DNA from: Isoetes taiwanensis
Lineage: Eukaryota; Streptophyta; Lycopodiopsida; Isoetales; Isoetaceae
DNA: 64,000 nt
Assembly (NCBI GenBank): GCA_021234155.1
Contig: JAJEKV010000144.1
Location: forward strand, 124,001 to 188,000
Direction of reading: 5' to 3'
This document shows positions 1 through 64,000 of this stretch, one piece after another. The first letter of the stretch is position 1, and the number at the start of each line of letters is the position of its first letter. The translations under genes and the position numbers were made by a program. A model generated the notes under the pieces. That model was not told where the DNA came from. It saw only the letters and a list, made by a program, of their open reading frames with translations, and ran no database searches.

Positions 1-1367
1 TTCTAGCAAGCAGATCTGTACACAACGCATTAGGGCGGATTTCTTAAAGCTCTCCAGTCTCCATCATCTGCACACAAGCACCATTAGCACATCAAACATC
101 CATATGAGGCATCTGCAAATAGAAGAGAAGTCAGCAATTTTGACGAACACTTTCGAAGCAGTGGGAGCCGAGTCAAGCACAGACATTCAGATATATCTCT
201 ATTTCGACATTTTCCCAGCCAAATATTTGTCTATTACACAGCAAGAAGCAGTCGGAGTTACCCCATCGGCCCTTGCCTTATCTGCCCTTTGGTCTGCATC
301 ATCTGTCAGCAAGCACCGTTCAAAGCATAGCAATCAGATTTATGCCCTGCAGCCCAGATACGATGGCAATCTGCAGGAAACATATCCAATTATCCTTCCC
401 ATTGCCATTTCTTCATTTCAAACCGCATCTGCTTGCACATCCGGTCGTCCATCCTACAGAAACATGCAAATATAGTAACTATTCTCTGCTATTCCAGTTC
501 CAATCCCTTCCAGAGTAAGTTTCGGCACTATCTCAGGGCTCATGTGGTATTTAGCCACTTTCTAAACTCAGGCCGCCGCACACAGATGCACCGCTGAAAC
601 AGAGCAAACACATTTTAGGGTTTTCTGGTTTGATGGCCATGATGCAGCCGCCCAAGATCAATGGCTGAGATATGCCAAAATTTTCAAGTGTTTTTATGGT
701 CACGCTCACGGCGTCCAAGGCGCATCAGGCCAGGCCCACGCCAGCTGTTATCAGGGTCACGGGTCAAGCTTCTTTTCACGGCCCACGGCCACGCATTCTA
801 AGAGTCACGCTCACGGCCCACGCTCTGTATTTTCTGCCCTGAATTGACCACGCAAAACCCACGCTCTGTTTTCAAAGACCCACGCCGTTATTTTTGCCCA
901 CGCTTGTCCAATATTCAGCCACGCCCACACGGGTTCAGCCAGGTCCACGCCAAAGCCACGCTTGCTCACGCTCCTAGCTCAAGATCCACGCTCTTCACAA
1001 ATCTTGCCACGGACGCTCACGCTCCCCTATGGCTGATCACGGGGCACACTTTTATGGTGTTTACCTTTTAAAGACCCCCTTCCTTCTTTTTTAAGTGGAA
1101 TTTTGGGCAATTATTTTAAATGTGACTTACCCATGATATAAGGGGATGGTCTTTATGTTTTTGCCCAAGATCTATGTTCTACATCGACATTCATTCGGAT
1201 CTTATTCATCATCGACGCATTCATGAAGATATTTTTCGGCGACAGAACCCAACCATTCCATTACCATCATTTTTACCCCTAATTTTTGGCACCATGTTGT
1301 AATTGTCAGACTTGTCTTATAAAAGTCTGTACATGTTTTTGTGCTAAAAACTTTTAGGGGGAGGCAG
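1..1367 (+). mobile_element. 3' internal part of a non-autonomous LTR retrotransposon (CACG-rich)
   Basis: No convincing protein is encoded. From about 690 to 1040 the plus strand is crowded with CCACGC, CACGGC and TCACGCTCACG words. The same kind of CACGGC/CACGCC-rich sequence fills the interior of the LTR element at 39600-43660 (there on the minus strand). The block ends in a purine tract (TTAGGGGGAGGCAG, 1354-1367) directly before the LTR at 1368, so it reads as the 3' end of an internal region with its polypurine tract. Bases 1-690 hold nothing I can name. The element continues off the left edge of the window. Confidence 0.6.
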
Positions 1368-1390
1368 TGTTAACCACCTAGTGGTTAACA
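1368..1390. repeat. Perfect 10-bp inverted repeat at LTR terminus
   Basis: TGTTAACCAC, three bases CTA, then GTGGTTAACA. The palindrome forms the extreme 5' end of the LTR. Confidence 0.9.
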
Positions 1391-1722
1391 TTGTGCATGC
1401 ACATGTTAGGTGCATGCACATGTTAGGTGTCAGTGGTGGCAGACTGACACTTGGCATGATTAGATTAACATAAGTGTAGGGATTAGATTTAGTTAGTGTA
1501 CGGCTCAGATTTGCGGTCTACACTATATTAGACCGGAGCCTCTTCAGATGTACTCAGGTTTATCTCATATTTGGAGAGCCTCATTTGGCCACGTTCCCCT
1601 TCATTCTTTGTATATATTTCCTTGTCTTGTTCTTGTTTTGTGATCATGAGCATGGCAGCCTTGTAGCATCCGGCAGTCATGGACTGCTGCTGCAGGGTGC
1701 ATGCCAAGAACTCAAACTAACA
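1368..1722 (+). mobile_element. LTR, 355 bp, plus orientation
   Basis: The segment starts TGTTAACC and ends CTAACA (TG...CA), is preceded by a polypurine tract and followed by a degenerate initiator-tRNA-Met primer site (TTAGGGTATTAAGAGACAGG against the usual TTGGTATCAGAGC). Its first 23 bases are a perfect palindrome (see the separate entry), followed by two copies of a 17-bp unit at 1393-1409 and 1410-1426. The last ~70 bases (1655-1722) closely match the U5 end of the LTR at 39600-40042 read on the minus strand, so the two belong to related families. Having a PPT on one side and a PBS on the other suggests a solo LTR from recombination or the junction of tandem elements. Confidence 0.7.
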
Positions 1723-2400
1723 TTAGGGTATTAAGAGACAGGTATGAGCAGCAGTATAGTATTGTAGGGTACTAACAAAAGGGGGTCTTGAGAATAACAA
1801 GATATGAATCTACGACTTTTTAGCGTGGGATTGTGACACCGGCGTAACAGGATATTACGTTAGAAATGAAGAAGGGGGGATTATAGCCAAATACTTCAAT
1901 TCTAAAAATCTATATTCCATGTAGTTCTACAGGAAAAGTAGATTCAACAGGCATTTTTGGGTGGTATTTTCCAGAATATTGGAGCACCTTTTTTGTTGTA
2001 TTATGCACCTAGCCATCTTGTCCTCGTCATGAAAATCAAGTATATAACTAATTGAAGAAGTTGCATGCATGCCTCCCTGTATCTGGTTGAAGGTCGTGCA
2101 TCACTAGGCTACAATAGTTTAAGCAAGATGAACACATGAAGAATCAAAATAAGAGTTCCGATTGGCATTAAAGAATCATATATTTATGGAATAGAAACCA
2201 ACTTCTAGAAAATGTTATCTATATCTTAAATGAGAGAGCACATTTGGAGGAAATATTAGGTTGGGTTTAGTTCATACACATACTTCTAAAATCATTTGTA
2301 GTTTTAGTGCGATTTAAGAACAAGAATTTTAGAAGCAGAATTTTGTGTAATTGAGGTGGCTAAGACTTATGCCTAAAGTGGCAAAAGGCACTTCGCTTTA
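1723..2400. other. No gene recognised
   Basis: The block begins with a primer-site-like sequence following the LTR. After about 1780 it is AT-rich sequence with no open frame above background and no repeat I can recognise. Confidence 0.5.
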
Positions 2401-2405
2401 AACGT

Positions 2406-2523
2406 ATAGGGGAATGGAAGCTGGGCCAGCATTTCCAGTTTGTCGGTGGGCTTCCGGGACTGGTGGAAGTCGGGGGCGGGTCACCGGCAAACTGGGAATG
2501 TTGGACCAGTTTCCATTCCCTAC
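2406..2523 (+). ncRNA. Long pre-miRNA-like hairpin
   Basis: Bases 2411-2446 pair with 2485-2520: the arms agree over about 36 positions with one G/A mismatch. The four other differences between the arms are all G-U pairs when read as plus-strand RNA; they would be A-C mismatches on the minus strand. An inner helix GGCTTCC/GGAAGTC closes a short terminal loop. Weak pairing extends outwards. The size (about 115 nt) and near-continuous stem resemble a plant miRNA precursor. It could equally be a foldback DNA element. No known miRNA is identified. Confidence 0.4.
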
Positions 2524-2639
2524 AATACAGAAGTTGGGGAGGCATTTCATGATTCGGTTGAGCTTCGCAGAGATCTGCCCTGTTACAGATATTATAAATG
2601 AGCTCCATACAAATCCAGCAGTTTAAACCTGCGGTTCAA

Positions 2640-2920
2640 CATGCAGAGCAAGCGTGCTTCGATTTGAGATGAAGCAGGCTTGTGGGCAAGCATGCAAGCC
2701 GATAATACATGTTCAGCTCCTTATATGGCCAAATCCGGTCTGGCCAGAGCAAGCATGCCTTGTTTTGACATGAATCAGGCCTGTGGACGAGCATACAAGG
2801 CCGATAATGCGTGTTTAGTTCCTTATATGGCCAAGTCCGGCCTTGATTTGAGATGATTGGGCCATCTAATTCCGAATCTAAAACATGCAAGGCCGTCTAG
2901 CTCCGAATCTGAAACATGGA
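2640..2920 (+). repeat. Diverged tandem repeat (~108 bp unit) with ~30-bp sub-repeat
   Basis: Units near 2644-2745 and 2752-2850 share AGAGCAAGC.TGC, GATGAAGCAGGC.TGTGG, GCCGATAAT and CCTTATATGGCCAA. A second short unit, TCCGAATCTAAAACATG-like, is doubled at about 2863-2918. Any frame across it is a by-product of the repeat. Confidence 0.7.
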
Positions 2921-3034
2921 TAGCATAGATAGTCGACAGTTTACCGGTTGTTTACCTGCAAATGCGGAATCCTCGACCCAACTTCTATTCCGTGATGTAC
3001 GCCAGATACAGGTGTCATGATTCTAGACCAAAAT

Positions 3035-3549
3035 GTCGACCCCAAGGGGGGTGCACCTAGAGTACACGTATTGATCAAGTGAGTGCATCGGTTAGGGTTT
3101 TTTATTGCCTTGGTCGTAGGTATACGGTCGAGAGCTCATACGGGCGGGAAGGAGAGATTCCGTAGATGATCGATTTGGGGAGCTGATCCATCTGACAAAA
3201 GGAGCGTCGTATCCTTATATTTCCAGCTTCAATTTTACCTTTCTAGCAGATTCATCTCAGCACTGTCCATTCCAGCTATTCCAGGTATTGCATAGGTATT
3301 ACCCTATTCCAGGAATTCCAGGAACCCTAGACCTATGTCCTCACAAAAGGTACAAAGTAAGAAAGGGATTATATAATTTGGCACAGCCAATCGTAAATCT
3401 ATGGATAGGGGCTATAATGTATGTTAGTTCGAAAACTCGTATGGTATGGGTTTTTCTACTCCAAAAAGTCGTATACAGGGGTTTTTCTGTGACCGCTCGA
3501 ACGCACATGCCATCTGTCTATATATAGAGGTGCACCCCCCGAGGTCGAC
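3035..3549. mobile_element. 515-bp MITE-like element with ~23-bp terminal inverted repeats
   Basis: The left end GTCGACCCCAAGGGGGGTGC at 3035 is mirrored by a right end reading GCACCCCCCGAGGTCGAC at 3532-3549. The inverted match runs about 23 bases with small differences. The interior has no coding capacity. A TATATATAGA run lies just inside the right end. The flank CAGACCAAAATGTCGACCC recurs at 3593-3611, so the neighbourhood is itself duplicated and no target duplication is clear. The superfamily is unknown. Confidence 0.5.
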
Positions 3550-3871
3550 CCATCTTCTCTTTTGTCTAAAAGAAGTGTAATTCTTAATTCCAGACCAAAA
3601 TGTCGACCCAACTTCTCTTATTGTTTACTTCCAAAAGGTGGTCGCTATGGCTGATACACACTTGCCCCACCTTGCTTTGGCCACGGTGATGGGCCCCCAA
3701 TGCCTGAAATCCTGCTGGAAAGACAAGCAAGCTCAGTGGTTCTCACGCTGGGGTGTGCAGGCAAACAGATGCGTCCAGGTCAGGACAAAGAAAGATCGCA
3801 AGGCACTTAAGCTATACCTAGATGCTACTTTCCCTTCAAGTAAGCTCGGGATGCGATGCTCTAACGCGACG

Positions 3872-4160
3872 TTAAGCGGGCACACTATCGCAACAGAAGT
3901 CAATCCTAGGCTCACAAGAGGCCCACACCGGTGCCTTGTACACCCAAATGCCCATGAAGAAGTGTAGACTTATAGCTTCCATTCGCGGGTGCACATCGCC
4001 TCGCATTGAAACCGTATTGGGCTCCTGAAGCACGAGCAAAGGCTTTGCCGATGTTGCCACCGTAGCCATTGAGGATGAATGTCATACCCTCCCTGCCCAG
4101 CATTTGCCCATATCCGAGAGCGATATGTTCGATTACTAGTGCCTGACCAACCGTTGCATC
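3872..4160 (-). other. Unrecognised protein-like open frame
   Basis: A minus-strand frame, open for about 65-80 codons, contains IEHIALGYGQMLGREGMTF and NGYGGNIGKAFARASGAQY. It reads more like real protein than chance, with glycine/alanine-rich ordered segments. I cannot assign it to a family and it has no clear start or splice sites, so it may be a decayed gene fragment. Confidence 0.25.
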
Positions 4161-4282
4161 AGTTATTGACTACGGCGTCAGTGGGTTTGTTGGGGTCATA
4201 CCTCCAAGTGGTTATGGATGCACGGACTCATTTGTGTCCTACGGGATGGTATTGAACTGTCATATACAATTGTACAGCGTGC

Positions 4283-4380
4283 CAGCATACTTATTACTGC
4301 TAAGGTTTTTCCCTCGAAAACCCTTCGGGGTGGGGGTCGGGGCGGGGGTTTTTTAATCCTGTCAGTAATACGCTTGCTGC
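4283..4380 (+). repeat. Dispersed hairpin motif, copy A
   Basis: The core GTTTTTCCCTCGAAAACCC continues to GGTTTTTTAATCC and is flanked by self-complementary arms: left arm TATTACTG at 4292-4299, right arm CAGTAATA at 4363-4370, with pairing extending outwards through CAGC/GCTG. The same core occurs at 35225-35307 and, inverted, at 25523-25605, with different arms. Confidence 0.65.
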
Positions 4381-4435
4381 TCTCTTTTTTGTTTGGGTCC
4401 CATAGGCCAATTGGTCTCCGTGGACGCTAAAAATC

Positions 4436-4474
4436 TATTCTATTCTATTCTATTCTATTCTATTCTATTCTATT
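4436..4474 (+). repeat. Pentanucleotide microsatellite (TATTC)n
   Basis: About seven uninterrupted TATTC/TTCTA units. Confidence 0.95.
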
Positions 4475-4763
4475 ATCTGAAAGAAGTGTAATTCTTGTGG
4501 AATGTCAACATGAAAATCTGTTTCAACTATTTTAACATTATGGCACAACACATGATAAAAACCATTCAATTTAAATCATTGAATGCGTGATATAGGCAAA
4601 CATGTGAGTTTTTAAATCATAACTATTTCTGAGTGCAATAGCACATTTAAACGTTGCCTCGATCCATTGAATCATTTGTAGACATGCACTCTATGCTATA
4701 GTCTGACCACTATTTTCTTTGCTTTCGATCACCACTATTTTCTTTGCTTGCCCAAACAAGGAA

Positions 4764-4797
4764 GCACTGTGTAATTGTAACTATTCTGGCTGTGTAA
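4764..4797 (+). repeat. 5' target-site duplication of the LINE
   Basis: This 34-bp segment (GCACTGTGTAATTGTAAC...) is repeated with one mismatch at 10622-10655, just beyond the poly(A) tail. Within the 5' copy a 23-bp unit is itself doubled in tandem (4768-4790 and 4791-4813). Confidence 0.8.
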
Positions 4798-4813
4798 TTG
4801 TAACTATTCTGGC

Positions 4814-5297
4814 TATTGACGCAACAGGTGATTTCAACAACACTCCAACTTGGGACATGAAAATTGGCAGGGATTTAAATATGTCTACTGATGAGAGAAC
4901 TCAATGGGATCTCTTGCTTGACATGCACTACTTACAGCATATTCCATCCTCCACATCAGCTTACACTTGGTCAAACAAACAAGATGGGAATAATAGGGTC
5001 TACTGTGCACTCGACAGATTCTATATCAATAATATTCATCAAGAATTTTGGGACAACTGCTTTGTTCACAGTGATGAGTGTACCTCCATTTCTGACCATC
5101 AACCACAGCTTCTAATCACCAAACATATGCTATCTATAAAGAGACATGGAAACACCCCCTTCAAGCTAAACTGCTCCCTTCTTGACTCTGAGGCATTCTG
5201 TAAGGAATTTACAGCCTTCTACAATTCTCTTCCCAGAGTTAGATCTACAAACTCAATGAGGGCCTTTTATTCAAATCTTAAAGAATCCAAGTCCTAG
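4814..5297 (+). pseudogene. LINE ORF2: endonuclease domain, C-terminal part
   Basis: An apurinic-like endonuclease (exonuclease-endonuclease-phosphatase fold) that nicks target DNA for LINE insertion. Visible motifs are GDFN near the start, ALDRFYIN in the middle and SDHQP (catalytic SDH) near the end. The N-terminal catalytic residues are lost with the 5' truncation. The frame ends in TAG at 5295-5297. The next 22 codons and the reverse transcriptase frame are in the same phase, so the domain is separated from RT by one nonsense codon. Confidence 0.8.
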
Positions 5298-7715
5298 ATT
5301 AAGAACTGGTCTAAACACCTTCATGACAGTAAGCTTGCTGAAAAAAGAGCTTATCTACAAGAAATGAAAGAAGTTAGATTAAAACTTCAAGATGATCCCC
5401 TAAACATTGACCTGCATTGGCAAGAGGAGAATCTCGAAATAACCATTAAGACCATTGAAGAACTAGAAGCCAAAGGCTCTTCAATTAGATGTAAGCTTAA
5501 ATACTTCTCCAAAATGGATCATGGGAACTCAAAATTTTTTTTCAGGGTGGCTAAATCTAGGCTTCTTAAAAGTCAACTTTCCTCCATCAGAGATGACAAT
5601 GATATTACTTTGGATGACCAAAAAGAGATATCTAACTATTTTTGCTCCAAATATGCCAATATCTTTTCCCAACCTATTGATACCCCTTTTCAAACTGTTG
5701 AAGCCAATTCATTTTCAGATATGATTAATAATAATGGTCTCCACAGTGACACTGTTATGTCTCATGCCCTAGAGGCTACCCCCTCCATAGAGGAAATTTT
5801 TTCAACTCTCAAAAGTCTAGCCAAAGGGAAAAGCCCTGGCCCAGATGGCTTACCACCTGAATTTTATATCAAATTCTGGGACATAATCAAAAATGACTTC
5901 ATGTTCATGATTAAAGGTTTCTGGAATTCAAATTACCTGCACCCTGCTCTCTCTGCTGGTCTCATTACTTTGATCCCAAAGGTTGACAATCCTCAATCCT
6001 TCTCTGATTGGAGACCTATATCTTTGACAAACTCTACATATAAAGTTTGTGCAAAAATTATTGCAAACAGGGTTAAAACTCACCTTCAAGAAGTCATTAG
6101 CTCTAATCAATCTACATTCCTCCCAAATAGATTTATCCTGGACAATTACATTGCTGCCATGGAGGGTCTGCACTGGAACAAACTGACAAATCAAGACTGT
6201 ATCCTTTTAAAGCTAGATTTTTCAAAGGCTTTTAATACAGTCAGATGGAATTTTCTAAAATTTTCTCTTGAGAAGCTTGGATTCAGCCAAAAGATCATCA
6301 AGTTAATTCTGGGGCTTAACTCTAGATCCCAATCTACTGTGCTTATAAATGGATCCCCTGGACATTTCTTCCCTCTGGCTAGAGGTGTCAGACAAGGGTG
6401 CCCCTTAGCCCCTTATTTATTTCTAGCTGTTGCTGAAATGCTAACTAGAGTTGTCACTCATCTCCAATCTAGTGGACATATTATTGGTCTAAACTTACCT
6501 GACAACACCACAAATCTTTCAATCCTACAATATGCAGATGACTCTTTCAGTTTCCTCAAAAATGATTTGAACATTATTCACACCTTCTTGCAGACCATTC
6601 ATAATTTTGGTTCTGCCTCTGGTATCCACTTGAACATAAATAAATGTACTATCATTGGGGATTTTAATACAGATAACATTGCAGGTATTAAATGCATGAC
6701 TGCTACTGAGACAACTCAACTTCTTGGCATGCCTCTTTCTCTCAATCCTAGTCTCAAATGTCTTTGGAATCCCATTGTAGAAAGGATTAGAAAGAAACTT
6801 GGTAATTATGGCAATTGTCTTTCATTGGCAGGGAGAACTATAATTGCAAACTCCGTCATTGCAGCCTCCCACATTTACTTCTCATCTGCACTCCTAGCTC
6901 CCAAATGCATTTATCAGCAGATTGAGAGAATGGTGAGGAACTTCATATGGGGCAAGCATCATATGGTTAACTGGACTTCAATTACCAGAAGCAAAATTCA
7001 AGGTGGTCTGGGATGCAAAAATCTTATTTTGCAAAGCTATGCTTTAGCAGGCAAATACATTTGGAAGTCTTTATTCTTGAACAATAATCCAGCTTCAATT
7101 TTTATCAATTATTGGCTTTCCTGTAGCCATCCAAAGAAACATGCTTCCATCACTCATAATTTGCCACATTCAGCTTTTACAAATTTACAACCTGCCCCCC
7201 ATATTTCTCCTCTTATGAGAAACGTGATTATGACTTTTCATCATTCCAGCCTAGAGAAAAGCCATATCAACACAAGTATTTTCTGGAATTCTAATTTCTC
7301 AAGAGATAGCTCTACTCCTCTAGCTATCAGACATAAAAAGCTCTACAAGAAATGGAAAGATTTTAATATTCTTACTCTTGGTGATCTCTGGGATCAAGAC
7401 AGATGGATTTCCTGGACTAATTTGAAGTACAAGATCAGAGGTAGTTCTTCTGACAGAACACTCTTTAGATATATAATGCACAAGGTCCGTACAGTTAATC
7501 CTTTGGCTAATCCCATTATTATTGATTGGACTCTTCTTGACAAACCAAATTATAGTGCAAGTCACATGTGCCTTCAAAAGCAAAATTGTATTGGGGCTTT
7601 TCGGATGACACTGAGACCAGGCTCTTCAAAAACATTTGGCATTCTTATCTGCCCCCAAAAATCTCATACTTTGTTTGGCTTGTTGCAAACAAAAGTGTAT
7701 CTAATTTGGAAATGA
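5298..7715 (+). pseudogene. LINE ORF2: reverse transcriptase
   Basis: The L1-type reverse transcriptase copies element RNA at the nicked target. Motifs in order: GKSPGPDGLPPEF at the domain start, LIPKV and WRPISLTN, LDFSKAF (catalytic Asp), GVRQGCPLAPYLF, YADDS (catalytic YADD), then LLGMPL in the thumb. The open frame from Met at 5364 is 783 codons; codons 5298-5363 are in phase with it. The last ~40 residues are out of frame, because the true continuation is in another frame from about 7568, so a frameshift lies near 7550-7600. An otherwise intact domain implies fairly recent decay. Confidence 0.9.
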
Positions 7716-7984
7716 TCTCTAGGCACTCAAACCAAATCACTCATCCTATTGACTCAAACTGCCCCCTTGGCTGTGGTAATGTGGAAATATTTGAGCACAT
7801 CTTTGGGTGTGTCAAGCTTACTTCTTTTTGGTTATGGTTTGAAGATACCTTCAAAATTCAATGCCCTGCTACGCTGCTGGATTTTATGATGAATGATGAT
7901 GCCTTTACAAACTCTTTATGCTTTATTGCCTTATGGAATGTATGGAAACATAGAAATAGAAAGAATATCTATATACTGGATTAA
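7568..7984 (+). pseudogene. LINE ORF2: zf-RVT-like C-terminus (outer element)
   Basis: Continues the outer LINE after a frameshift. It contains LPPKISYFVWLVANK and a Cys/His cluster CPLGCGNVEIFEHIFGC, the zinc-binding region found after RT in plant LINEs, then FIALWNVWKHRNRK. Another frameshift leads into the frame 7893-8204, which is interrupted by the nested LINE at 8143. Role inferred from family knowledge. Confidence 0.7.
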
Positions 7985-8135
7985 AACACAAGTTATTTAT
8001 GACATTGAAATGGCTGCAACTAGTCAGATGCATGTAGATAAAGATTCTGTGGATAATAAATGGCATAGTATTGGTAATTTCATAGGCTTTCATCATTTGT
8101 TCAAATTAAATTGCAATGCTACTCTTACTGACATT

Positions 8136-8143
8136 GAATGTCT
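8136..8143 (+). repeat. Target duplication of nested LINE (left)
   Basis: GAATGTCT here is repeated at 9684-9691, immediately after the short A tail of the nested element. Confidence 0.55.
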
Positions 8144-9172
8144 GCATCCAAGTATTTTCACAGAGCCTGTTATGACAAAATTAAGCATCCTATTTCAATT
8201 CTGATCAGGCACTACATCAGCAAATGCCATCCGTATGGCTGGAGAACTCTCAAAATGGAGCTGCCCCACTCCATCTTCTTTCCTTTCTCTATCCCTGCTG
8301 ATGTTCCTGGATTGATCAAGAAATGGATCTGTGCCTGGATGGAGGTTAGACATATGTGTACTTGGGAGAAAGGCTTCTCTATGGATCAATCAATCTTCTG
8401 GAACCCTGCCTTAGTCCTTGATAATCCCAACTTATGCATGGCCTGCCATTTTCCTGATCAGGCAAAATTATGGAAGAATAAGGGGATAACTTTGATCAGC
8501 CACCTCTTTGATGATAATGGCATTATCCTATTTCATAACTCTAAGCTTGCTGAAGAGGATGATCAAACGAGAATGCTATATGAAGCTATCGTTAATATTG
8601 TCTTGCAGGGTAATTGGTCTCATTCTTCTGACTCATGGAACCATAGAGGTAAAACAGGTTATACTGTTAAATCTGCATATAAGTTCTTGATGAGTCAACA
8701 GGACATCACCATACACCTCAAATGGGGAGTCTCTCCTGATACAGCCAGGAAAAATTTGTTTTTTATGTGGAGGAGCCCGATAAACCCAAAGATCAAGGCC
8801 TTTATGTGGCAATTATGGCTCAAAGGCCTGGCAACTAATTGCAAAAGATTTCGCTTATCCATGACTAACTCGGATTTGTGTGACAGATGCCTTGCTGCTA
8901 AAGAGGATGAGGATCACCTATTCAGATCATGCCTCTGGTCAGAATGGGTTCTTGAATTAGCCTCTAATATTCTCGGCCGAAACATGGTTGATCTTAGCCG
9001 CAAGGAATTTTTTATGCCTACCAATTCGACCGATTGGAGGATTTATATCCTCCTCTGGAGGATCTGGAAAGGAAGAAACACCTTCGTCTTTGATTGTGAA
9101 ATCATCCCTCCGGAAGGGATCATAAAACAGGTATTATATGATATCAATTGGATTATGGAAATTAATGGGTGA
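8144..9172 (+). pseudogene. Nested LINE ORF2, C-terminal zf-RVT region
   Basis: The frame (open from 8138) holds the conserved plant-LINE block: GYTVKSAYKFL, then MWRSPINPKIKAFMWQLWL, then the metal-binding region CDRCLAAKEDEDHLFRSC, then ILLWRIWKGRNTFVFD before the stop at 9172. Only the last third of an ORF2 is present, with no RT domain, as expected for a 5'-truncated copy. It is inactive alone. Sequence differs clearly from the outer LINE, so it is a different subfamily. Confidence 0.75.
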
Positions 9173-9683
9173 ATTGTTTGTTTCTGCAGATACTCTGTTT
9201 CTTATGACGAGGCGGCTTCAATGGAAGAAAATTAAGGACGACATTAATCTGGAATGGATCAAATTCTTCGGAGCAGTGCAAACTTCTGTACACACAGAAG
9301 CCTTCTGTACATGCGGATGCTGCTGTGACCAGAATTTCGACATAAGAAGGGAGCTAATTTGCACGGCAAAGGACGCCAAAGGAAGATACAATATGGCGAT
9401 GGCCAACTGATGGCCAACTCATGTATGTGTGTCTACTGCTTATTCCATACAATCTTCAAGGGGAAAGCAAGGAAATGCACCAACCAGAATCTCAAGACAG
9501 TACACTAAACATGCTCGACCTCAGTTCTCTGTTCTCAGCTTTTTCTTGTTGCTCAGACTTATTTCTTGTCAAGAGTTCATCCTCTTAATAGTTTATCAGT
9601 TTAAGGGTTAAACTTCCCTTGAAAAAAGTGTTTTGTACCCTTTAAATATACTTAAATATAAATAGCCTTCAATTAAAAAAAAA
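8144..9683 (+). mobile_element. Nested, 5'-truncated LINE inside the first LINE
   Basis: The segment carries a second zf-RVT-type C-terminus, a 3' UTR (from 9173), and a tail AATTAAAAAAAAA ending at 9683. It splits the outer element's reading frame. Joining 8143 to 9692 restores a continuous outer sequence, which supports insertion rather than tandem duplication. Confidence 0.65.
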
Positions 9684-9705
9684 GAATGTCTTTCTGCTAG
9701 ATTAC

Positions 9706-10191
9706 ATGATGAGCCTTAGCAAAGATTTTAATACATCAGTTGAGCCAGCTAAGTATAGACTTTTCCCAGCACAGAGATTAGTTCATGACATTCAGTACAC
9801 AGATGATGGATTATGGACAGGCCTAGTCAGGGGCATCACAGACATTGATATTCCTGATATCTCAGATCAGGAAATTGATTGGGCAATAGAGTTTTGCAGA
9901 GGCACTTCCTTAATGGTACAATTGTGGTGGTTCCTGGAAAGCAATAGCAGAAGGATGACAGATCAACAATTTGAGTATTACAGACAACGATACTACCATC
10001 ACAGATGCTTGGCAGATGCTTATGGCACACTAATTATCCTGATGTCCACAACCAATGCTGACAGGTTAATTCAAGAGCTAAACTGGGGAAATGGTAACAT
10101 TCTCATTTTGCAACCAGATTTCCAGCCAAACATCGACTACCTTTACTCATATCATTTCCAACCAAATATCCTCTCAATTCCCAACTCCTGA
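9706..10191 (+). pseudogene. Unrecognised C-terminal frame of the outer LINE
   Basis: A 161-codon frame follows the nested insertion. It contains FPAQRLVHDIQYTDDGLW, SDQEIDWAIEFCRGTSL and RQRYYHHRCLADAYGT. It is in the right position to be the end of the outer element's ORF2 after zf-RVT, although the phase has shifted. I do not recognise it as RNase H or any other named domain. It is followed by T-rich sequence and the poly(A) tail. Confidence 0.45.
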
Positions 10192-10578
10192 ACTGAAATT
10201 TCATCATCCCGTCCTCATGATCCCATCTACACCTATTCATTCTCCACTTTTGAATTCCAAAAGAGCATTACCAGGATCTACAGGTTTTTGTCTACATGTT
10301 GCTGCCTACAGTTACTTGAGTTTTGTTCAAATTTTCAATCTCCGAGTTTTGTTCAAATTTTCAATCTCCTACTGGTTCAACTCAGTTGCAGCATTTCAGG
10401 TTTCATGTCTTTCACAAGGCAATCAATCTCCATAATTACAAACACTTTTGCTATTCATATAGCATAGCATTTACTTATGTTAATTTTGCTTGCAAGTTTA
10501 ATTTTGAGTAGCCTACTATATGGCTCACTCACATCAATGTACTTTTTTCTATAATTAATGAAAAAAACCCCATTCTCT

Positions 10579-10579
<1 letters not shown>

Positions 10580-10612
<33 letters not shown>

Positions 10613-10655
10613 ATTCTCGCTGCACTGTGTAATTGTAACTAATCTGGCTGTGTAA
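10580..10655 (+). repeat. LINE poly(A) tail and 3' target-site duplication
   Basis: There are 31 consecutive A bases (10580-10610), then 11 bases, then the 34-bp duplication (10622-10655) matching 4764-4797. Confidence 0.85.
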
Positions 10656-10715
10656 CTTAACCATGGGTGCGAATAGATGTTCGCGTTCTTTAAGATGTTG
10701 GGTTATTCTTCTTCA

Positions 10716-12182
10716 TCAAGTCATCTCATGTGAAGATTGAACTAGTTGCATTAGATTTATTGGATAAATATACTCTGTTGATCCACGCCAGAAAAAGTCT
10801 GCAAGTCTCTTGTACACGTGACTGGTTGTATGCATATGATCCCAGAAGACATAAGACGTTGGCTCTTTGCAAATCGGAGCACCAGCTGGACAAGTCAAAT
10901 TTCTATTCAGATTTGTTCCAACAAAGTTGCAACATGCTACATTTACAACTCTAAAACCTGCGATGATGGGCATTCAGATATAAGTAGAGGCCAAAACTAG
11001 AGAGCTCCTACTGAGATAATTTAAGAAATTCTTACCATATATTTCAGGATTTTGAACCATATCATACATAGGGTTGTACGCATCTGCATAGAGAAACCTA
11101 GAGTCTTGCAGGGCAAACTTCAACTCTTCTAACATGATCTCAAGCTTCTGATTGAATATCTGCATGGCTTCGTTCAGTACGTACAGACACTGTCCAATTC
11201 TGGTTATATTGGCTCTAACTAGATAATGAGGAGCACATCCAAGAGGGCGAAGAGAAATTATAACAAACTTACGAGCACCTTCCTGGTACAGTTTCTGCAT
11301 TGAAGTTACCATGGTTAATGAAGTTCTAAGACTTCAAACGTATATCACTATTGAGATAATGTACCTGAACTTGTGAAGCATAAATTGAGATCAAAACATC
11401 TGCATATTCAGAAACTGTATATATCTCTTGATTGGGAAGATCAAAATAATTAGTTGCAAAGTCATTGTCACCAATTGCCATCAAAAATATGGCTTCAGAT
11501 ATGAGAGTAGTGGCAGAAATTGGGCCATTTTGGGCAATCAATATCTGCTTTACTTTCTGGAAATTAATGACTTGTGCTGGTAACGGCGCAGGATAATTGG
11601 GATTTGGATACAGTGTCTTCAAAATGAATTATCATAATTAAAGAAGTCAAGGAGAGCATGCACTAAATCGATAATGAAATTTTAAACAAAACATGCATCA
11701 ACATCTAAATCTACGTTAGCATCGGGAGCATTTGACTTACATATCGATCTCCTGTTGTATTATATAAGCCACAACCAGCTTGAGCAAAATTGGCCCCATG
11801 ATTGAAATTGTGGTGAGATGACCTAAAAGGTGGAATCAGAGGAAGCCCCAAATATGAAGCTGAAACACAGAAAAGTAGAATAATCTCAGGACTCCAGAAT
11901 TGATGCCAATTAATGCGAAATTTAGGGCTTACCTATGTAATCAGGTATGAGAAAACCGTCAGAAAAGCGTCCCGTAGCAATATCTCCTGGAAAATCCCTT
12001 CCATAAGGACGATAATTTGCCTTAGCAGTAGTAGAATTTAAGTCATTGTTATTTCCAGCATCTACAAACGATGCACCGAAGATGAAGAGTGCAGGAACTC
12101 TGGGCATAGCTTCTACTGCTTGATAGAGCAGAGGTAGCAACCCTAACAACACAAGAACCTGGAGAACCATCATCTGAGCCAT
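10716..12182 (-). CDS. GDSL-type esterase/lipase, five exons
   Basis: A secreted SGNH-hydrolase-family ester hydrolase; plant members act on cuticle, wall or lipid esters. The substrate here is unknown. Exons on the minus strand: 12182-11933, 11859-11741, 11616-11365, 11294-11036, 10957-10716. All introns are GT-AG and phases fit, giving 373 residues, the usual family length. Start chosen at ATG 12182; the N-terminus is hydrophobic (VLQVLVLLGLLPLLY) like a signal peptide. Block I reads FIFGASFVDAGNNN, with the nucleophile Ser kept but GDS changed to GAS. Block II is NHGANFAQAGCG, block III MAIGDNDF, and block V FWDHMHTT supplies the Asp/His pair. LYQEGARKFVIISLRPLGC is also typical. A LINE lies about 60-100 bp past the stop codon. 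Confidence 0.9.
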
Positions 12183-12289
12183 ATACACATACGTCAAGGA
12201 AGTGGGTAGTTAAAATGAGGCAGCACGTCGAAGCCGGCCGGGCAAAGAGAATGGACTCTGTCATTTCTATCCACAATCGCTTGCTTCCG

Positions 12290-12480
12290 GGACCACAGTC
12301 GTAGTGTGTGTGTGTGATAAAATTGAATTACCTAGCCTAAAATTGAACCCTAGTAGTATCCAGGTTTTTATGTTCCTGGCAGTACAACGTAAGATCAAAT
12401 AAGCCCTTAGATATTTCCTTTTCTTGTTGGAAATCCGCATCCACCATTTTAATATTATATTATTTAAGATAAGAGTTTAA
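12290..12480. repeat. Duplicated segment shared with 28030-28169 and 36599-36612
   Basis: Words GGACCACAGTCGTAGTGT, TTCCTGGCAGTACAAC, GATCAAATAAGCC, TTGTTGGAAATCCGCATCC and AAGATAAGAGTTTAAATAAT occur in the same order in both places. The second locus is split by the copia element at 28170-36598. This copy lies upstream of the GDSL gene. Confidence 0.75.
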
Positions 12481-12485
12481 ATAAT

Positions 12486-12522
12486 AGGGAAAACTCATAG
12501 GGGTATTTTGGTAGTTTTCCCT
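12486..12522. mobile_element. 37-bp micro-MITE
   Basis: AGGGAAAACT (12486-12495) and AGTTTTCCCT (12513-12522) are perfect inverted ends around a 17-bp centre. AAATAAT flanks both sides (12479-12485, 12523-12529). The right half (GGTATTTTGGTAGTTTTCCC) resembles the end of the adjacent MULE. The duplicated locus at 36603-36615 lacks the insert. Confidence 0.55.
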
Positions 12523-12554
12523 AAATAATATAATATGATATTTGATATGATTTA

Positions 12555-13233
12555 AGGAAATTTACCAAAATAACCCTATTTATTGACGTAATTCCCAAAT
12601 AGCCCTTTTTGTATTTTAAAAATCACCAAAAAGCGTGTTTTTGCAACAAAGGATCATTTTTTATGGGAATTTTTGCAACCTGGATGGGGATAAAGCTCTA
12701 GACTTTGACATCAAAAAAAAATAGCAACAACTGCATGATCACAAAGCAATCATAACATTTGCACTAAAAAGTATGAACATGTTTTAGACTCAATATTAAC
12801 CACAACTTATCGCTCGGACTTTGTACGTCAAACACAAATGCATTAGAAGGAAGTTACCATGTCCCTTCTAGCTCGTTTAGTTAGCTTTGTAATATGTCAT
12901 TGAGCAGCTTTCACTAGAGTGTATATAGCATCTCCACTGGATGCCCACGAAGCTTCTCCTTCAACACGATTCATGTAAAAGCATTCAGCTAGTTGTCTTC
13001 GAATAATTTTTAGCATTGGGATGATAGGCTTATATCTAGCTTCAAGAAACCAAGAATTTAAAGCCCTGCAAAAAATGATCATCTATTGTAAGAACATGCT
13101 TTTTGGTGATTTTAAAATACAAAGGGCTATTTGGGAAAACATCTAAGAATTAAGGGCATTTTGGGAATTTCAAAAATGCGAAGGGATTTTTCGGAATTAA
13201 GTCAACAATTAAGGTTATTTTGGTAAATTTCCC
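12555..13233. mobile_element. MULE deletion derivative, 9-bp target duplication
   Basis: Terminal inverted repeats start AGGAAATTTACCAAAATAAC at left and GGGAAATTTACCAAAATAAC (reversed) at right and extend over roughly 80-130 bases with gaps. TATGATTTA flanks both ends (12546-12554, 13234-13242): a 9-bp duplication is the hallmark of the Mutator superfamily. The related locus at 36612-36630 has the uninterrupted site TTGATATGGTTTATGATG, so insertion is directly visible. A transposase scrap lies inside. Confidence 0.8.
12897..13082 (-). pseudogene. MULE transposase fragment
   Basis: A 61-codon frame contains ALNSWFLEARYKPIIPMLKI, resembling the FNSWI..AR..PI..ML segment of plant MuDR-type transposases. 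It is the only coding trace left inside the MULE derivative. No catalytic DDE residues are present. Confidence 0.55.
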
Positions 13234-13242
13234 TATGATTTA

Positions 13243-13803
13243 TGATGACATAGCACTAAGAAAAACTAGCGGAAATGCAGGGTTGGGGTGAAGGTTAGGG
13301 TGTTATAGGGTAAGGTGTGAAAATCAGTGCCATGTGATGGGGATGTGTATGTAATTCTAGTTTGAGGAATAGATAGAAGGGAGAAAGTTTTCACACAAAA
13401 ACACCCCAGATAAAAAGAGTATCTGCCAAACACATCACTAAGATGTCACCCATTATAGACGAATAGTTGCAAATCACACTCAAGCACAAAAAAAAAAAAA
13501 AAAAAAAAAAAAGATGACAAATGACCTAAGGTTCCCAGACGACACTGGAAATCCTTAAGACAAAGTTACTGCAAGAGGACATCCTGCAGCAACATACCGG
13601 AAAGGAAGGAGGGAGAGGGACGAGCATGGCCGGAGCTCGAAGAAGAGATATTTTGCTGACGTGGCATGGAAGGTTGAGTGACAGGGTGTCTATGTGTATA
13701 AGCTAGAATTCCACGAAATCGTGCACCTCAGGTTAGGCAACCCTACTAAAAAAAAAGAAGAAACCAATGTGCACACCGCGTGCATATCTCTAACTGAAGA
13801 CAT
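13243..13803. other. Duplicated non-coding sequence and poly(A) run
   Basis: 13243-13330 (GATGACATAGCACTAAG, CTAGCGGAAATGCAGGG) matches 36620-36700 and partly 21075-21135. A run of about 23 A bases lies at 13490-13512. 13640-13755 (GCACCTCAGGTTAGGCAACC) matches 21040-21075 and 23735-23765. No coding signal is seen. Confidence 0.6.
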
Positions 13804-14534
13804 TGATATGGATATGGTAGCTCGGGGGAGTGGCCTTGAACGTTGGTCTTGGTGGACTAGCATGGGTGTGTGAGATTGGCGAATTAATGGCAAGGCAAGG
13901 CAATTAAATTGGCAAAGATATTTTATGTTAGTAATAGCTAAATAATATCATGTAAGATATATTTAATGGCTAAGCTTTATAAGGCTTGTTTAAAATAGGA
14001 ATAGCCGAACTTTTTTCTAAAAGAGCCAGCATCGGATTTATAAGGGGGCTGCATCAATTCTGAGGGCATCATCAACATTTGTCGACCGGTTTACGGACGT
14101 CTTCAACTAGTCGCCGCTTTGATCCAGCCTCTTAAGCCCGCTTCATCCATAAGCCTATTGAGCTTTCCTTTGCCATTGATTTGCCTTTAAAGTATCTCAA
14201 CACGGTTGGCCGATCTCGTTGGGTGTGGAGCGCCATTATTTGCCTTGTATTGAGAATCTTCCTCTAGTTTTGGTGAACTAGAGCCAGAACATTCTGAGCT
14301 ATTGGTGTAGTTCATACCAATTGGTGTATCTCGTGTCTTATGTTCATTGGATCTGTGCTTATTTACCTTTTTATTTCAAACCTAGATCATTTTGTCATTG
14401 CTAACGGTTTATTCTGTGGATTCTGTAGCAAACCTAGACGGTTTACAGGTAATGAGAATATGATTTGTTTGAAGAGGTCAGGTATTCTATTTGGAATAGA
14501 TAAAAGGAATGGTTTATTATTGTGAACCATATCA
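13804..14534 (+). mobile_element. LTR (731 bp), plus orientation, with PBS
   Basis: Starts TGATATGGATATGG and ends GAACCATATCA; the LTR ends are themselves inverted repeats (TGATATGG/CCATATCA). The initiator-tRNA-Met primer site TTGGTATCAGAGCC follows at 14536-14549, so this is a 5' LTR of a copia-type element. Relative to its partner it contains about 100 extra bases near 14165-14245. Confidence 0.8.
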
Positions 14535-14818
14535 ATTGGTATCAGAGCCAAGCTATTCCTAAAGTTTGCAAAGACTTCCGGTTGGTGCTGGAGATTGCAA
14601 ACAGGAATATAGAATCTTATTCTGGCTATTCTTGATGTTTGTAAGTCATCTAGTTGGTGCTAGTGATTGCAAATTGGAATAGAGTTCCTCCTCCTGAGAA
14701 TCTAAATGATATTCTTTCTATGAAATTAAAATTTTAACTTCTTGGATCATTCTTTCCAATCCGATTTTACCCAGAGTAATCAACCTTTGGATATCAGTAT
14801 GACAATAATAATACCAAT
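14535..14818 (+). mobile_element. Retrotransposon leader remnant between inverted LTRs
   Basis: Begins with the PBS. A sub-repeat TTGGTGCT.G.GATTGCAAA occurs twice (about 14583 and 14654). No gag frame is intact. Confidence 0.55.
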
Positions 14819-15451
14819 TGATATGGTTCACAATAATAAACCATTCCTTTTATCTATTCCAAATAGAATACCTGACCTCTTCAAACAAATCATATTCTCA
14901 TTACACGTGAAACCGCCTAGGTTTGCTCACGTAATCCACGTAATAAACCGTTAGCAATGATAAAATGATCTAGGTTTGAAATAAAAAGGTAAATAAGCAC
15001 AGATCCAATGAACATAAGATACGAGATACACCAATTGATATGAACTACACCAATAGCTCAGAATGTTCTGGCTCTAGTTCACCAAAACTAGAGGAAGATT
15101 CTCAATACAAGCTCAATAGACTTATGGATGAAGCGGGCTTAAGGCTGGATCAACAGAGTCGGCAGCAGCAGCTAGTTGAAGACGTCCGGAAACTGGTCGA
15201 CAACTGTTGATGATGCCCCTGTAAATTCGATGCAGCCCCCCTTATAAATCCGATGCTGGCTCTTTTAGAAAAAAGTTCGGCTATTCCTATTTTAAACAAG
15301 CCTTATAAAAGCTTAGCCATTAAATAATATCAAATATCTTTGCCAATTTAATTGCCTTGCCTTGCCATTAATTCGCCAATCTCACACACCCATGCTAGTC
15401 CACCAAGACCAACGTTCAAGGCCACTCCCCCGAGCTACCATATCCATATCA
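14819..15451 (-). mobile_element. LTR (633 bp), minus orientation, with PPT
   Basis: Reverse complement of the LTR at 13804-14534 over nearly its whole length. On the minus strand it is immediately preceded by CAGAAAGGGAGGAAT (15452-15466), a polypurine tract, so it is a 3' LTR whose body lay to the right. Outer end CCATATCCATATCA. Confidence 0.8.
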
Positions 15452-15740
15452 ATTCCTCCCTTTCTGAAGGCAACTGACCTCAGTTGTGTCCATAAACAAA
15501 TTAAGCACCAACTTAATTTATCCAATTGAGCACCAACTCAATTTATACATGAGCACCAACTCAATTTCCATAATTTATTTTGGTGTCAAATACCGTAGTA
15601 CCTTCACTGCACTTGTCTCAATGTGGGATGTTGAAGGTGGAAAGTGTTGTACATGACTATCCTGCATAGTAGTAAGGTCCTGTCAGTGCAACCTAGTCCA
15701 ACACATTGGACAAACAAATCAACTCTAGTTTGCCCTTGTT
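15452..15740. other. Retrotransposon remnant with short tandem units
   Basis: Three units of about 26-28 bp (GAGCACCAACTCAATTTAT-like) lie at 15505-15565 beside the PPT. Nothing coding is recognised. Confidence 0.5.
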
Positions 15741-15824
15741 AACAACCTGCATCCATAACACAGATAATAAATGTTCTTCTCACTTTTAAGAACTTTCAAA
15801 TGGCAGAAACATACTTTGACACAA

Positions 15825-15977
15825 CTCTCCAATTGATTGTTTGCCACTTCCAACTTCATTGCCTTGTCCTTTAAATTATCATTTTCCTTGTTCTTACACC
15901 CAAGACATCTATGAAAAGACTTCAGACGTGATGCAATTTTTTGACATCCGCAACAAATGCATGCCTTTAAAGCTTGA
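15825..15977 (-). pseudogene. Exon-like fragment, Cys-rich then leucine-zipper-like
   Basis: On the minus strand an open stretch bounded by CTTGCAG and by AAAG/GTATGTTT encodes ENQALKACICCGCQK, then FHRCLGCKNKENDNLK and KAMKLEVANNQLES. EN..LK plus CxxC followed by a heptad-like segment recalls the zipper-loop-zipper linker of HD-Zip IV proteins. A nearby possible exon (16165-16240, minus) encodes DQTWLKRNLKMRNASQ, faintly like homeodomain helix 3. The exons do not join in frame with other candidates, so I treat this as a decayed fragment. Confidence 0.25.
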
Positions 15978-16330
15978 TTTTCTGCAAGTATAGCCTTCGA
16001 TATATTAACATTTTTATACAGGGAACAAAAATAGATGAATCAAATATGAAGCCTTTTAGCGTGACAACATATATTTCATGCATATTTATAGCAAAAACTT
16101 ACTCTAGTGCATGTGAAGTCTATACGAAGTTTAGATATTTCAATCATGCTGCTTTTCACAAACACCTTGCAAGATTTCTAATCTGGCTCGCATTCCTCAT
16201 CTTTAGGTTTCTTTTCAACCAAGTTTGATCTCCTATATTCTAAACAAAAGAGAAAGGAAAAATACCTATAGGCAATAAAATGTGGAACCCTGCCAGGTCA
16301 AGCATTTATTGACCTTCAGATGCTAGAAAA

Positions 16331-16500
16331 AGATATTCAAGCTAGGATGATTTAATGAACCAGAGTCTAAAGTCTTTCTTCTTTGAGGGATCACCACATC
16401 CTTGTGTGTAGTAAAAGATATTCAAGCTAGGATGATTTAATGAACCAGAGTCTAAAGTCTTTCTTCTTTGAGGGATCACCACATCCTTGTGTGCAGTACA
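16331..16500 (+). repeat. Near-perfect 85-bp tandem duplication
   Basis: Two consecutive copies (AGATATTCAAGCTAGGATGA to CTTGTGTGTAGT/CTTGTGTGCAGT) differ at about one base, so the duplication is recent. Not coding. Confidence 0.95.
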
Positions 16501-16778
16501 TCATCAAAAAAACTGAGGGATCATGCTGGTCTGTATTCTCTCTATAAATGCAAGATACCTAATTAAGGAGCCTAATGCATGAAGAAGACACTAAGCTCTG
16601 AATATGATAAAAGGACTCATGTCTCATACTAGTTTTCAAAACCCAATACCTGTTGAAGTAATTCTGCTCGCCAGGATAAACATTCTACCAAAACATTCCG
16701 AAAAGCTTATGATGAAGACAGTAACCTGTCATTTATTTGCAGCAAGTATGTGTTCTTGACGATGCAAGAAGGAATCTA

Positions 16779-17006
16779 CTAATGCCCAAATGAAATCAAG
16801 AAATCTAGGAACTTGGTGCTAGTCTTACCTGCATAGTTTGCCCTGCCAAACCTCACAACCGCATATGAAAGCCATATCTCATGTAACAGTTCCCGTCCTT
16901 GCAAATACGCCAACATCTTTGAAAAGTCCAAGTCGGAATGCCAATCCACGTTGAAAAAGCTCAAAAAATAGCTTGCCAAGGGAACTTCGCCAAAATCCAA
17001 GATCAA
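16779..17006 (-). other. Possible first exon, unknown protein
   Basis: The minus-strand frame contains DFGEVPLASYFLSFFNVDW and GRELLHEIWLSYAVVRFG, ending at a good donor (GCAG/GTAAGA at 16826-16835). It has hydrophobic and aromatic character like a real exon. No continuation in frame was found downstream, and the family is not recognised. A G-box (CACGTG, 17107-17112) lies about 100 bp upstream. Confidence 0.3.
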
Positions 17007-17149
17007 GAGGAAGAATGGCAGAAAACAGAACGAGAGAGAACCTTCTTTCTAGAACGTAAACAACACTTACGTGTCATCCTGCCCTGGGTTCCAATGTGGT
17101 GATGACACGTGGCGAGTTTCATTTCCAGGAATGTGAGGTAAATTTAGTT

Positions 17150-17498
17150 GCATTCTGTTTTTAGTTACATTCCAAAATTTTTACTTACAACCCTTATTTA
17201 CTTGCATTCCACATTTACATTCCAACTTTTTTACTTGCATTCCAGATTTACACGAATACCAGATTTACAGATACCAGATTTACACAGATTTACAGATTTC
17301 AAACATATTCAAATTCAACCAAAATTTGAAACACATTCAAAAATAGTCTGAACAGTATTATAGTGGCACATAGTGGCACATTCAAGAACGTCTGAACAGT
17401 ATTACAGTGGCAAAAGTATCAAAAACAATATGAACATAGTATCAAAAGAGAGTCTGAACAGTACCATAGTGGCAAAGTATCAAAGTATCTGAACACCT
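17150..17498 (-). repeat. Sub-repeats at the 3' side of the recombinase gene
   Basis: TCTGAACAGTA..A.AGTGGCA occurs three times (17346, 17391, 17453) and CCAGATTTACA-type words recur at 17243-17300. They lie directly after the recombinase stop codon, in what would be its 3' UTR or the element's 3' end. Confidence 0.7.
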
Positions 17499-19573
17499 TC
17501 ATTTGAAATTGAAAACACAGTTATGAAATGTTTTGCCTATAACGCCACTAAACCGATGCGCTGCCACCACCTTTTCTAAATCATCCCAATGATCATTTAA
17601 GAAAGCATCGTCTTCAACTTCATTCTGCACACCTGCATGTGATACTAAAGGCCCTGGAACATTGATAGTACCTATTTGAACTTCCTTGGCATCATCTACC
17701 ACTGATGTAGAAGCTGATAAAGGAGCAGAAATTATTGAAGCAGATGTAGAAGATACAGGATTACCATTTGGACCTTCACCACTTTTCCCAAACTGCTCCT
17801 TATCATATGCATTCAGCTCATCCTTATAAACGTCTTCAAACATCCTTCTCGATCCAGTTGCATCAAATGGCTTGCCAGCTATTTCCATTGCAGCCTTCAC
17901 TTGCAATTCTGTAGTTTTGTCATACCTGTATACAGAACATTAAACTAATTAAGGAAGCTACACAAATAAAGAAACATCACTAAAAAATTGTAGAATTATT
18001 ACCTTTGAAAAGCCTCTACAGTGCGATGTCCAGTTACTTTCATACCAACATTAATCGGTACGCCAGCTCGTGACAGCCTAGAAACTAGTGTCGTCCGTCC
18101 ACTCTTACCACTGAAAGAGCCATCAACTCCTATAAGTTTCATCATGTACTTCAGCCATTGCGACATCTTTCTGCCACTAACCCTATGCTTAACATTATAC
18201 CATGCCTGCAACAAGTTAAACAGTTTAAGTTTTAACAATTCAACCTATTATGAAATATCAAAAACAATTACTTACTGTTTTCCGTGGTGAAATAATTGCT
18301 TGCTTGAATAACCAGTCATCATCAGGAGTCGTGTAAGGGTAATGGCGGAAGAATTGTTTAAAGGTCAAAATTACATCGTCTTCATAAACACGAAGCGGCA
18401 TCCGAAAAGACTCTTCCTGGTACCTGTCCATACTTACATCATACTGCTTTGAGAGCCTCTCATTATATTCTACGTACTCTTTCCCATTTTCTGTTCCTAT
18501 TTCAAAATCTGCCACCTTTAGACCTTCCAGCTCCTCTTGTCCCCTAATCCCAAATCTGGATACGCAGTAAAACAATAACCTCTTTTGAAGACCAACAGAA
18601 TGTTCAATTCCATGGTCGACATTAGACAAAAGGGCATGTTCATTCGCGAATGAAATTTCATCTACTTTCTTCCTTTTCTTACACACCCCTGGTGTCATCC
18701 TCGATCTCCTCATAGAGGCAACACATGCAAGCCTTGCACGCGTGAAAACAACAGAATACTTAATATTGAAAGGAAATTCCTCTATACCACTTTCTGCAAT
18801 TTTCCGCTCCTGCTCACGTCGAATCATGACTCCAAATCTTCTGAACAGGTCTTGAAGCCTGCAAGAAAGAATGTAAGACGTAATGAAAAAATATCAAATA
18901 AATAAAAGAATGTGTAACTAAATAAATGTAACTAAAGAAAACAATGTACTAAAAACAGTAACTAAAAAATGCAACTAAATAAAACACTAACTAAATAAAA
19001 GAATGTACAAAAATAAATGACTTACGTTTCAGGGGGGTACATTGATCCATCTAGCTTCACAACTTGAAGCATAAATAGCTCCAACATGCTGGAAAACTCC
19101 TTCAAATCAAGCTCCTCAACTTTCTTTTCAACATGAATTTTCATATGAACCCTCCAACAGTCAAACCGCCTCCTCGCCCACTGGATTTTTGCCTCAGACT
19201 TGCTAATGCCACCACTACGAACTTCTTGCAGCAAATCTTTATCAATTTCCAAAAAGGTAACTGTTGGCTGTTTCTCAGAATTCTCTTTCTCGCTTTCACA
19301 TGGAACTACTACACTTAGATGCCCATTAGATTCTGCTTCTTCAAGGTATTTTGTAATTGCATCATCAGAAAACTCATTTTCAAAGCTAACATCTTCATCC
19401 TGCAGGTTAGTTACATCACTTAAAACAGCAATTTCAGAACTGCCAGCAGCTTGAGAGATGTGAAGATCAAAGCTTGGAGTCGAATCCATGCCTGCAAGCC
19501 TCCAGGCAGCATTCTCAGCATCTCCAATCATAAAACATAATGTATTGACAAGAAAAATTAGAGGGAATCCCAT
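17499..19573 (-). CDS. Crypton/DUF3504-type tyrosine recombinase, four exons
   Basis: Predicted DNA-cutting and rejoining enzyme that forms a 3'-phosphotyrosine link. Exons (minus): 19573-19026, 18858-18276, 18205-18003, 17925-17499, all GT-AG with matching phases, giving 586 residues. Residues ~126-190 carry the N-terminal SAM-like DNA-binding region (KIQWARRRFDCWR, DGSMYPPETLQDLFRR) typical of the Crypton/DUF3504 group. The catalytic core follows: Arg288 in FGIRGQEEL, Lys411 and Arg414 in GKSGRTTL (Lys replaces the usual His), His437 in TGHRT, and the nucleophile Tyr446 in FQRYDKTTE, created across the last splice. The ~140-residue tail is Ser/Ala/acidic. No stop or frameshift occurs inside the exons. 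More 5' exons are possible, since an acceptor lies at 19614. Whether it is a mobile Crypton or a settled host gene cannot be decided from sequence alone. Confidence 0.85.
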
Positions 19574-20297
19574 GATCCAACCTCTACAATGTCTAAGCAC
19601 TAATTTCTTCACCCTGTGTAACAAAAAAAAAAACGAGTAAGAAACTATTACAAACATATAATGAATAAAAGAACAGAATAAAGAATACAGAACAGAATAA
19701 AAGGACAAAATAAAGAACTACTACAGACAAAATATCGGACCTAAGAACTTGTAAACACATAATATCGGACCTAAGAACCCTAAGATCAACAAAAAATTAA
19801 CATGCAGGAACATAAGAAACCTAACATCTAAAATAAACCAGAATTTTTACCTTCTAAGGCCTGAATGTGCCGTAAGACTTGTCTTCTCACCAATCTTTGG
19901 CCTGAAACACGATCTTCCAACGCCTGAAACACATTTGATTTCCAAGATTTACAAACAAGTGAGTCAATACCAAAATTTAGCGGCCAGAATAGAATAAAAG
20001 CAAGTAAAAGTCCAAGCAGACGAACCTGAGCAAAAAAAAACTCCAAGATTTTCGACAAAAACTCCAAGATTCTCCATAAAAAGGTTCGAAATGCAACAAA
20101 AATGATGGCGCCAGCAAAAAAATGCAAGCAAGATGCTTGCAGACCTCGAGCGCCTTCGGCGCGCCACAAAAAGGTCCGGCAGCAGCTCGCCTTCGCAGCC
20201 AAAAGGAGGTAAGGAAAAAAATTTTGCCAGAAGGAAAACAGAGAAATTTTTTTGCCTGCCACGCAGGAGGACACGTCAGTGTCGCCCACGTTACAGT

Positions 20298-20531
20298 AAT
20301 GACCTTTTGGTCGACATTCCTGGCATGTCAACCAGGCTCCGCGCTGCCGCGCGTCGCCTGGTTTCCATGCCAGGAATGTCGACCAAAAGGTCATTCCTGT
20401 ATACAAAAGACCCTTTGCAGATTTCTCTAAAGCAATTACTCGCGGAGCCTGGTTGACATGCCAGGAATGTCGACCAAAAGGTCATTCCTGTATACAAAAG
20501 ACCCTTTGCAGATTTCTCTAAAGCAATTACT
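20298..20531. repeat. Nested foldback plus 91-bp tandem duplication
   Basis: 20298-20327 is a perfect 30-bp inverted repeat of 20366-20395. 20298-20343 is a perfect 46-bp inverted repeat of 20441-20486. The right arms belong to a tandem duplication (20369-20440 and 20460-20531, period 91) containing ATGTCGACCAAAAGGTCATT. The unit lies upstream of the recombinase gene. It is probably the end of a DNA transposon, family unknown. Confidence 0.8.
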
Positions 20532-20989
20532 TGGTGCTGCCACCGCTGCCACTTTGCCTGTGCAACTGTGCAACGTAATCTTGGCTGACCCTACTAACAC
20601 ACAAAAATTTTCCGCATTTGCCTATATCCAAATGACAAGTGTTCCAATCTTCGCCAGAGAACTCGCAAGGAATGTTTTTTGCCAGTATGCAAGTGTTTTG
20701 GGTCAAAATCCTCTCAAGTTTACCTTAGAACAATTCATATCTATATGACCAACAGTCTGTGTCTGTGCCCCTCCTCTCTTCAATCCTTCTTACTTACTTA
20801 CTTGGCCAGAAGAGAGATCTCCTTAGCCGAATCAAGATTTTTCTTTTTCCAAGCATTTCTCCATCGCCCATGCATGCCATAGCTTCCCTCCGAAACTTTC
20901 CCCTGCCCGGCCAAAGAGAATCGTGGAATGCGGGATGTTAATTCTGTGCATTTTATGATTTTTCCTGGCCGTAGGATTCGAAATTAGAG
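20532..20989. other. No gene recognised
   Basis: Unremarkable sequence between the foldback and the duplicated segment. No supported frame. Confidence 0.5.
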
Positions 20990-23770
20990 AATCAGACGGC
21001 TCAAAATCATTTTAACGGACGTGGCATAGCTAGAATCGCAAGAAAGTGGGCAGCTCGGGTTAGGCAACCCTGCATTTAAAACAAACTAGCGGAAATGGAG
21101 GGTTGGGGTAAAGGTTGGGGCGGGGATGGAGTTGGATGATCATATCTCTACAAATACTGGCTTACAGCCTCCAAGCAGTAAGATGGTAAAATAGTGCCAG
21201 CAAATGTCAACACATGAGCAACCTTCCAATTCCCATAGTAAACATGTACCTTGCTCCGAAACCAACAAAGATCTTATGGCAACCAATACCTATTAATTAG
21301 CATGATCAAAAGATTCGACAAAAAACTGCCACTAGACAACAAAACAGGTAAACTAGCATCCATGCTAGCTCTTGTACCACGCACCTGCGCCAATAATTTC
21401 ATTCAAACCTCATGCCGTCAAACTCATCTGAAACTAACTATAGCAGCACTGGAAATATTACATCATGGAAGGAAAGGAACTGCAGAGCATAACCACTTGA
21501 CCATAATATATAAAACATTCTTTATCTTTCCCTTTGTGTAAAGCCTGCATTCGTACTTGGTCGGCAGATCATTCTCTATGTGTGCATTTATCTGGTATGC
21601 CTCATAGACATTTTCTTGCTTAATGAAAGTAGTATGTATTGCATTTCAAGTTACAATCGGCGATGAGAGTTAAAATATGGAACGTATTGCCAAGGTCAAA
21701 AGAGCAACAAAAGACAATCAACCCCTTTACTTCAAGAACACAATACATATAAGCATAAGCCATCTTCATGTCCTCTTTCCTATTATTGTTACACCGCAAA
21801 GATGTTTTTGAATAATGGCAGTGGTGGATTTATGAAGAATAAGACCGGATATTAAAAAGCGCACACACCAATGCAGGATTAAAATGTCTAGATTTCTGGA
21901 GAGAAAGAAAACTTGTTTGGAGCAGAATAGTTAAAGAGGCTTGAACTCATGATTCAGCGTTAGCCAACAATATATGGTTGTTATGGAAAGAAGTGGGAAG
22001 GATTGAATAAGAAAATCAAAACAAGCCAAGAGGAAGAGTCACAGCTCTGGACCAGGGAAACAATATTCATGCTGACAAATTAGCTATAGATGCATCACAA
22101 ACCTTTGGTATTCCAGTTTGTAAAATATGTGAGGAGAATCTTAATGTCAAAATGAAAACATGTCAGCTTATATCTGCAAAGGGATTTCAATAAGTATAAT
22201 GCACCTATATATGCAAATGGATGTATCTGCATAAATGTGCAGTAGGCATGTAGGATTTGAACAGTGAATAGCATCAGAATACAAGAAATAAGATAAATTG
22301 TTTCTATAGCTCTAAAGGCTCCCGCAGCTTAGAAGATTATAATCTTAATGCCTATCTCTAGTGTTATGTTGATCATAACTGACAATATCTTTTGCACAAA
22401 AGAGCATGTCAAGACTTGTAATCCTTCTTGAAGGCTGTATATGTTGATCTAAGAAGGAACAATAGAAAAGAAATGTTCATGAATCAAATGTAAAGTCAGG
22501 AGCAGCTTCTAATAACTTGTAAAGGACCTACAAACTTTGATCTGAAAGCTCCATTATAACTTTGTATCTTTTGCTTTTATAAGGATTCAGAGATGATTTA
22601 TTCCCTCTAAGGTCATCCACCGGGAGAATTGCCTAAGTATTAGAAAGTAGCCACAAATAAAGTTCTATTCGAGCAGTATTGCTCCCTTGGAAAACCTAAC
22701 CAGGTGAAGATAGCAAAATTAGGATGCTTATGATACCTTTGTTGGATCTGTCTAGGAAATAACAATTGAATATATTTCTATACGTCCACCATACAACTGC
22801 CAGCATACAAATGTTTCTGCATGAGCATCATAACTAAGCCTTGATGGAAACAGAATATCGATAACATAATGCTTCATTTATCATGTGCAAGCTACATAAT
22901 AAGATAGGATAGGAGTTTTTTATCTTGCAATTATCTGGCTCCTTGATGCATATTGATTCTTCCCTGATTCTTCTCTGCAGCATCCTGCAAAGCCTTAATA
23001 GTTGCTTCCTTTGAAAGAATAGACCCATTAAAGTTGAGAAAACTCTGACTTAAATTTACAGGCAGCCTTCAAAAAGAATTGTTCAGAACCTAGGCAGTTT
23101 TTAAGGCATGCAATTTGTGTTGTGGGAGTCTATCAGTTTCTAAGGCACACAACACAGGAAAAATGATTGACAAATACTCAATATGTGCTCTCTAAAAACT
23201 GCAATCGCTTTATCGACACTGTTTGTCCTCACCATAAATCAAGTAGATAGTTATAACTAAAAGCTGAGTGTTTAAGACCTCTTCTGTTCAGAGCCCAGAA
23301 GAACAAATCCAATGCAGTGCCTGGATCTCGGATTCTTTGCAATACATAAGCTATGAGGGAAGAAGTAACTCTAAAACATTCAATTTTGAAGTGCAAGCAA
23401 CCAAAGGGACGGACCGCTTTTGATGATTCCTTGTATGTTGGGACTGGTTGGGAAGCTATGAAGCAGAAACAGGCTCCTCTGGCGCAATTGTTCTTGTTAC
23501 TTTTGTCACTTCGTTTGAACAATGAATTAGACGGTTGAATGGAATGGAAAAAGATGGGGAGCATTGTGGTAGGGATGCTCGAGAAATGAGAGGCCATCAA
23601 CTGCAGTAGAATCGGTCGGAAGCTAGCTCCATCTCCCTTATTGTGGGGCTTATGGTTTGCCTGATGTGGGCTCGAAGAAGAGGATGACATGGCATTCTCG
23701 TGGCATACATGTGGCATAGCTAGAATTGCAGCAAAGTGTGCACCTCGGGTTAGGCAACCCTCCTAAAAAA
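20990..23770. repeat. Segmental duplication, copy A
   Basis: From about 21075 (AAAACAAACTAGCGGAAATG) to 23646 this matches 36655-39117 almost throughout with small indels, for example TATTGCCAAGGTCAAAAGAG, GGTCATCCAC.GGGAGAA and CACAACACAGGAAAAATGAT. It is mostly non-coding, with a dead PPR gene at its right end. Copy A continues uninterrupted past 23646 (ATTGTGGGGCTTATGG) where copy B is cut by a CACTA end. Confidence 0.85.
23229..23717 (-). pseudogene. PPR protein N-terminus, truncated (copy A)
   Basis: 162 codons from ATG 23717. The C-terminal part, SSLIAYVLQRIRDPGTALDL, FFWALNRRGLKHSAFSYN and YLLDL, is the start of a P-class pentatricopeptide repeat protein (organelle RNA-binding family). 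The frame stops right after LLDLW. One base out of frame the sequence continues plausibly (RTNSVDKAIAVFRE), so a single-base frameshift near 23230 killed it. The rest of a PPR array is absent. Confidence 0.65.
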
Positions 23771-24676
23771 TAAAAATAACAAGCCTGCTAAAAAGGTTAG
23801 TGAACATGAAAAATATAAGGTGTGTAGATTTGAATATCGAGCAAGAAGATCCAACATAGAGGAAATTTGGGCAAACAGATTGGTTTGATTTAGGATCGAG
23901 AGGTCGTGATTTTAGTTTGATTTCAGATTTATACAAGTGTTAGCAGGTGGGACGATGCTAATAGAGTAGAAGAGTTGAGGATGCATGCAAGGACCTACAA
24001 ATGATTTGTTGAAGCAATCTGAATTTTAATGCAGGTGGGATCCTCTTTGCATATTGCCAAATCTATATGCTGTATGATGAAGAAGCATTAGTTGGTCTTC
24101 TGAATGTTCAAAAAGACAATCTGGATCTGAAACATTTTCCGCAATGCAAGAACATCATAATCAGAGTAAACATGATATTTGTTTCTGTGGTTCGCATGTG
24201 GTACGAATTCCGACGCAGGGAAACAAGTTCTTCTAGGAAATTTACATTTATTCAACAGTGTCTATAACACAAGCCCAAGCTCTTTGGAATGGACGTGGAT
24301 ATAATACACAAAAGTGATATGAAAAGCAGGTCTCTACGACCGAAAACTTTAATTGGGTCAGTTGCCTGATTAGATGAGATTAGATGACTCTATATATGTT
24401 CTACTGTGTGTGAAGAATTAACAGACAGTAGTCCATCCAAATATGATATTATCCTTGTCTATGAGTCAAATGTTGTATGGAAGTTTTAAACCATGAACAT
24501 AGCATCACATCGAAGACTTGATAAGCGAAACCAACCTAGCTATGGATGTGTTGCTTGACGGCCACTATTTGGGTTTAGATCTTGATGATTAAATTTGTAT
24601 TCTAGTTTGCTATGCAGTAAACGATATCTTCTGTCAAAAATCGTTATTGCCTCTGGAGCATATTTATGTGGCGACT
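23771..24676. other. No gene recognised
   Basis: AT-rich sequence without supported frames or clear repeats. Confidence 0.5.
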
Positions 24677-26072
24677 TGTTGAAGATATGATCTAAATCCA
24701 ATCCAATCATGGATCACTGACGTGGATGCCAGCAGGGCAATCCTAAGGAAAAGCCACGGCAAATAGATATGACGTTTTGGTTTTGTAACTCTCGTCTATT
24801 ATATATGCAAGCCATGGCTGGGGTTTTTCCAGCCAGCCAGGCCAACTCATCTTCTTCATTTCTGTAATTTATCATGGTATCAGAGCCAGAGATGGCTTAG
24901 AAGATATGAAGGATTCGTGGCTGCTGTAGAACAGCCCTGGGACCTCGTATGGAGGAGAATAAGGCATGGAAGATGAAGATGAACATGAAGACGAAGAATC
25001 TCCATATTAGAAGTAATGTTTTTATCACTCCTTTCATTATTTATAGAGACCGAGATGTTTGCCTGCATGCTGGGATTGTCGATGGTGGAATTTACATTGT
25101 ATTTTTAGAATATGGTGGGTAATTTGCTTATGATTTCACTATTTCTTCATTTGTTTTCCTTGAGTAGCTTAGTTTCAAGAATAAAGCTCGAAAGCCCAGA
25201 AGATGCTTGTGCTTAGGAAGACGTCCAGAAACAAGATGCAGTTCAGAAGAAAGAATTGCAGAGCAAGGGGGAGCGAATAAGAAGATTCCTAAGACGATTG
25301 ATCGGATCTCAAATCAAGGGATATTCTAGAATGGGACTCGCATGAAACCAACAAACCGCCCGACTTAGACTTGCTTCTCATTCATCTCAGCAGATTTTCT
25401 ACAATGGTGGATAGTGGGTAGCCGCACACATGCGAACTACCCCCAAAAAATAAAGGGAAAATCCAATTATATCATTTGGACCCCAACAAAATACAATGCT
25501 AATAGAGATTGGGCTAGTGTACCTGCCGAAAGCTTATCACCGGGATTAAAAAACCCCGCCCTTTCGGGTTTTCGAGGAAAAACCCTAGTGATAAGCCTTC
25601 GGCAAGGGGCTTGGACAAACGCAAGGCATAAAAATCGCTCCCAAAACCCACGAATGGAAAAGCCGAAACAGATGCCGCTCGCTAACCTGTACCTGCACAT
25701 CACCAACAAAACAACAAGACAAAACAAACCTCCTAGAGTGGAGGGGCTGATTACGCGCGTGCCACGCGATAAAAATACAAAAACAAAGAAGGGGGGGAGG
25801 GTGGGTTCAAAGAGAATAAGGTACTGCTGAGAGAGAAGAGGAAGCGCCGATGAGATGTTGATGCAGAATCGCGCCTAAAATAGCGAACTCCCAACCAGAA
25901 TGGGCATGCGCCGCCCGCATGCATACAAAACATGCATGCTCGTCCCATTCTAGAATGGCGATCCGATGGCTCGGATCGATGGGAGTGTTGAGGATATGCT
26001 CTGAATCCAACCATGGATCAGTAACATGGATGCCGCAGGGCAATCCTATGGAAAAGCCACGGCAAATAGATA
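24677..26072 (+). mobile_element. TRIM-like small LTR element
   Basis: The 5' LTR (24677-24874, 198 bp, TGTTGAAG...TTATCA) is followed by a perfect primer site TGGTATCAGAGCC (24875-24887). A second, truncated LTR copy begins at 25986 (TGTTGAGGATATGCTCTGAA) after a short purine tract and matches the first LTR to about 26072 (AAGCCACGGCAAATAGATAT). The ~1.1-kb interior encodes no retroviral-type protein, so it is non-autonomous. It contains hairpin copy C. Confidence 0.7.
25523..25605 (-). repeat. Dispersed hairpin motif, copy C (inverted)
   Basis: Core on the minus strand: AGGGTTTTTCCTCGAAAACC continuing to GGGGTTTTTTAATCCC. The arms TGCCGAAAGCTTATCAC (25524-25540) and GTGATAAGCCTTCGGCA (25588-25604) pair at 16 of 17 positions but differ in sequence from the arms of copies A and B. 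Confidence 0.75.
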
Positions 26073-27244
26073 TAATAAACATGTGCCCACCGTGTTAATG
26101 CAAGTGCTTGTGTATTTACCAGCTTTTAATGTAAATGTGTGCAACTTCCTAGTACACACACATGTTGATGTTGTAAGAGTAAATGGGTGCTCGGGGTTGC
26201 CGCGCATAAATAGTTGTGTGTTAACTCGAATCACGGATGGACTTGAGTTATTCAAATCAATCTTAGAGTGTTCAAACTGGTTGGAATTGCTTGTGAATAT
26301 TGGGACTGTGAGGTTGCCGAAATGGCAATTGGCAAGGCACGGTTCCTGAGATGTTGCTAAGGTGCAGGGTAATCAAGGTTGCTAAGATGATACTAAGATG
26401 TGGGAGGTCTCAAGCAAAGGTTCGGAATAAGATTTTGATGCAATATTGTATATGCAATCGTATGAATAAGCTTATTGCTAAAAGGAGCTTAATCTGGTCA
26501 GTTTTTTTAAGCGGTCTTTGTGTTTAATGGTTGAAAGAGTGGATTTGTTTACATTGTGTAGAAGCTTGGTTATGTAAACTAGTTTCACCATTGGTGTGAC
26601 ATTGGGATAGATTCTGGGAAGAAGTAGAAAATGGCGGGTTGGACACGACATTCTAGGCCCGATTGCCATGCCAATTCTTATGGATTTTTCTGTCTGCCTC
26701 CAATTATGGAGCAGGCATGAGGGGCCTTGTTACGAACCAAAGGCTAGCCAGTAAACAAAAGATCAATCATCTAGTAAACCAACACCAAAACTTAAAGATC
26801 TCAATCCAGGCCTTCAGTCCAAAGCTCACACCCAATTGGGCTCGCAAAAGCAAGAATCACTAAGATAAGCCATGCACAATTTAGGTCAAGAAACGAAAAG
26901 GAAATTTCAAAGGTCAACCTTTAGAGAATCCTCTCTAAGAAATAAAGATAGAGGTTCATGGAAGCTGGTAAGAGGCAGTTGAAGAAGCAGAAGAAGATGG
27001 AGGAGTATCTGAATCCAATAAATGCAACTCTCCCCCTTATATAGGGATCAAGGAGCATTTTTAGGGTCTCAATCTTTTCCAAGGTTCTATATATATCTCA
27101 ATGGTTCAAGTTCTCATGCAACTATCTTATTCTTGCTTTCCGAGCCACTCCCTCGAGCACCGCCACATCAATTCCTCCCCCTTTTGAGATTGATCGTCAT
27201 TGATTAAGGAATTATATAGCAAATTAACATAGCCAAATGATTAC
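26073..27244. other. Sparse region with an LTR-like end at ~27172
   Basis: The stretch ending at 27172 (GAGCCACTCCCTCGAGCACCGCCACATCA) followed by ATTCCTCCCCCTTTTG resembles the outer end and PPT of the minus-strand LTR at 15440-15466, so a related LTR probably ends here. Its other boundary was not found. Nothing coding is supported. Confidence 0.4.
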
Positions 27245-27432
27245 ACAGTCCTTTACGCTAAAAATTTCCAAGTCCAACCCCTTAGGCTAAAAACTTTCAA
27301 GACCAACCCTTTAGGCTAAAATTTTTCAAGTCTAGCTCTTTAGACTAAAAATTTCCATAACCAAGTCCATCTAGAAATATTCAAGTCCAGCCCTTAAAAG
27401 CTAAAGTTATCAAGACCAACTATTATGCTGCA
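27245..27432 (+). repeat. Imperfect ~29-bp tandem repeat, about five units
   Basis: Units of the type AAGACCAACCCTTTAGGCTA followed by AAAATTTTTC repeat with drift. Confidence 0.8.
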
Positions 27433-28029
27433 GTCATAATAGTTGTCTCAAAATGTTCATTGAGACATGCTTAAGATTACAAAGGTTCAGAGTCAAAATA
27501 AATGCACCACAATTCCTTATCAAAGTTTTTGGCAAGCATGAAAAAAAAAATTGGCAAAAGAACACCTGAATCCCTAAGGCAAATTATTACACAAAATTTT
27601 TGTAGAACCAAAATCAAAGTAGTGAACCTGAGGTATCTAAAGCTACGCCTCTGACTTGAACTTTATCCATAAATTATCTATGAAGCTTACACTTTAGTGG
27701 CTCCATTTACATCGTAATTTTATCGTCACGTCATTTGTCACAAGATTAGCCATATTACTTACTCAAATCACTCGTTATCATAATTAAATCACAATCTCAA
27801 CTTACTTCATGTCAAAACTTCGTTCTTCTATAGATTTCTTTCAAAAAAAAATGTCAAAATCTAAATTGCTTCTACGTAAATAAGACTCTTAATATAACCC
27901 CCCTCCCCTCCCCCCAACATTTTTTAAAGCCAGACTTATCAAAGCTTTCGAGTTGTAATATTTATATCTGTATCCATACCCAAAGAAATCTTAGACGAAG
28001 TTCTAAGGTTCGAAGCAGTTTTTTGCAAA

Positions 28030-28169
28030 CTAGTCCGGGACCACAGTCGTAGTGTCAAGTAGTATCAAGGTTTTTATATTCCTGGCAGTACAACATAAGA
28101 TCAAATAAGCCTTTCTTGATGTCTTTCTTGTTGGAAATCCGCATCCACCATTCATGTAATATCTAAGAT
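28030..28169. repeat. Left flank of duplicated locus B
   Basis: Matches 12290-12450. It ends with target duplication AAGAT (28165-28169), where the copia element entered; the locus resumes at 36599. Confidence 0.75.
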
Positions 28170-28405
28170 TGTTAGAATCAGAGCTTGGGATTCGAACCCA
28201 AGTATGCCAAGACTCTGTGTCCTTCACAATCTCCTCCACCAAATCCGTCTCCTCAACAAAACTTTTTTCTGTATATCTTTACAATTTCGATCTTTCCTTT
28301 TTATAGCTTATTTCCACCGACATGCATATTAAATGACATGTGTTTCCAATAAGATAAATAAACCATTAAATATGCATCCTAGATCATGGCATGATAAATC
28401 CAACA
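28170..28405 (-). repeat. 3' LTR of copia element
   Basis: 236 bp, near-identical to 36363-36598. On the minus strand it carries near its end a tRNA T-arm-like hairpin, CTTGGGTTCGAATCCCAAG, that includes a Pol III B-box consensus. Confidence 0.95.
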
Positions 28406-28410
28406 CTTCC

Positions 28411-28911
28411 CCTTCATGCCATATCCCTCAATCTTTCATTTTCACCAGATATTCCAAGAATTTCTTTGAACAAGTTAAGCTTGCGTTCTGTCATTGCCTT
28501 GGTAAACAAGTCTGCTGCTTGATATGAGGTCTCCACATATTGCATAGCTAGCTCATTTTTCGCAATAAGATCTCTTATGAAATGAATATGTAATTCTATA
28601 TGTTTGGTTCTTTCATGATGCACAGGATTTTTTGCTATAGCAATACAACTTAGACTATCTGTTAACAGCACAGTCGGATTTGGCTGAGATATACCTACTT
28701 CAGTTAATAGTCTTCTTACCCATGCAATTTCTTTAGCTGCTAAAGACGCTGCCGAGTATTTAGCTTCTGCAGAGGACATCGCAATAGATGATTGTTTTTT
28801 ACTTCTCCATGATATCAAACCTCCTGCAAGTACCAAGGCATAGCCAGATGTTGATCTTCTAGCATCTAGATCTCCTGCCCAGTCTGCATCTGAATACGCA
28901 AATAAGACCAA
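28411..28911 (-). pseudogene. copia RNase H and C-terminus
   Basis: Removes RNA from the RNA-DNA hybrid during reverse transcription. Motifs: YSDADWAGDLDARRSTSGY with the first catalytic Asp, ISWRSKKQSSIAMSSAEAKY with the catalytic Glu, then TDSLSCIAIAKNP, and HIELHIHFIRD near the end. The stop lies just before the PPT. The frame is broken from the RT part upstream. Confidence 0.85.
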
Positions 28912-28983
28912 ATTATCAGAATTAAAAGTGATTCCATGATCTTTAGTGCCCTTTAAGTATCTTAAGATCCTTTTGGCTGCAAT

Positions 28984-29445
28984 TCAATGTCTTGTGCCTG
29001 GATTGTTGTTATATCTGCTTAATAGATTTACTGCAAAAGCAATATCTGGACGTGTACTATTAGCAACATATAGCAGACATCCTATGAGTTCCCTGTATGG
29101 AATGTTTTCCATTTCCTTCTTTTCATGTTCAGATGATGGACATAAAGCTGCTGAAATTTTATAACCTGCTACAAGTGGAGTACTCACTGTGTTTGCATTT
29201 TCTAATCCAAATCTTTTTATCATATTTTCAATGTTTCTTGTCTGACTAAGTCTGAGTATTTTATTTTCCTTATCTCTATTCATCTCAATACCTAGAAACT
29301 GTTTCAATTCTCCAAGATCTGTCATTTTAAATCTTTTCTTCAAAATATCTTTGCATCTATCTAGATGTTTCATGCAATTTGAAACCATCACACAATCATC
29401 TACATACAGAGCAATAATACAAAATTTATCTCCCTCTTTGAACAT
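28984..29445 (-). pseudogene. copia reverse transcriptase, C-terminal half
   Basis: Contains LYVDDCVMVSN (catalytic YVDD), KRFKMTDLGELKQFLGIE, and GCLLYVANSTRPDIAFAVN. It overlaps the preceding RT piece in another frame, so a frameshift lies near 29420-29445. Another break follows at 28984. Confidence 0.85.
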
Positions 29446-30140
29446 GTAAAGATTTCCATCATTTTAAGTTTTTCAAATTCTTGTTCTATCAGATACTTAT
29501 CCATGCATTTATACCATTCTCTAGGCGCTTGTCTTAAACCGTACACCGCTCGTTTTAATTTCCAAACCATGCCAGTACTTGTTTGAAAGCCTAGAGCTTG
29601 TTTCATATATATCTCTTCTTGTAAGCTGGCATTCAGAAATGCAGTTTTCACATCCATATGGTGTACATCAAGTTTGAGAGCATTTGCTACTGCTAATACA
29701 AGTCTTACACTTGTTAATTTGACAATAGGGGAGTATGTTTCTTCATAATCAATTCCCTTTTTTTGAGAAAAACCTTGAGCAACCAACCTAGCTTTATATC
29801 TTTTTGATCCATCAGCATTTGTTTTTATTCTATAAATCCATTTATTTCCAACCAGATTCTTAGTTCTAGGATGTTCTACTAACTCGTACGTACCAGTTTC
29901 CTTGAAAGAGTCCATCTCTTCTTGCATTGCCCTCACCCATTCAGAGGCCTTTTCTGAATTGATTGCTTCATCAAAAGATGTGGGAACATCAGGTTCAAAC
30001 ACAGCCATTAACGAGGGATATCTAACTGGAGGTTTCCCAATTCTTCTGGTTTTCCCTGTGCCATATCTGCCATAAATTTCAGGATTATAGTCTATACCTG
30101 TACCTTTAAGCTTTTCCACCTCAGTCTTCCTTACCATCAT
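29400..30140 (-). pseudogene. copia reverse transcriptase, N-terminal half
   Basis: Contains WVRAMQEEMDSFKETGTYEL, GNKWIYRIKTNADGS, ARLVAQGFSQKKGIDYEETY, SPIVKLTSVR, HHMDVKTAFLNASLQEEIYM (catalytic Asp) and KRAVYGLRQAPREWY, the standard copia RT order. A frameshift separates it from integrase upstream and from the YVDD half downstream. Confidence 0.85.
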
Positions 30141-30852
30141 ATGAGCGATTTAGTTTAGTACCTGACCATATCTCCTCTGGAATACCTCCATCCAAACTGC
30201 TTGATGGCAATCTGTTCTGTATAAAAAATGCTGTTTTGACTGCTTCTTCCCAAAGATAATTTGGTAAACCTGCAAATTTTATCATAGATCTTACAGCATC
30301 TAAAACTGTTCTATTTTTTCTTTCTGCAACACCGTTTTGTTGCGGAATATATCTACATGTGAGTTGTCTTTTTATTCCACGCTCAAGACAAAAATATTTA
30401 AACTTTCTTGAAAGATATTCACCACCTCTATCTGATCTAATGCATTTAACTTTATGTCCTGTTTCCCTTTCGATTTCATTTACGTACATCTTTAATGCAT
30501 CAAGGGCTTTGTCTTTAGTTGACAATAAATAGCATTTTCCCCTTCTACTAAAATCATCAATAAAAGATATATAATACCTTTTACCCGTTCTTCCTTGCAC
30601 ATTCAATGGACCACAAAGATCTGTATGTACGAGATCAAGAGGATCCATGGCTTTTTTCTTTGATCTGCTAAAAGGCAATCTGGTTAGTTTCCCTAATATA
30701 CAACCTGGGCAGATGAATTTCCCAACAGTGTCATCTTCCCCATGAATATAGCCATTTTTAATCATGTATCTGATATTGTTCATATGCGTATGAGCAAGCC
30801 TATTATGCCATGTTGAGGATGTAGTGACTTCCAACACATTCACACTTTCCAA
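30121..30852 (-). pseudogene. copia integrase
   Basis: Inserts element DNA in the genome. A GAG-pre-integrase zinc region (WHNRLAHTHMNN... with CPGCILGKLTRLPF) is followed by the catalytic core: HTDLCGPL, FIDDFSRR, RSDRGGEYLSRKF, and NGVAERKNRTV with the catalytic Glu. The C-terminal part is shifted out of frame near 30130. Confidence 0.85.
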
Positions 30853-31250
30853 GATATTTTTGGAAACTGAAACAGATTGCCAACTCGCTTTGCAAGAAAC
30901 TTCAATTCACCATCAAGCAAAACCGTACAGCCTTTTTTGTCAAACCTTAATTCATATCCCAAATCAACTAATTGACAGACGGAAATCAAATTTTTGTGCA
31001 AACCCGGAACACACAAAACATTACCAACATCAACGCTATTCCCATGGAGATCAAATAACTGCAACATTCCTTTGCCAGTTACTTCCTGCAAGTCTCCATT
31101 TCCCAACTGCACATGGCTCATGTATTTACTGGGACAAACATTAGTTAAAAACTTAGTGGAGTTAACTACTGATCGTTCAGCACCGCTGTCAATTATGAAT
31201 TCATCAACCTTATGATTAAAAAAGCATTCATTAATCTCATAAGTTGACAA
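30840..31250 (-). pseudogene. copia protease
   Basis: Aspartic protease that would cut the element polyprotein. Active-site motif DEFIIDSGAERSVV; then LGNGDLQEVTGKGMLQLFDL and VGNVLCVPGLHKNLISV, the usual flap and C-terminal segments before the GAG-pre-integrase region. Frame 30840-31250, separated from the knuckle and integrase by frameshifts. Confidence 0.8.
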
Positions 31251-31295
31251 AATAGATGATTTTACCGCTTGATTATCTTCTTGCTTCTCAAAATT

Positions 31296-31502
31296 CTATT
31301 CTGCATCCATTTCTTGAGCTATATCAATGCCCCTTGATGATTGACGTCCACATTGTTCAAATTTTTTAGAACTAGAGCATCTAACGAAGGTATGTCCCAA
31401 TCCTCTGCAATTATAACAGAATATCTCTTTCAATTTTGAACAATTAATTTTCTTATGTCCAGCTTCATGACAATAATAACATACTCCATAATTAGATGCC
31501 AT
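31296..31502 (-). pseudogene. copia gag zinc-knuckle part only
   Basis: From ATG 31502. Two CCHC knuckles: CYYCHEAGHKKINC and CYNCRGLGHTFVRC, nucleic-acid binding in Gag. The large N-terminal Gag domain expected upstream is missing; the sequence beyond 31502 is unrelated, so the element lost or replaced most of gag. Confidence 0.75.
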
Positions 31503-31594
31503 ACTACTTCAAGATTTCAACTCCAATAAATCCAGTAAACAAAATCAACTTCAAAGTTTCTTCGCCTCACTCTAAAATTTTCAAATACAGAATA

Positions 31595-31712
31595 CCTGAA
31601 AGCCTTGAGTGTGAGTTAAATCTTCAACAAGATCTGATACCACTGATGAACCTCCTGAAAGCCTTGAGTGTGAGTTAAATCTTCAACAAGATCTGATACC
31701 ACTCATGAACCT
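31595..31712 (-). repeat. 59-bp tandem duplication with PBS-like core
   Basis: Two near-perfect copies (31595-31653, 31654-31712). Read on the minus strand each contains TGGTATCAGATCTTG, very like a retrotransposon primer site, although the real PBS of this element is at ~36349-36362. This suggests a second element's 5' junction or a template switch inside the leader. Confidence 0.75.
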
Positions 31713-32238
31713 CCTATCTTGCAACACCAACAACTCAACCAGCGATTCGCTGTAACATACCCTGACCGGCTAGACAAGCCAGTGCACTAAGCATAAATAC
31801 AGTCCGCAACAACCTGTACTGCAATCCGGAACCCTGCAACAGCTTTATATGCTAGCTCCAACACTCTGGAACAGATTGTAATCCAATCTGAAGAACCGGT
31901 ACAACTCTTTCTGAGCAAAAATTGGCTCATGACACACAGATCCAGGTCTTGGCAATGATGAATATTCAACTAACAGAATACAATCTTGTGTAAAAAACAA
32001 TGCAGCAAATCAGACAAGATTACCAGATATGATATGCTTCAAGTCTGATATCTCCTCACAGATTAAAATCGAATTGGCTGTCTCTTGACTCCCCGTCTGT
32101 GTATCGATTTAATTCTGCAGCATCATAATAGTCCCTGCAACAGGAATCCACTGACCCAATTCAATGCCCAGCAACAGGAATCAATACTTCAGCATTTTTC
32201 GGCATCATCCAAGCCTTTTCCGTAATTCAAAGGGTTTA
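31713..32238. other. Leader sequence, no frame
   Basis: Inside the copia element, upstream of gag. Nothing is recognised apart from scattered CAACAGGAATC words. Confidence 0.5.
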
Positions 32239-32416
32239 TGGCATTTACCTTCGTTTCACAGAATAGAAGGTAAATGAAGTTCTAGAACTATGGAGGTTGG
32301 TTGGTTAGTTAGTTAGTTTGTCTTTTCCCTTATCCTCCCCTATTTATCTTCTTTCACGGTCCTTCGTTCTTCATCAGCTCCTCATTTTAGCATCTCCTTC
32401 TTAGGGTTTGGTCCCA
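32239..32416 (+). repeat. 178-bp direct repeat, copy 1
   Basis: Almost identical to 34613-34793. Starts TGGCATTTACCTTCG and ends GGTCCCA (TG...CA). Contains the hairpin CATTTACCTTC/GAAGGTAAATG and (GTTA)n-like sequence. It could be an LTR pair of a small nested element, but there is no matching target duplication, PBS or PPT. Confidence 0.75.
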
Positions 32417-34612
32417 AAGACTTACGGGTTGCCGATTGTGGTTCCGCTCCATTTGTTGGACATGTCGTCCCGTAATTCCATTTTGGCGGGGTATCTTTTT
32501 CCCTGTTTGTCAAAATGCCGATTGCCATCTACTTCGTTTTTTAGCCGATTCTCCCATCTAGTCCGGTGCATAATTTTTCGGTTCGGACGATTACTCCAAG
32601 TTGTTTCTACTTTCCGGCGTTATATTTTACTTTTCTTTTGCCCACCCCATTGTCTATCTTCTTGTTGCCCTAGTTTCTTCTTGTGGTTCGTGATGTCGTG
32701 ATTTACAACACCTATTTTGTTGTTGTTTCGCGATATATGCTTCATTTCATTTAAGCCTCGTGTAGTTTTCTAGGGTTAAAAGTCTTTGCAAAGGACCGTT
32801 TCTTTCAATCCATTACTTGCTTGCCGATGCTCTATACCGTATTGAGGGTTACAGCGTCACAAAATCATGCTTTTTAAAAAGCTCATTCGGCTACGAGAAG
32901 AAATCAGGAAGCTTTCTAGATTATGTGGAAAAACTAGGAAGCCTCCTATGGAGATTTGACGAGCTTCTTGTTGTCACCGACTGGTTCTATTTGTGCTTGG
33001 AAAACTTGTGCAAGTGCGTATTGAAGTTCTCAAGGAAGACACGCTTTTAAGATATCAATATTTGTTGGAGTGCAGTGTTCAAGATCTCGGGGAAGACACG
33101 TTTTTAAGATATCGGTTCGGACCGGACTGTTATGGTTGATTTGCGAGAATCCAAATTGAGATGCATGTTGACGGAATTTGTGCTCATGCTTCCCCGTGAA
33201 TTAGACGCGTCTTTGCGCCAAGCTATCTTTTGCGTGTATGTATGTGGATTTTCGTAATTTACTTAATGATAAAGGGAATTACCATGTAATTTAGGATGTG
33301 AAAATCCATTGAAACTAAGGATATACTTGTTAGCATGATGATAGTCATAAGTTGGTTTCAATTTTCACATCTATGTTCTAAATGCTAATTGTCCATGATC
33401 TAGATTGCTGAATCATTCGCTCTTAGTCCCTTTCAATTTAGCCTATCCTAGTAGCTAGTGACATCATAAACAGGCCTCCGAAGAGTTTGAAATTTCCTGC
33501 TAGTTCAATTGGCACCGGTGCGCAATTGCGAGATCCGGCGATAATTGTATCACTCATAATACTTTTCTTGTTTCTTTCCGCGGTCACGCTAGGTTAATCT
33601 CGGGCGGTATTCATTTACCCAATCGCCAAGTTATTACTTGCAATATTCCATTTGTGTACCAAGCGGAGCAGAAGCTTGTTAATAGTAGTGTCACGTGCTT
33701 GTTGAACACACGCTTGTAATGATGAAATGGATAAGCAATCGTATAACATAAGATCACATTCTTCCTTGCTAGTAGTGACCGGTTATTGTAGATCGTAAAG
33801 GCATAATGCCATAAGATTTACGTGTAAGATTTTTGTGCATGGCTCTTGTACTCAAAGTTGATTGGCATCATTCCTCTAATTTACCCGTGGTTTATGAAGA
33901 GTTCCTTATTCAAGTATGGAGTTTGTTTAATCTTCTTTGTTGTTTGAACATTATTTAGCATGGCTGGTCTTGTGGGGACATGGATTGCTAACTTAATAAA
34001 TAGATCTTATGGTTGGACACGTATGTGGTCTGCATATGTTCATGTTTGAGCTTTTATTTTTTACTAAGATTAAGTTGTGACTTGTTAGTCCCTCGCATAA
34101 ATGTTTTGGTTAATTTTGACACCAAGATTGATGTAACCACTTGGGGTCGCTCTTACACGTCAAAGAAGCTTTTGTCCATTTTCTTATTGCTCCTAGTCTT
34201 GCCGACTTTTTGCCTAGCCTGGTCGTTCTTGCCTTTGTCACTCTTGCACTTTGCCATGGCTTCTAAAAGTGTTATTTACGTAGTCATCACGGTTCAAATG
34301 ATAATTAAGGAATTGGGCTATTTTGTGCTAATGTGTTGTTTGTGGCTCGAATGTTGGGTTCACATGGACATGACAAAAGTTGCGGTGATAGCAACATAAT
34401 GATCATTTCCACCTTGACCTTGGTGCCTCATAAGCCTTTAGTCATATATACCTTGTATTCATACCATTGTTCTTCCCACCATAGTGGTTGTGTGTGTTTT
34501 CCAATGGAAGTCTTTTACCCCTCAACTTCTATGCATGTTCCAGTATATCTTTACTCTCTTTTTCAGCATTCTTGTCGTGTCTTGACATGTCTATCCGTAG
34601 TATTTCTAGAAA
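32417..34612. other. Interior between 178-bp direct repeats
   Basis: About 2.2 kb without recognisable proteins; small frames such as 32817-33050 match nothing I know. It is either the interior of a non-autonomous nested element or duplicated leader sequence. Confidence 0.45.
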
Positions 34613-34793
34613 TGGCATTTACCTTCGTTTCACAGAATAGAAGGTAAATGAAGTTCTAGAACTACGGAGGTAGTTGGTTGGTTAGTTAGTTAGTTTGTCT
34701 TTTCCCTTATCCTTCCCTATTTATCTTCTTTCACGGTCCTTCGTTCTTCATCAGCTCCTCATTTTAGCATCTCCTTCTTAGGGTTTGGTCCCA
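34613..34793 (+). repeat. 178-bp direct repeat, copy 2
   Basis: Second copy of 32239-32416, followed by (CCCA)n at 34790-34813. The 45 bases before it (GCATTCTTGTCGTGTCTTGA...) recur at 35379-35427. Confidence 0.75.
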
Positions 34794-34839
34794 CCCACCC
34801 ACCCACCCACCCTCTTTATTTTGTTTGTAAACTAACACT

Positions 34840-34990
34840 TTGTTGGAGGCTTGGTGCCTAGTTGGAGGCCTAGTGCCTAGTTGGAGGCCTTTGTGCCTGG
34901 TTGAGGCTTTTGTGCCTGGTTGAGGCCCTTGTGCCTGGATGGAGGCCCTAGTGCCTGGTTGGAGGCCCTAGTGCCTAGATGGCCTTGGTG
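34840..34990 (+). repeat. Minisatellite, ~21-bp unit, about seven copies
   Basis: Units of the type GGTTGGAGGCCCTAGTGCCT, with variation among copies. Confidence 0.9.
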
Positions 34991-35224
34991 GCCTTTGGTT
35001 TTGTCTTTCTTGTGAATGCAGGGAAATAGTTGCTGTGTGCCTTCCATTAGCGTGGTTTTTTGGAAGAGAGCTTTGGATTCGAAGCACAAGATGAAGATCA
35101 ATGGAGAAGACAATTCAAACATGTTTCGTCTTTGGCAACTTCATTGCTGTAATGTATTTTCACCCAATAAGGCTAGTCAGCATGAGGGTACAAGATCTAT
35201 TATGTTTTTGGACCTAGCATTGGT

Positions 35225-35307
35225 TAGTGATCCCATTATTGTCAGGGTTTTTCCTCGAAAACCCGAAAGGGCGAGGTTTTTTAATCCCGGCCATAATGGT
35301 TTCACTA
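35225..35307 (+). repeat. Dispersed hairpin motif, copy B
   Basis: Core AGGGTTTTTCCTCGAAAACC continuing to CGAGGTTTTTTAATCCC. Arms TAGTGATCCCATTAT (35225-35239) and ATAATGGTTTCACTA (35293-35307) pair except for a 2-nt internal mismatch. Confidence 0.75.
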
Positions 35308-35551
35308 GCTTGCTATCAGTATGTACTTGTTTTGGTACTTGTTTTGGTTATCAAGGAGATGCCCATGAGCAGTTCATAGCATTCTTGTCGTGTCTTGACA
35401 TGTCTATCCGTAGTAGTTCTAGAACTGATGTACTCCGTTATCTGCTCTTCTTCAATAAAACTTCAATTCCGGCTTCACAAAACTCCGTTCTTCACAAAAA
35501 CTTGCGTCTTCAATAATTTTTTCAGTAACTAACTTAGACTTCTCTACAGCA

Positions 35552-36152
35552 GGGAATAAATTACTAATCGCATATTTCTTATTAGCCAGAATGACTTTAG
35601 CTAAACTTGCTCGACATTAATCCCAAAACTTTCTGTGGTTTAGCTAAACTTTATATATTTTCCCTCTCATACTTTCTAGCGTTTAGCTAAACTAACCCAA
35701 ACATCATCCCAAAAATTTCTATGGTGTGGCTAACAGAAAATATTAAGCCAAATTACCACACTTTTTTTCAATTGTTTCTTCTTATTTTAGTCATTTTCTT
35801 TGTGAAAACATCTAAAATAATGCTAACTAGCAAAGTCTAGGACTCAAATTAATTCATAATACTAAAAACTAAACTACTAATCATATATTTCTTATAAACT
35901 ATAATGATGTTAGCTAAACTAGCTCGAAATTCATTCTAAAAGTTTCTATGGTTTAGCTAAACAATACGAAATTTCACTCTCTTACTTTCTAGCATTTGGC
36001 TAAAGAGCTCCAAGGTTGGTGCAGTCCCGAAAAAAGTTAAGCTAAAATTATTATTTTTTTCCTAATTTTTTCCATTTACTTTAGCCAATTTTTCTTCAAA
36101 ATGTGCTAAAAAATCCCCAAATAGCTAAGTTTAGCCCTTAAATTATTCTATG
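35552..36152. mobile_element. Candidate 601-bp DNA transposon inside copia leader
   Basis: CTCTACAGCA is present on both sides (35542-35551, 36153-36162), a possible 10-bp target duplication. The ends are only loosely inverted (GGGAATAAATTAC against CATAGAATAATTTAAGGG). Internally a ~314-bp unit is tandemly repeated in diverged form (TACTAATCGCATATTTCTT at 35562, TACTAATCATATATTTCTT at 35876), rich in TTTAGCTAAAC words. Confidence 0.5.
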
Positions 36153-36348
36153 CTCTACAGCAACCCCAACTCCAGTTTTCTGCCTTTTCTTTCTCTTATC
36201 GATTCTGCAACTAAGACCTCTGCGATTACAAGGCGCAGATCCTCAAACTAATCCGATTGAATTCAGAAGACCAAATAGCCTCAGAAGTTTCAATCCAGAT
36301 TTACACAATCTGGCTCCAACCCGATTCTTCTTCCAGTTTCTTCTATCC

Positions 36349-36598
36349 GGCTCTGATACCAATGTTAGAATCAGAGCTTGGGATTCGAACCCAAGTATGC
36401 CAAGACTCAGTCTCCTTCACAATCTCCTCCACCAAATTTGTCTCCTCAACAAAACTTTTTTCTGTATATCTTTACAATTTCGATCTTTCCTTTTTATAGC
36501 TTATTTCCACCGACATGCATATTAAATGACATGTGTTTCCAATAAGATAAATAAACCATTAAATATGCATCCTAGATCATGGCATGATAAATCCAACA
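36349..36598 (-). mobile_element. 5' LTR of copia element with primer-binding site
   Basis: LTR 36363-36598. On the minus strand it ends TGATTCTAACA and is followed by TTGGTATCAGAGCC, complementary to the 3' end of initiator tRNA-Met. T-arm/B-box hairpin as in the other LTR. Confidence 0.95.
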
Positions 36599-39117
36599 AA
36601 GATAAGAGTTTAAATAATTGATATGGTTTATGATGACATAGCACTAAGAAAAACTAAAACAAACTAGCGGAAATGCAGGGTTAGATGAAGGTTGGGGCGG
36701 GGATGGAGTTGATGACCATTTCTGTACAAATATTGGCCTACAGCCTCCAAGCAGTAAGATGTAAAATAGTGCTAGCAAATGTCAACACATGAGCAACCTT
36801 CCAATTCCCATACTAAACATGTACCTTGCTCCGAAACCAAATGGCAACCAATACCTATTAGTTAGCATGATCTAAAGAATCGGCAGAAAATTGCCACTAG
36901 ACAACAAACCAAGTAAACTAGCATCCATGCTAGCTCTTGTACCACGCACATGCGCCAATAATTTCATTCAAACCTCACGCCATCAGACTCATCTGAAACT
37001 AACTGCAGCAGCACTGGAAATATTACATCCAAGAAGGAAAGGAATTGCAGAGCATAACCACTTGACCGTAATATATAAAACGTTCTTTATCTTTCTTTGT
37101 TGTGTAAAGCCTGCATTCGTACTTGGTCGGCAGATCATTCTCTGTGTCTGCATTTATCTGGTATGCCTCATAAACATTTTCTTGCTTAATGAAAGTAGTA
37201 TGTTTTGTATTCCAAGTTACAATAGACGATGGGAATTAAAATATGGAACGTATTGCCAAGGTCAAAAGAGCAACAAAAGACAATCAACCCCTTTACTGCA
37301 AGAACACAACACACATAAGCATAAGCCATCTTCATGTCTTCTTTCCTATTATTGTTACACTGCAAAGATGTTTTTAAATAATGGCAGTGGTGGATTTATG
37401 AAGAATAAGGCCAGATATTAAAAAGCGCACACACCAATGCATGATTAAAATGTCTAGATTTCTGGAGAGTAAAAGAAAACTTGTTTGGAGCAGAATAGTT
37501 AAAGAGGCTTGACCTCACGATTCAGTGTTAGCCAACAGCATATGGTTGCTATGGAAAGAAGTGGGAAGGGTTGAATAAGAAAATCAAAGCTAAGAGAAAG
37601 AGTCACAGCTCTGGACCAGGGAAAAAGTATTCATGCCGGCAAATTAGCTATAGATGCATCACAAACCTTTGGTATTCCAGTTTGTAAAATCTGTGAGGAG
37701 AATCTTAATGTCAAAATGAAAACATGTCAGCTTATATCTGCAAAGGGATTTCAATAAGTATAATGCACTTATATATGCAAATGGATGTATCTGCGTAAAT
37801 GTGCAGTACGCATGTAGGATTTGAACAGTGGATAGCATCAGAATACAAGAAATAAGATAAATTGTTTCTATAGAGAGCATGTCAAGACTTGTAATCCTTC
37901 TTGAAGGCTATATATGTTGATCTAAGAAGGAACAATAGAAAAGAAATGCTCAGGAATCAAATGTAAAGTAAGAGCAGCTTCTAATAACTTGTAAAGGACC
38001 TACAAACTCTGGCCTGAAGGCTCCATTATAACTTTGTATAACTTTTGCTTTAGAGATGATTTATTCCCTCTAAGGTCATCCACTGGGAGAAGTGTCTATG
38101 TTAGTATTAGAAAGTAGCTACAAATAAAGTCCCTTTTCCAATGAAAGTTCTGTTCGTTCTATTCGAGCAGTATTGCTCCCTTGGAAAATTTACCGAGGTG
38201 AAGATAGCAAAATTAGGATGCTTATGATACTTTTGTTGGATCTGTCTAGGAAATAACAATTGAATATATTTCTATATGTCCACCATACAGCTACCAGCAT
38301 ACAAATGTTTCTGCATGAGCATCATAACTAAGCCTTAATGGAAACAGAATATCGACAATATAGTGCTTCGTTTATCATGTGCAAGCTACATAATAAGGAG
38401 ATATTCATGTTTTTTGCAATTAGGTGGCTCCTTGGTGCATATTGATTCTTCCCTGATTTTTCGCTCAGCATCCTACAAAGCCTTAATAGCTGGCTCCTTT
38501 GAAAGAGTTAGACCTATTAAAGTTGAGAAAACCCTGCCTTATATTTACAGACACATTCAAAGAGAATTGTTCAAAACATAGGCAGTTTTTAAGGCATGCA
38601 ATTTGTGCTCTGTGAGTCTATCAGTTTCTAAGGCACGCAACACAGGAAAAATGATTGACAAATACTCAATTTGTGCTCTCTAAAAACTGCAATTGCCTTA
38701 TCAACGTTGTTTGTCCTCACCATAAATCAAATAGATAGTTATAACTAAAAGCTGAGTGTTTAAAACCTCTTTTGTTCAAAGCCCAGAAGAAGAAATCCAA
38801 TGTAGCGCCTAGATCTCGGATTCTTTGCAACACATGGGGAGAAGTAACTCTAAAACATTCAATTTTAAGTGCAAGCAACCAAAGGGACGGATCGCTTTTG
38901 ACGATTCCTTGTCTATCTGGACTGGTTGGGAAGCTATGAAGTAGAAACAGGCTCCTCTAGCACAATTGTTCTTGTTAATTTTGTCATCTCGTTTGAACAA
39001 TGAATTAGATGGTTGAATGGAATGGAAAAAGATGGGGAGCATTGTGGTAGGGATGCTCGAGAAATGAGAGGCCATCAACCGCAATAGAATCGGTCGGAAG
39101 CTAGCTCCATCTCCCTT
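36599..39117. repeat. Segmental duplication, copy B
   Basis: 36604-36640 matches locus 12465-12480 plus 13243 onward (without micro-MITE and MULE), then 36655-39117 matches 21075-23646. The homology stops exactly at CTCCCTT, where a CACTA terminus begins. Mostly non-coding. Confidence 0.85.
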
Positions 39118-39120
39118 CAC
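38809..39120 (-). pseudogene. PPR pseudogene, copy B
   Basis: Second copy of the dead PPR N-terminus at 23229-23717. It shares KGDGASFRPILL and ASHFSSIPTTMLPIFFHSIQ, is frameshifted after FGCLH, and has lost its 5' codons to the CACTA insertion at 39118. Non-functional. Confidence 0.65.
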
Positions 39121-39375
39121 TACAAAATTTTTGTGTCATACCGACGTCTATAACGACGTCTGGACGTCGTTTAATCGTCGTTGAACTATGGCAAAATGTT
39201 GTTAAATGACGCCTATAACGACGTTTTGTCGTCAGCATTCAACGACGTCAAACCGTCGTTAAGCACGTCGCAGGACACGACACCGACATGCCGGCGGGCC
39301 ATGGCATCACGCGGGACACGTCAGATGCCCTGGACGTCGTTGAAAGATGCTTCCTACACGTGGCATGACATGCCA
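39118..39375 (+). mobile_element. CACTA (En/Spm) transposon terminus
   Basis: Begins CACTACAAAATTTTTGTGTC after target-like CTT (39115-39117), followed by ~250 bp of subterminal repeats built on ACGACGTC, GACGTCGTT and CGTCGTT in both orientations, as in plant CACTA elements. The opposite end was not found in the window. Comparison with copy A gives the exact insertion point. Confidence 0.8.
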
Positions 39376-39599
39376 GGCTGGTCAATTGGTGGCCCAAGGT
39401 GTTGATCCTATGTGGAGTGATTACGTGTTATATCAACCTTATTCTCCTGGCTTCTCACTGAGTATAAGTAATGCTTTAAAGATGCCTTGTTGGTTTGTGA
39501 GTGTTGCTAATGGTTTGGGTACTCACTTGGCTCATTCTATAGTTGACGATGCTAAGGTTTGTGTTTCTCTACCTTGTGGCCCAGCTCTGCCTAGTTCAG
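39376..39599 (+). pseudogene. Unrecognised coding remnant, 5' half
   Basis: The frame reads MWSDYVLYQPYSPGFSLSIS, MPCWFVSVANGLGTHLAHS, VDDAKVCVSLPCGPALPSS, protein-like and clearly disrupted at 39600 by the LTR element with TSD TTCAG. It continues at 43666. Possibly gag of another retrotransposon or cargo of the CACTA element; not identified. Confidence 0.4.
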
Positions 39600-40042
39600 T
39601 GTTGATGTTTGGGGTTCTTGGCATCACCTTGCAGCAGCAGTCCATGACTGCCGGATGCCACAAGGCTGCCACAAATGCTCATGGATCAACAAAAGAAGAT
39701 GGGAAGAAACTCCAAGAACAAGAACAAAAGAAAGAATGAACAAAACAGAATCACATTGATGCTCCAAAAGGAGGTGCTCCAAAACGTGAGCAAAAACCTA
39801 AACAATGAGAGGAAATGCTCTCTAAATAGTAGAGCAAAACCCTAACCCTAATCCGACATCTCACCCTCCATGATCTAGGCTAAAACTGGGCCATAGATTG
39901 TGGGGTCCAATATGACAAATACATGTGGCCTATGCCACCTACCACATATGTGGGCTAAACGGGCCCTAGATCAAGTGGTCCAATGTGATAAATACATGTG
40001 GCCTATGCCACTCATACATATGTTTAGCCCAAAGGGCTAACA
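39600..40042 (-). repeat. 3' LTR of the LARD-like element
   Basis: 443 bp. On the minus strand it begins TGTTAGCCCTTTGGGCTAAA (palindromic) and ends AACATCAACA. The U5 part (39605-39675) matches 1655-1722. Confidence 0.85.
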
Positions 40043-40189
40043 CTCCCCCCCACCACACCAAACTATGTAGAACCTTTATAACATCAGGTTAAACATTTAC
40101 AACAGTGTCCAAAGTGAGGGGAAATAATGAGAATGTCGCCGAAGTCTTGAAAAAAATGCCAATGTCGATGAAGTACAAAAATCGTAAGA

Positions 40190-40760
40190 GGTTGAGAAGG
40201 CTGTCACCACTTCTCTTGAGCTTGCCACAAGCTCCTTTAAAGCCATAGAAGTCGAATCTAAGGTTGAGAAGGCTGTCACCACTTCTCATAGAGCGTGCCA
40301 CTAGCTCTAAATACATGCGCCAATCAAAGTGTCTTGTAAGGAGTTGAACAAAAATTTGGAAAGGAAAATTTTTGAAGGGGCGGAAGGTTCTAAGTCATCT
40401 TCACGCCAGTTTTGAACTTGAAAAGTTGAAACAAGGAGTTGAACTTGAAAGAGTTGAAACATAAGTGATTGAAGGAGCGGAAGGCCCTGAGTCATCTTCA
40501 CGCCATTTGTTGAACTTGAAAGAGTTTGAGCAGATAGTTGAACTTGAAGGAGTTGAAATGGAAGGGGCGGAAGGCAGAATTCATCTTCACGCCATTTGAT
40601 GAACTTGAAAAGAGCTCAACCGCCATGTATTATGGACGGATGAGGTTGAGCAAAAATGTTGAACTTGAAAAGTTGACACGCATATGTGGCCGTGTGAGGT
40701 TGATGTAATGAAGGGCGGAAGGCAGAATTCATCTTCACGCCATTGTAGGAACTTGAATTT
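40190..40760 (+). repeat. Tandem repeats in LARD interior
   Basis: GTTGAGAAGGCTGTCACCAC is doubled (40193, 40263). Four units of ~100-125 bp follow, each with GGGGCGGAAGG..., TCATCTTCACGCCA and TGAACTTGAA blocks (about 40377, 40465, 40566, 40713). Confidence 0.8.
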
Positions 40761-40859
40761 TATTGGTACAAAGGTGCAAAGCAGATCTAAGAATCGGGCA
40801 AAAGATGAGGCGTCCCCCAAATTATGCCAAAAAATATGCTCCAGATGCTGCTTGCGTCA

Positions 40860-42480
40860 AAAGTGGATCAAAAGTTGTGCTTGAAGTCACGCCGTGAGGG
40901 GCCTTGATAATTTTGTTGGACTCACGCCGTGGGGGCGTGGAGCTTCATGGGACCGTGGATAGAAAAAATGTCCGGAGATCTCGGGCTGAAAATATGCCAT
41001 GCCTTAATGGAAGGGTGAAAATATGCAAACGCCTTTAATGGGCCGTGGGATGTGATGTGATGCACGCCATGAAGGGCCATGGAAGAAAATCGAATTGTTT
41101 GTGCAACCGTAAAATGCGGGCTTGAAGTTTTAACACACCGTGGAATGCCGCACATCCCATGCCGCGGAAGATTTCGAACGGGGTTATGACCGAAGGCCCG
41201 GGCTAACCGTGAAGGTTTTGGAGTCACGCCCGATGGCCGGGTTAGGGATTGCAGATTGAAGCCCACCGGATGGCCGCGGGCTTGCTGGTCAAGATTTGAG
41301 AAGCCAAGCCGTGGATCTTGGCGTTTGGCAACAAATCCGCGGGTGGAAGTTCGAGGAATGGGCCACGCCGCGATGGCCGTGGGCTTTTGGCGAGGTTTGG
41401 AGTCAGGCACTGCGGAAGGTGTTGCAGATTTGAAGCCACCGCCGATGGGCGGGCTTGGTGGTAACGATTTGAGAAGCCACGCCGGGATGGCCGCGGGTTC
41501 AATTTAGTCACTGAAGACGCCGGTGTTGGCCGTAGTTTTACGTAGAGTTTAAATTGGTTATTGCCGAAAAGTCCGGGCGCAGAGTCGGAGGTGGGCTCCA
41601 TGCCGTGGAGGTGCTCAGATGTTTTGCCGAGATATTTGCCGTGCACGCCGTGATGGCCATGGGTTTGGGTTGATGCCAAGGCCGTGGTCGACTGGGCAAG
41701 GTTTGATAGGGAAGCGATGGCCACAAGCAAAATCTTGTGGCTTGGATTGCCTTGGCAGTAATGAACCTGGAGCTTGCTGGTCGGAGTTGGGACCCCTTTT
41801 TTTATACAGATGTGCATGTATGCTTGCCGATTTGTTGATGATTCTAATGAAGCTTGGTACCAAAGAAAATATAGATTGATCCAAAGGGTGCACTGGATGT
41901 TTGAAGGAAACAGATGATCAATCAATGGTGTAACTCCGAACTCTGCATTTACAAAGCCCGTTGCAGTACAGTAGAAAAACAGAAACATGGCAGATACAGC
42001 ATGATATAAGATGGAATCGGGATTATGATGCCAAAAAATCAGTGGGTTTGCTGTTTGTGCACCACAATAGAAGCAGCCGATTTGTACAGATTGAATGATT
42101 TTGCACAGAAATGGCAGGAACATCCCCTGGTTGTGGTTTGAATTAGGGGCACAGAAAGCCTGAATGTAGAGCCAAGAGCCGCGTGATGTTGGAAGAAATG
42201 GGATGTAAATAGACCGTGCCTCGTCAGAAAAAAATTGCTGGTGTGCACTTGAAAGTTATGCTGGTGCAGGTCCTGGTCAGTATATACATGAAGATTAGAG
42301 AGCCAGTGCGCCGCTAATGAACATGTGCAGATGAAGATGCAGTAAGATACTGCATGGTCGAAACCATCCATTGGCTTGCCCTTTGGGCACAAGACAACAG
42401 ATTATTGTGCTGTGGGTGGCAGCATAAAGAGCGGAGCACCAGGGCGGTGTCTCTGTTTGGCTTCTTTTGGAATATTTTGC
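40860..42480 (-). other. CACG-rich interior without recognisable protein
   Basis: GTGATGGCCGTGGG-like words recur across 40860-41720. Long frames here (up to 293 codons) have biased composition and no family resemblance; I regard them as by-products of low stop-codon density. Confidence 0.5.
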
Positions 42481-43104
42481 GCTGCAACATTTTAACTTCT
42501 GAACTCCATAAAAAGAGAATACAGACGCATCAAATGGTGACCATCTGCGAAAGCAAGGAGCCTTCTGCTGAAGATCCGAAGGGCATCTCCAACAAGAATG
42601 AACTCAAAATATGGATGAAGAGAATGATCATAAGAAGCTGTTGCTTGTGTATGAACCGAAATACTACTCCATCCGTCAAGAGATGAAAAGCCAAAAAATG
42701 AGATCTATAACGACATTTTGCCAGAATAACGATGTTCTAAAACAGAGCGTCAATCCAGAAAATACGAAAAAGACTTGTGAAAGAGCCGTTGGGCCTCTTC
42801 CTCGGTATCTTGCTTGCTTGCCGCAGAAGGCTGAACCCAAAAAATTAATGCGTTGCTTTGCCCCTTCCTGATTGTGGGCAAACATGAGAGATTATAAGCC
42901 AAAATATGTGTCGATGGAGAACAAGAACTTATGACAAAGATGCTATTTTGCCAAGAACCAGAATCAGGTTTGCCCCAAATATGGACAAATCCGAGAAAAT
43001 GTCGACGTAGAATCAATATTTTTTTTTGCTGAAAAAAACAGATTTTGAGGAGCGCCAGTGTTGATGTTTTGAAATAGAAAGCACACAGGATGCCAAAAGC
43101 CACA

Positions 43105-43660
43105 AATTGGATCATGAGCAAGAACAAGAACAAGATACGGAATCACATTGATGAGGCTCCAAAGCGTGAGCAAAAACCTAAACAATGAGAGGAAATGTTC
43201 TAAATAGTTTTGACATCTGTCCAGGATCTAGGCTAAATCCGGGCCAAAGATTGTGGGGTCCAATATCCATGGCCCTATCACCCTGCGGACAAATGCTCAT
43301 GGATCAACAAAAGAAGATGGGAAGAAACCCAAGAACAAGAACAAAAGAAAGAATGAACAAAACAGATAATCACATTGATGCTCCAAAAGGAGGTGCTCCA
43401 AAACGTGAGCAAAACCTAAACAATGAGAGGAAATGCTCTCTCTAAATAGTAGAGCAAAACCCTAACCCTAATCGACATCTCACCCCTCCACAGATCTAGG
43501 CTAAAACTGGGCCATAGATTGTGGGGTCCAATATGACAAATACATGTGGCCTATGCCACCTACCACATATGTTAATCTGGGCCCTAGATCAAGTGGTCCA
43601 ATGTGATAAATACATGTGGCCTATGCCACTCATACATATGTTTAGCCCAAAGGGCTAACA
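43105..43660 (-). repeat. Partial degenerate LTR plus truncated 5' LTR
   Basis: 43105-43262 aligns to the middle of the LTR (CACATTGATG..GCTCCAAA, CCTAAACAATGAGAGGAAAT). 43283-43660 is the second, better copy beginning ACAAATGCTCATGGATCAAC. The junction shows rearrangement at the 5' end of the element. Confidence 0.75.
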
Positions 43661-43665
43661 TTCAG

Positions 43666-44060
43666 TTATCATCAATAGTGGCCCTATGTTCCTCAGATTT
43701 GATTGAATGGTCCTCAACTTGCTAATTTGTTTCCCCAACTTGAACTCTTTGCAATTTTTTGTGCTAAGCGGGATCACCCTGCCAATGTTCCTATTTCCTC
43801 TTCGCCTCTCACTTCTGCTTCCCCAGAGCTGCGCCTCCTCAGTCCACGTCCTTTAAAGATGCAACTGGTAAGGATGTTGATAAGCCCTCTGCCTCTAACA
43901 TGCAGTCTGCACCAGTTTTTAGAAGAAAGCTGCCCGTAATAAATTTGCTCAGTCTGCCTCTCAGGCGGCACATCCTAGTGGAGTTGAGGTATTTGAGCAT
44001 GGCCACCGCATCTTTCTGTTTGTTTTGCATCATTGGATTTTGTGAATTTAGTTTGCATCA
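43666..44060 (+). pseudogene. Unrecognised coding remnant, 3' half
   Basis: Continuation of 39376-39599 across the LTR-element insertion. Protein-like pieces NGPQLANLFPQLELFAIFCA and FKDATGKDVDKPSASNMQSA occur in different frames, so several frameshifts exist. Not assigned to a family. Confidence 0.4.
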
Positions 44061-45284
44061 TTGAAACTTTAGTTCGGGTAAGGGGAAAAAATTCTGAGGC
44101 CCTTCATTTGGCACAATGGAAGGAATATTCTGCCCATCAGCGGCCCATAATAAAAGATGAAAACATCCCATTATTAAGATACCACTCGAACGAAAGGACA
44201 TTTGGTAAATATAGTATTATCATTTTTTTGTCTCATAAAATCTAAAAATCTCTCATGAACATTGTAGACTAGGATAAATTTTTTATAACAAGATTGGACC
44301 ATCTAAATTAGAGTTGAAATTCAGAAGTTAAGTGCTAATGTCTCCATGTGTTAATGTTTTTTTTTTAGGCATTAGATAAAGGTATAATCCTGAGAATATG
44401 CCAAATCAAGGGTGTCAGATTTTACATCTCACACCCCCGTATATCAACACGCTCCCCATACGCTTCATATACGTACACCAATAACAATGCATATAAAATA
44501 AGCAATAATAGCACCTAAGGTTCCCACATTCCCCAACCAACAGAAAATGAAATTAACACAAACGTGTATGCAAATAGAAGATGCTTTCATATATCACAAT
44601 GTGGAAAATAGGTCTACACCAATTGATACGATTAAGGGCTCCTTACTATTGAAAGCCCTTCTAGCAACAAGTCTTAGACAAAGTATGAATTTAGGATCTC
44701 TTGCTTAGCTTAAAACAGTCCAACACAGAGACGATATGGCTGAAAAATAAGGGTTAAACAAAACTTAAATCTCTGAAGCTTCAACAGCATGAACTGATGG
44801 TATTCATATCAACATTATTGTCTAGGCATCAATAACCTGCTAAAACTAGCAGAATGAATAAAACAAAAAGGCTGTACATTGAATTTGTTGACGTCGGACT
44901 GTATGCAGGACCGGACCTGTACAGAAACCAACGAAACAGGATATCTCGATGTTTGTTGCCGATTTGTTCATCTGTCTAGTTGTTGTCCATATCTAAGCTA
45001 TAATTTAGTGCTAAAATCACAACATGAACAAGGATCGAATCCAAGAAGTAATTCTTGAGATTTTATGTCACCAGAGCAAGAGTACATTGTTTCTGCAACA
45101 AGATATGGAGCAACCAGTTTCCACGCAACCGGATCCACAACTTAAGGCAATTTCCAAAAAAGATTTAGGATTTAAGGCTTCAATCACAGCTTACTCCCCC
45201 TTCAGCTTATAACAGCAATTCCAGGCTCAAATACCCTCCAAGGCAATCGAAATTGGCCCCACTCAAACCTTACCTCCACTACCA
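44061..45284. other. No gene; a dispersed repeat end
   Basis: 44385-44475 (GAGAATATGCCAAAT, CTCACACCCCCGTAT, ACGCTCCCCATAC) matches 45612-45690 in diverged form. No coding signal. Confidence 0.5.
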
Positions 45285-45560
45285 ACAGACGCCGAAGATG
45301 CCACCGCCAGCCACAAACACAAACCCCAGCAGCCCGATTTGGGCAGAGGCACAATTTGTACACGGCTCCAGCCGTCCAGGCGCCTACATCGGGCTATTCT
45401 TAGCAGGCCCCGTGAAGCCAAGAGCTGCTATTTCCGACCATGCAGAGCAGGCACAAAAAAAGAGCGCCCCTCAGACCATACGGAAAAAAAAATTTGCAAG
45501 TCCCCCTTTTTCCGGCCCACCTTCACCCAAATCTTAGGAAAGAGATATTTTGGGAGCGTA
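45285..45560 (+). repeat. ~260-bp direct repeat, copy 1
   Basis: CAGACGCCGAAGATGCC, GCTATTTCCGACCATGCA, CCCTTTTTCCGGCCCACCT and ATATTTTGGG occur in the same order in 46690-46925. Spacing about 1.4 kb. Could be LTRs of a small decayed element, but no PBS or PPT is visible. Confidence 0.7.
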
Positions 45561-46689
45561 ATGGGTCAAGTGCTAATGGGTTTTTAAGGACCATTGGATC
45601 TCGGAACAAACGTGAGAATATACCAAATGAAGGGCGAGGGATTTTACACCTCACACCTACGTATAGCACAACGCTCCCCATACATGTATTTATACACGTA
45701 CATAGACGTATAGAACAGAGGTAGAAACAGAGCAACAGAAACAGCCAATTCAGATGATTTTGTATGTGTGTAAATGCATGGAAATTACAGTTCATTCCCG
45801 TCATAGACAGAAGTTAACGAAGGCAAATTACATGTGGAGACCCAGATTACACAAACAATTGCACCACGTAAAGACATTCTTAACAACGAAATAGCACGGC
45901 ATCAAATTACATATGCGAACTCCAAGTTACACATAAAAACCACAAATTTTTACATTGATAGAACACAGAGGCAGCCTCACAAAGAAGCCCAAAGTAGAGG
46001 CTTCATAGGCAAGCAGCCCATACACAAGATAGACAACTCCTATACGCAGACCAACCATAAACTGAACACCAACAGCGAGCTAAAACAGATTTACATGGCC
46101 TCCCATACGCAGGAAGCACACCATCCCTGCAAAACCTGCCAGATCCTCAAGCATTTCAACTACTCCAAACTCCACCTCGCCTCGCCGCTCTAATAGCCAT
46201 ATCTCCATCCACACAGTAGCAATTGGAACAGCAGCCCCACAGCCGATGTACTTTCCAAAGAAGTCCATCGAATAGCACAGCTGACGAGCTCTCAATCAAT
46301 CCACATGCCACAAAACTGGAATCACCGACATATTCCTTCTTGAATATACAGAAAAATTTCTTTACTTGGCAAGCAAGCAACGTGCAAAATTCTAACGCTG
46401 GAACTCCCATCTGAAGCCCAAGTGTTGCTGGCTGCTGCTCCCAAAACACCAACAAATACAGACAAAACAACAAAATGCTGCTCCGAAAAACACCCAACAA
46501 GGCAATCTTCAGTGCGTTGAGCCCTTCCAGTTGATAAGAAGCGGAATCAGGTTCCTCCAAAGCACAGCAACAAACCCAAGGAATCGAATACCTCAGGCTT
46601 CCCCTGCATCAGCAAATCGCTTCGAAGAGAGGCTGATGACATGCCGCTTCTGGCAAGCCATAGGGAGCAAGATCTCCACACCCAGCAAG
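45561..46689. other. No gene recognised between direct repeats
   Basis: Frames here (up to ~140 codons on both strands) do not resemble known proteins. Confidence 0.45.
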
Positions 46690-46925
46690 CCACCAGACGC
46701 CGAAGATGCCGTCGCCAGCCACCATTTGTACAAGGCTCCAGCTGTCTGGCCGCCTACGTCGGGTTGTTCTTTAGAAGGCCTGCTGCTATTTCCGACCATG
46801 CACAGCATACATACAGATAGAAATTTCAGAGTCCCCTCAGACCATACAAAAACAAAAATCGAAGCCCCCTTTTTCCGGCCCACCTACGCCAAAATCTTAG
46901 AAATCACATATTTTGGGGACGTAAT
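46690..46925 (+). repeat. ~260-bp direct repeat, copy 2
   Basis: Second copy of 45285-45560, lying beyond the 3' end of the PPR gene. Confidence 0.7.
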
Positions 46926-47131
46926 TAAGGCACCACAACTGGAAGATCCCAACTTTAGATGATTTTATTGTCATTGAAAAAATCTTTAATCTATAAGTTC
47001 TACTTTTAGCCAATGGCTTTTTTGATAATTTTCTAGAACAATTAATGGTTATTTTGGTTATTTTCCCTTCAGAAAAGACCACTGTACAAGGTCCCTTCAA
47101 CATTGACTCGTTACTTGCAAATTCATGCACT

Positions 47132-50100
47132 TCATTGTTGACTTGTATTATCGCTTTTGCTAGTTTTCTGTGCACCTGCATGTTTTGTTAGTTCCTCGGT
47201 TCTAATAGTTGCATCATCCCATTTATCAGTACTTGCATAAATATTTGCCATAAGCACATATGAAGCGGCATTTTCTGGATTCGTCTCAAGTAGCTTTTGA
47301 TAACAGCGTAGTCCTAATCCTGTCTCCCCATAAATTCTGCAGGCACTGAGCAATGCTGTCCAAGCTTCTATAGATGAACAGCATAAAGCAATTTGAATCA
47401 ATCTCTGGGCCTCATACAACTGCCCTGATCGTGCAAGGAGGTCAATCATGCAAATATAGTGGTCTGCTGTGGGCACAATATTGTACTTTTCTTTCATTGC
47501 CTTGAAGTATTTCTGACCTCTAACCAGCAGATTTGCATGACTACATGCAGTAAGAAGTGATAAAAATGTGATGCCATCAGGCTTTATGCCATCCTGCTCC
47601 ATGTCATGAAAGCATTCAACAGCCATTTTACCATCATGGTTCATGCCATATCCTCTTATCACTGCATTCCATGAAACAACATCTCTTGCTGGTAAATTAT
47701 CAAAGACGAGGCGGGCTTCCAACAGTGAGCCACATTTTGCATACATATCAATCAAACTGCTACCTATAAGAAGATCTTTATTGAATCCTAGTTGGCCAAT
47801 TTCATTATGCAGTTTCCGTCCTTCTTCAGGCGCCAACATATTGCCACAACATTTCAGTCCCCAAACAAATGCAATGGGGTCTGGAGACACACCAACAAGT
47901 TGCATCTGCACTAAGCATTTAAGTGCTTTCTGATTGTATCCAAGCTCCACAAATCCTGCAATCATTGTAGTCCATGACACAACATCTCGATGCGGCATCT
48001 TATCAAAGAGTTCCTGTGCTTCTGCAAGTGAGCAACATTTAACATACATGTCCAGCAAGGCATTGCCAACAAGAAGACTTTTCTGAAATCCCTTCTGTAC
48101 AATTTCTGCATGCAAACTTTGGCCCTTGCCAATGTGCCCTATGTTGCCACATGCTTTTAAGCAGGTAAGGAATGTGGCAGCACTTGGTGACATATTATGC
48201 AGTTGCATACGTTCATAACATGACAATGCTTCAATATTGAATCCACTTTCAACATAACCTGCAATTAATGAGTTCCAGGATATCTCGTCTCTGAAAGGTA
48301 GGTTGTCAAAGACTTTCTGCGCTTCTAAAATTAAACCACGTTTTGCATACATGTCTATTAAACTATTACCAACAAAAATGTCTTTTTCAAGTCCCTTTTG
48401 CATGATCTCTCTATGGATTTCTTGAGCATAATCTATAGATCCTATACAGCTGCAAACTTTCAGGACACAAACAAACGTGACTGCATTTGGGGTCACATCT
48501 TCCAGCTGCATCTGCTTTAAACACTTCAGTGCATTCAATACAAAGCCATGGTCGGCATAACCTGCAAGTAATGTGTTCCATGCAACACTATCACGAACTA
48601 ACAGCTTGTCAAAAACATCTTCTGCCTCTAAAAGTGACCCACATTTAACATACATGTCAATTAAAGAGTTCCAAATGATGGAATCCCACTCAGAGCTCCT
48701 TTTTGATATTGCAATGTGTAATTCTCTGCCTTTTCCTATTGCTCCTATGCTGCCGGAGGCTTTCAAAGTACAAAGAAAAGTGATTTTATTTGGAGACACA
48801 CCCTCCAGAATCATTTCTTCAAAACATCTTAGTGCCTCATCGTAAAGTCCATTTTCAGAGAACCCTGCAATAATTGCAGTCCATGAAACAACGCTACGAA
48901 CTTGAAGCTTATTAAAAACATTCCATGCCTCATCAACTGAACCACACCTGTTGTACACATTAATCAGTGCATTAGCAACAAAAATGTTGCCTTCAAATCC
49001 CTTGCAAGAAATTTCAGCATGTATTTCTCTGCCCTTTCTTAAAGTCCCTATAATGCTACACGCTTTCAGGATGGATACAAATGTAAATGCATCAGGTAAT
49101 ATGCCTTCAAATTGCATCTGTTCAAAGCATTCCAGTGCTTCTGTACTATGACCATGTTCAGCATATCCACCAATCATTGTAGTCCATGACACGGCATCTC
49201 GAACAGGCATTTTGTTAAATACTTCACATGCCTCTCCAAGCGATCCACACTTCACATACATGTCGATTAAAGTATTGCCTATGTTTAGATCTTTGTATCC
49301 CATGTCAAAAACTTTAGCTTGTATCTCACGAATCTTGTCCAAAAATCCCATGCTTCCACAAGCTTTCAGAATACAAATGAATGTAGGGACATTTGGAGAT
49401 ATACCATTCTGTTGCATAAGCTCAAAGCATTTTAATGATTCCATGCTTAATCCATTCCCAGCATATCCTGCAATCAAAGTGTTCCATGAGATGATATTCC
49501 TGATGCGGATCTTATCAAAAACATCACGTGCCTCCATAAGTGACCCACACTTGGCATAAGTCTCAATCAAGGCATTGCTCATATAAACATCTTCAAAGCC
49601 TTTTTGGTTAATGACATTGTGAATCTCTCTAGTCTTATCCAAAGCTCCTAGGCTGCCACAAGCTTTCAAGCTACTAATGATCGTAACAGAATCCGGGGAA
49701 ATGTTCTCCTGTTGCATTTGTTCAAAACATTTCAATGCTTCCTGATTAAGTCCATTCTCAGAATATCCTGCAATTAATGCATTCCATGAAATGACATTTC
49801 GAAGGGTATGTCTATCAAAAATCTTCCGTGCCTCCATAAGTGCACCACATTTAGCATACATGCAAACCAGACTGTTGACAATAAAAGGATCCCTTTCAAA
49901 ACCCTTTGTCCTTATCTCCATGTGTATTTCTCTCCCTTTGTCTATGAACAACATGGCGCCACAAGCTTTCAAACTACCAACATACGAGATTATATTTGGA
50001 GATATACCATCAAGGTGCATTTTATCAAAACAATTCAAAGCATCCACAACTTTCCCATTATCAGTAAATCCTGCAATTATTGTGTTCCAGGATATAACGT

Positions 50101-51028
50101 CTCTAATAGGCATCCTCTTAAAGACATCCTGTGCCTCTGTAAGGGAGCCACATTTAGCATACATGTCCACCAAAGCATTGCCAACAAAAAGATCTGTTAA
50201 AAATCCCATTTGCACGAGAATGGTATGTATCTCCCTGCCTTTATCTATAGCTGATATGTTTGTGCAAGCTTTCAAGCAGCAAACAAATGTCGTTGTATTT
50301 GGACTTGTATTACCACATTGCATCTGCTCAAAGCAATTAAGTGCCTCCCTGTCAAGTCCATTCTCAGCAAACCCTGAAATTAATGTGTTCCATGAGACAA
50401 CATGCCGAACCGACAGATTGTCAAAGACTTCTTGTGCTTCTGCAAGTGAGCCACATTTAGCATACATATTGACCAAAGTGTTGCCAATGTAAGGGTCCAT
50501 TTCAAATCCCTTTTTTCTAATCTCAACATGAATATGTCGGCCCTTCTCCAAGTCTTTCCCCCTAGCACAAGCTCTTACCAATGCTGTAAGGGTGTGGGCA
50601 CTAGGACAGACACTGTCCTCTTGCATCTTCTGGTACAAACTGAAAGCATGTTCTGATTGTCCCAGTTCGATATGTCCTATTATAACAGAAGTCCAGGAGT
50701 GCTCATTTCGATGAGGCATTCTGCTCAAAGATTCGTGAGCATCAGACAGACTCCCACACTCCATAAACATGGGAACAATATAATTCCCGACATCTTGATA
50801 AGCTTCTAAGCCATTGTCACATATATGAGCATGAACATATTTGGCTAAATATAAATTCTTTTCTTTCCTGCATTTTTGCAGAATAGCAAGCATGCTGCCA
50901 CCAGAAGGTTGCTCTGCTGCTTGGTTCAACATCTCCTGGGACCTCTTCCCACCTAATTGGCTGCTTACTTGCCATTTCCATAATTTGAATGCCTCTTGAT
51001 TTCTACACTTCAGGCTAGCCTTACACAT
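47132..51028 (-). CDS. PLS-class pentatricopeptide repeat protein with E domain
   Basis: 1298 residues, intronless, from ATG 51028 (the next in-frame codon upstream that matters is a stop). PPR proteins bind organelle RNA base by base; PLS types usually guide C-to-U editing. Eleven S-type motifs (MYAKCGSL.EA...VFD.M..RDVVSWN) mark about eleven P-L-S triplets of ~101 residues from ~residue 75 to 1130. Then comes the E region: HYICMIDLLARSGQLYEAQ, WTALLSACRIYGETG, NAASYVLMANIYAS. No DYW deaminase is present. The frame ends early: one base out of phase at ~47151-47110 lies IIQVNNEVHEFASNE, a normal E+ segment, so a small indel near 47150 truncated the C-terminus. A strong organelle transit peptide is not obvious. 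Probably still functional in RNA binding, though loss of E+ may disable editing. Confidence 0.9.
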   Translation of the reverse strand: MCKASLKCRNQEAFKLWKWQVSSQLGGKRSQEMLNQAAEQPSGGSMLAILQKCRKEKNLYLAKYVHAHICDNGLEAYQDVGNYIVPMFMECGSLSDAHESLSRMPHRNEHSWTSVIIGHIELGQSEHAFSLYQKMQEDSVCPSAHTLTALVRACARGKDLEKGRHIHVEIRKKGFEMDPYIGNTLVNMYAKCGSLAEAQEVFDNLSVRHVVSWNTLISGFAENGLDREALNCFEQMQCGNTSPNTTTFVCCLKACTNISAIDKGREIHTILVQMGFLTDLFVGNALVDMYAKCGSLTEAQDVFKRMPIRDVISWNTIIAGFTDNGKVVDALNCFDKMHLDGISPNIISYVGSLKACGAMLFIDKGREIHMEIRTKGFERDPFIVNSLVCMYAKCGALMEARKIFDRHTLRNVISWNALIAGYSENGLNQEALKCFEQMQQENISPDSVTIISSLKACGSLGALDKTREIHNVINQKGFEDVYMSNALIETYAKCGSLMEARDVFDKIRIRNIISWNTLIAGYAGNGLSMESLKCFELMQQNGISPNVPTFICILKACGSMGFLDKIREIQAKVFDMGYKDLNIGNTLIDMYVKCGSLGEACEVFNKMPVRDAVSWTTMIGGYAEHGHSTEALECFEQMQFEGILPDAFTFVSILKACSIIGTLRKGREIHAEISCKGFEGNIFVANALINVYNRCGSVDEAWNVFNKLQVRSVVSWTAIIAGFSENGLYDEALRCFEEMILEGVSPNKITFLCTLKASGSIGAIGKGRELHIAISKRSSEWDSIIWNSLIDMYVKCGSLLEAEDVFDKLLVRDSVAWNTLLAGYADHGFVLNALKCLKQMQLEDVTPNAVTFVCVLKVCSCIGSIDYAQEIHREIMQKGLEKDIFVGNSLIDMYAKRGLILEAQKVFDNLPFRDEISWNSLIAGYVESGFNIEALSCYERMQLHNMSPSAATFLTCLKACGNIGHIGKGQSLHAEIVQKGFQKSLLVGNALLDMYVKCCSLAEAQELFDKMPHRDVVSWTTMIAGFVELGYNQKALKCLVQMQLVGVSPDPIAFVWGLKCCGNMLAPEEGRKLHNEIGQLGFNKDLLIGSSLIDMYAKCGSLLEARLVFDNLPARDVVSWNAVIRGYGMNHDGKMAVECFHDMEQDGIKPDGITFLSLLTACSHANLLVRGQKYFKAMKEKYNIVPTADHYICMIDLLARSGQLYEAQRLIQIALCCSSIEAWTALLSACRIYGETGLGLRCYQKLLETNPENAASYVLMANIYASTDKWDDATIRTEELTKHAGAQKTSKSDNTSQQ

Positions 51029-53252
51029 GCTGGCACATCTATTGCTCTATCACAATCAAGTCCATTATTTATCAATCCAAATAATTTTGGATCCTCCATA
51101 ACAGGTTACTTATAATATGCCAAACGAAATTGTATAGACTGCTGACATGGGCACGTCTTAAAATGTGCCCTTGCAGCTCCCGTTCATCTGTGGAGTAGCT
51201 GGGTAGCATATAGGAAAGAACATAAAGCCAAAACAACCTTATGTCGTGCATTTTGGTGTGATGAAAGGATCTCGATCTAACCTCTGACATCTCTGATTGC
51301 GAAATTTCTTTGGCTTCTTGCGTCCCCTTTCAAGTCGTCCTTAATTTCCAACTGTATCGCTTGTCATCGTAATGGTATTTCAGATCGCAGAAAAACATTG
51401 ATATGAAAATATAATGCACCCACGTACTTTTCTATCAGAAATACATCAAGGTTAACAAGGTGCTTCTGCACTCGGCTCCCATGAATTCTATACATGGAAA
51501 GGTGAAAGTGCTTTGGGGCTTGTAAATGTTGCTCACGATAATGTAGTTCCAATTCAATAAGTTGGAGGTGTGAGAATGTTCTTAGAATATTATGTCTTAG
51601 CTAATAAGATACCCAAGTTTTGGTGTGATAGCCTTGGAATATTTGTGTTGGAAAAGTTGGCATTAGCCATATTTTGGAGCAAAACAACATATACACAGTG
51701 TATAATCGAACTCCTTAAGGTACTTTGAGGCTTTTAATGGCCTCATCACAATCAATATGTTCTGCCACATCCAGATGGTCATAAGCAAACACATTAAATT
51801 ATCATGCCACTGAACAGTACGAGATAGGATAGCCTTGTGGGATGATATAACAAACTTCTTCCTAGCTACCTTCTTCCAATTAACTTATTGCCATTACTCT
51901 TTAGAGCATTGAGTATTAGGATCATCAACCATAACAACCTCAGAAACATGAGAAGCATCAACATGAAAGTAGAAGGAACAATAGGTGCAGACGATGGTGC
52001 TAAGTACGACACAATCAGACTGGAGGTAGAGCGTCTTCCATAGCCGAGGAATACAAAACAACTGACCAAGGTTGATCATGAGTAGATGAAGAAATTACAA
52101 TGGGAGCTTGAACCTAAGAAGAAGGGGAAGGTTGAATGTATGCCTAAGGCACTTCCCAATGTCTTATAACTGCTTTTTGGATTGCCCCTGTTAAGGCGGC
52201 AATTCGTTAGGGGGAGGGTTGGTTTTGGCATATTCTGGCATATCAGGGGTATATCTGATAATCTGACTGATTGTTTTTCCGGCGGTGAAAAACTTTTTGG
52301 TTTTTTTGCGTATGAATATACGCTAAGGTTTTCCGTGTTTTGGACGCCAAATTATTTTTCCGGCGATCGGAAACTCGTTTTTTTTTTTGAAAAACTATTG
52401 GTTTTTTTAACCTTTGGCTAGAGATTCCTTTTTTTAGAATTTATCTTTGGGTTTTTTATTTTTAAAACAAACTATTTTTTTATTGGAATGTATTTATAGA
52501 AAGCTCGTGTCCTACCGCAGATCCCTCTGCATCCATCTGCCTTTGTTCTGGATTTTCAGCAGCAATAGAAGGAAGAGCAATAGAAGGAAGAGTATCTAGA
52601 GCAGCTTGTTCCGACGGAACCAGACCTCGCAGTTGAGAACAAACTGTTCTTCAATTGCTTGAGCAACCGCAATTTGCATGAGCACCAGGTGAGGCCGTCC
52701 ATCATCGATCCAACCATCAAAACGTCCATCCGCCCTACCATTTCGTCTCATCGGATAAATAGGATCCATGGAAAAATCAATCAATGGAGGCAAATTTGGA
52801 CTCACTTGAACATGACGGGCGGAGGTTACATGCTAGTGTACCCGCTGATGCCTCTCTCGTTGATTCAGGATTAGTAAATCTCGGGCGGTGATAACCCTTC
52901 ACGAGCAAGAAGATGGCGAGATTACGGTTTCAGTTTCAGGAAGGCTCAACATTACGAGCAAGACGCCCTATCCGAGCAATCGTGGTGATGAGCTTCATTT
53001 GTAGCAATGTGCTCTCTGCGAGTTCTACCACGAAGTCTATCTCCACCACCATGTATAATAGGAAGAAATTCAGCTTACGCCCAATGAGAATTAGGCCCAT
53101 TCCTAAGTGTCACGGGATTTACATAGCGGATAACGAGAAGTTTTCACCATCGTCCTCTGTTTCACGCCAGCATACTGGTCTTCTGCCGAGGCGGAGGGCA
53201 TACTAGCAGAGTTTCAACATCCTTCGCTTGATTTCTACCTTTGCATCATCAA
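51029..53252. other. No gene recognised
   Basis: PPR upstream region, then AT-rich and T-rich stretches (52260-52480 with several T runs). Small frames such as 52913-53206 show no family resemblance. Confidence 0.45.
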
Positions 53253-53612
53253 TTAAAGAGATTTGCCATAAAACTTCTCTATTGAGTTTCCCAATGCTGC
53301 AATGGTGTTAAGTATCTCTGACAATGCACATGTCGGCTTCAAGGGACGGTCAATAAATATTGGCTTTCCCCGCAACCAACCTTCATCCAAAACCAGGCGA
53401 CCCAAGTAATCCGGTGTTGCCAATAGTGTATCTCGAACCGGATACCAACAGGTAGATTCCTTATGCGGCCGGACCACTGTTGCCATCACGGGGTTTCGCT
53501 TTAGCCTTTTTAGTTTCCCTGTGTCGGTTCAGATTCTTCTGGAGCAATCAAGGCCGTGCATTTGGGTCAATCCCATCACTGCCACGTGTATGATTACAGG
53601 CTGAATTCAACA
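53253..53612 (-). mobile_element. 3' LTR (outer end unresolved) of second copia element
   Basis: On the minus strand the LTR starts TGTTGAATTCAGCCTG directly after PPT GCTGAGGGGGAGAT. No second copy lies in the window, so the outer boundary is not fixed. A 78-codon frame (53253-53489) within it matches nothing I know. Confidence 0.6.
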
Positions 53613-53621
53613 ATCTCCCCC

Positions 53622-56600
53622 TCAGCCTGTATAATCTGTTACTCCTACCTGATCTTTGGCCAATCTTAATTTAGGCTCTGTTAGAACCTTAGTCAACATA
53701 TCAGCCTGTTGTAAATTTGTTGAAATGTGTTTTACGTCAATTTCTCCCTTCTCAACTTCGTCTCTTATGAAGTGATGATGTATCTCTATATGCTTTGTTC
53801 TAGAGTGGCATGTTGGATTTCTACTCATAGCAACCCCGCTTCTATTATCACAGTAGAGTAAAGTGGCCTTGCCATTCGCATGCCCCAATTCATCCAGCAT
53901 TCTCCGAAGCCATATGACTTCCGATGCTGCCAAGGAAACTGCCACATATTCTGCTTCTGCGCTTGACTTCGCTACACACTCTTGTTTCTTGCATGCCCAT
54001 GATATGGGTGTATCTCCAATTTTACATATATATCCAGAGGTGGATTTTCTGTCATCTATGTCTCCTCCCCAATCGGCGTCCGCATATCCTACTAGCTCAA
54101 CCTTTTCACTTCGAGTGAATCGAATGCCATGATTAATTGTTCCCTTCAAATATCTTAGCACTCGTTTAGCAGCTATCCAGTGCTGTATGCCTGGATTATT
54201 ATTGAACCTGCTGAGCAAATTGACGGCATAGGTGATGTCTGGTCTGGTGCAATTTGCAGCATAGAGCAAACTACCAACCAACTCACGATAGGGTTTAGAC
54301 TTCATTTCCTGAATCTCTAATGAAGACGTGGGGCACATTCTGCTACTAATTCTCGTGCCTGGCGCAATGGGAGTTTTGACAGGATTGCAATCTACCATCC
54401 TGAACCTGGTCAACATTTTTTTGATGTACTGCTCTTGTGTCAAATACAACTCCCCCTTTGATCGATCTCTTCTGACCTCCATTCCCAGCAGTTTTTTGAG
54501 CTCTCCCACATCTGTCATTTGGAAACGCCTCTTCAAAAGCATTTTGCATTTATTTACCCAGTCACCGTCATTGCTAACGATGACACAGTCATCTACATAT
54601 AAAGCCATAATTAAACATTTATCCCTTTCTTTCCACATGTACAGATTGCCCTCTGTTTTGAGTTTCCTGAATCCGATGGATACCAAAAATCTGTTCATAC
54701 ACAAGTACCATTGTCTGGATGCCTGCCTCAAGCCATATATTGCTTTCTTTAGTTTGCATACCATGTCCTTCCCTTGTTCATATCCTTGCGGCTGCTCCAT
54801 AAATATTTCTTCTTCCAAATCTCCATTCAGGAAAGCAGTTTTTACATCCATATGTTCTATTTCCATGTTCTGCTGCACTGCCAGAGCCAACAGTGTCCTT
54901 ACGCTGGTCAACTTCACAATGGGCGAGAATGTATCTTTGTAATCCACCCCTGCTTCCTGTGTATATCCCTTTGCAACTAGCCTAGCCTTGTACCTTTCCA
55001 CTGAGCCATCGGCATTTCTTTTGATCTTGAACAACCACCTGCTACCTACAACATTTTTGTCCTTCGGCCGAGCTACCAAATCATAAGTTCCTGTGTGTTT
55101 GAAGGAATCCAATTCACTTTCCATTGCCTTCTTCCACATTCCTGCATCTGGCCCTGACATTGCTTGTTCTATTGTTTTGGGTTCCACAATACAAGATATT
55201 ACCTTCGGCTTTGGTTCCCTTTTTGTTCTGCCATAGAGCTCAGTGTCAAAGGGCAGCTCCGCCTTCAAGCGCTCAACTTCTCTACGACGGCCTCGACTTC
55301 TAGGTCTTGTCTCAGCAATTTCCTCCTCTGCCGCATGCATCTCCTCAATCCTGTCTGCTTCTACTCCCAACTCTTCTTCGTGCTCAACACTTGGTGCACT
55401 ATCAGCATCTATAGCCTCTTGCACCTCCTCGTGTGTTCTTTCCGGTGCATGAAACACACTTTTGGCCTCTATGACCTCATGTGCTTCATCCGGTTCAATG
55501 TCCGTCTCATCACCTACATCCACAGGCGTATGTATCTGTACATCCACGAAATTTTCAGGTTCCCGCCTTTCATTATCTTCTGCATATTCCAAAGGTATCC
55601 ATTCTCTCATTTCTAAGCCATTCAATTCCTTCCTATTTTTATACAACACAGTTTCATCAAACACAACGTCCCTGCTTATGTGAATCCTTCGGGTGATTGG
55701 GTCATACAGTCTGTATCCGTTTGTCTCTTCATCATATCCTACCAAGAACGTGCAAATGCTTCTGCTATCAAGCTTTCGCCTCAATTCCTCTGGCACCAAC
55801 ATGTATGCCAGACATCCATATATCTTAAATCTTCTGACTGACTGTCTTTTACCAGTCCAAATTTCTTCTGGTACTGCACCTCTTACTGCCACAGTAGGAA
55901 GTCTGTTCTGTATGTAACACGCTGTTGCAACTGCTTCTCCCCACAGATAATTGGGTAAGCCTGCATGCTTAAGCATACTTCTAGCCGCATTCATAATGGT
56001 TCGATTTTTTCGCTCAGCTACTCCATTCTGCTGAGGAGTATATCGACAAGTGTACTGTCTTTTGATACCATGCAATTGACTATATTTCCTAAATTCATCT
56101 GATCTATACTCTCCCCCAAGGTCTGATCTCAAGCACTTTACTTGCAATGACTTCTCTCGCTCTACCTCTGCTGTGAATAGCTTGAAGGCTTTATACACTT
56201 CATCCTTGGTCTTAAGAAAATAGCACTTCGTGCGCCTGCTAAAGTCATCTATAAAGGTGGCAAAGTAAGACTTGCCTCCAAGGCTCTGCACTTGCATAGG
56301 ACCACATACATCAGAATGAATTAGTTCTAATAATCCCAGTGCACGATTTCCTTTATTTTCAAAAGGTAACCTGGTTTGCTTTCCAAGCATACAAGCTTCA
56401 CAAATACCATGATTTTCATCTTTGAATGTCAGATCTTCTAACAATTCATGTTTTTTAGCCATCTTGATATTATTGTATCCTGCATGCGCTAATCTCAAAT
56501 GCCATGAATGCAGGTCATCCATCAAGCAAACTTTGTTAATGGATTTTAAATCTATCTGAAACAAGTTTCCATTACGTTGTGCTTCAAATACTTTCACTCC

Positions 56601-56669
56601 ATTTTTAATGAACTTCTGACCATATTTGTGGAAAAACAAATCAAAACCATTGTCCACAATATTTGCTCA
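53622..56669 (-). pseudogene. Copia Pol: integrase, RT, RNase H in one open frame
   Basis: About 1010 codons without a stop, entered by GTG rather than ATG because the 5' part is broken. Order: GAG-pre-integrase (HSWHLRLAHAGYNN, CEACMLGKQTRLPF), integrase core (HSDVCGPM, FIDDFSRR, NGVAERKNRT), acidic linker, RT (HMDVKTAFLNGDLEEEIFM, LYVDDCVIVS with YVDD), RNase H (YADADWGGDIDDRKSTSGY, AKSSAEAEY), and HIEIHHHFIRDEVEKGEID near the end. All catalytic residues seem present. Protease and gag are missing, apart from a frameshifted scrap to ~56830 (MGNGAEQTVSGRGELKLPIG). The element therefore cannot move alone but is younger than the copy at 28-36 kb. Confidence 0.88.
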
Positions 56670-56850
56670 CGACACCAAATTAAACAAAGATTCCGCGTGT
56701 GCAAGCGGTGGTCCGAATTTTAAGAACATTCTTCTCTCCAATTGGTAACTTTAGCTCTCCTCGACCGGACACCGTTTGCTCTGCACCATTCCCCATCTGT
56801 ACCGCCCTTGACTTTTCACTAGACTTAATATTTTTTAATAGTCCGTGAAT
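56670..56850 (-). pseudogene. Copia protease C-terminal scrap
   Basis: Frameshifted continuation upstream of the Pol frame, resembling the protease flap region (GNGAEQTVSGRGELKLP). The active-site DSG and the gag gene are absent; the 5' boundary of the element is here. Confidence 0.6.
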
Positions 56851-58127
56851 TTTTTACTAGGAGACTTGGCTTTATAATCTAAAGTCAAGATATTAGCCTT
56901 CTCCGATTTGCAAGCATTCACACAATTATGATTGGGTTTATTTTTACTTACCTCCTCATCCATCAGCCCAAGAATGGGTTTTTCGCCTTCTTTACTTTGC
57001 CCGATTCTCCACTAATGCTTGCCACCCACCAAGACTCGACCCTTCCTCGTGATCCTCGTCCCCGGCTCCATCTTCCTCTATTGGGAATCATCCCTTTATA
57101 TGCCCATACTCCTCACATCCATTTTCAGATCAAAGATCTTGTCATGCTCCTTTTTTTTGGCCTCTTCCTCGGCCGAGATCGATCTTTCAAGACTTTACAT
57201 GTTTCCGCGACAATCCTCAATACATTCAGACCATCTTTGTATTTTCAATGATTTGCTTCAAGAAACCACTTCTTCCCATGGAACCAAAAGAATTTCGTTC
57301 TTATTGTTTCTATTGCCTCATCCAACTTCCCTTCCGCTCCTGATTGTTAATCTATGTCAATATCCTTAAATGAATTTTGACCTCAAATCGTGCAATGGCA
57401 TTTTCCTTTTAGCAAATTCGAGTATGTTACCTTCAAAAAAGAATTTTCGTTATCTTGAAACAATATTCGCAATTTACTCCATGGGTAATCATTCACCTTT
57501 TGCTTTATCCCCTTTTCGATTTTTCAAAGTAGTTTCTACCAGGGGCATTCTCATTTCTAGAACATCTATTTGGGAAGAGGTCACCTCTTCGTACCTCTCA
57601 ATCAAATACATCCACATCTCTTTATCTCATGGCGCTCAGGTTGCCATCAAGATTATGTTCCACTTAGCTTCGCCATGATTATGGCTTGACGCCCTCTCCA
57701 TTTGGATCCTCATCGAACTTGCTCCTTTGTCTCTTTGCTCCCCCCGAAGAAGGATTCATCGACATTTTGAGTGCTTTGGTGTGGCTGGTTTCTTACCTTT
57801 CACATTCATTCCGATCTTTCCGGATCAACAGATCCCGAGCTTAAGGATTCATTCATGATTTTGGCCTTCCACAATTTGATTTTCCATCAAACACTTCATT
57901 CAAATTTGAGCAATTTGTTAACTGCCGCCATCATAGTGCCAATCTCATTCAAGGGGAATGTTGATGCATAGTGTAGGGTTAGGCTTCTTATGTTTAGCCA
58001 CTAGTTATGCCGTAATCATTTGCTAATTCGATTTAGACGAATTGCAAGCACCGCATCCGGGTTTGCTTAGCCTTTTGTTTCCTTTATATATTGTAATTAC
58101 GTGCATGAGTATCAATATATCATTTTC
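56851..58127. other. No gene recognised
   Basis: Pyrimidine-rich sequence on the plus strand; open frames up to ~115 codons but no family resemblance. Confidence 0.45.
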
Positions 58128-58650
58128 ATCGTCTCTTGTTTGCCCAATCCGTCCCATTGTTGCAAACATTCACACCGGGCGTGTCGTTAGCCAATGCCCT
58201 TGAGTACATCCTGTGGGTGAATATTCTGACAAAACAGCTCAGTGCATTTCGATCCTTCACGCCTCAAAAACCTGCGTTGTTCAAGCATATGGCATCCAAG
58301 CTGGCCGGTATACCTCCTATAGCTTCAGAGGAAGGCAGCACCCCTGATGCAATGGCATCCAGAAATGCTGTAGGAAGTCCTGCCTTATCAAGAGATGGGA
58401 AGCAAGTTGGATCCTTATGAAGCATATCACTCATTATAGATGCTGCCAATGCGAATACACCACCACCGAACACCTTAGAATGCTGAAAAATTCTACAAAG
58501 ACATGATGGTAGAGCACCTTCATCGGACCCATGCAAGTGAAATCTCACTAAGTCCACACAGAACCTAGGTGACTGTAAGAAGAGGTAAAGGTCTCGCCTC
58601 CCAACTATAGATCCAACCCATGGATCACCCACCGAGCTGAGAACTAGCAC
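58128..58650 (-). pseudogene. UPL1/UPL2-like HECT ubiquitin ligase fragment
   Basis: Minus-strand frame with VRFHLHGSDEGALPSCLCRI, FGGGVFALAASIMSDML, HKDPTCFPSLDKAGLPTAF, LDAIASGVLPSSEAI and LDAICLNNAGF; after a TGA (58264-58266) the same frame resumes with VKDRNALSCFVRIFTHR and YSRALANDTPG. This is the conserved N-terminal helical region (DUF908/DUF913) of plant UPL1/UPL2 giant E3 ligases. Only ~170 of more than 3,500 residues are present, with no catalytic HECT domain. The in-frame stop confirms a dead fragment. Confidence 0.8.
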
Positions 58651-58718
58651 TGCACATAGCCAAAGGAAAAAGATCCCCCGGTTCTCACTGCACATAGCCA
58701 AAGGAAAAAGATCCCCCT
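58649..58718 (-). repeat. Short tandem duplication beside gypsy remnant
   Basis: A 30-bp unit (GGGGGATCTTTTTCCTTTGG on the minus strand, continuing CTATGTGCAG) is present twice, spaced 39 bp, right after the gypsy pol stop. The G-rich start may be a former PPT. Confidence 0.7.
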
Positions 58719-58960
58719 AGAATGTGACGTCCATTCCTTCCAATAAAGACAAATGATCACGGAAGTATTCTTCTTTCTGCCATTCAGCTTCTGTATGTGG
58801 CGCATTGAGATACTTAACCAAATACCGCCTCCATTGTCCCTTCCCTTTATGCTGAACAATCATTTCTGGAACAAACACAGATTCAACTTCCTCCAATTCT
58901 GGTTCTGCTTCAACAGGTAACAATTGTGGATTAATTCCTTTGAACGGTCTCAACTACTCA
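58717..58960 (-). pseudogene. Ty3/gypsy integrase C-terminus with chromodomain
   Basis: Frame beginning LRPFKGINPQLLPVEAEPEL and including GQWRRYLVKYLNAPHTEAEW, a chromodomain-like module found at the end of chromovirus integrases and thought to steer insertion. It ends at the pol stop codon. The rest of pol is missing upstream. Confidence 0.7.
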
Positions 58961-60718
58961 ATGTTGAATGTTCTGAGTATCGTAATAATTTAAATTTTTT
59001 ACATTACATTATTATTCTGGAATGAACTAATTAAAAATTCACTAGACTAAACGACCAGACACATGAAGATACATTTATAAAGCTTTATTCATAATAGCAT
59101 TTTGGGGGCAATCCACAGTGCTTTGCACCTTGTTATAAAAGTGATCATGGGCCTAGGCTCCATCATAAAATTACTCTAGATGTTATTTTACATAATTAGT
59201 TAGTTAAATTCACAATTCAAAGCAATGCATGTACTTACTGGAATTCCCAACACAGAGCTCTTGCAAATGATATGTGTTTCATGCATAGACTCCTAGGTCA
59301 CCTGCACTAGATCAGGTTGCCATTAAGGAGCTATTTATAGCTAAATAGCTATATTTTGAATAATTTAAAAAATGAGGTATTAAACTTGAATAGGTTGCTA
59401 TTTTTGTTTGACATTTCGTCTTCCTGCATTTCTTAAAGTAGCCATGCATTTTTAAGTTCAGATCTAGAGCTTTTTCTTCATTTCTATGGATCTAGGTATT
59501 TAGAATCATAGATTCGTCCATTATCATAAGACAATGGTCTTTTAAAATTATTTTTAACAATCATCAATGGAAGTTAGGGCTACTCGAAAAGCCTACACGA
59601 AGGCAGTTGCAAGCAAATAGGCTTGCCTTTTATGGTCTTGGACAGTTCTAGCCCAAGGTCTAGAAGGTTCTGTAGCAGTTCCATGAAGCAGTTTTGGAAT
59701 GGATTGTATCAAGAATTCGACCTATTTAAGGTCTGATTTATAAGGGAAAAAAAGGCATGTGAGAGAAGATTTTATATTGTTGTAATGTCGTGACTTATTG
59801 CTTAATGGAAATCAAGCCCCATTTGCCCAATTGTGTCTTACATTTCCATTAGTTCTTGCAATTATTATGGTATTTGTAAGCACGTTGCACATCACAAGCT
59901 TGAAATGACAATGGCGTCAAGGTCATGGCCGTGGAAATCTCAAACTATCATTTAGTAATCAAGACATTGGTCGTATATATGAGGCCAATGTATCTTTTCC
60001 GTATCAGTAGCATGAGTCACATTATATATGCTTTTGGATTCTCAAAAGTTAAGAGTCTCTGCATCATACACTAAGTCCATGATATTCCTTATGCCATCTT
60101 ATTCTCTTAATAACTACTTTTGCAAACCTTCTATTATAACACAAGTGTTGCTACTATGGATCCAACTATTATAAAGTTCACCCCCTATTCAAACAATATT
60201 GGAGAAGAAAGATTTAATATTGAATGTTGATATTGGGTTATGTCCCATGGAGAGAGTGATGTAGCTTTGCAATTGTTTATCGACACCTAATGCTAGTACT
60301 TTTGTTGCTGCATTGATAGCCTACTTGTGTATGCATGCATGAGTGGAATTTTAACTCATTCAAAGTAGAACATGGCAAGAATAAGATATTTTTTTTTTCT
60401 TTTTTTTTCTTTAGTACACCAGCCCTACCGGGCCTACAGCCTTTCCTCAAATTCTAGCCTATCCACGTGTAATTTCCATGTCATCAAAATCTGATGTGCC
60501 TTCTTTTCTACCATCAGATCTCTGCTTTTAAAAATCTAAGGCCAAGGAAATTAGAAATTCCCTAAAAAAAATGGGCACGGAGATAGGAAAAACCCGGTGG
60601 GTGGTCGTTTAAACGAGCGCTAAAGTCGAGCATAAGAAAACAAATCTGCGGCTTCAATTCCGAACTGCAAGCACTGATTTCCTTCCGATCCATTTGAATC
60701 TCCAAAATTTTTGCCGAA
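58961..60718. other. No gene recognised; possible solo LTR at ~59530-59900
   Basis: AT-rich. 59720-59760 has a TATA-like CTATTTAAGG followed by T-rich and ATTGTTGTAATG sequence reminiscent of an LTR promoter/poly(A) region, but no partner or target duplication is visible. Pyrimidine tract at 60388-60412. Confidence 0.35.
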
Positions 60719-61603
60719 ATGGAAATGGATTGTAAAAAAAAATTCCATCCGTTGCTAAGAGGAGGCATGGCAAATTCTCTTCCGCATGCCCTAAATCCAC
60801 AGGAGCTCTGGACTGCCGCTGCAATATGTGATACTCTTATCCCTTCCCTTCCTCTGGAAGCTCTAAAGTACAAGGATCCCGACCAAGCTTTTTCTACAAA
60901 TTTTCTGCTTCGAAATCCGGCGCCCATATCTTGGTATGTCCAAATCCTCTCTGTGTTCTTGTTTCTGTGTTTTAGGTCGTAATTCTTTGGGTTCGACTCA
61001 ATTGGGCGATTTTCATTTTTCTTCGTTTTTGTTTCTTTTGCAGTTTGCCGGTTTGATGTTCAAATGGCTACATCCAAATTTGCGCCAGCTTGCAATTCTC
61101 GTTTTACACCTTCTTGCTACAAGAATTGGGACCTTCATCCTCTGTGGTTTTGCCTCTATAAATGGATCATATGTCCAAAAATTTGCAAATCTTCCGCTGA
61201 ATCAAAGAGAAAAGATACTCTGACGATGGTCCAGGTCTATATACAAGCTCCAATCCGTGTTCAAGCTATTCAAAAGCTATTGCCTATGGCCTTTCTATGT
61301 CGCGGTTCGCTCTTTCTCCCTTCTAATTCATGCTACCCATTAAAATCTGTTTGATCTTGTATAATTGTTTGGCATATGCAAATTCAGGTTGATGAAAATG
61401 GCAAGAATCAGATATGGAAAGCAATTGGGTACCAAAATCCCGAACAAACCAGTCTGGCAAGTACGGAAGATGATGAAATGCTAAAACAGACTGGAAAAAG
61501 GCCTCTGGAAGATGCAGTATTTGATCTCCAATCTGGCAAGGAAGATCTCTGCGCATTTCTACGCCGCCAGTTTGATTCCTTTGGATCATCGCATGCCTCC
61601 TAA
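60719..61603 (+). pseudogene. Long-chain fatty alcohol oxidase (FAO-type) N-terminal fragment
   Basis: FAOs are membrane-linked FAD enzymes oxidising long-chain alcohols to aldehydes. Exon 1 (60719-60933, ATG 60719): LNPQELWTAAAICDTLIPSL; donor GTATGT, acceptor TTTTGCAG. Exon 2 (61044-~61300): LATRIGTFILCGFASI, SYVQKFANLPLNQREKIL, in-frame TGA at 61221-61223, then RWSRS and YCLWPFYVA. Exon 3 (61388-61603): VDENGKNQIWKAIGY, KRPLEDAVFDL. All three match the FAO N-terminal region in order. The FAD-binding and oxidase domains are absent before the next stop, so this is a broken partial copy that keeps introns. Confidence 0.75.
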
Positions 61604-62182
61604 TCACAATAAACTTTCATTCCTTGTCTCGTTCTGCAAATGAGGGCTTTGCATTGCGCCGATTTTATTTTTAGTGCAGCTGGCCATTTTGGGGTTGCTC
61701 CCGTCTTTCTCAGATGGACGGATCCATGTTGTGCTGTTTTTCTTTTTGGGTTAGACCTGAGTTTGCCATCTGCCCCATTTGATTCGACCTAGCGTGTTAT
61801 ATTCGTGGCCAAAACATATTCCAGTCTAAGACCTGGTGGTCTTACACGAATCTTCGGTTTCTAGCAACTTCTGTGCCGATTGCATACTTAGGACTAGAAC
61901 TGCTGAAAATGAAGCTTTAGATTAGTGTTTTGCATTTTGCTCTTAGTTTATGATGAATGCAATCTAACCTGGTTTGCATTGTCTTATGGCAGGCCCAGAT
62001 CATTTTATGGATCCTTCGCCTGTATGGGTCTGATTCCTTCGCCTGTATTATCTGACATATGGTCCACACGACCTGGTTCTATCCATAAACTTGGATTGGC
62101 ATCAAACGTATAGGCAAAGTATTCGTCCAGCAGTTATGGACGTGGCATCATCAGAAGGTCTGCTTCTTCTTTCCATCTCCAA
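61604..62182. other. No gene recognised
   Basis: Where the FAO FAD-binding region would be expected, no GxGxxG-type frame is seen. Sequence CCTTCGCCTGTAT is doubled near 62015-62050. Confidence 0.5.
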
Positions 62183-62461
62183 TTAGGACATGGTGCTCTT
62201 TCGTCGCTTATTGCTGCTGCAATTCCTGAGCCGTTTATTAGCGGCAGAAGTCTTCAACCTAATTGGTCCAAGAAGATTGTGGCCACGAAAATGAAGACCG
62301 TCTACGACTACTGTGCTTCCTAAGAGGTAATCTTTATTGCTTACTACGGCTTGCTTTAAAATTTTTGGAGTATAGTGAATCAATGCATCAATCCCACCGA
62401 GTTGTTGAAAGAAATGCACGCCTAATGCCATTAGTCTTACTGCCGGATTAGGCCCTTCCAT
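62183..62461 (-). pseudogene. Polyol/monosaccharide transporter fragment
   Basis: From ATG 62461: PNPAVRLMALGVHFFQQLGG, then IDALIHYTPKILKQA, matching the start of the second half of plant polyol/monosaccharide (MFS sugar) transporters. After SNKDYLLGS the phase changes; another frame continues as TVFIFVATIFLDQLG and then hits a stop. One repeat-half of a 12-helix carrier is partly present, so it is a dead fragment. Confidence 0.7.
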
Positions 62462-62568
62462 GTACTTAGATGCAAGACTGTAATGTGAGTCTACATAAGA
62501 TTCAACATCCCAGAGGTAACTGCCAAAAGCAAGGGCCTCAAGAACTAATCTTCGTAGTCTAGCAACAC

Positions 62569-62967
62569 TTATCTGAATAGAATTTGCTGATCTGAACCAA
62601 ACTTGGGTTTCAGCTTCCCAAAGAGTGCCTGAGTATGCAATTCAATTGCACTTAAACCTTCCTTAGATCTAGGTGTTGCACATCTTTGAAGAGTATCCTG
62701 ATCGAATGAAAGAATATAATTTCTCAGCCTGGTAGCCTTTGAGCCATGTTGTGCAAAAACTGCAGGACCAAAACTCCCTGCAATTTTAGATGATCTAGAT
62801 GCAGACATAGGAGCCACTGCAACAAAACTGTCTGCAGCCAAACGTCCCCTTCCATGTTCTTCTGAAAATGTCACTCCTTTGTAAAATGATACATGCAGGT
62901 AGTAATCTCTATGTTTGTACTCTGCTGTAGAATTAGAACAAAAAATGTATTTTGCCATATTTGCCAT
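62569..62967 (-). other. Unrecognised open frame
   Basis: Up to 132 codons on the minus strand with AADSFVAVAPMSASRSSKI and RLRNYILSFDQDTLQR. Its 5' part overlaps the tandem repeat, so only the portion below ~62880 might be genuine. Not assigned; may be another captured fragment. Confidence 0.25.
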
Positions 62968-64000
62968 TTATACAATTGGAATTTGAAAGATGTGTACCTA
63001 GACTTATTTTTAGAGCTTTCCTTAAGCTTTCCAATGGATATTCTTGCTTCACAAATGGATCTTGCATTTGCAAGTTATGCCCAAATATCTGCTAGCTGGT
63101 GAACATGCCACAGTGAACACCCCTGTCTCAGTTCTTGGAGATTTTAAAAAGGTGATAATGAACTATTTGCCATTCTTTTTAATAAATATCTGTGTATATG
63201 TATTTAGAGTAGTTACTAAGACAGTAGAGCTTTCTTTTTGGAGTTACATCCATGTTTGTTTGTACTTTGCTGTAATAATTAGAACAGCAAATGTATTTTG
63301 CCATATTTGACATTCATACAATAGGAATTTGAAAGACGTGCACCTAGACCTACTTTTAGAGCTTCCCTTGAGATTTCCAATGGATGCTTTTGCTTGAGAA
63401 ATGGATCTTGCATTTGGAAGTTATGCCCAATTATCTGCTAGCTAGCTGGTGGGCATGCCACATGGTGAACATGGCCATCTCAGTTCTTGATTCTAAAAAG
63501 ATGTAACGAACCATTTGCCAATTCATATTAATTTATATCCGTATATATCCTGTGTTATGTATTTAGAGTAGTTAGTTGGACAATAGAGCTTTTGTTTTTG
63601 AGTTACCTCCATGTTTGTACTCTGCTCTAGAACTAGAACAGCAAATGTATTTTGCCATATTTGACATACATACAATAGGAATTTGAAAGATGTGTACCTA
63701 GACTTAGTTTTAGAGCTTCCCTTAAGCTTTTCAATGGATACTCTTGCTTAAGAAATGGATCTTGCATTTGCAAGTTATGCCCAAATATCTGCTAGATGGT
63801 GGACATGCCATATCGTGAACATGGTCGAAAAATGTAGCATTATCTTGGGAAAAGTACTTGACTTTTTGACAATACCATTGTATTGGCTGTCAAATTATAT
63901 TTCCATGGAGTTAGAGATGAGGCATGTAATGGTGCTGAATAAATTTAATGTTGTTGTCTCATGTGTTACTTCAAAAGATATCAACTTTTCTATACTTGGT
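62890..64000 (+). repeat. Tandem repeat, ~350-bp unit, three copies
   Basis: Blocks ATGTATTTTGCCATATTTG (62946, 63290, 63645), ATGGATCTTGCATTTG (63056, 63402, 63756) and AGTTATGCCCAA recur in order. Identity is high but imperfect. The array runs to the window edge in decaying form. Not coding. Confidence 0.85.

Follow-up and report, generated by a model that had tools for sequence, protein, structure and literature searches.

The 64,000-nucleotide stretch of DNA from the lycophyte Isoetes taiwanensis analyzed here (the window) very probably contains, to judge from its sequence, a 3.35-kb Crypton-type transposon in which a spliced DUF3504-type tyrosine recombinase is the only recognized gene. 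The result is a land-plant Crypton-type element with defined ends, a target preference and copies. Its boundaries are fixed by the copies, and a covarying hairpin at one terminus opens the recombination site to direct testing. Should the site prove to be that hairpin, hairpin-site recombination would have a eukaryotic version of its own. An earlier, sequence-only reading of this DNA had left a choice between a plant Crypton and a domesticated plant recombinase. The multicopy state, sharp ends, target preference and neutral decay favor the Crypton, and the retained catalytic Tyr and second Arg speak against domestication. The recombinase type, the lack of a reverse transcriptase, the absence of target duplication and the short end repeats, as read from the sequences, all fit a Crypton.

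The element, with its gene on the minus strand, spans 17055..20404 (3,350 bp), as delimited by the limits of similarity shared across host copies. Twelve copies have an alignable left side, and similarity begins at 17053-17055 in nine of them; the starts in L011, L013 and L020 deviate by up to 16 bases. The right-hand limit of similarity falls at 20403-20411 in seven of the 19 copies; the rest are truncated or diverge earlier. The nine two-ended copies are 2,501-3,639 bp long. The termini proper are not inverted repeats; instead, the 28 bp of the left terminus (CGTAAACAACACTTACGTGTCATCCTGC, 17055..17082, plus strand) have an inverted counterpart some 114 bp inward of the right end, at 20263..20290 on the minus strand, with a match of 22/28 in the window. 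This inverted copy lies at the foot of an almost perfect palindrome about 110 nt long (20292..20401, plus strand), with arms of about 53 nt and a 4-nt loop, which ends three bases from the terminus TATAC. The first outside bases at the right end, AAAAG (20405..20409, plus strand), fit the RNAA target preference described below. A 91-bp tandem duplication (first copy 20350-20440, second copy 20441..20531, plus strand; 96% identity) lies outside the element proper; its unit consists of half the hairpin and 36 bp of flank, and because it includes that flank it postdates the insertion. No reverse transcriptase, RNase H or DDE transposase domain was found in the element itself or among ten ORFs of its flanks, and those ten ORFs have no methylase domain either.

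The right-end hairpin covaries. In nine copies, picked for carrying the long hairpin, 95.8% of cells pair, and sliding the pairing partner lowers this to at most 47%. Two-sided changes are found at 19 of the 45 hairpin pairs, compared with a shuffled mean of 10.4, and none of 500 shuffles reached as high a count. The hairpin has decayed in L020. The inverted left-end match at the hairpin foot reaches 22-24 of 28 in six of the nine two-ended copies (shuffles, 20 or fewer), with weaker matches in L033 (20), L020 (16) and L014 (14), the last having an indel that breaks its left 28-mer. When the two ends are joined, one strand can fold across the joint, and the right end then pairs with 20-26 of the 27 left-end bases; this was so in all seven copies tried, a set without L014 and L020. 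The hairpin and foot repeat probably present the recombination site, either as a cruciform or as a folded strand.

It is also possible, although we consider it somewhat unlikely, that the element is a Crypton whose palindromic hairpin is passive and plays no part in recombination, being kept near-perfect because one arm is copied from the other (arm-to-arm copying) when the DNA is replicated or repaired. Such copying would likewise yield two-sided changes, and the length and nesting of the palindrome do differ between subfamilies, being short in L024 and L031 and nested in L028. However, the palindrome lies right at the terminus in copies of distant subfamilies (L028, dS 1.7). In addition, the left terminus, on the far side of the element, matches the hairpin foot and shares with it a subfamily change in L028, and arm-to-arm copying of the hairpin leaves both of these unexplained.

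In the likeliest course of transposition, the recombinase would bring both ends together, TATAC against GTAAAC, to close a circle, with the terminal hairpin and its foot copy of the opposite end probably presenting the recombination site. The circle would then recombine with genomic sites that resemble the joint, about TTCC..TA.A-C-RNAAA, and its integration would produce no target duplication and leave a CGTAAA-like repeat, imperfect in sequence, on either side. An indirect hint of the circular intermediate comes from L027, in which a right end borders directly on a left end (AACATTCCTATATAC followed by GTAAACGACAC), and the left flank of L015 is similar; the neighbor in L027 looks like a shorter, different element. 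Bacterial integron attC sites are tyrosine recombinase sites that can be rebuilt within one folded strand. The joined ends fold likewise, on paper only, whereas the recombinase was not IntI-like in any search. By analogy with attC, the tyrosine recombinase might act on a hairpin-presented and possibly single-stranded site, with a stem of about 170 nt containing the joint and with a Lys-x-x-Arg box replacing His-x-x-Arg in the enzyme, but we judge this full scheme unlikely. Single-strand recombination by the element is possible.

The recombinase gene is encoded on the minus strand of 17499-19573, and its four joined exons give 586 residues and a stop. This bears out the sequence-only reading of a four-exon gene with GT-AG borders, and the joined frame has a stop only at its end. 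Exon 1 (19573-19026) begins with a start codon at 19573 (Met1) or at 19489 (Met29), of which Met29 is the better conserved candidate; exon 2 (18858-18276) carries Arg288 and Lys320; exon 3 (18205-18003) carries the box II residues Lys411-x-x-Arg414 and His437; and exon 4 (17925-17499), in which the first complete codon is that of Tyr446, encodes the C-terminal tail TFHNCVFNFK. The intervening GT-AG introns, on the same strand, are 167 nt (intron 1, 18859..19025), 70 nt (intron 2, 18206..18275) and 77 nt (intron 3, 17926..18002) long. There are no internal stops in the coding frame of any exon, compared with 8 to 25 in the other two frames, and the single in-frame stop of exon 4 is the terminal one. 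The T content of the sense strand is 44-58% in the introns and 27-30% in the exons. Across 19 copies in the host genome the GT/AG borders are mostly retained and exons mostly outlive introns, with exceptions such as intron 1 of L014 and L015, which is 95-96% identical, and several mutated borders. The seven closest full copies have exons 85-98% identical and introns 72-96% identical with indels, so that the contrast in conservation is clear on average, though not for each intron. Because of the open exon frames, the T-rich introns and the retention of borders and exons across copies, the predicted splice model exceeds chance expectation. Judged by eye, there is a possible 5' leader intron at 19574-19850 (minus strand), with a donor near 19849 and an acceptor near 19614. 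An insertion of about 80 bp, possibly an extra intron, is common to L026-L028, the most distant subfamily, in the exon 2 alignment.

DUF3504/Crypton-type proteins are the nearest recombinase sequences found for the window protein; they align to it over the core-binding domain and the catalytic domain, and its C-terminal tail is shared by many of them. The DUF3504 profile score is 72.2 bits, whereas the highest score among 1,001 controls, shuffled or reversed, is 3.4, and hhalign against the DUF3504 family gives a probability of 98.4 across 298 columns. The Pfam DUF3504 model by itself is a weak match (E 0.017), and DUF3435 gave no match to the window protein at E 10. Among solved structures, QRICH1 ranks first for the family profile, and it is also the best structural match to the predicted model of exon 2.

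The active site assigned by the sequence-only reading (Arg288, Lys411, Arg414, His437 and Tyr446) holds at four positions and fails at one. Agreement among 120 DUF3504 relatives is 117/120 for Arg288, 116/120 for Arg414, 118/120 for His437 and 119/120 for Tyr446, so these four residues stand on conserved positions. Lys411, by contrast, occupies the His position of the HxxR motif, which is His in all 120 relatives, and the catalytic hairpin lysine is predicted to be Lys320 (119/120) rather than Lys411. The box reads N-K-S-G-R in the host family and N-H-S-I-R in the DUF3504 relatives; in terms of the Crypton R-H-R-Y tetrad, Arg288, Arg414 and Tyr446 are present and the first His is Lys411. The lysine is retained in 17 of the 19 other copies, the distant L026-L028 included, L023 and L024 being unaligned there. 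Arg414 has been lost in L010, L013, L017 and L021, and Tyr446 is altered in L025. Since Lys replaces a His found in every one of the relatives, we treat the recombinase activity as putative.

A count of genomic copies, which the sequence-only reading had called for, finds a multicopy family: a search with the gene DNA of the host assembly (1,658,258,908 bases in 1,110 contigs) gave at least 68 matching stretches, which are fragments rather than copies, with 40 of 166 candidates scored. Besides the window copy, the analysis covered 19 other copies with flanks and 12 further loci. Measured against the window copy, dN/dS is 0.13-0.38 in all 19 other copies at dS 0.14-1.74, with codons containing gaps or stops omitted and with L022-L025 poorly aligned in parts. 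In ten of the other copies, 241 of 330 copy-private substitutions are nonsynonymous or create a stop, where the neutral expectation is 0.727, and all 19 are broken in the alignments by a frameshift, an in-frame stop or truncation. The copies look to have decayed neutrally after insertion. Many decayed copies with a dN/dS near 1 had been named in advance as the mark of an ordinary dead transposon; the decay was found, but dN/dS is well below 1. As read from these substitution patterns, selection on a mobile lineage followed by neutral decay would be the usual life of a transposon, which argues against domestication.

We therefore regard domestication of the window copy, from a Crypton into a host gene under selection at its locus, as very unlikely, although several observations lean that way. 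The window copy is the only open one among the 20 examined, its nearest copy lies at dS 0.14, and 6 of its 13 private changes are nonsynonymous, below the neutral 0.727 (P 0.039), 13 changes being a small sample. More intact copies may exist among the candidates beyond the 40 of 166 scored. Against domestication, the window copy keeps both transposon ends, and it keeps the catalytic Arg, Lys, Arg, His and Tyr. The known DUF3504 host genes (QRICH1, ZMYM2/3/4, KIAA1958, KCTD1 and WOC) have the same recombinase-derived domain and are conserved but, according to PMC3212892, no longer have the catalytic Tyr or the second Arg, whereas the window family is multicopy and keeps both. A tree places the window copy with L011 and L013. 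Extra right-end-like sequences that have no full gene adjacent to them occur in L013, L023 (1130, minus) and L038 (3375, minus; 3832, minus), suggesting short non-autonomous hairpin elements.

The Crypton-type element leaves a consistent signature at its insertion sites. No target-site duplication was found in the flank pairs of the nine two-ended copies. Immediately beyond the right end the sequence conforms to RNAA (R in 21/22, A in 19/22 and A in 21/22), in a count where the window's duplicated end was entered twice and at least one entry is likely a false match (L017, CTACT). The left terminus begins CGTAAA, or AGTAAA in 3 of 15, giving end repeats of CGTAAA on the left versus CRNAAA on the right. 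The left flanks of 15 copies lean toward the right-end sequence, with T at -4 in 12, A at -1 in 12 and T at -9 in 11. The apparent insertion preference is for a CGTAAA-like sequence. Copy L014 sits within a repeat that has uninterrupted relatives, ten of which were fetched. The closest empty site, L041 (80%), reads CTTTTCC-GTAAAAAA, compared with TTTTTCT joined to GGAAAAAA for the L014 flanks. At this single well-aligned site of 80% identity there is no duplication, to within one base; L042 and more distant relatives agree in outline, with a less exact alignment of the joint. These insertion signs are those expected of the conservative site-specific recombination proposed for Cryptons in PMC3212892.

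The same data make it highly improbable that the element is a DDE cut-and-paste transposon with inverted repeats and the recombinase as a passenger, in the manner of MarCry, which PMC3212892 describes as a Crypton-Mariner fusion. The inverted repeat of 22-24 matching bases in 28 bp would suit such an element, but target duplication is absent both in the nine copies and at the L014 empty site, the right-hand repeat lies about 114 bp inside rather than at the terminus, and the flanks resemble the joint of the element ends. Descent from a DIRS or Ngaro retrotransposon that once carried the tyrosine recombinase is scarcely credible, even though DIRS1-like elements have inverted repeats and are recorded from Viridiplantae in a passage of PMC4157794, because reverse transcriptase, RNase H and methylase domains are absent from the ten flank ORFs, the nine two-ended copies span merely 2.5-3.6 kb and, unlike in copies derived from spliced RNA, introns persist in copies at dS >1.5.

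Among known systems, the Crypton groups F, S, A and I, as set out in sections of PMC3212892, are alike in carrying a tyrosine recombinase alone, in a length of a few kb, in direct end repeats of 4-6 bp and in lacking target duplication. The window element differs from them in its land-plant host, in the Lys that replaces the HxxR His and in its long terminal hairpin, whose foot carries the opposite end in inverted form. The words hairpin, palindrome and stem-loop are absent from PMC3212892 (Kojima and Jurka 2011), and a 28-bp inverted repeat with a hairpin is not described there for Cryptons. The same source calls Crypton boundaries difficult to characterize, lists no plant among the hosts of its Table 1 and mentions a DUF3504 protein in a green-alga mitochondrion. 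Starships with DUF3435 captains are also DNA elements of eukaryotes that a tyrosine recombinase mobilizes, but they carry large cargo and their recombinases are only very distantly related (PMC12134995). Plant surveys do contain Crypton labels: Crypton is listed among the superfamilies present in all taxonomic groups studied in one (PMC4438587), and a plant transposable element atlas tabulates 535 entries for Crypton in a single data set (PMC8729191). PMC7385966 states that there had been no description of Cryptons from A. thaliana, and the main text of the Isoetes taiwanensis genome paper (PMC8566536) makes no mention of Crypton. Because such labels exist, what is new here is the described anatomy and not the first detection in a plant.

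The window contains other mobile and coding sequences around the element. To the left of it, at 13802-15453, is a foldback-type element with a large inverted repeat whose arms are 85-96% identical, and a LINE-type reverse transcriptase with zf-RVT lies at 5364-9172 (plus strand). A repeat of about 2.5 kb is present twice, at 21077-23639 and 36655-39117, with 89-93% identity; the single ORF of this repeat that was tested (23232-23762) had no Pfam match. A fragmented Copia copy at 28414-31250 (minus strand) is the second of its kind in the window, the other being a long open Copia-type polyprotein at 53622-56657 (minus strand). A land-plant host is indicated by the intronless open frame of 1,298 residues at 47132-51028 (minus strand), which encodes a PPR protein with an E motif, a motif typical of plant PPR proteins.
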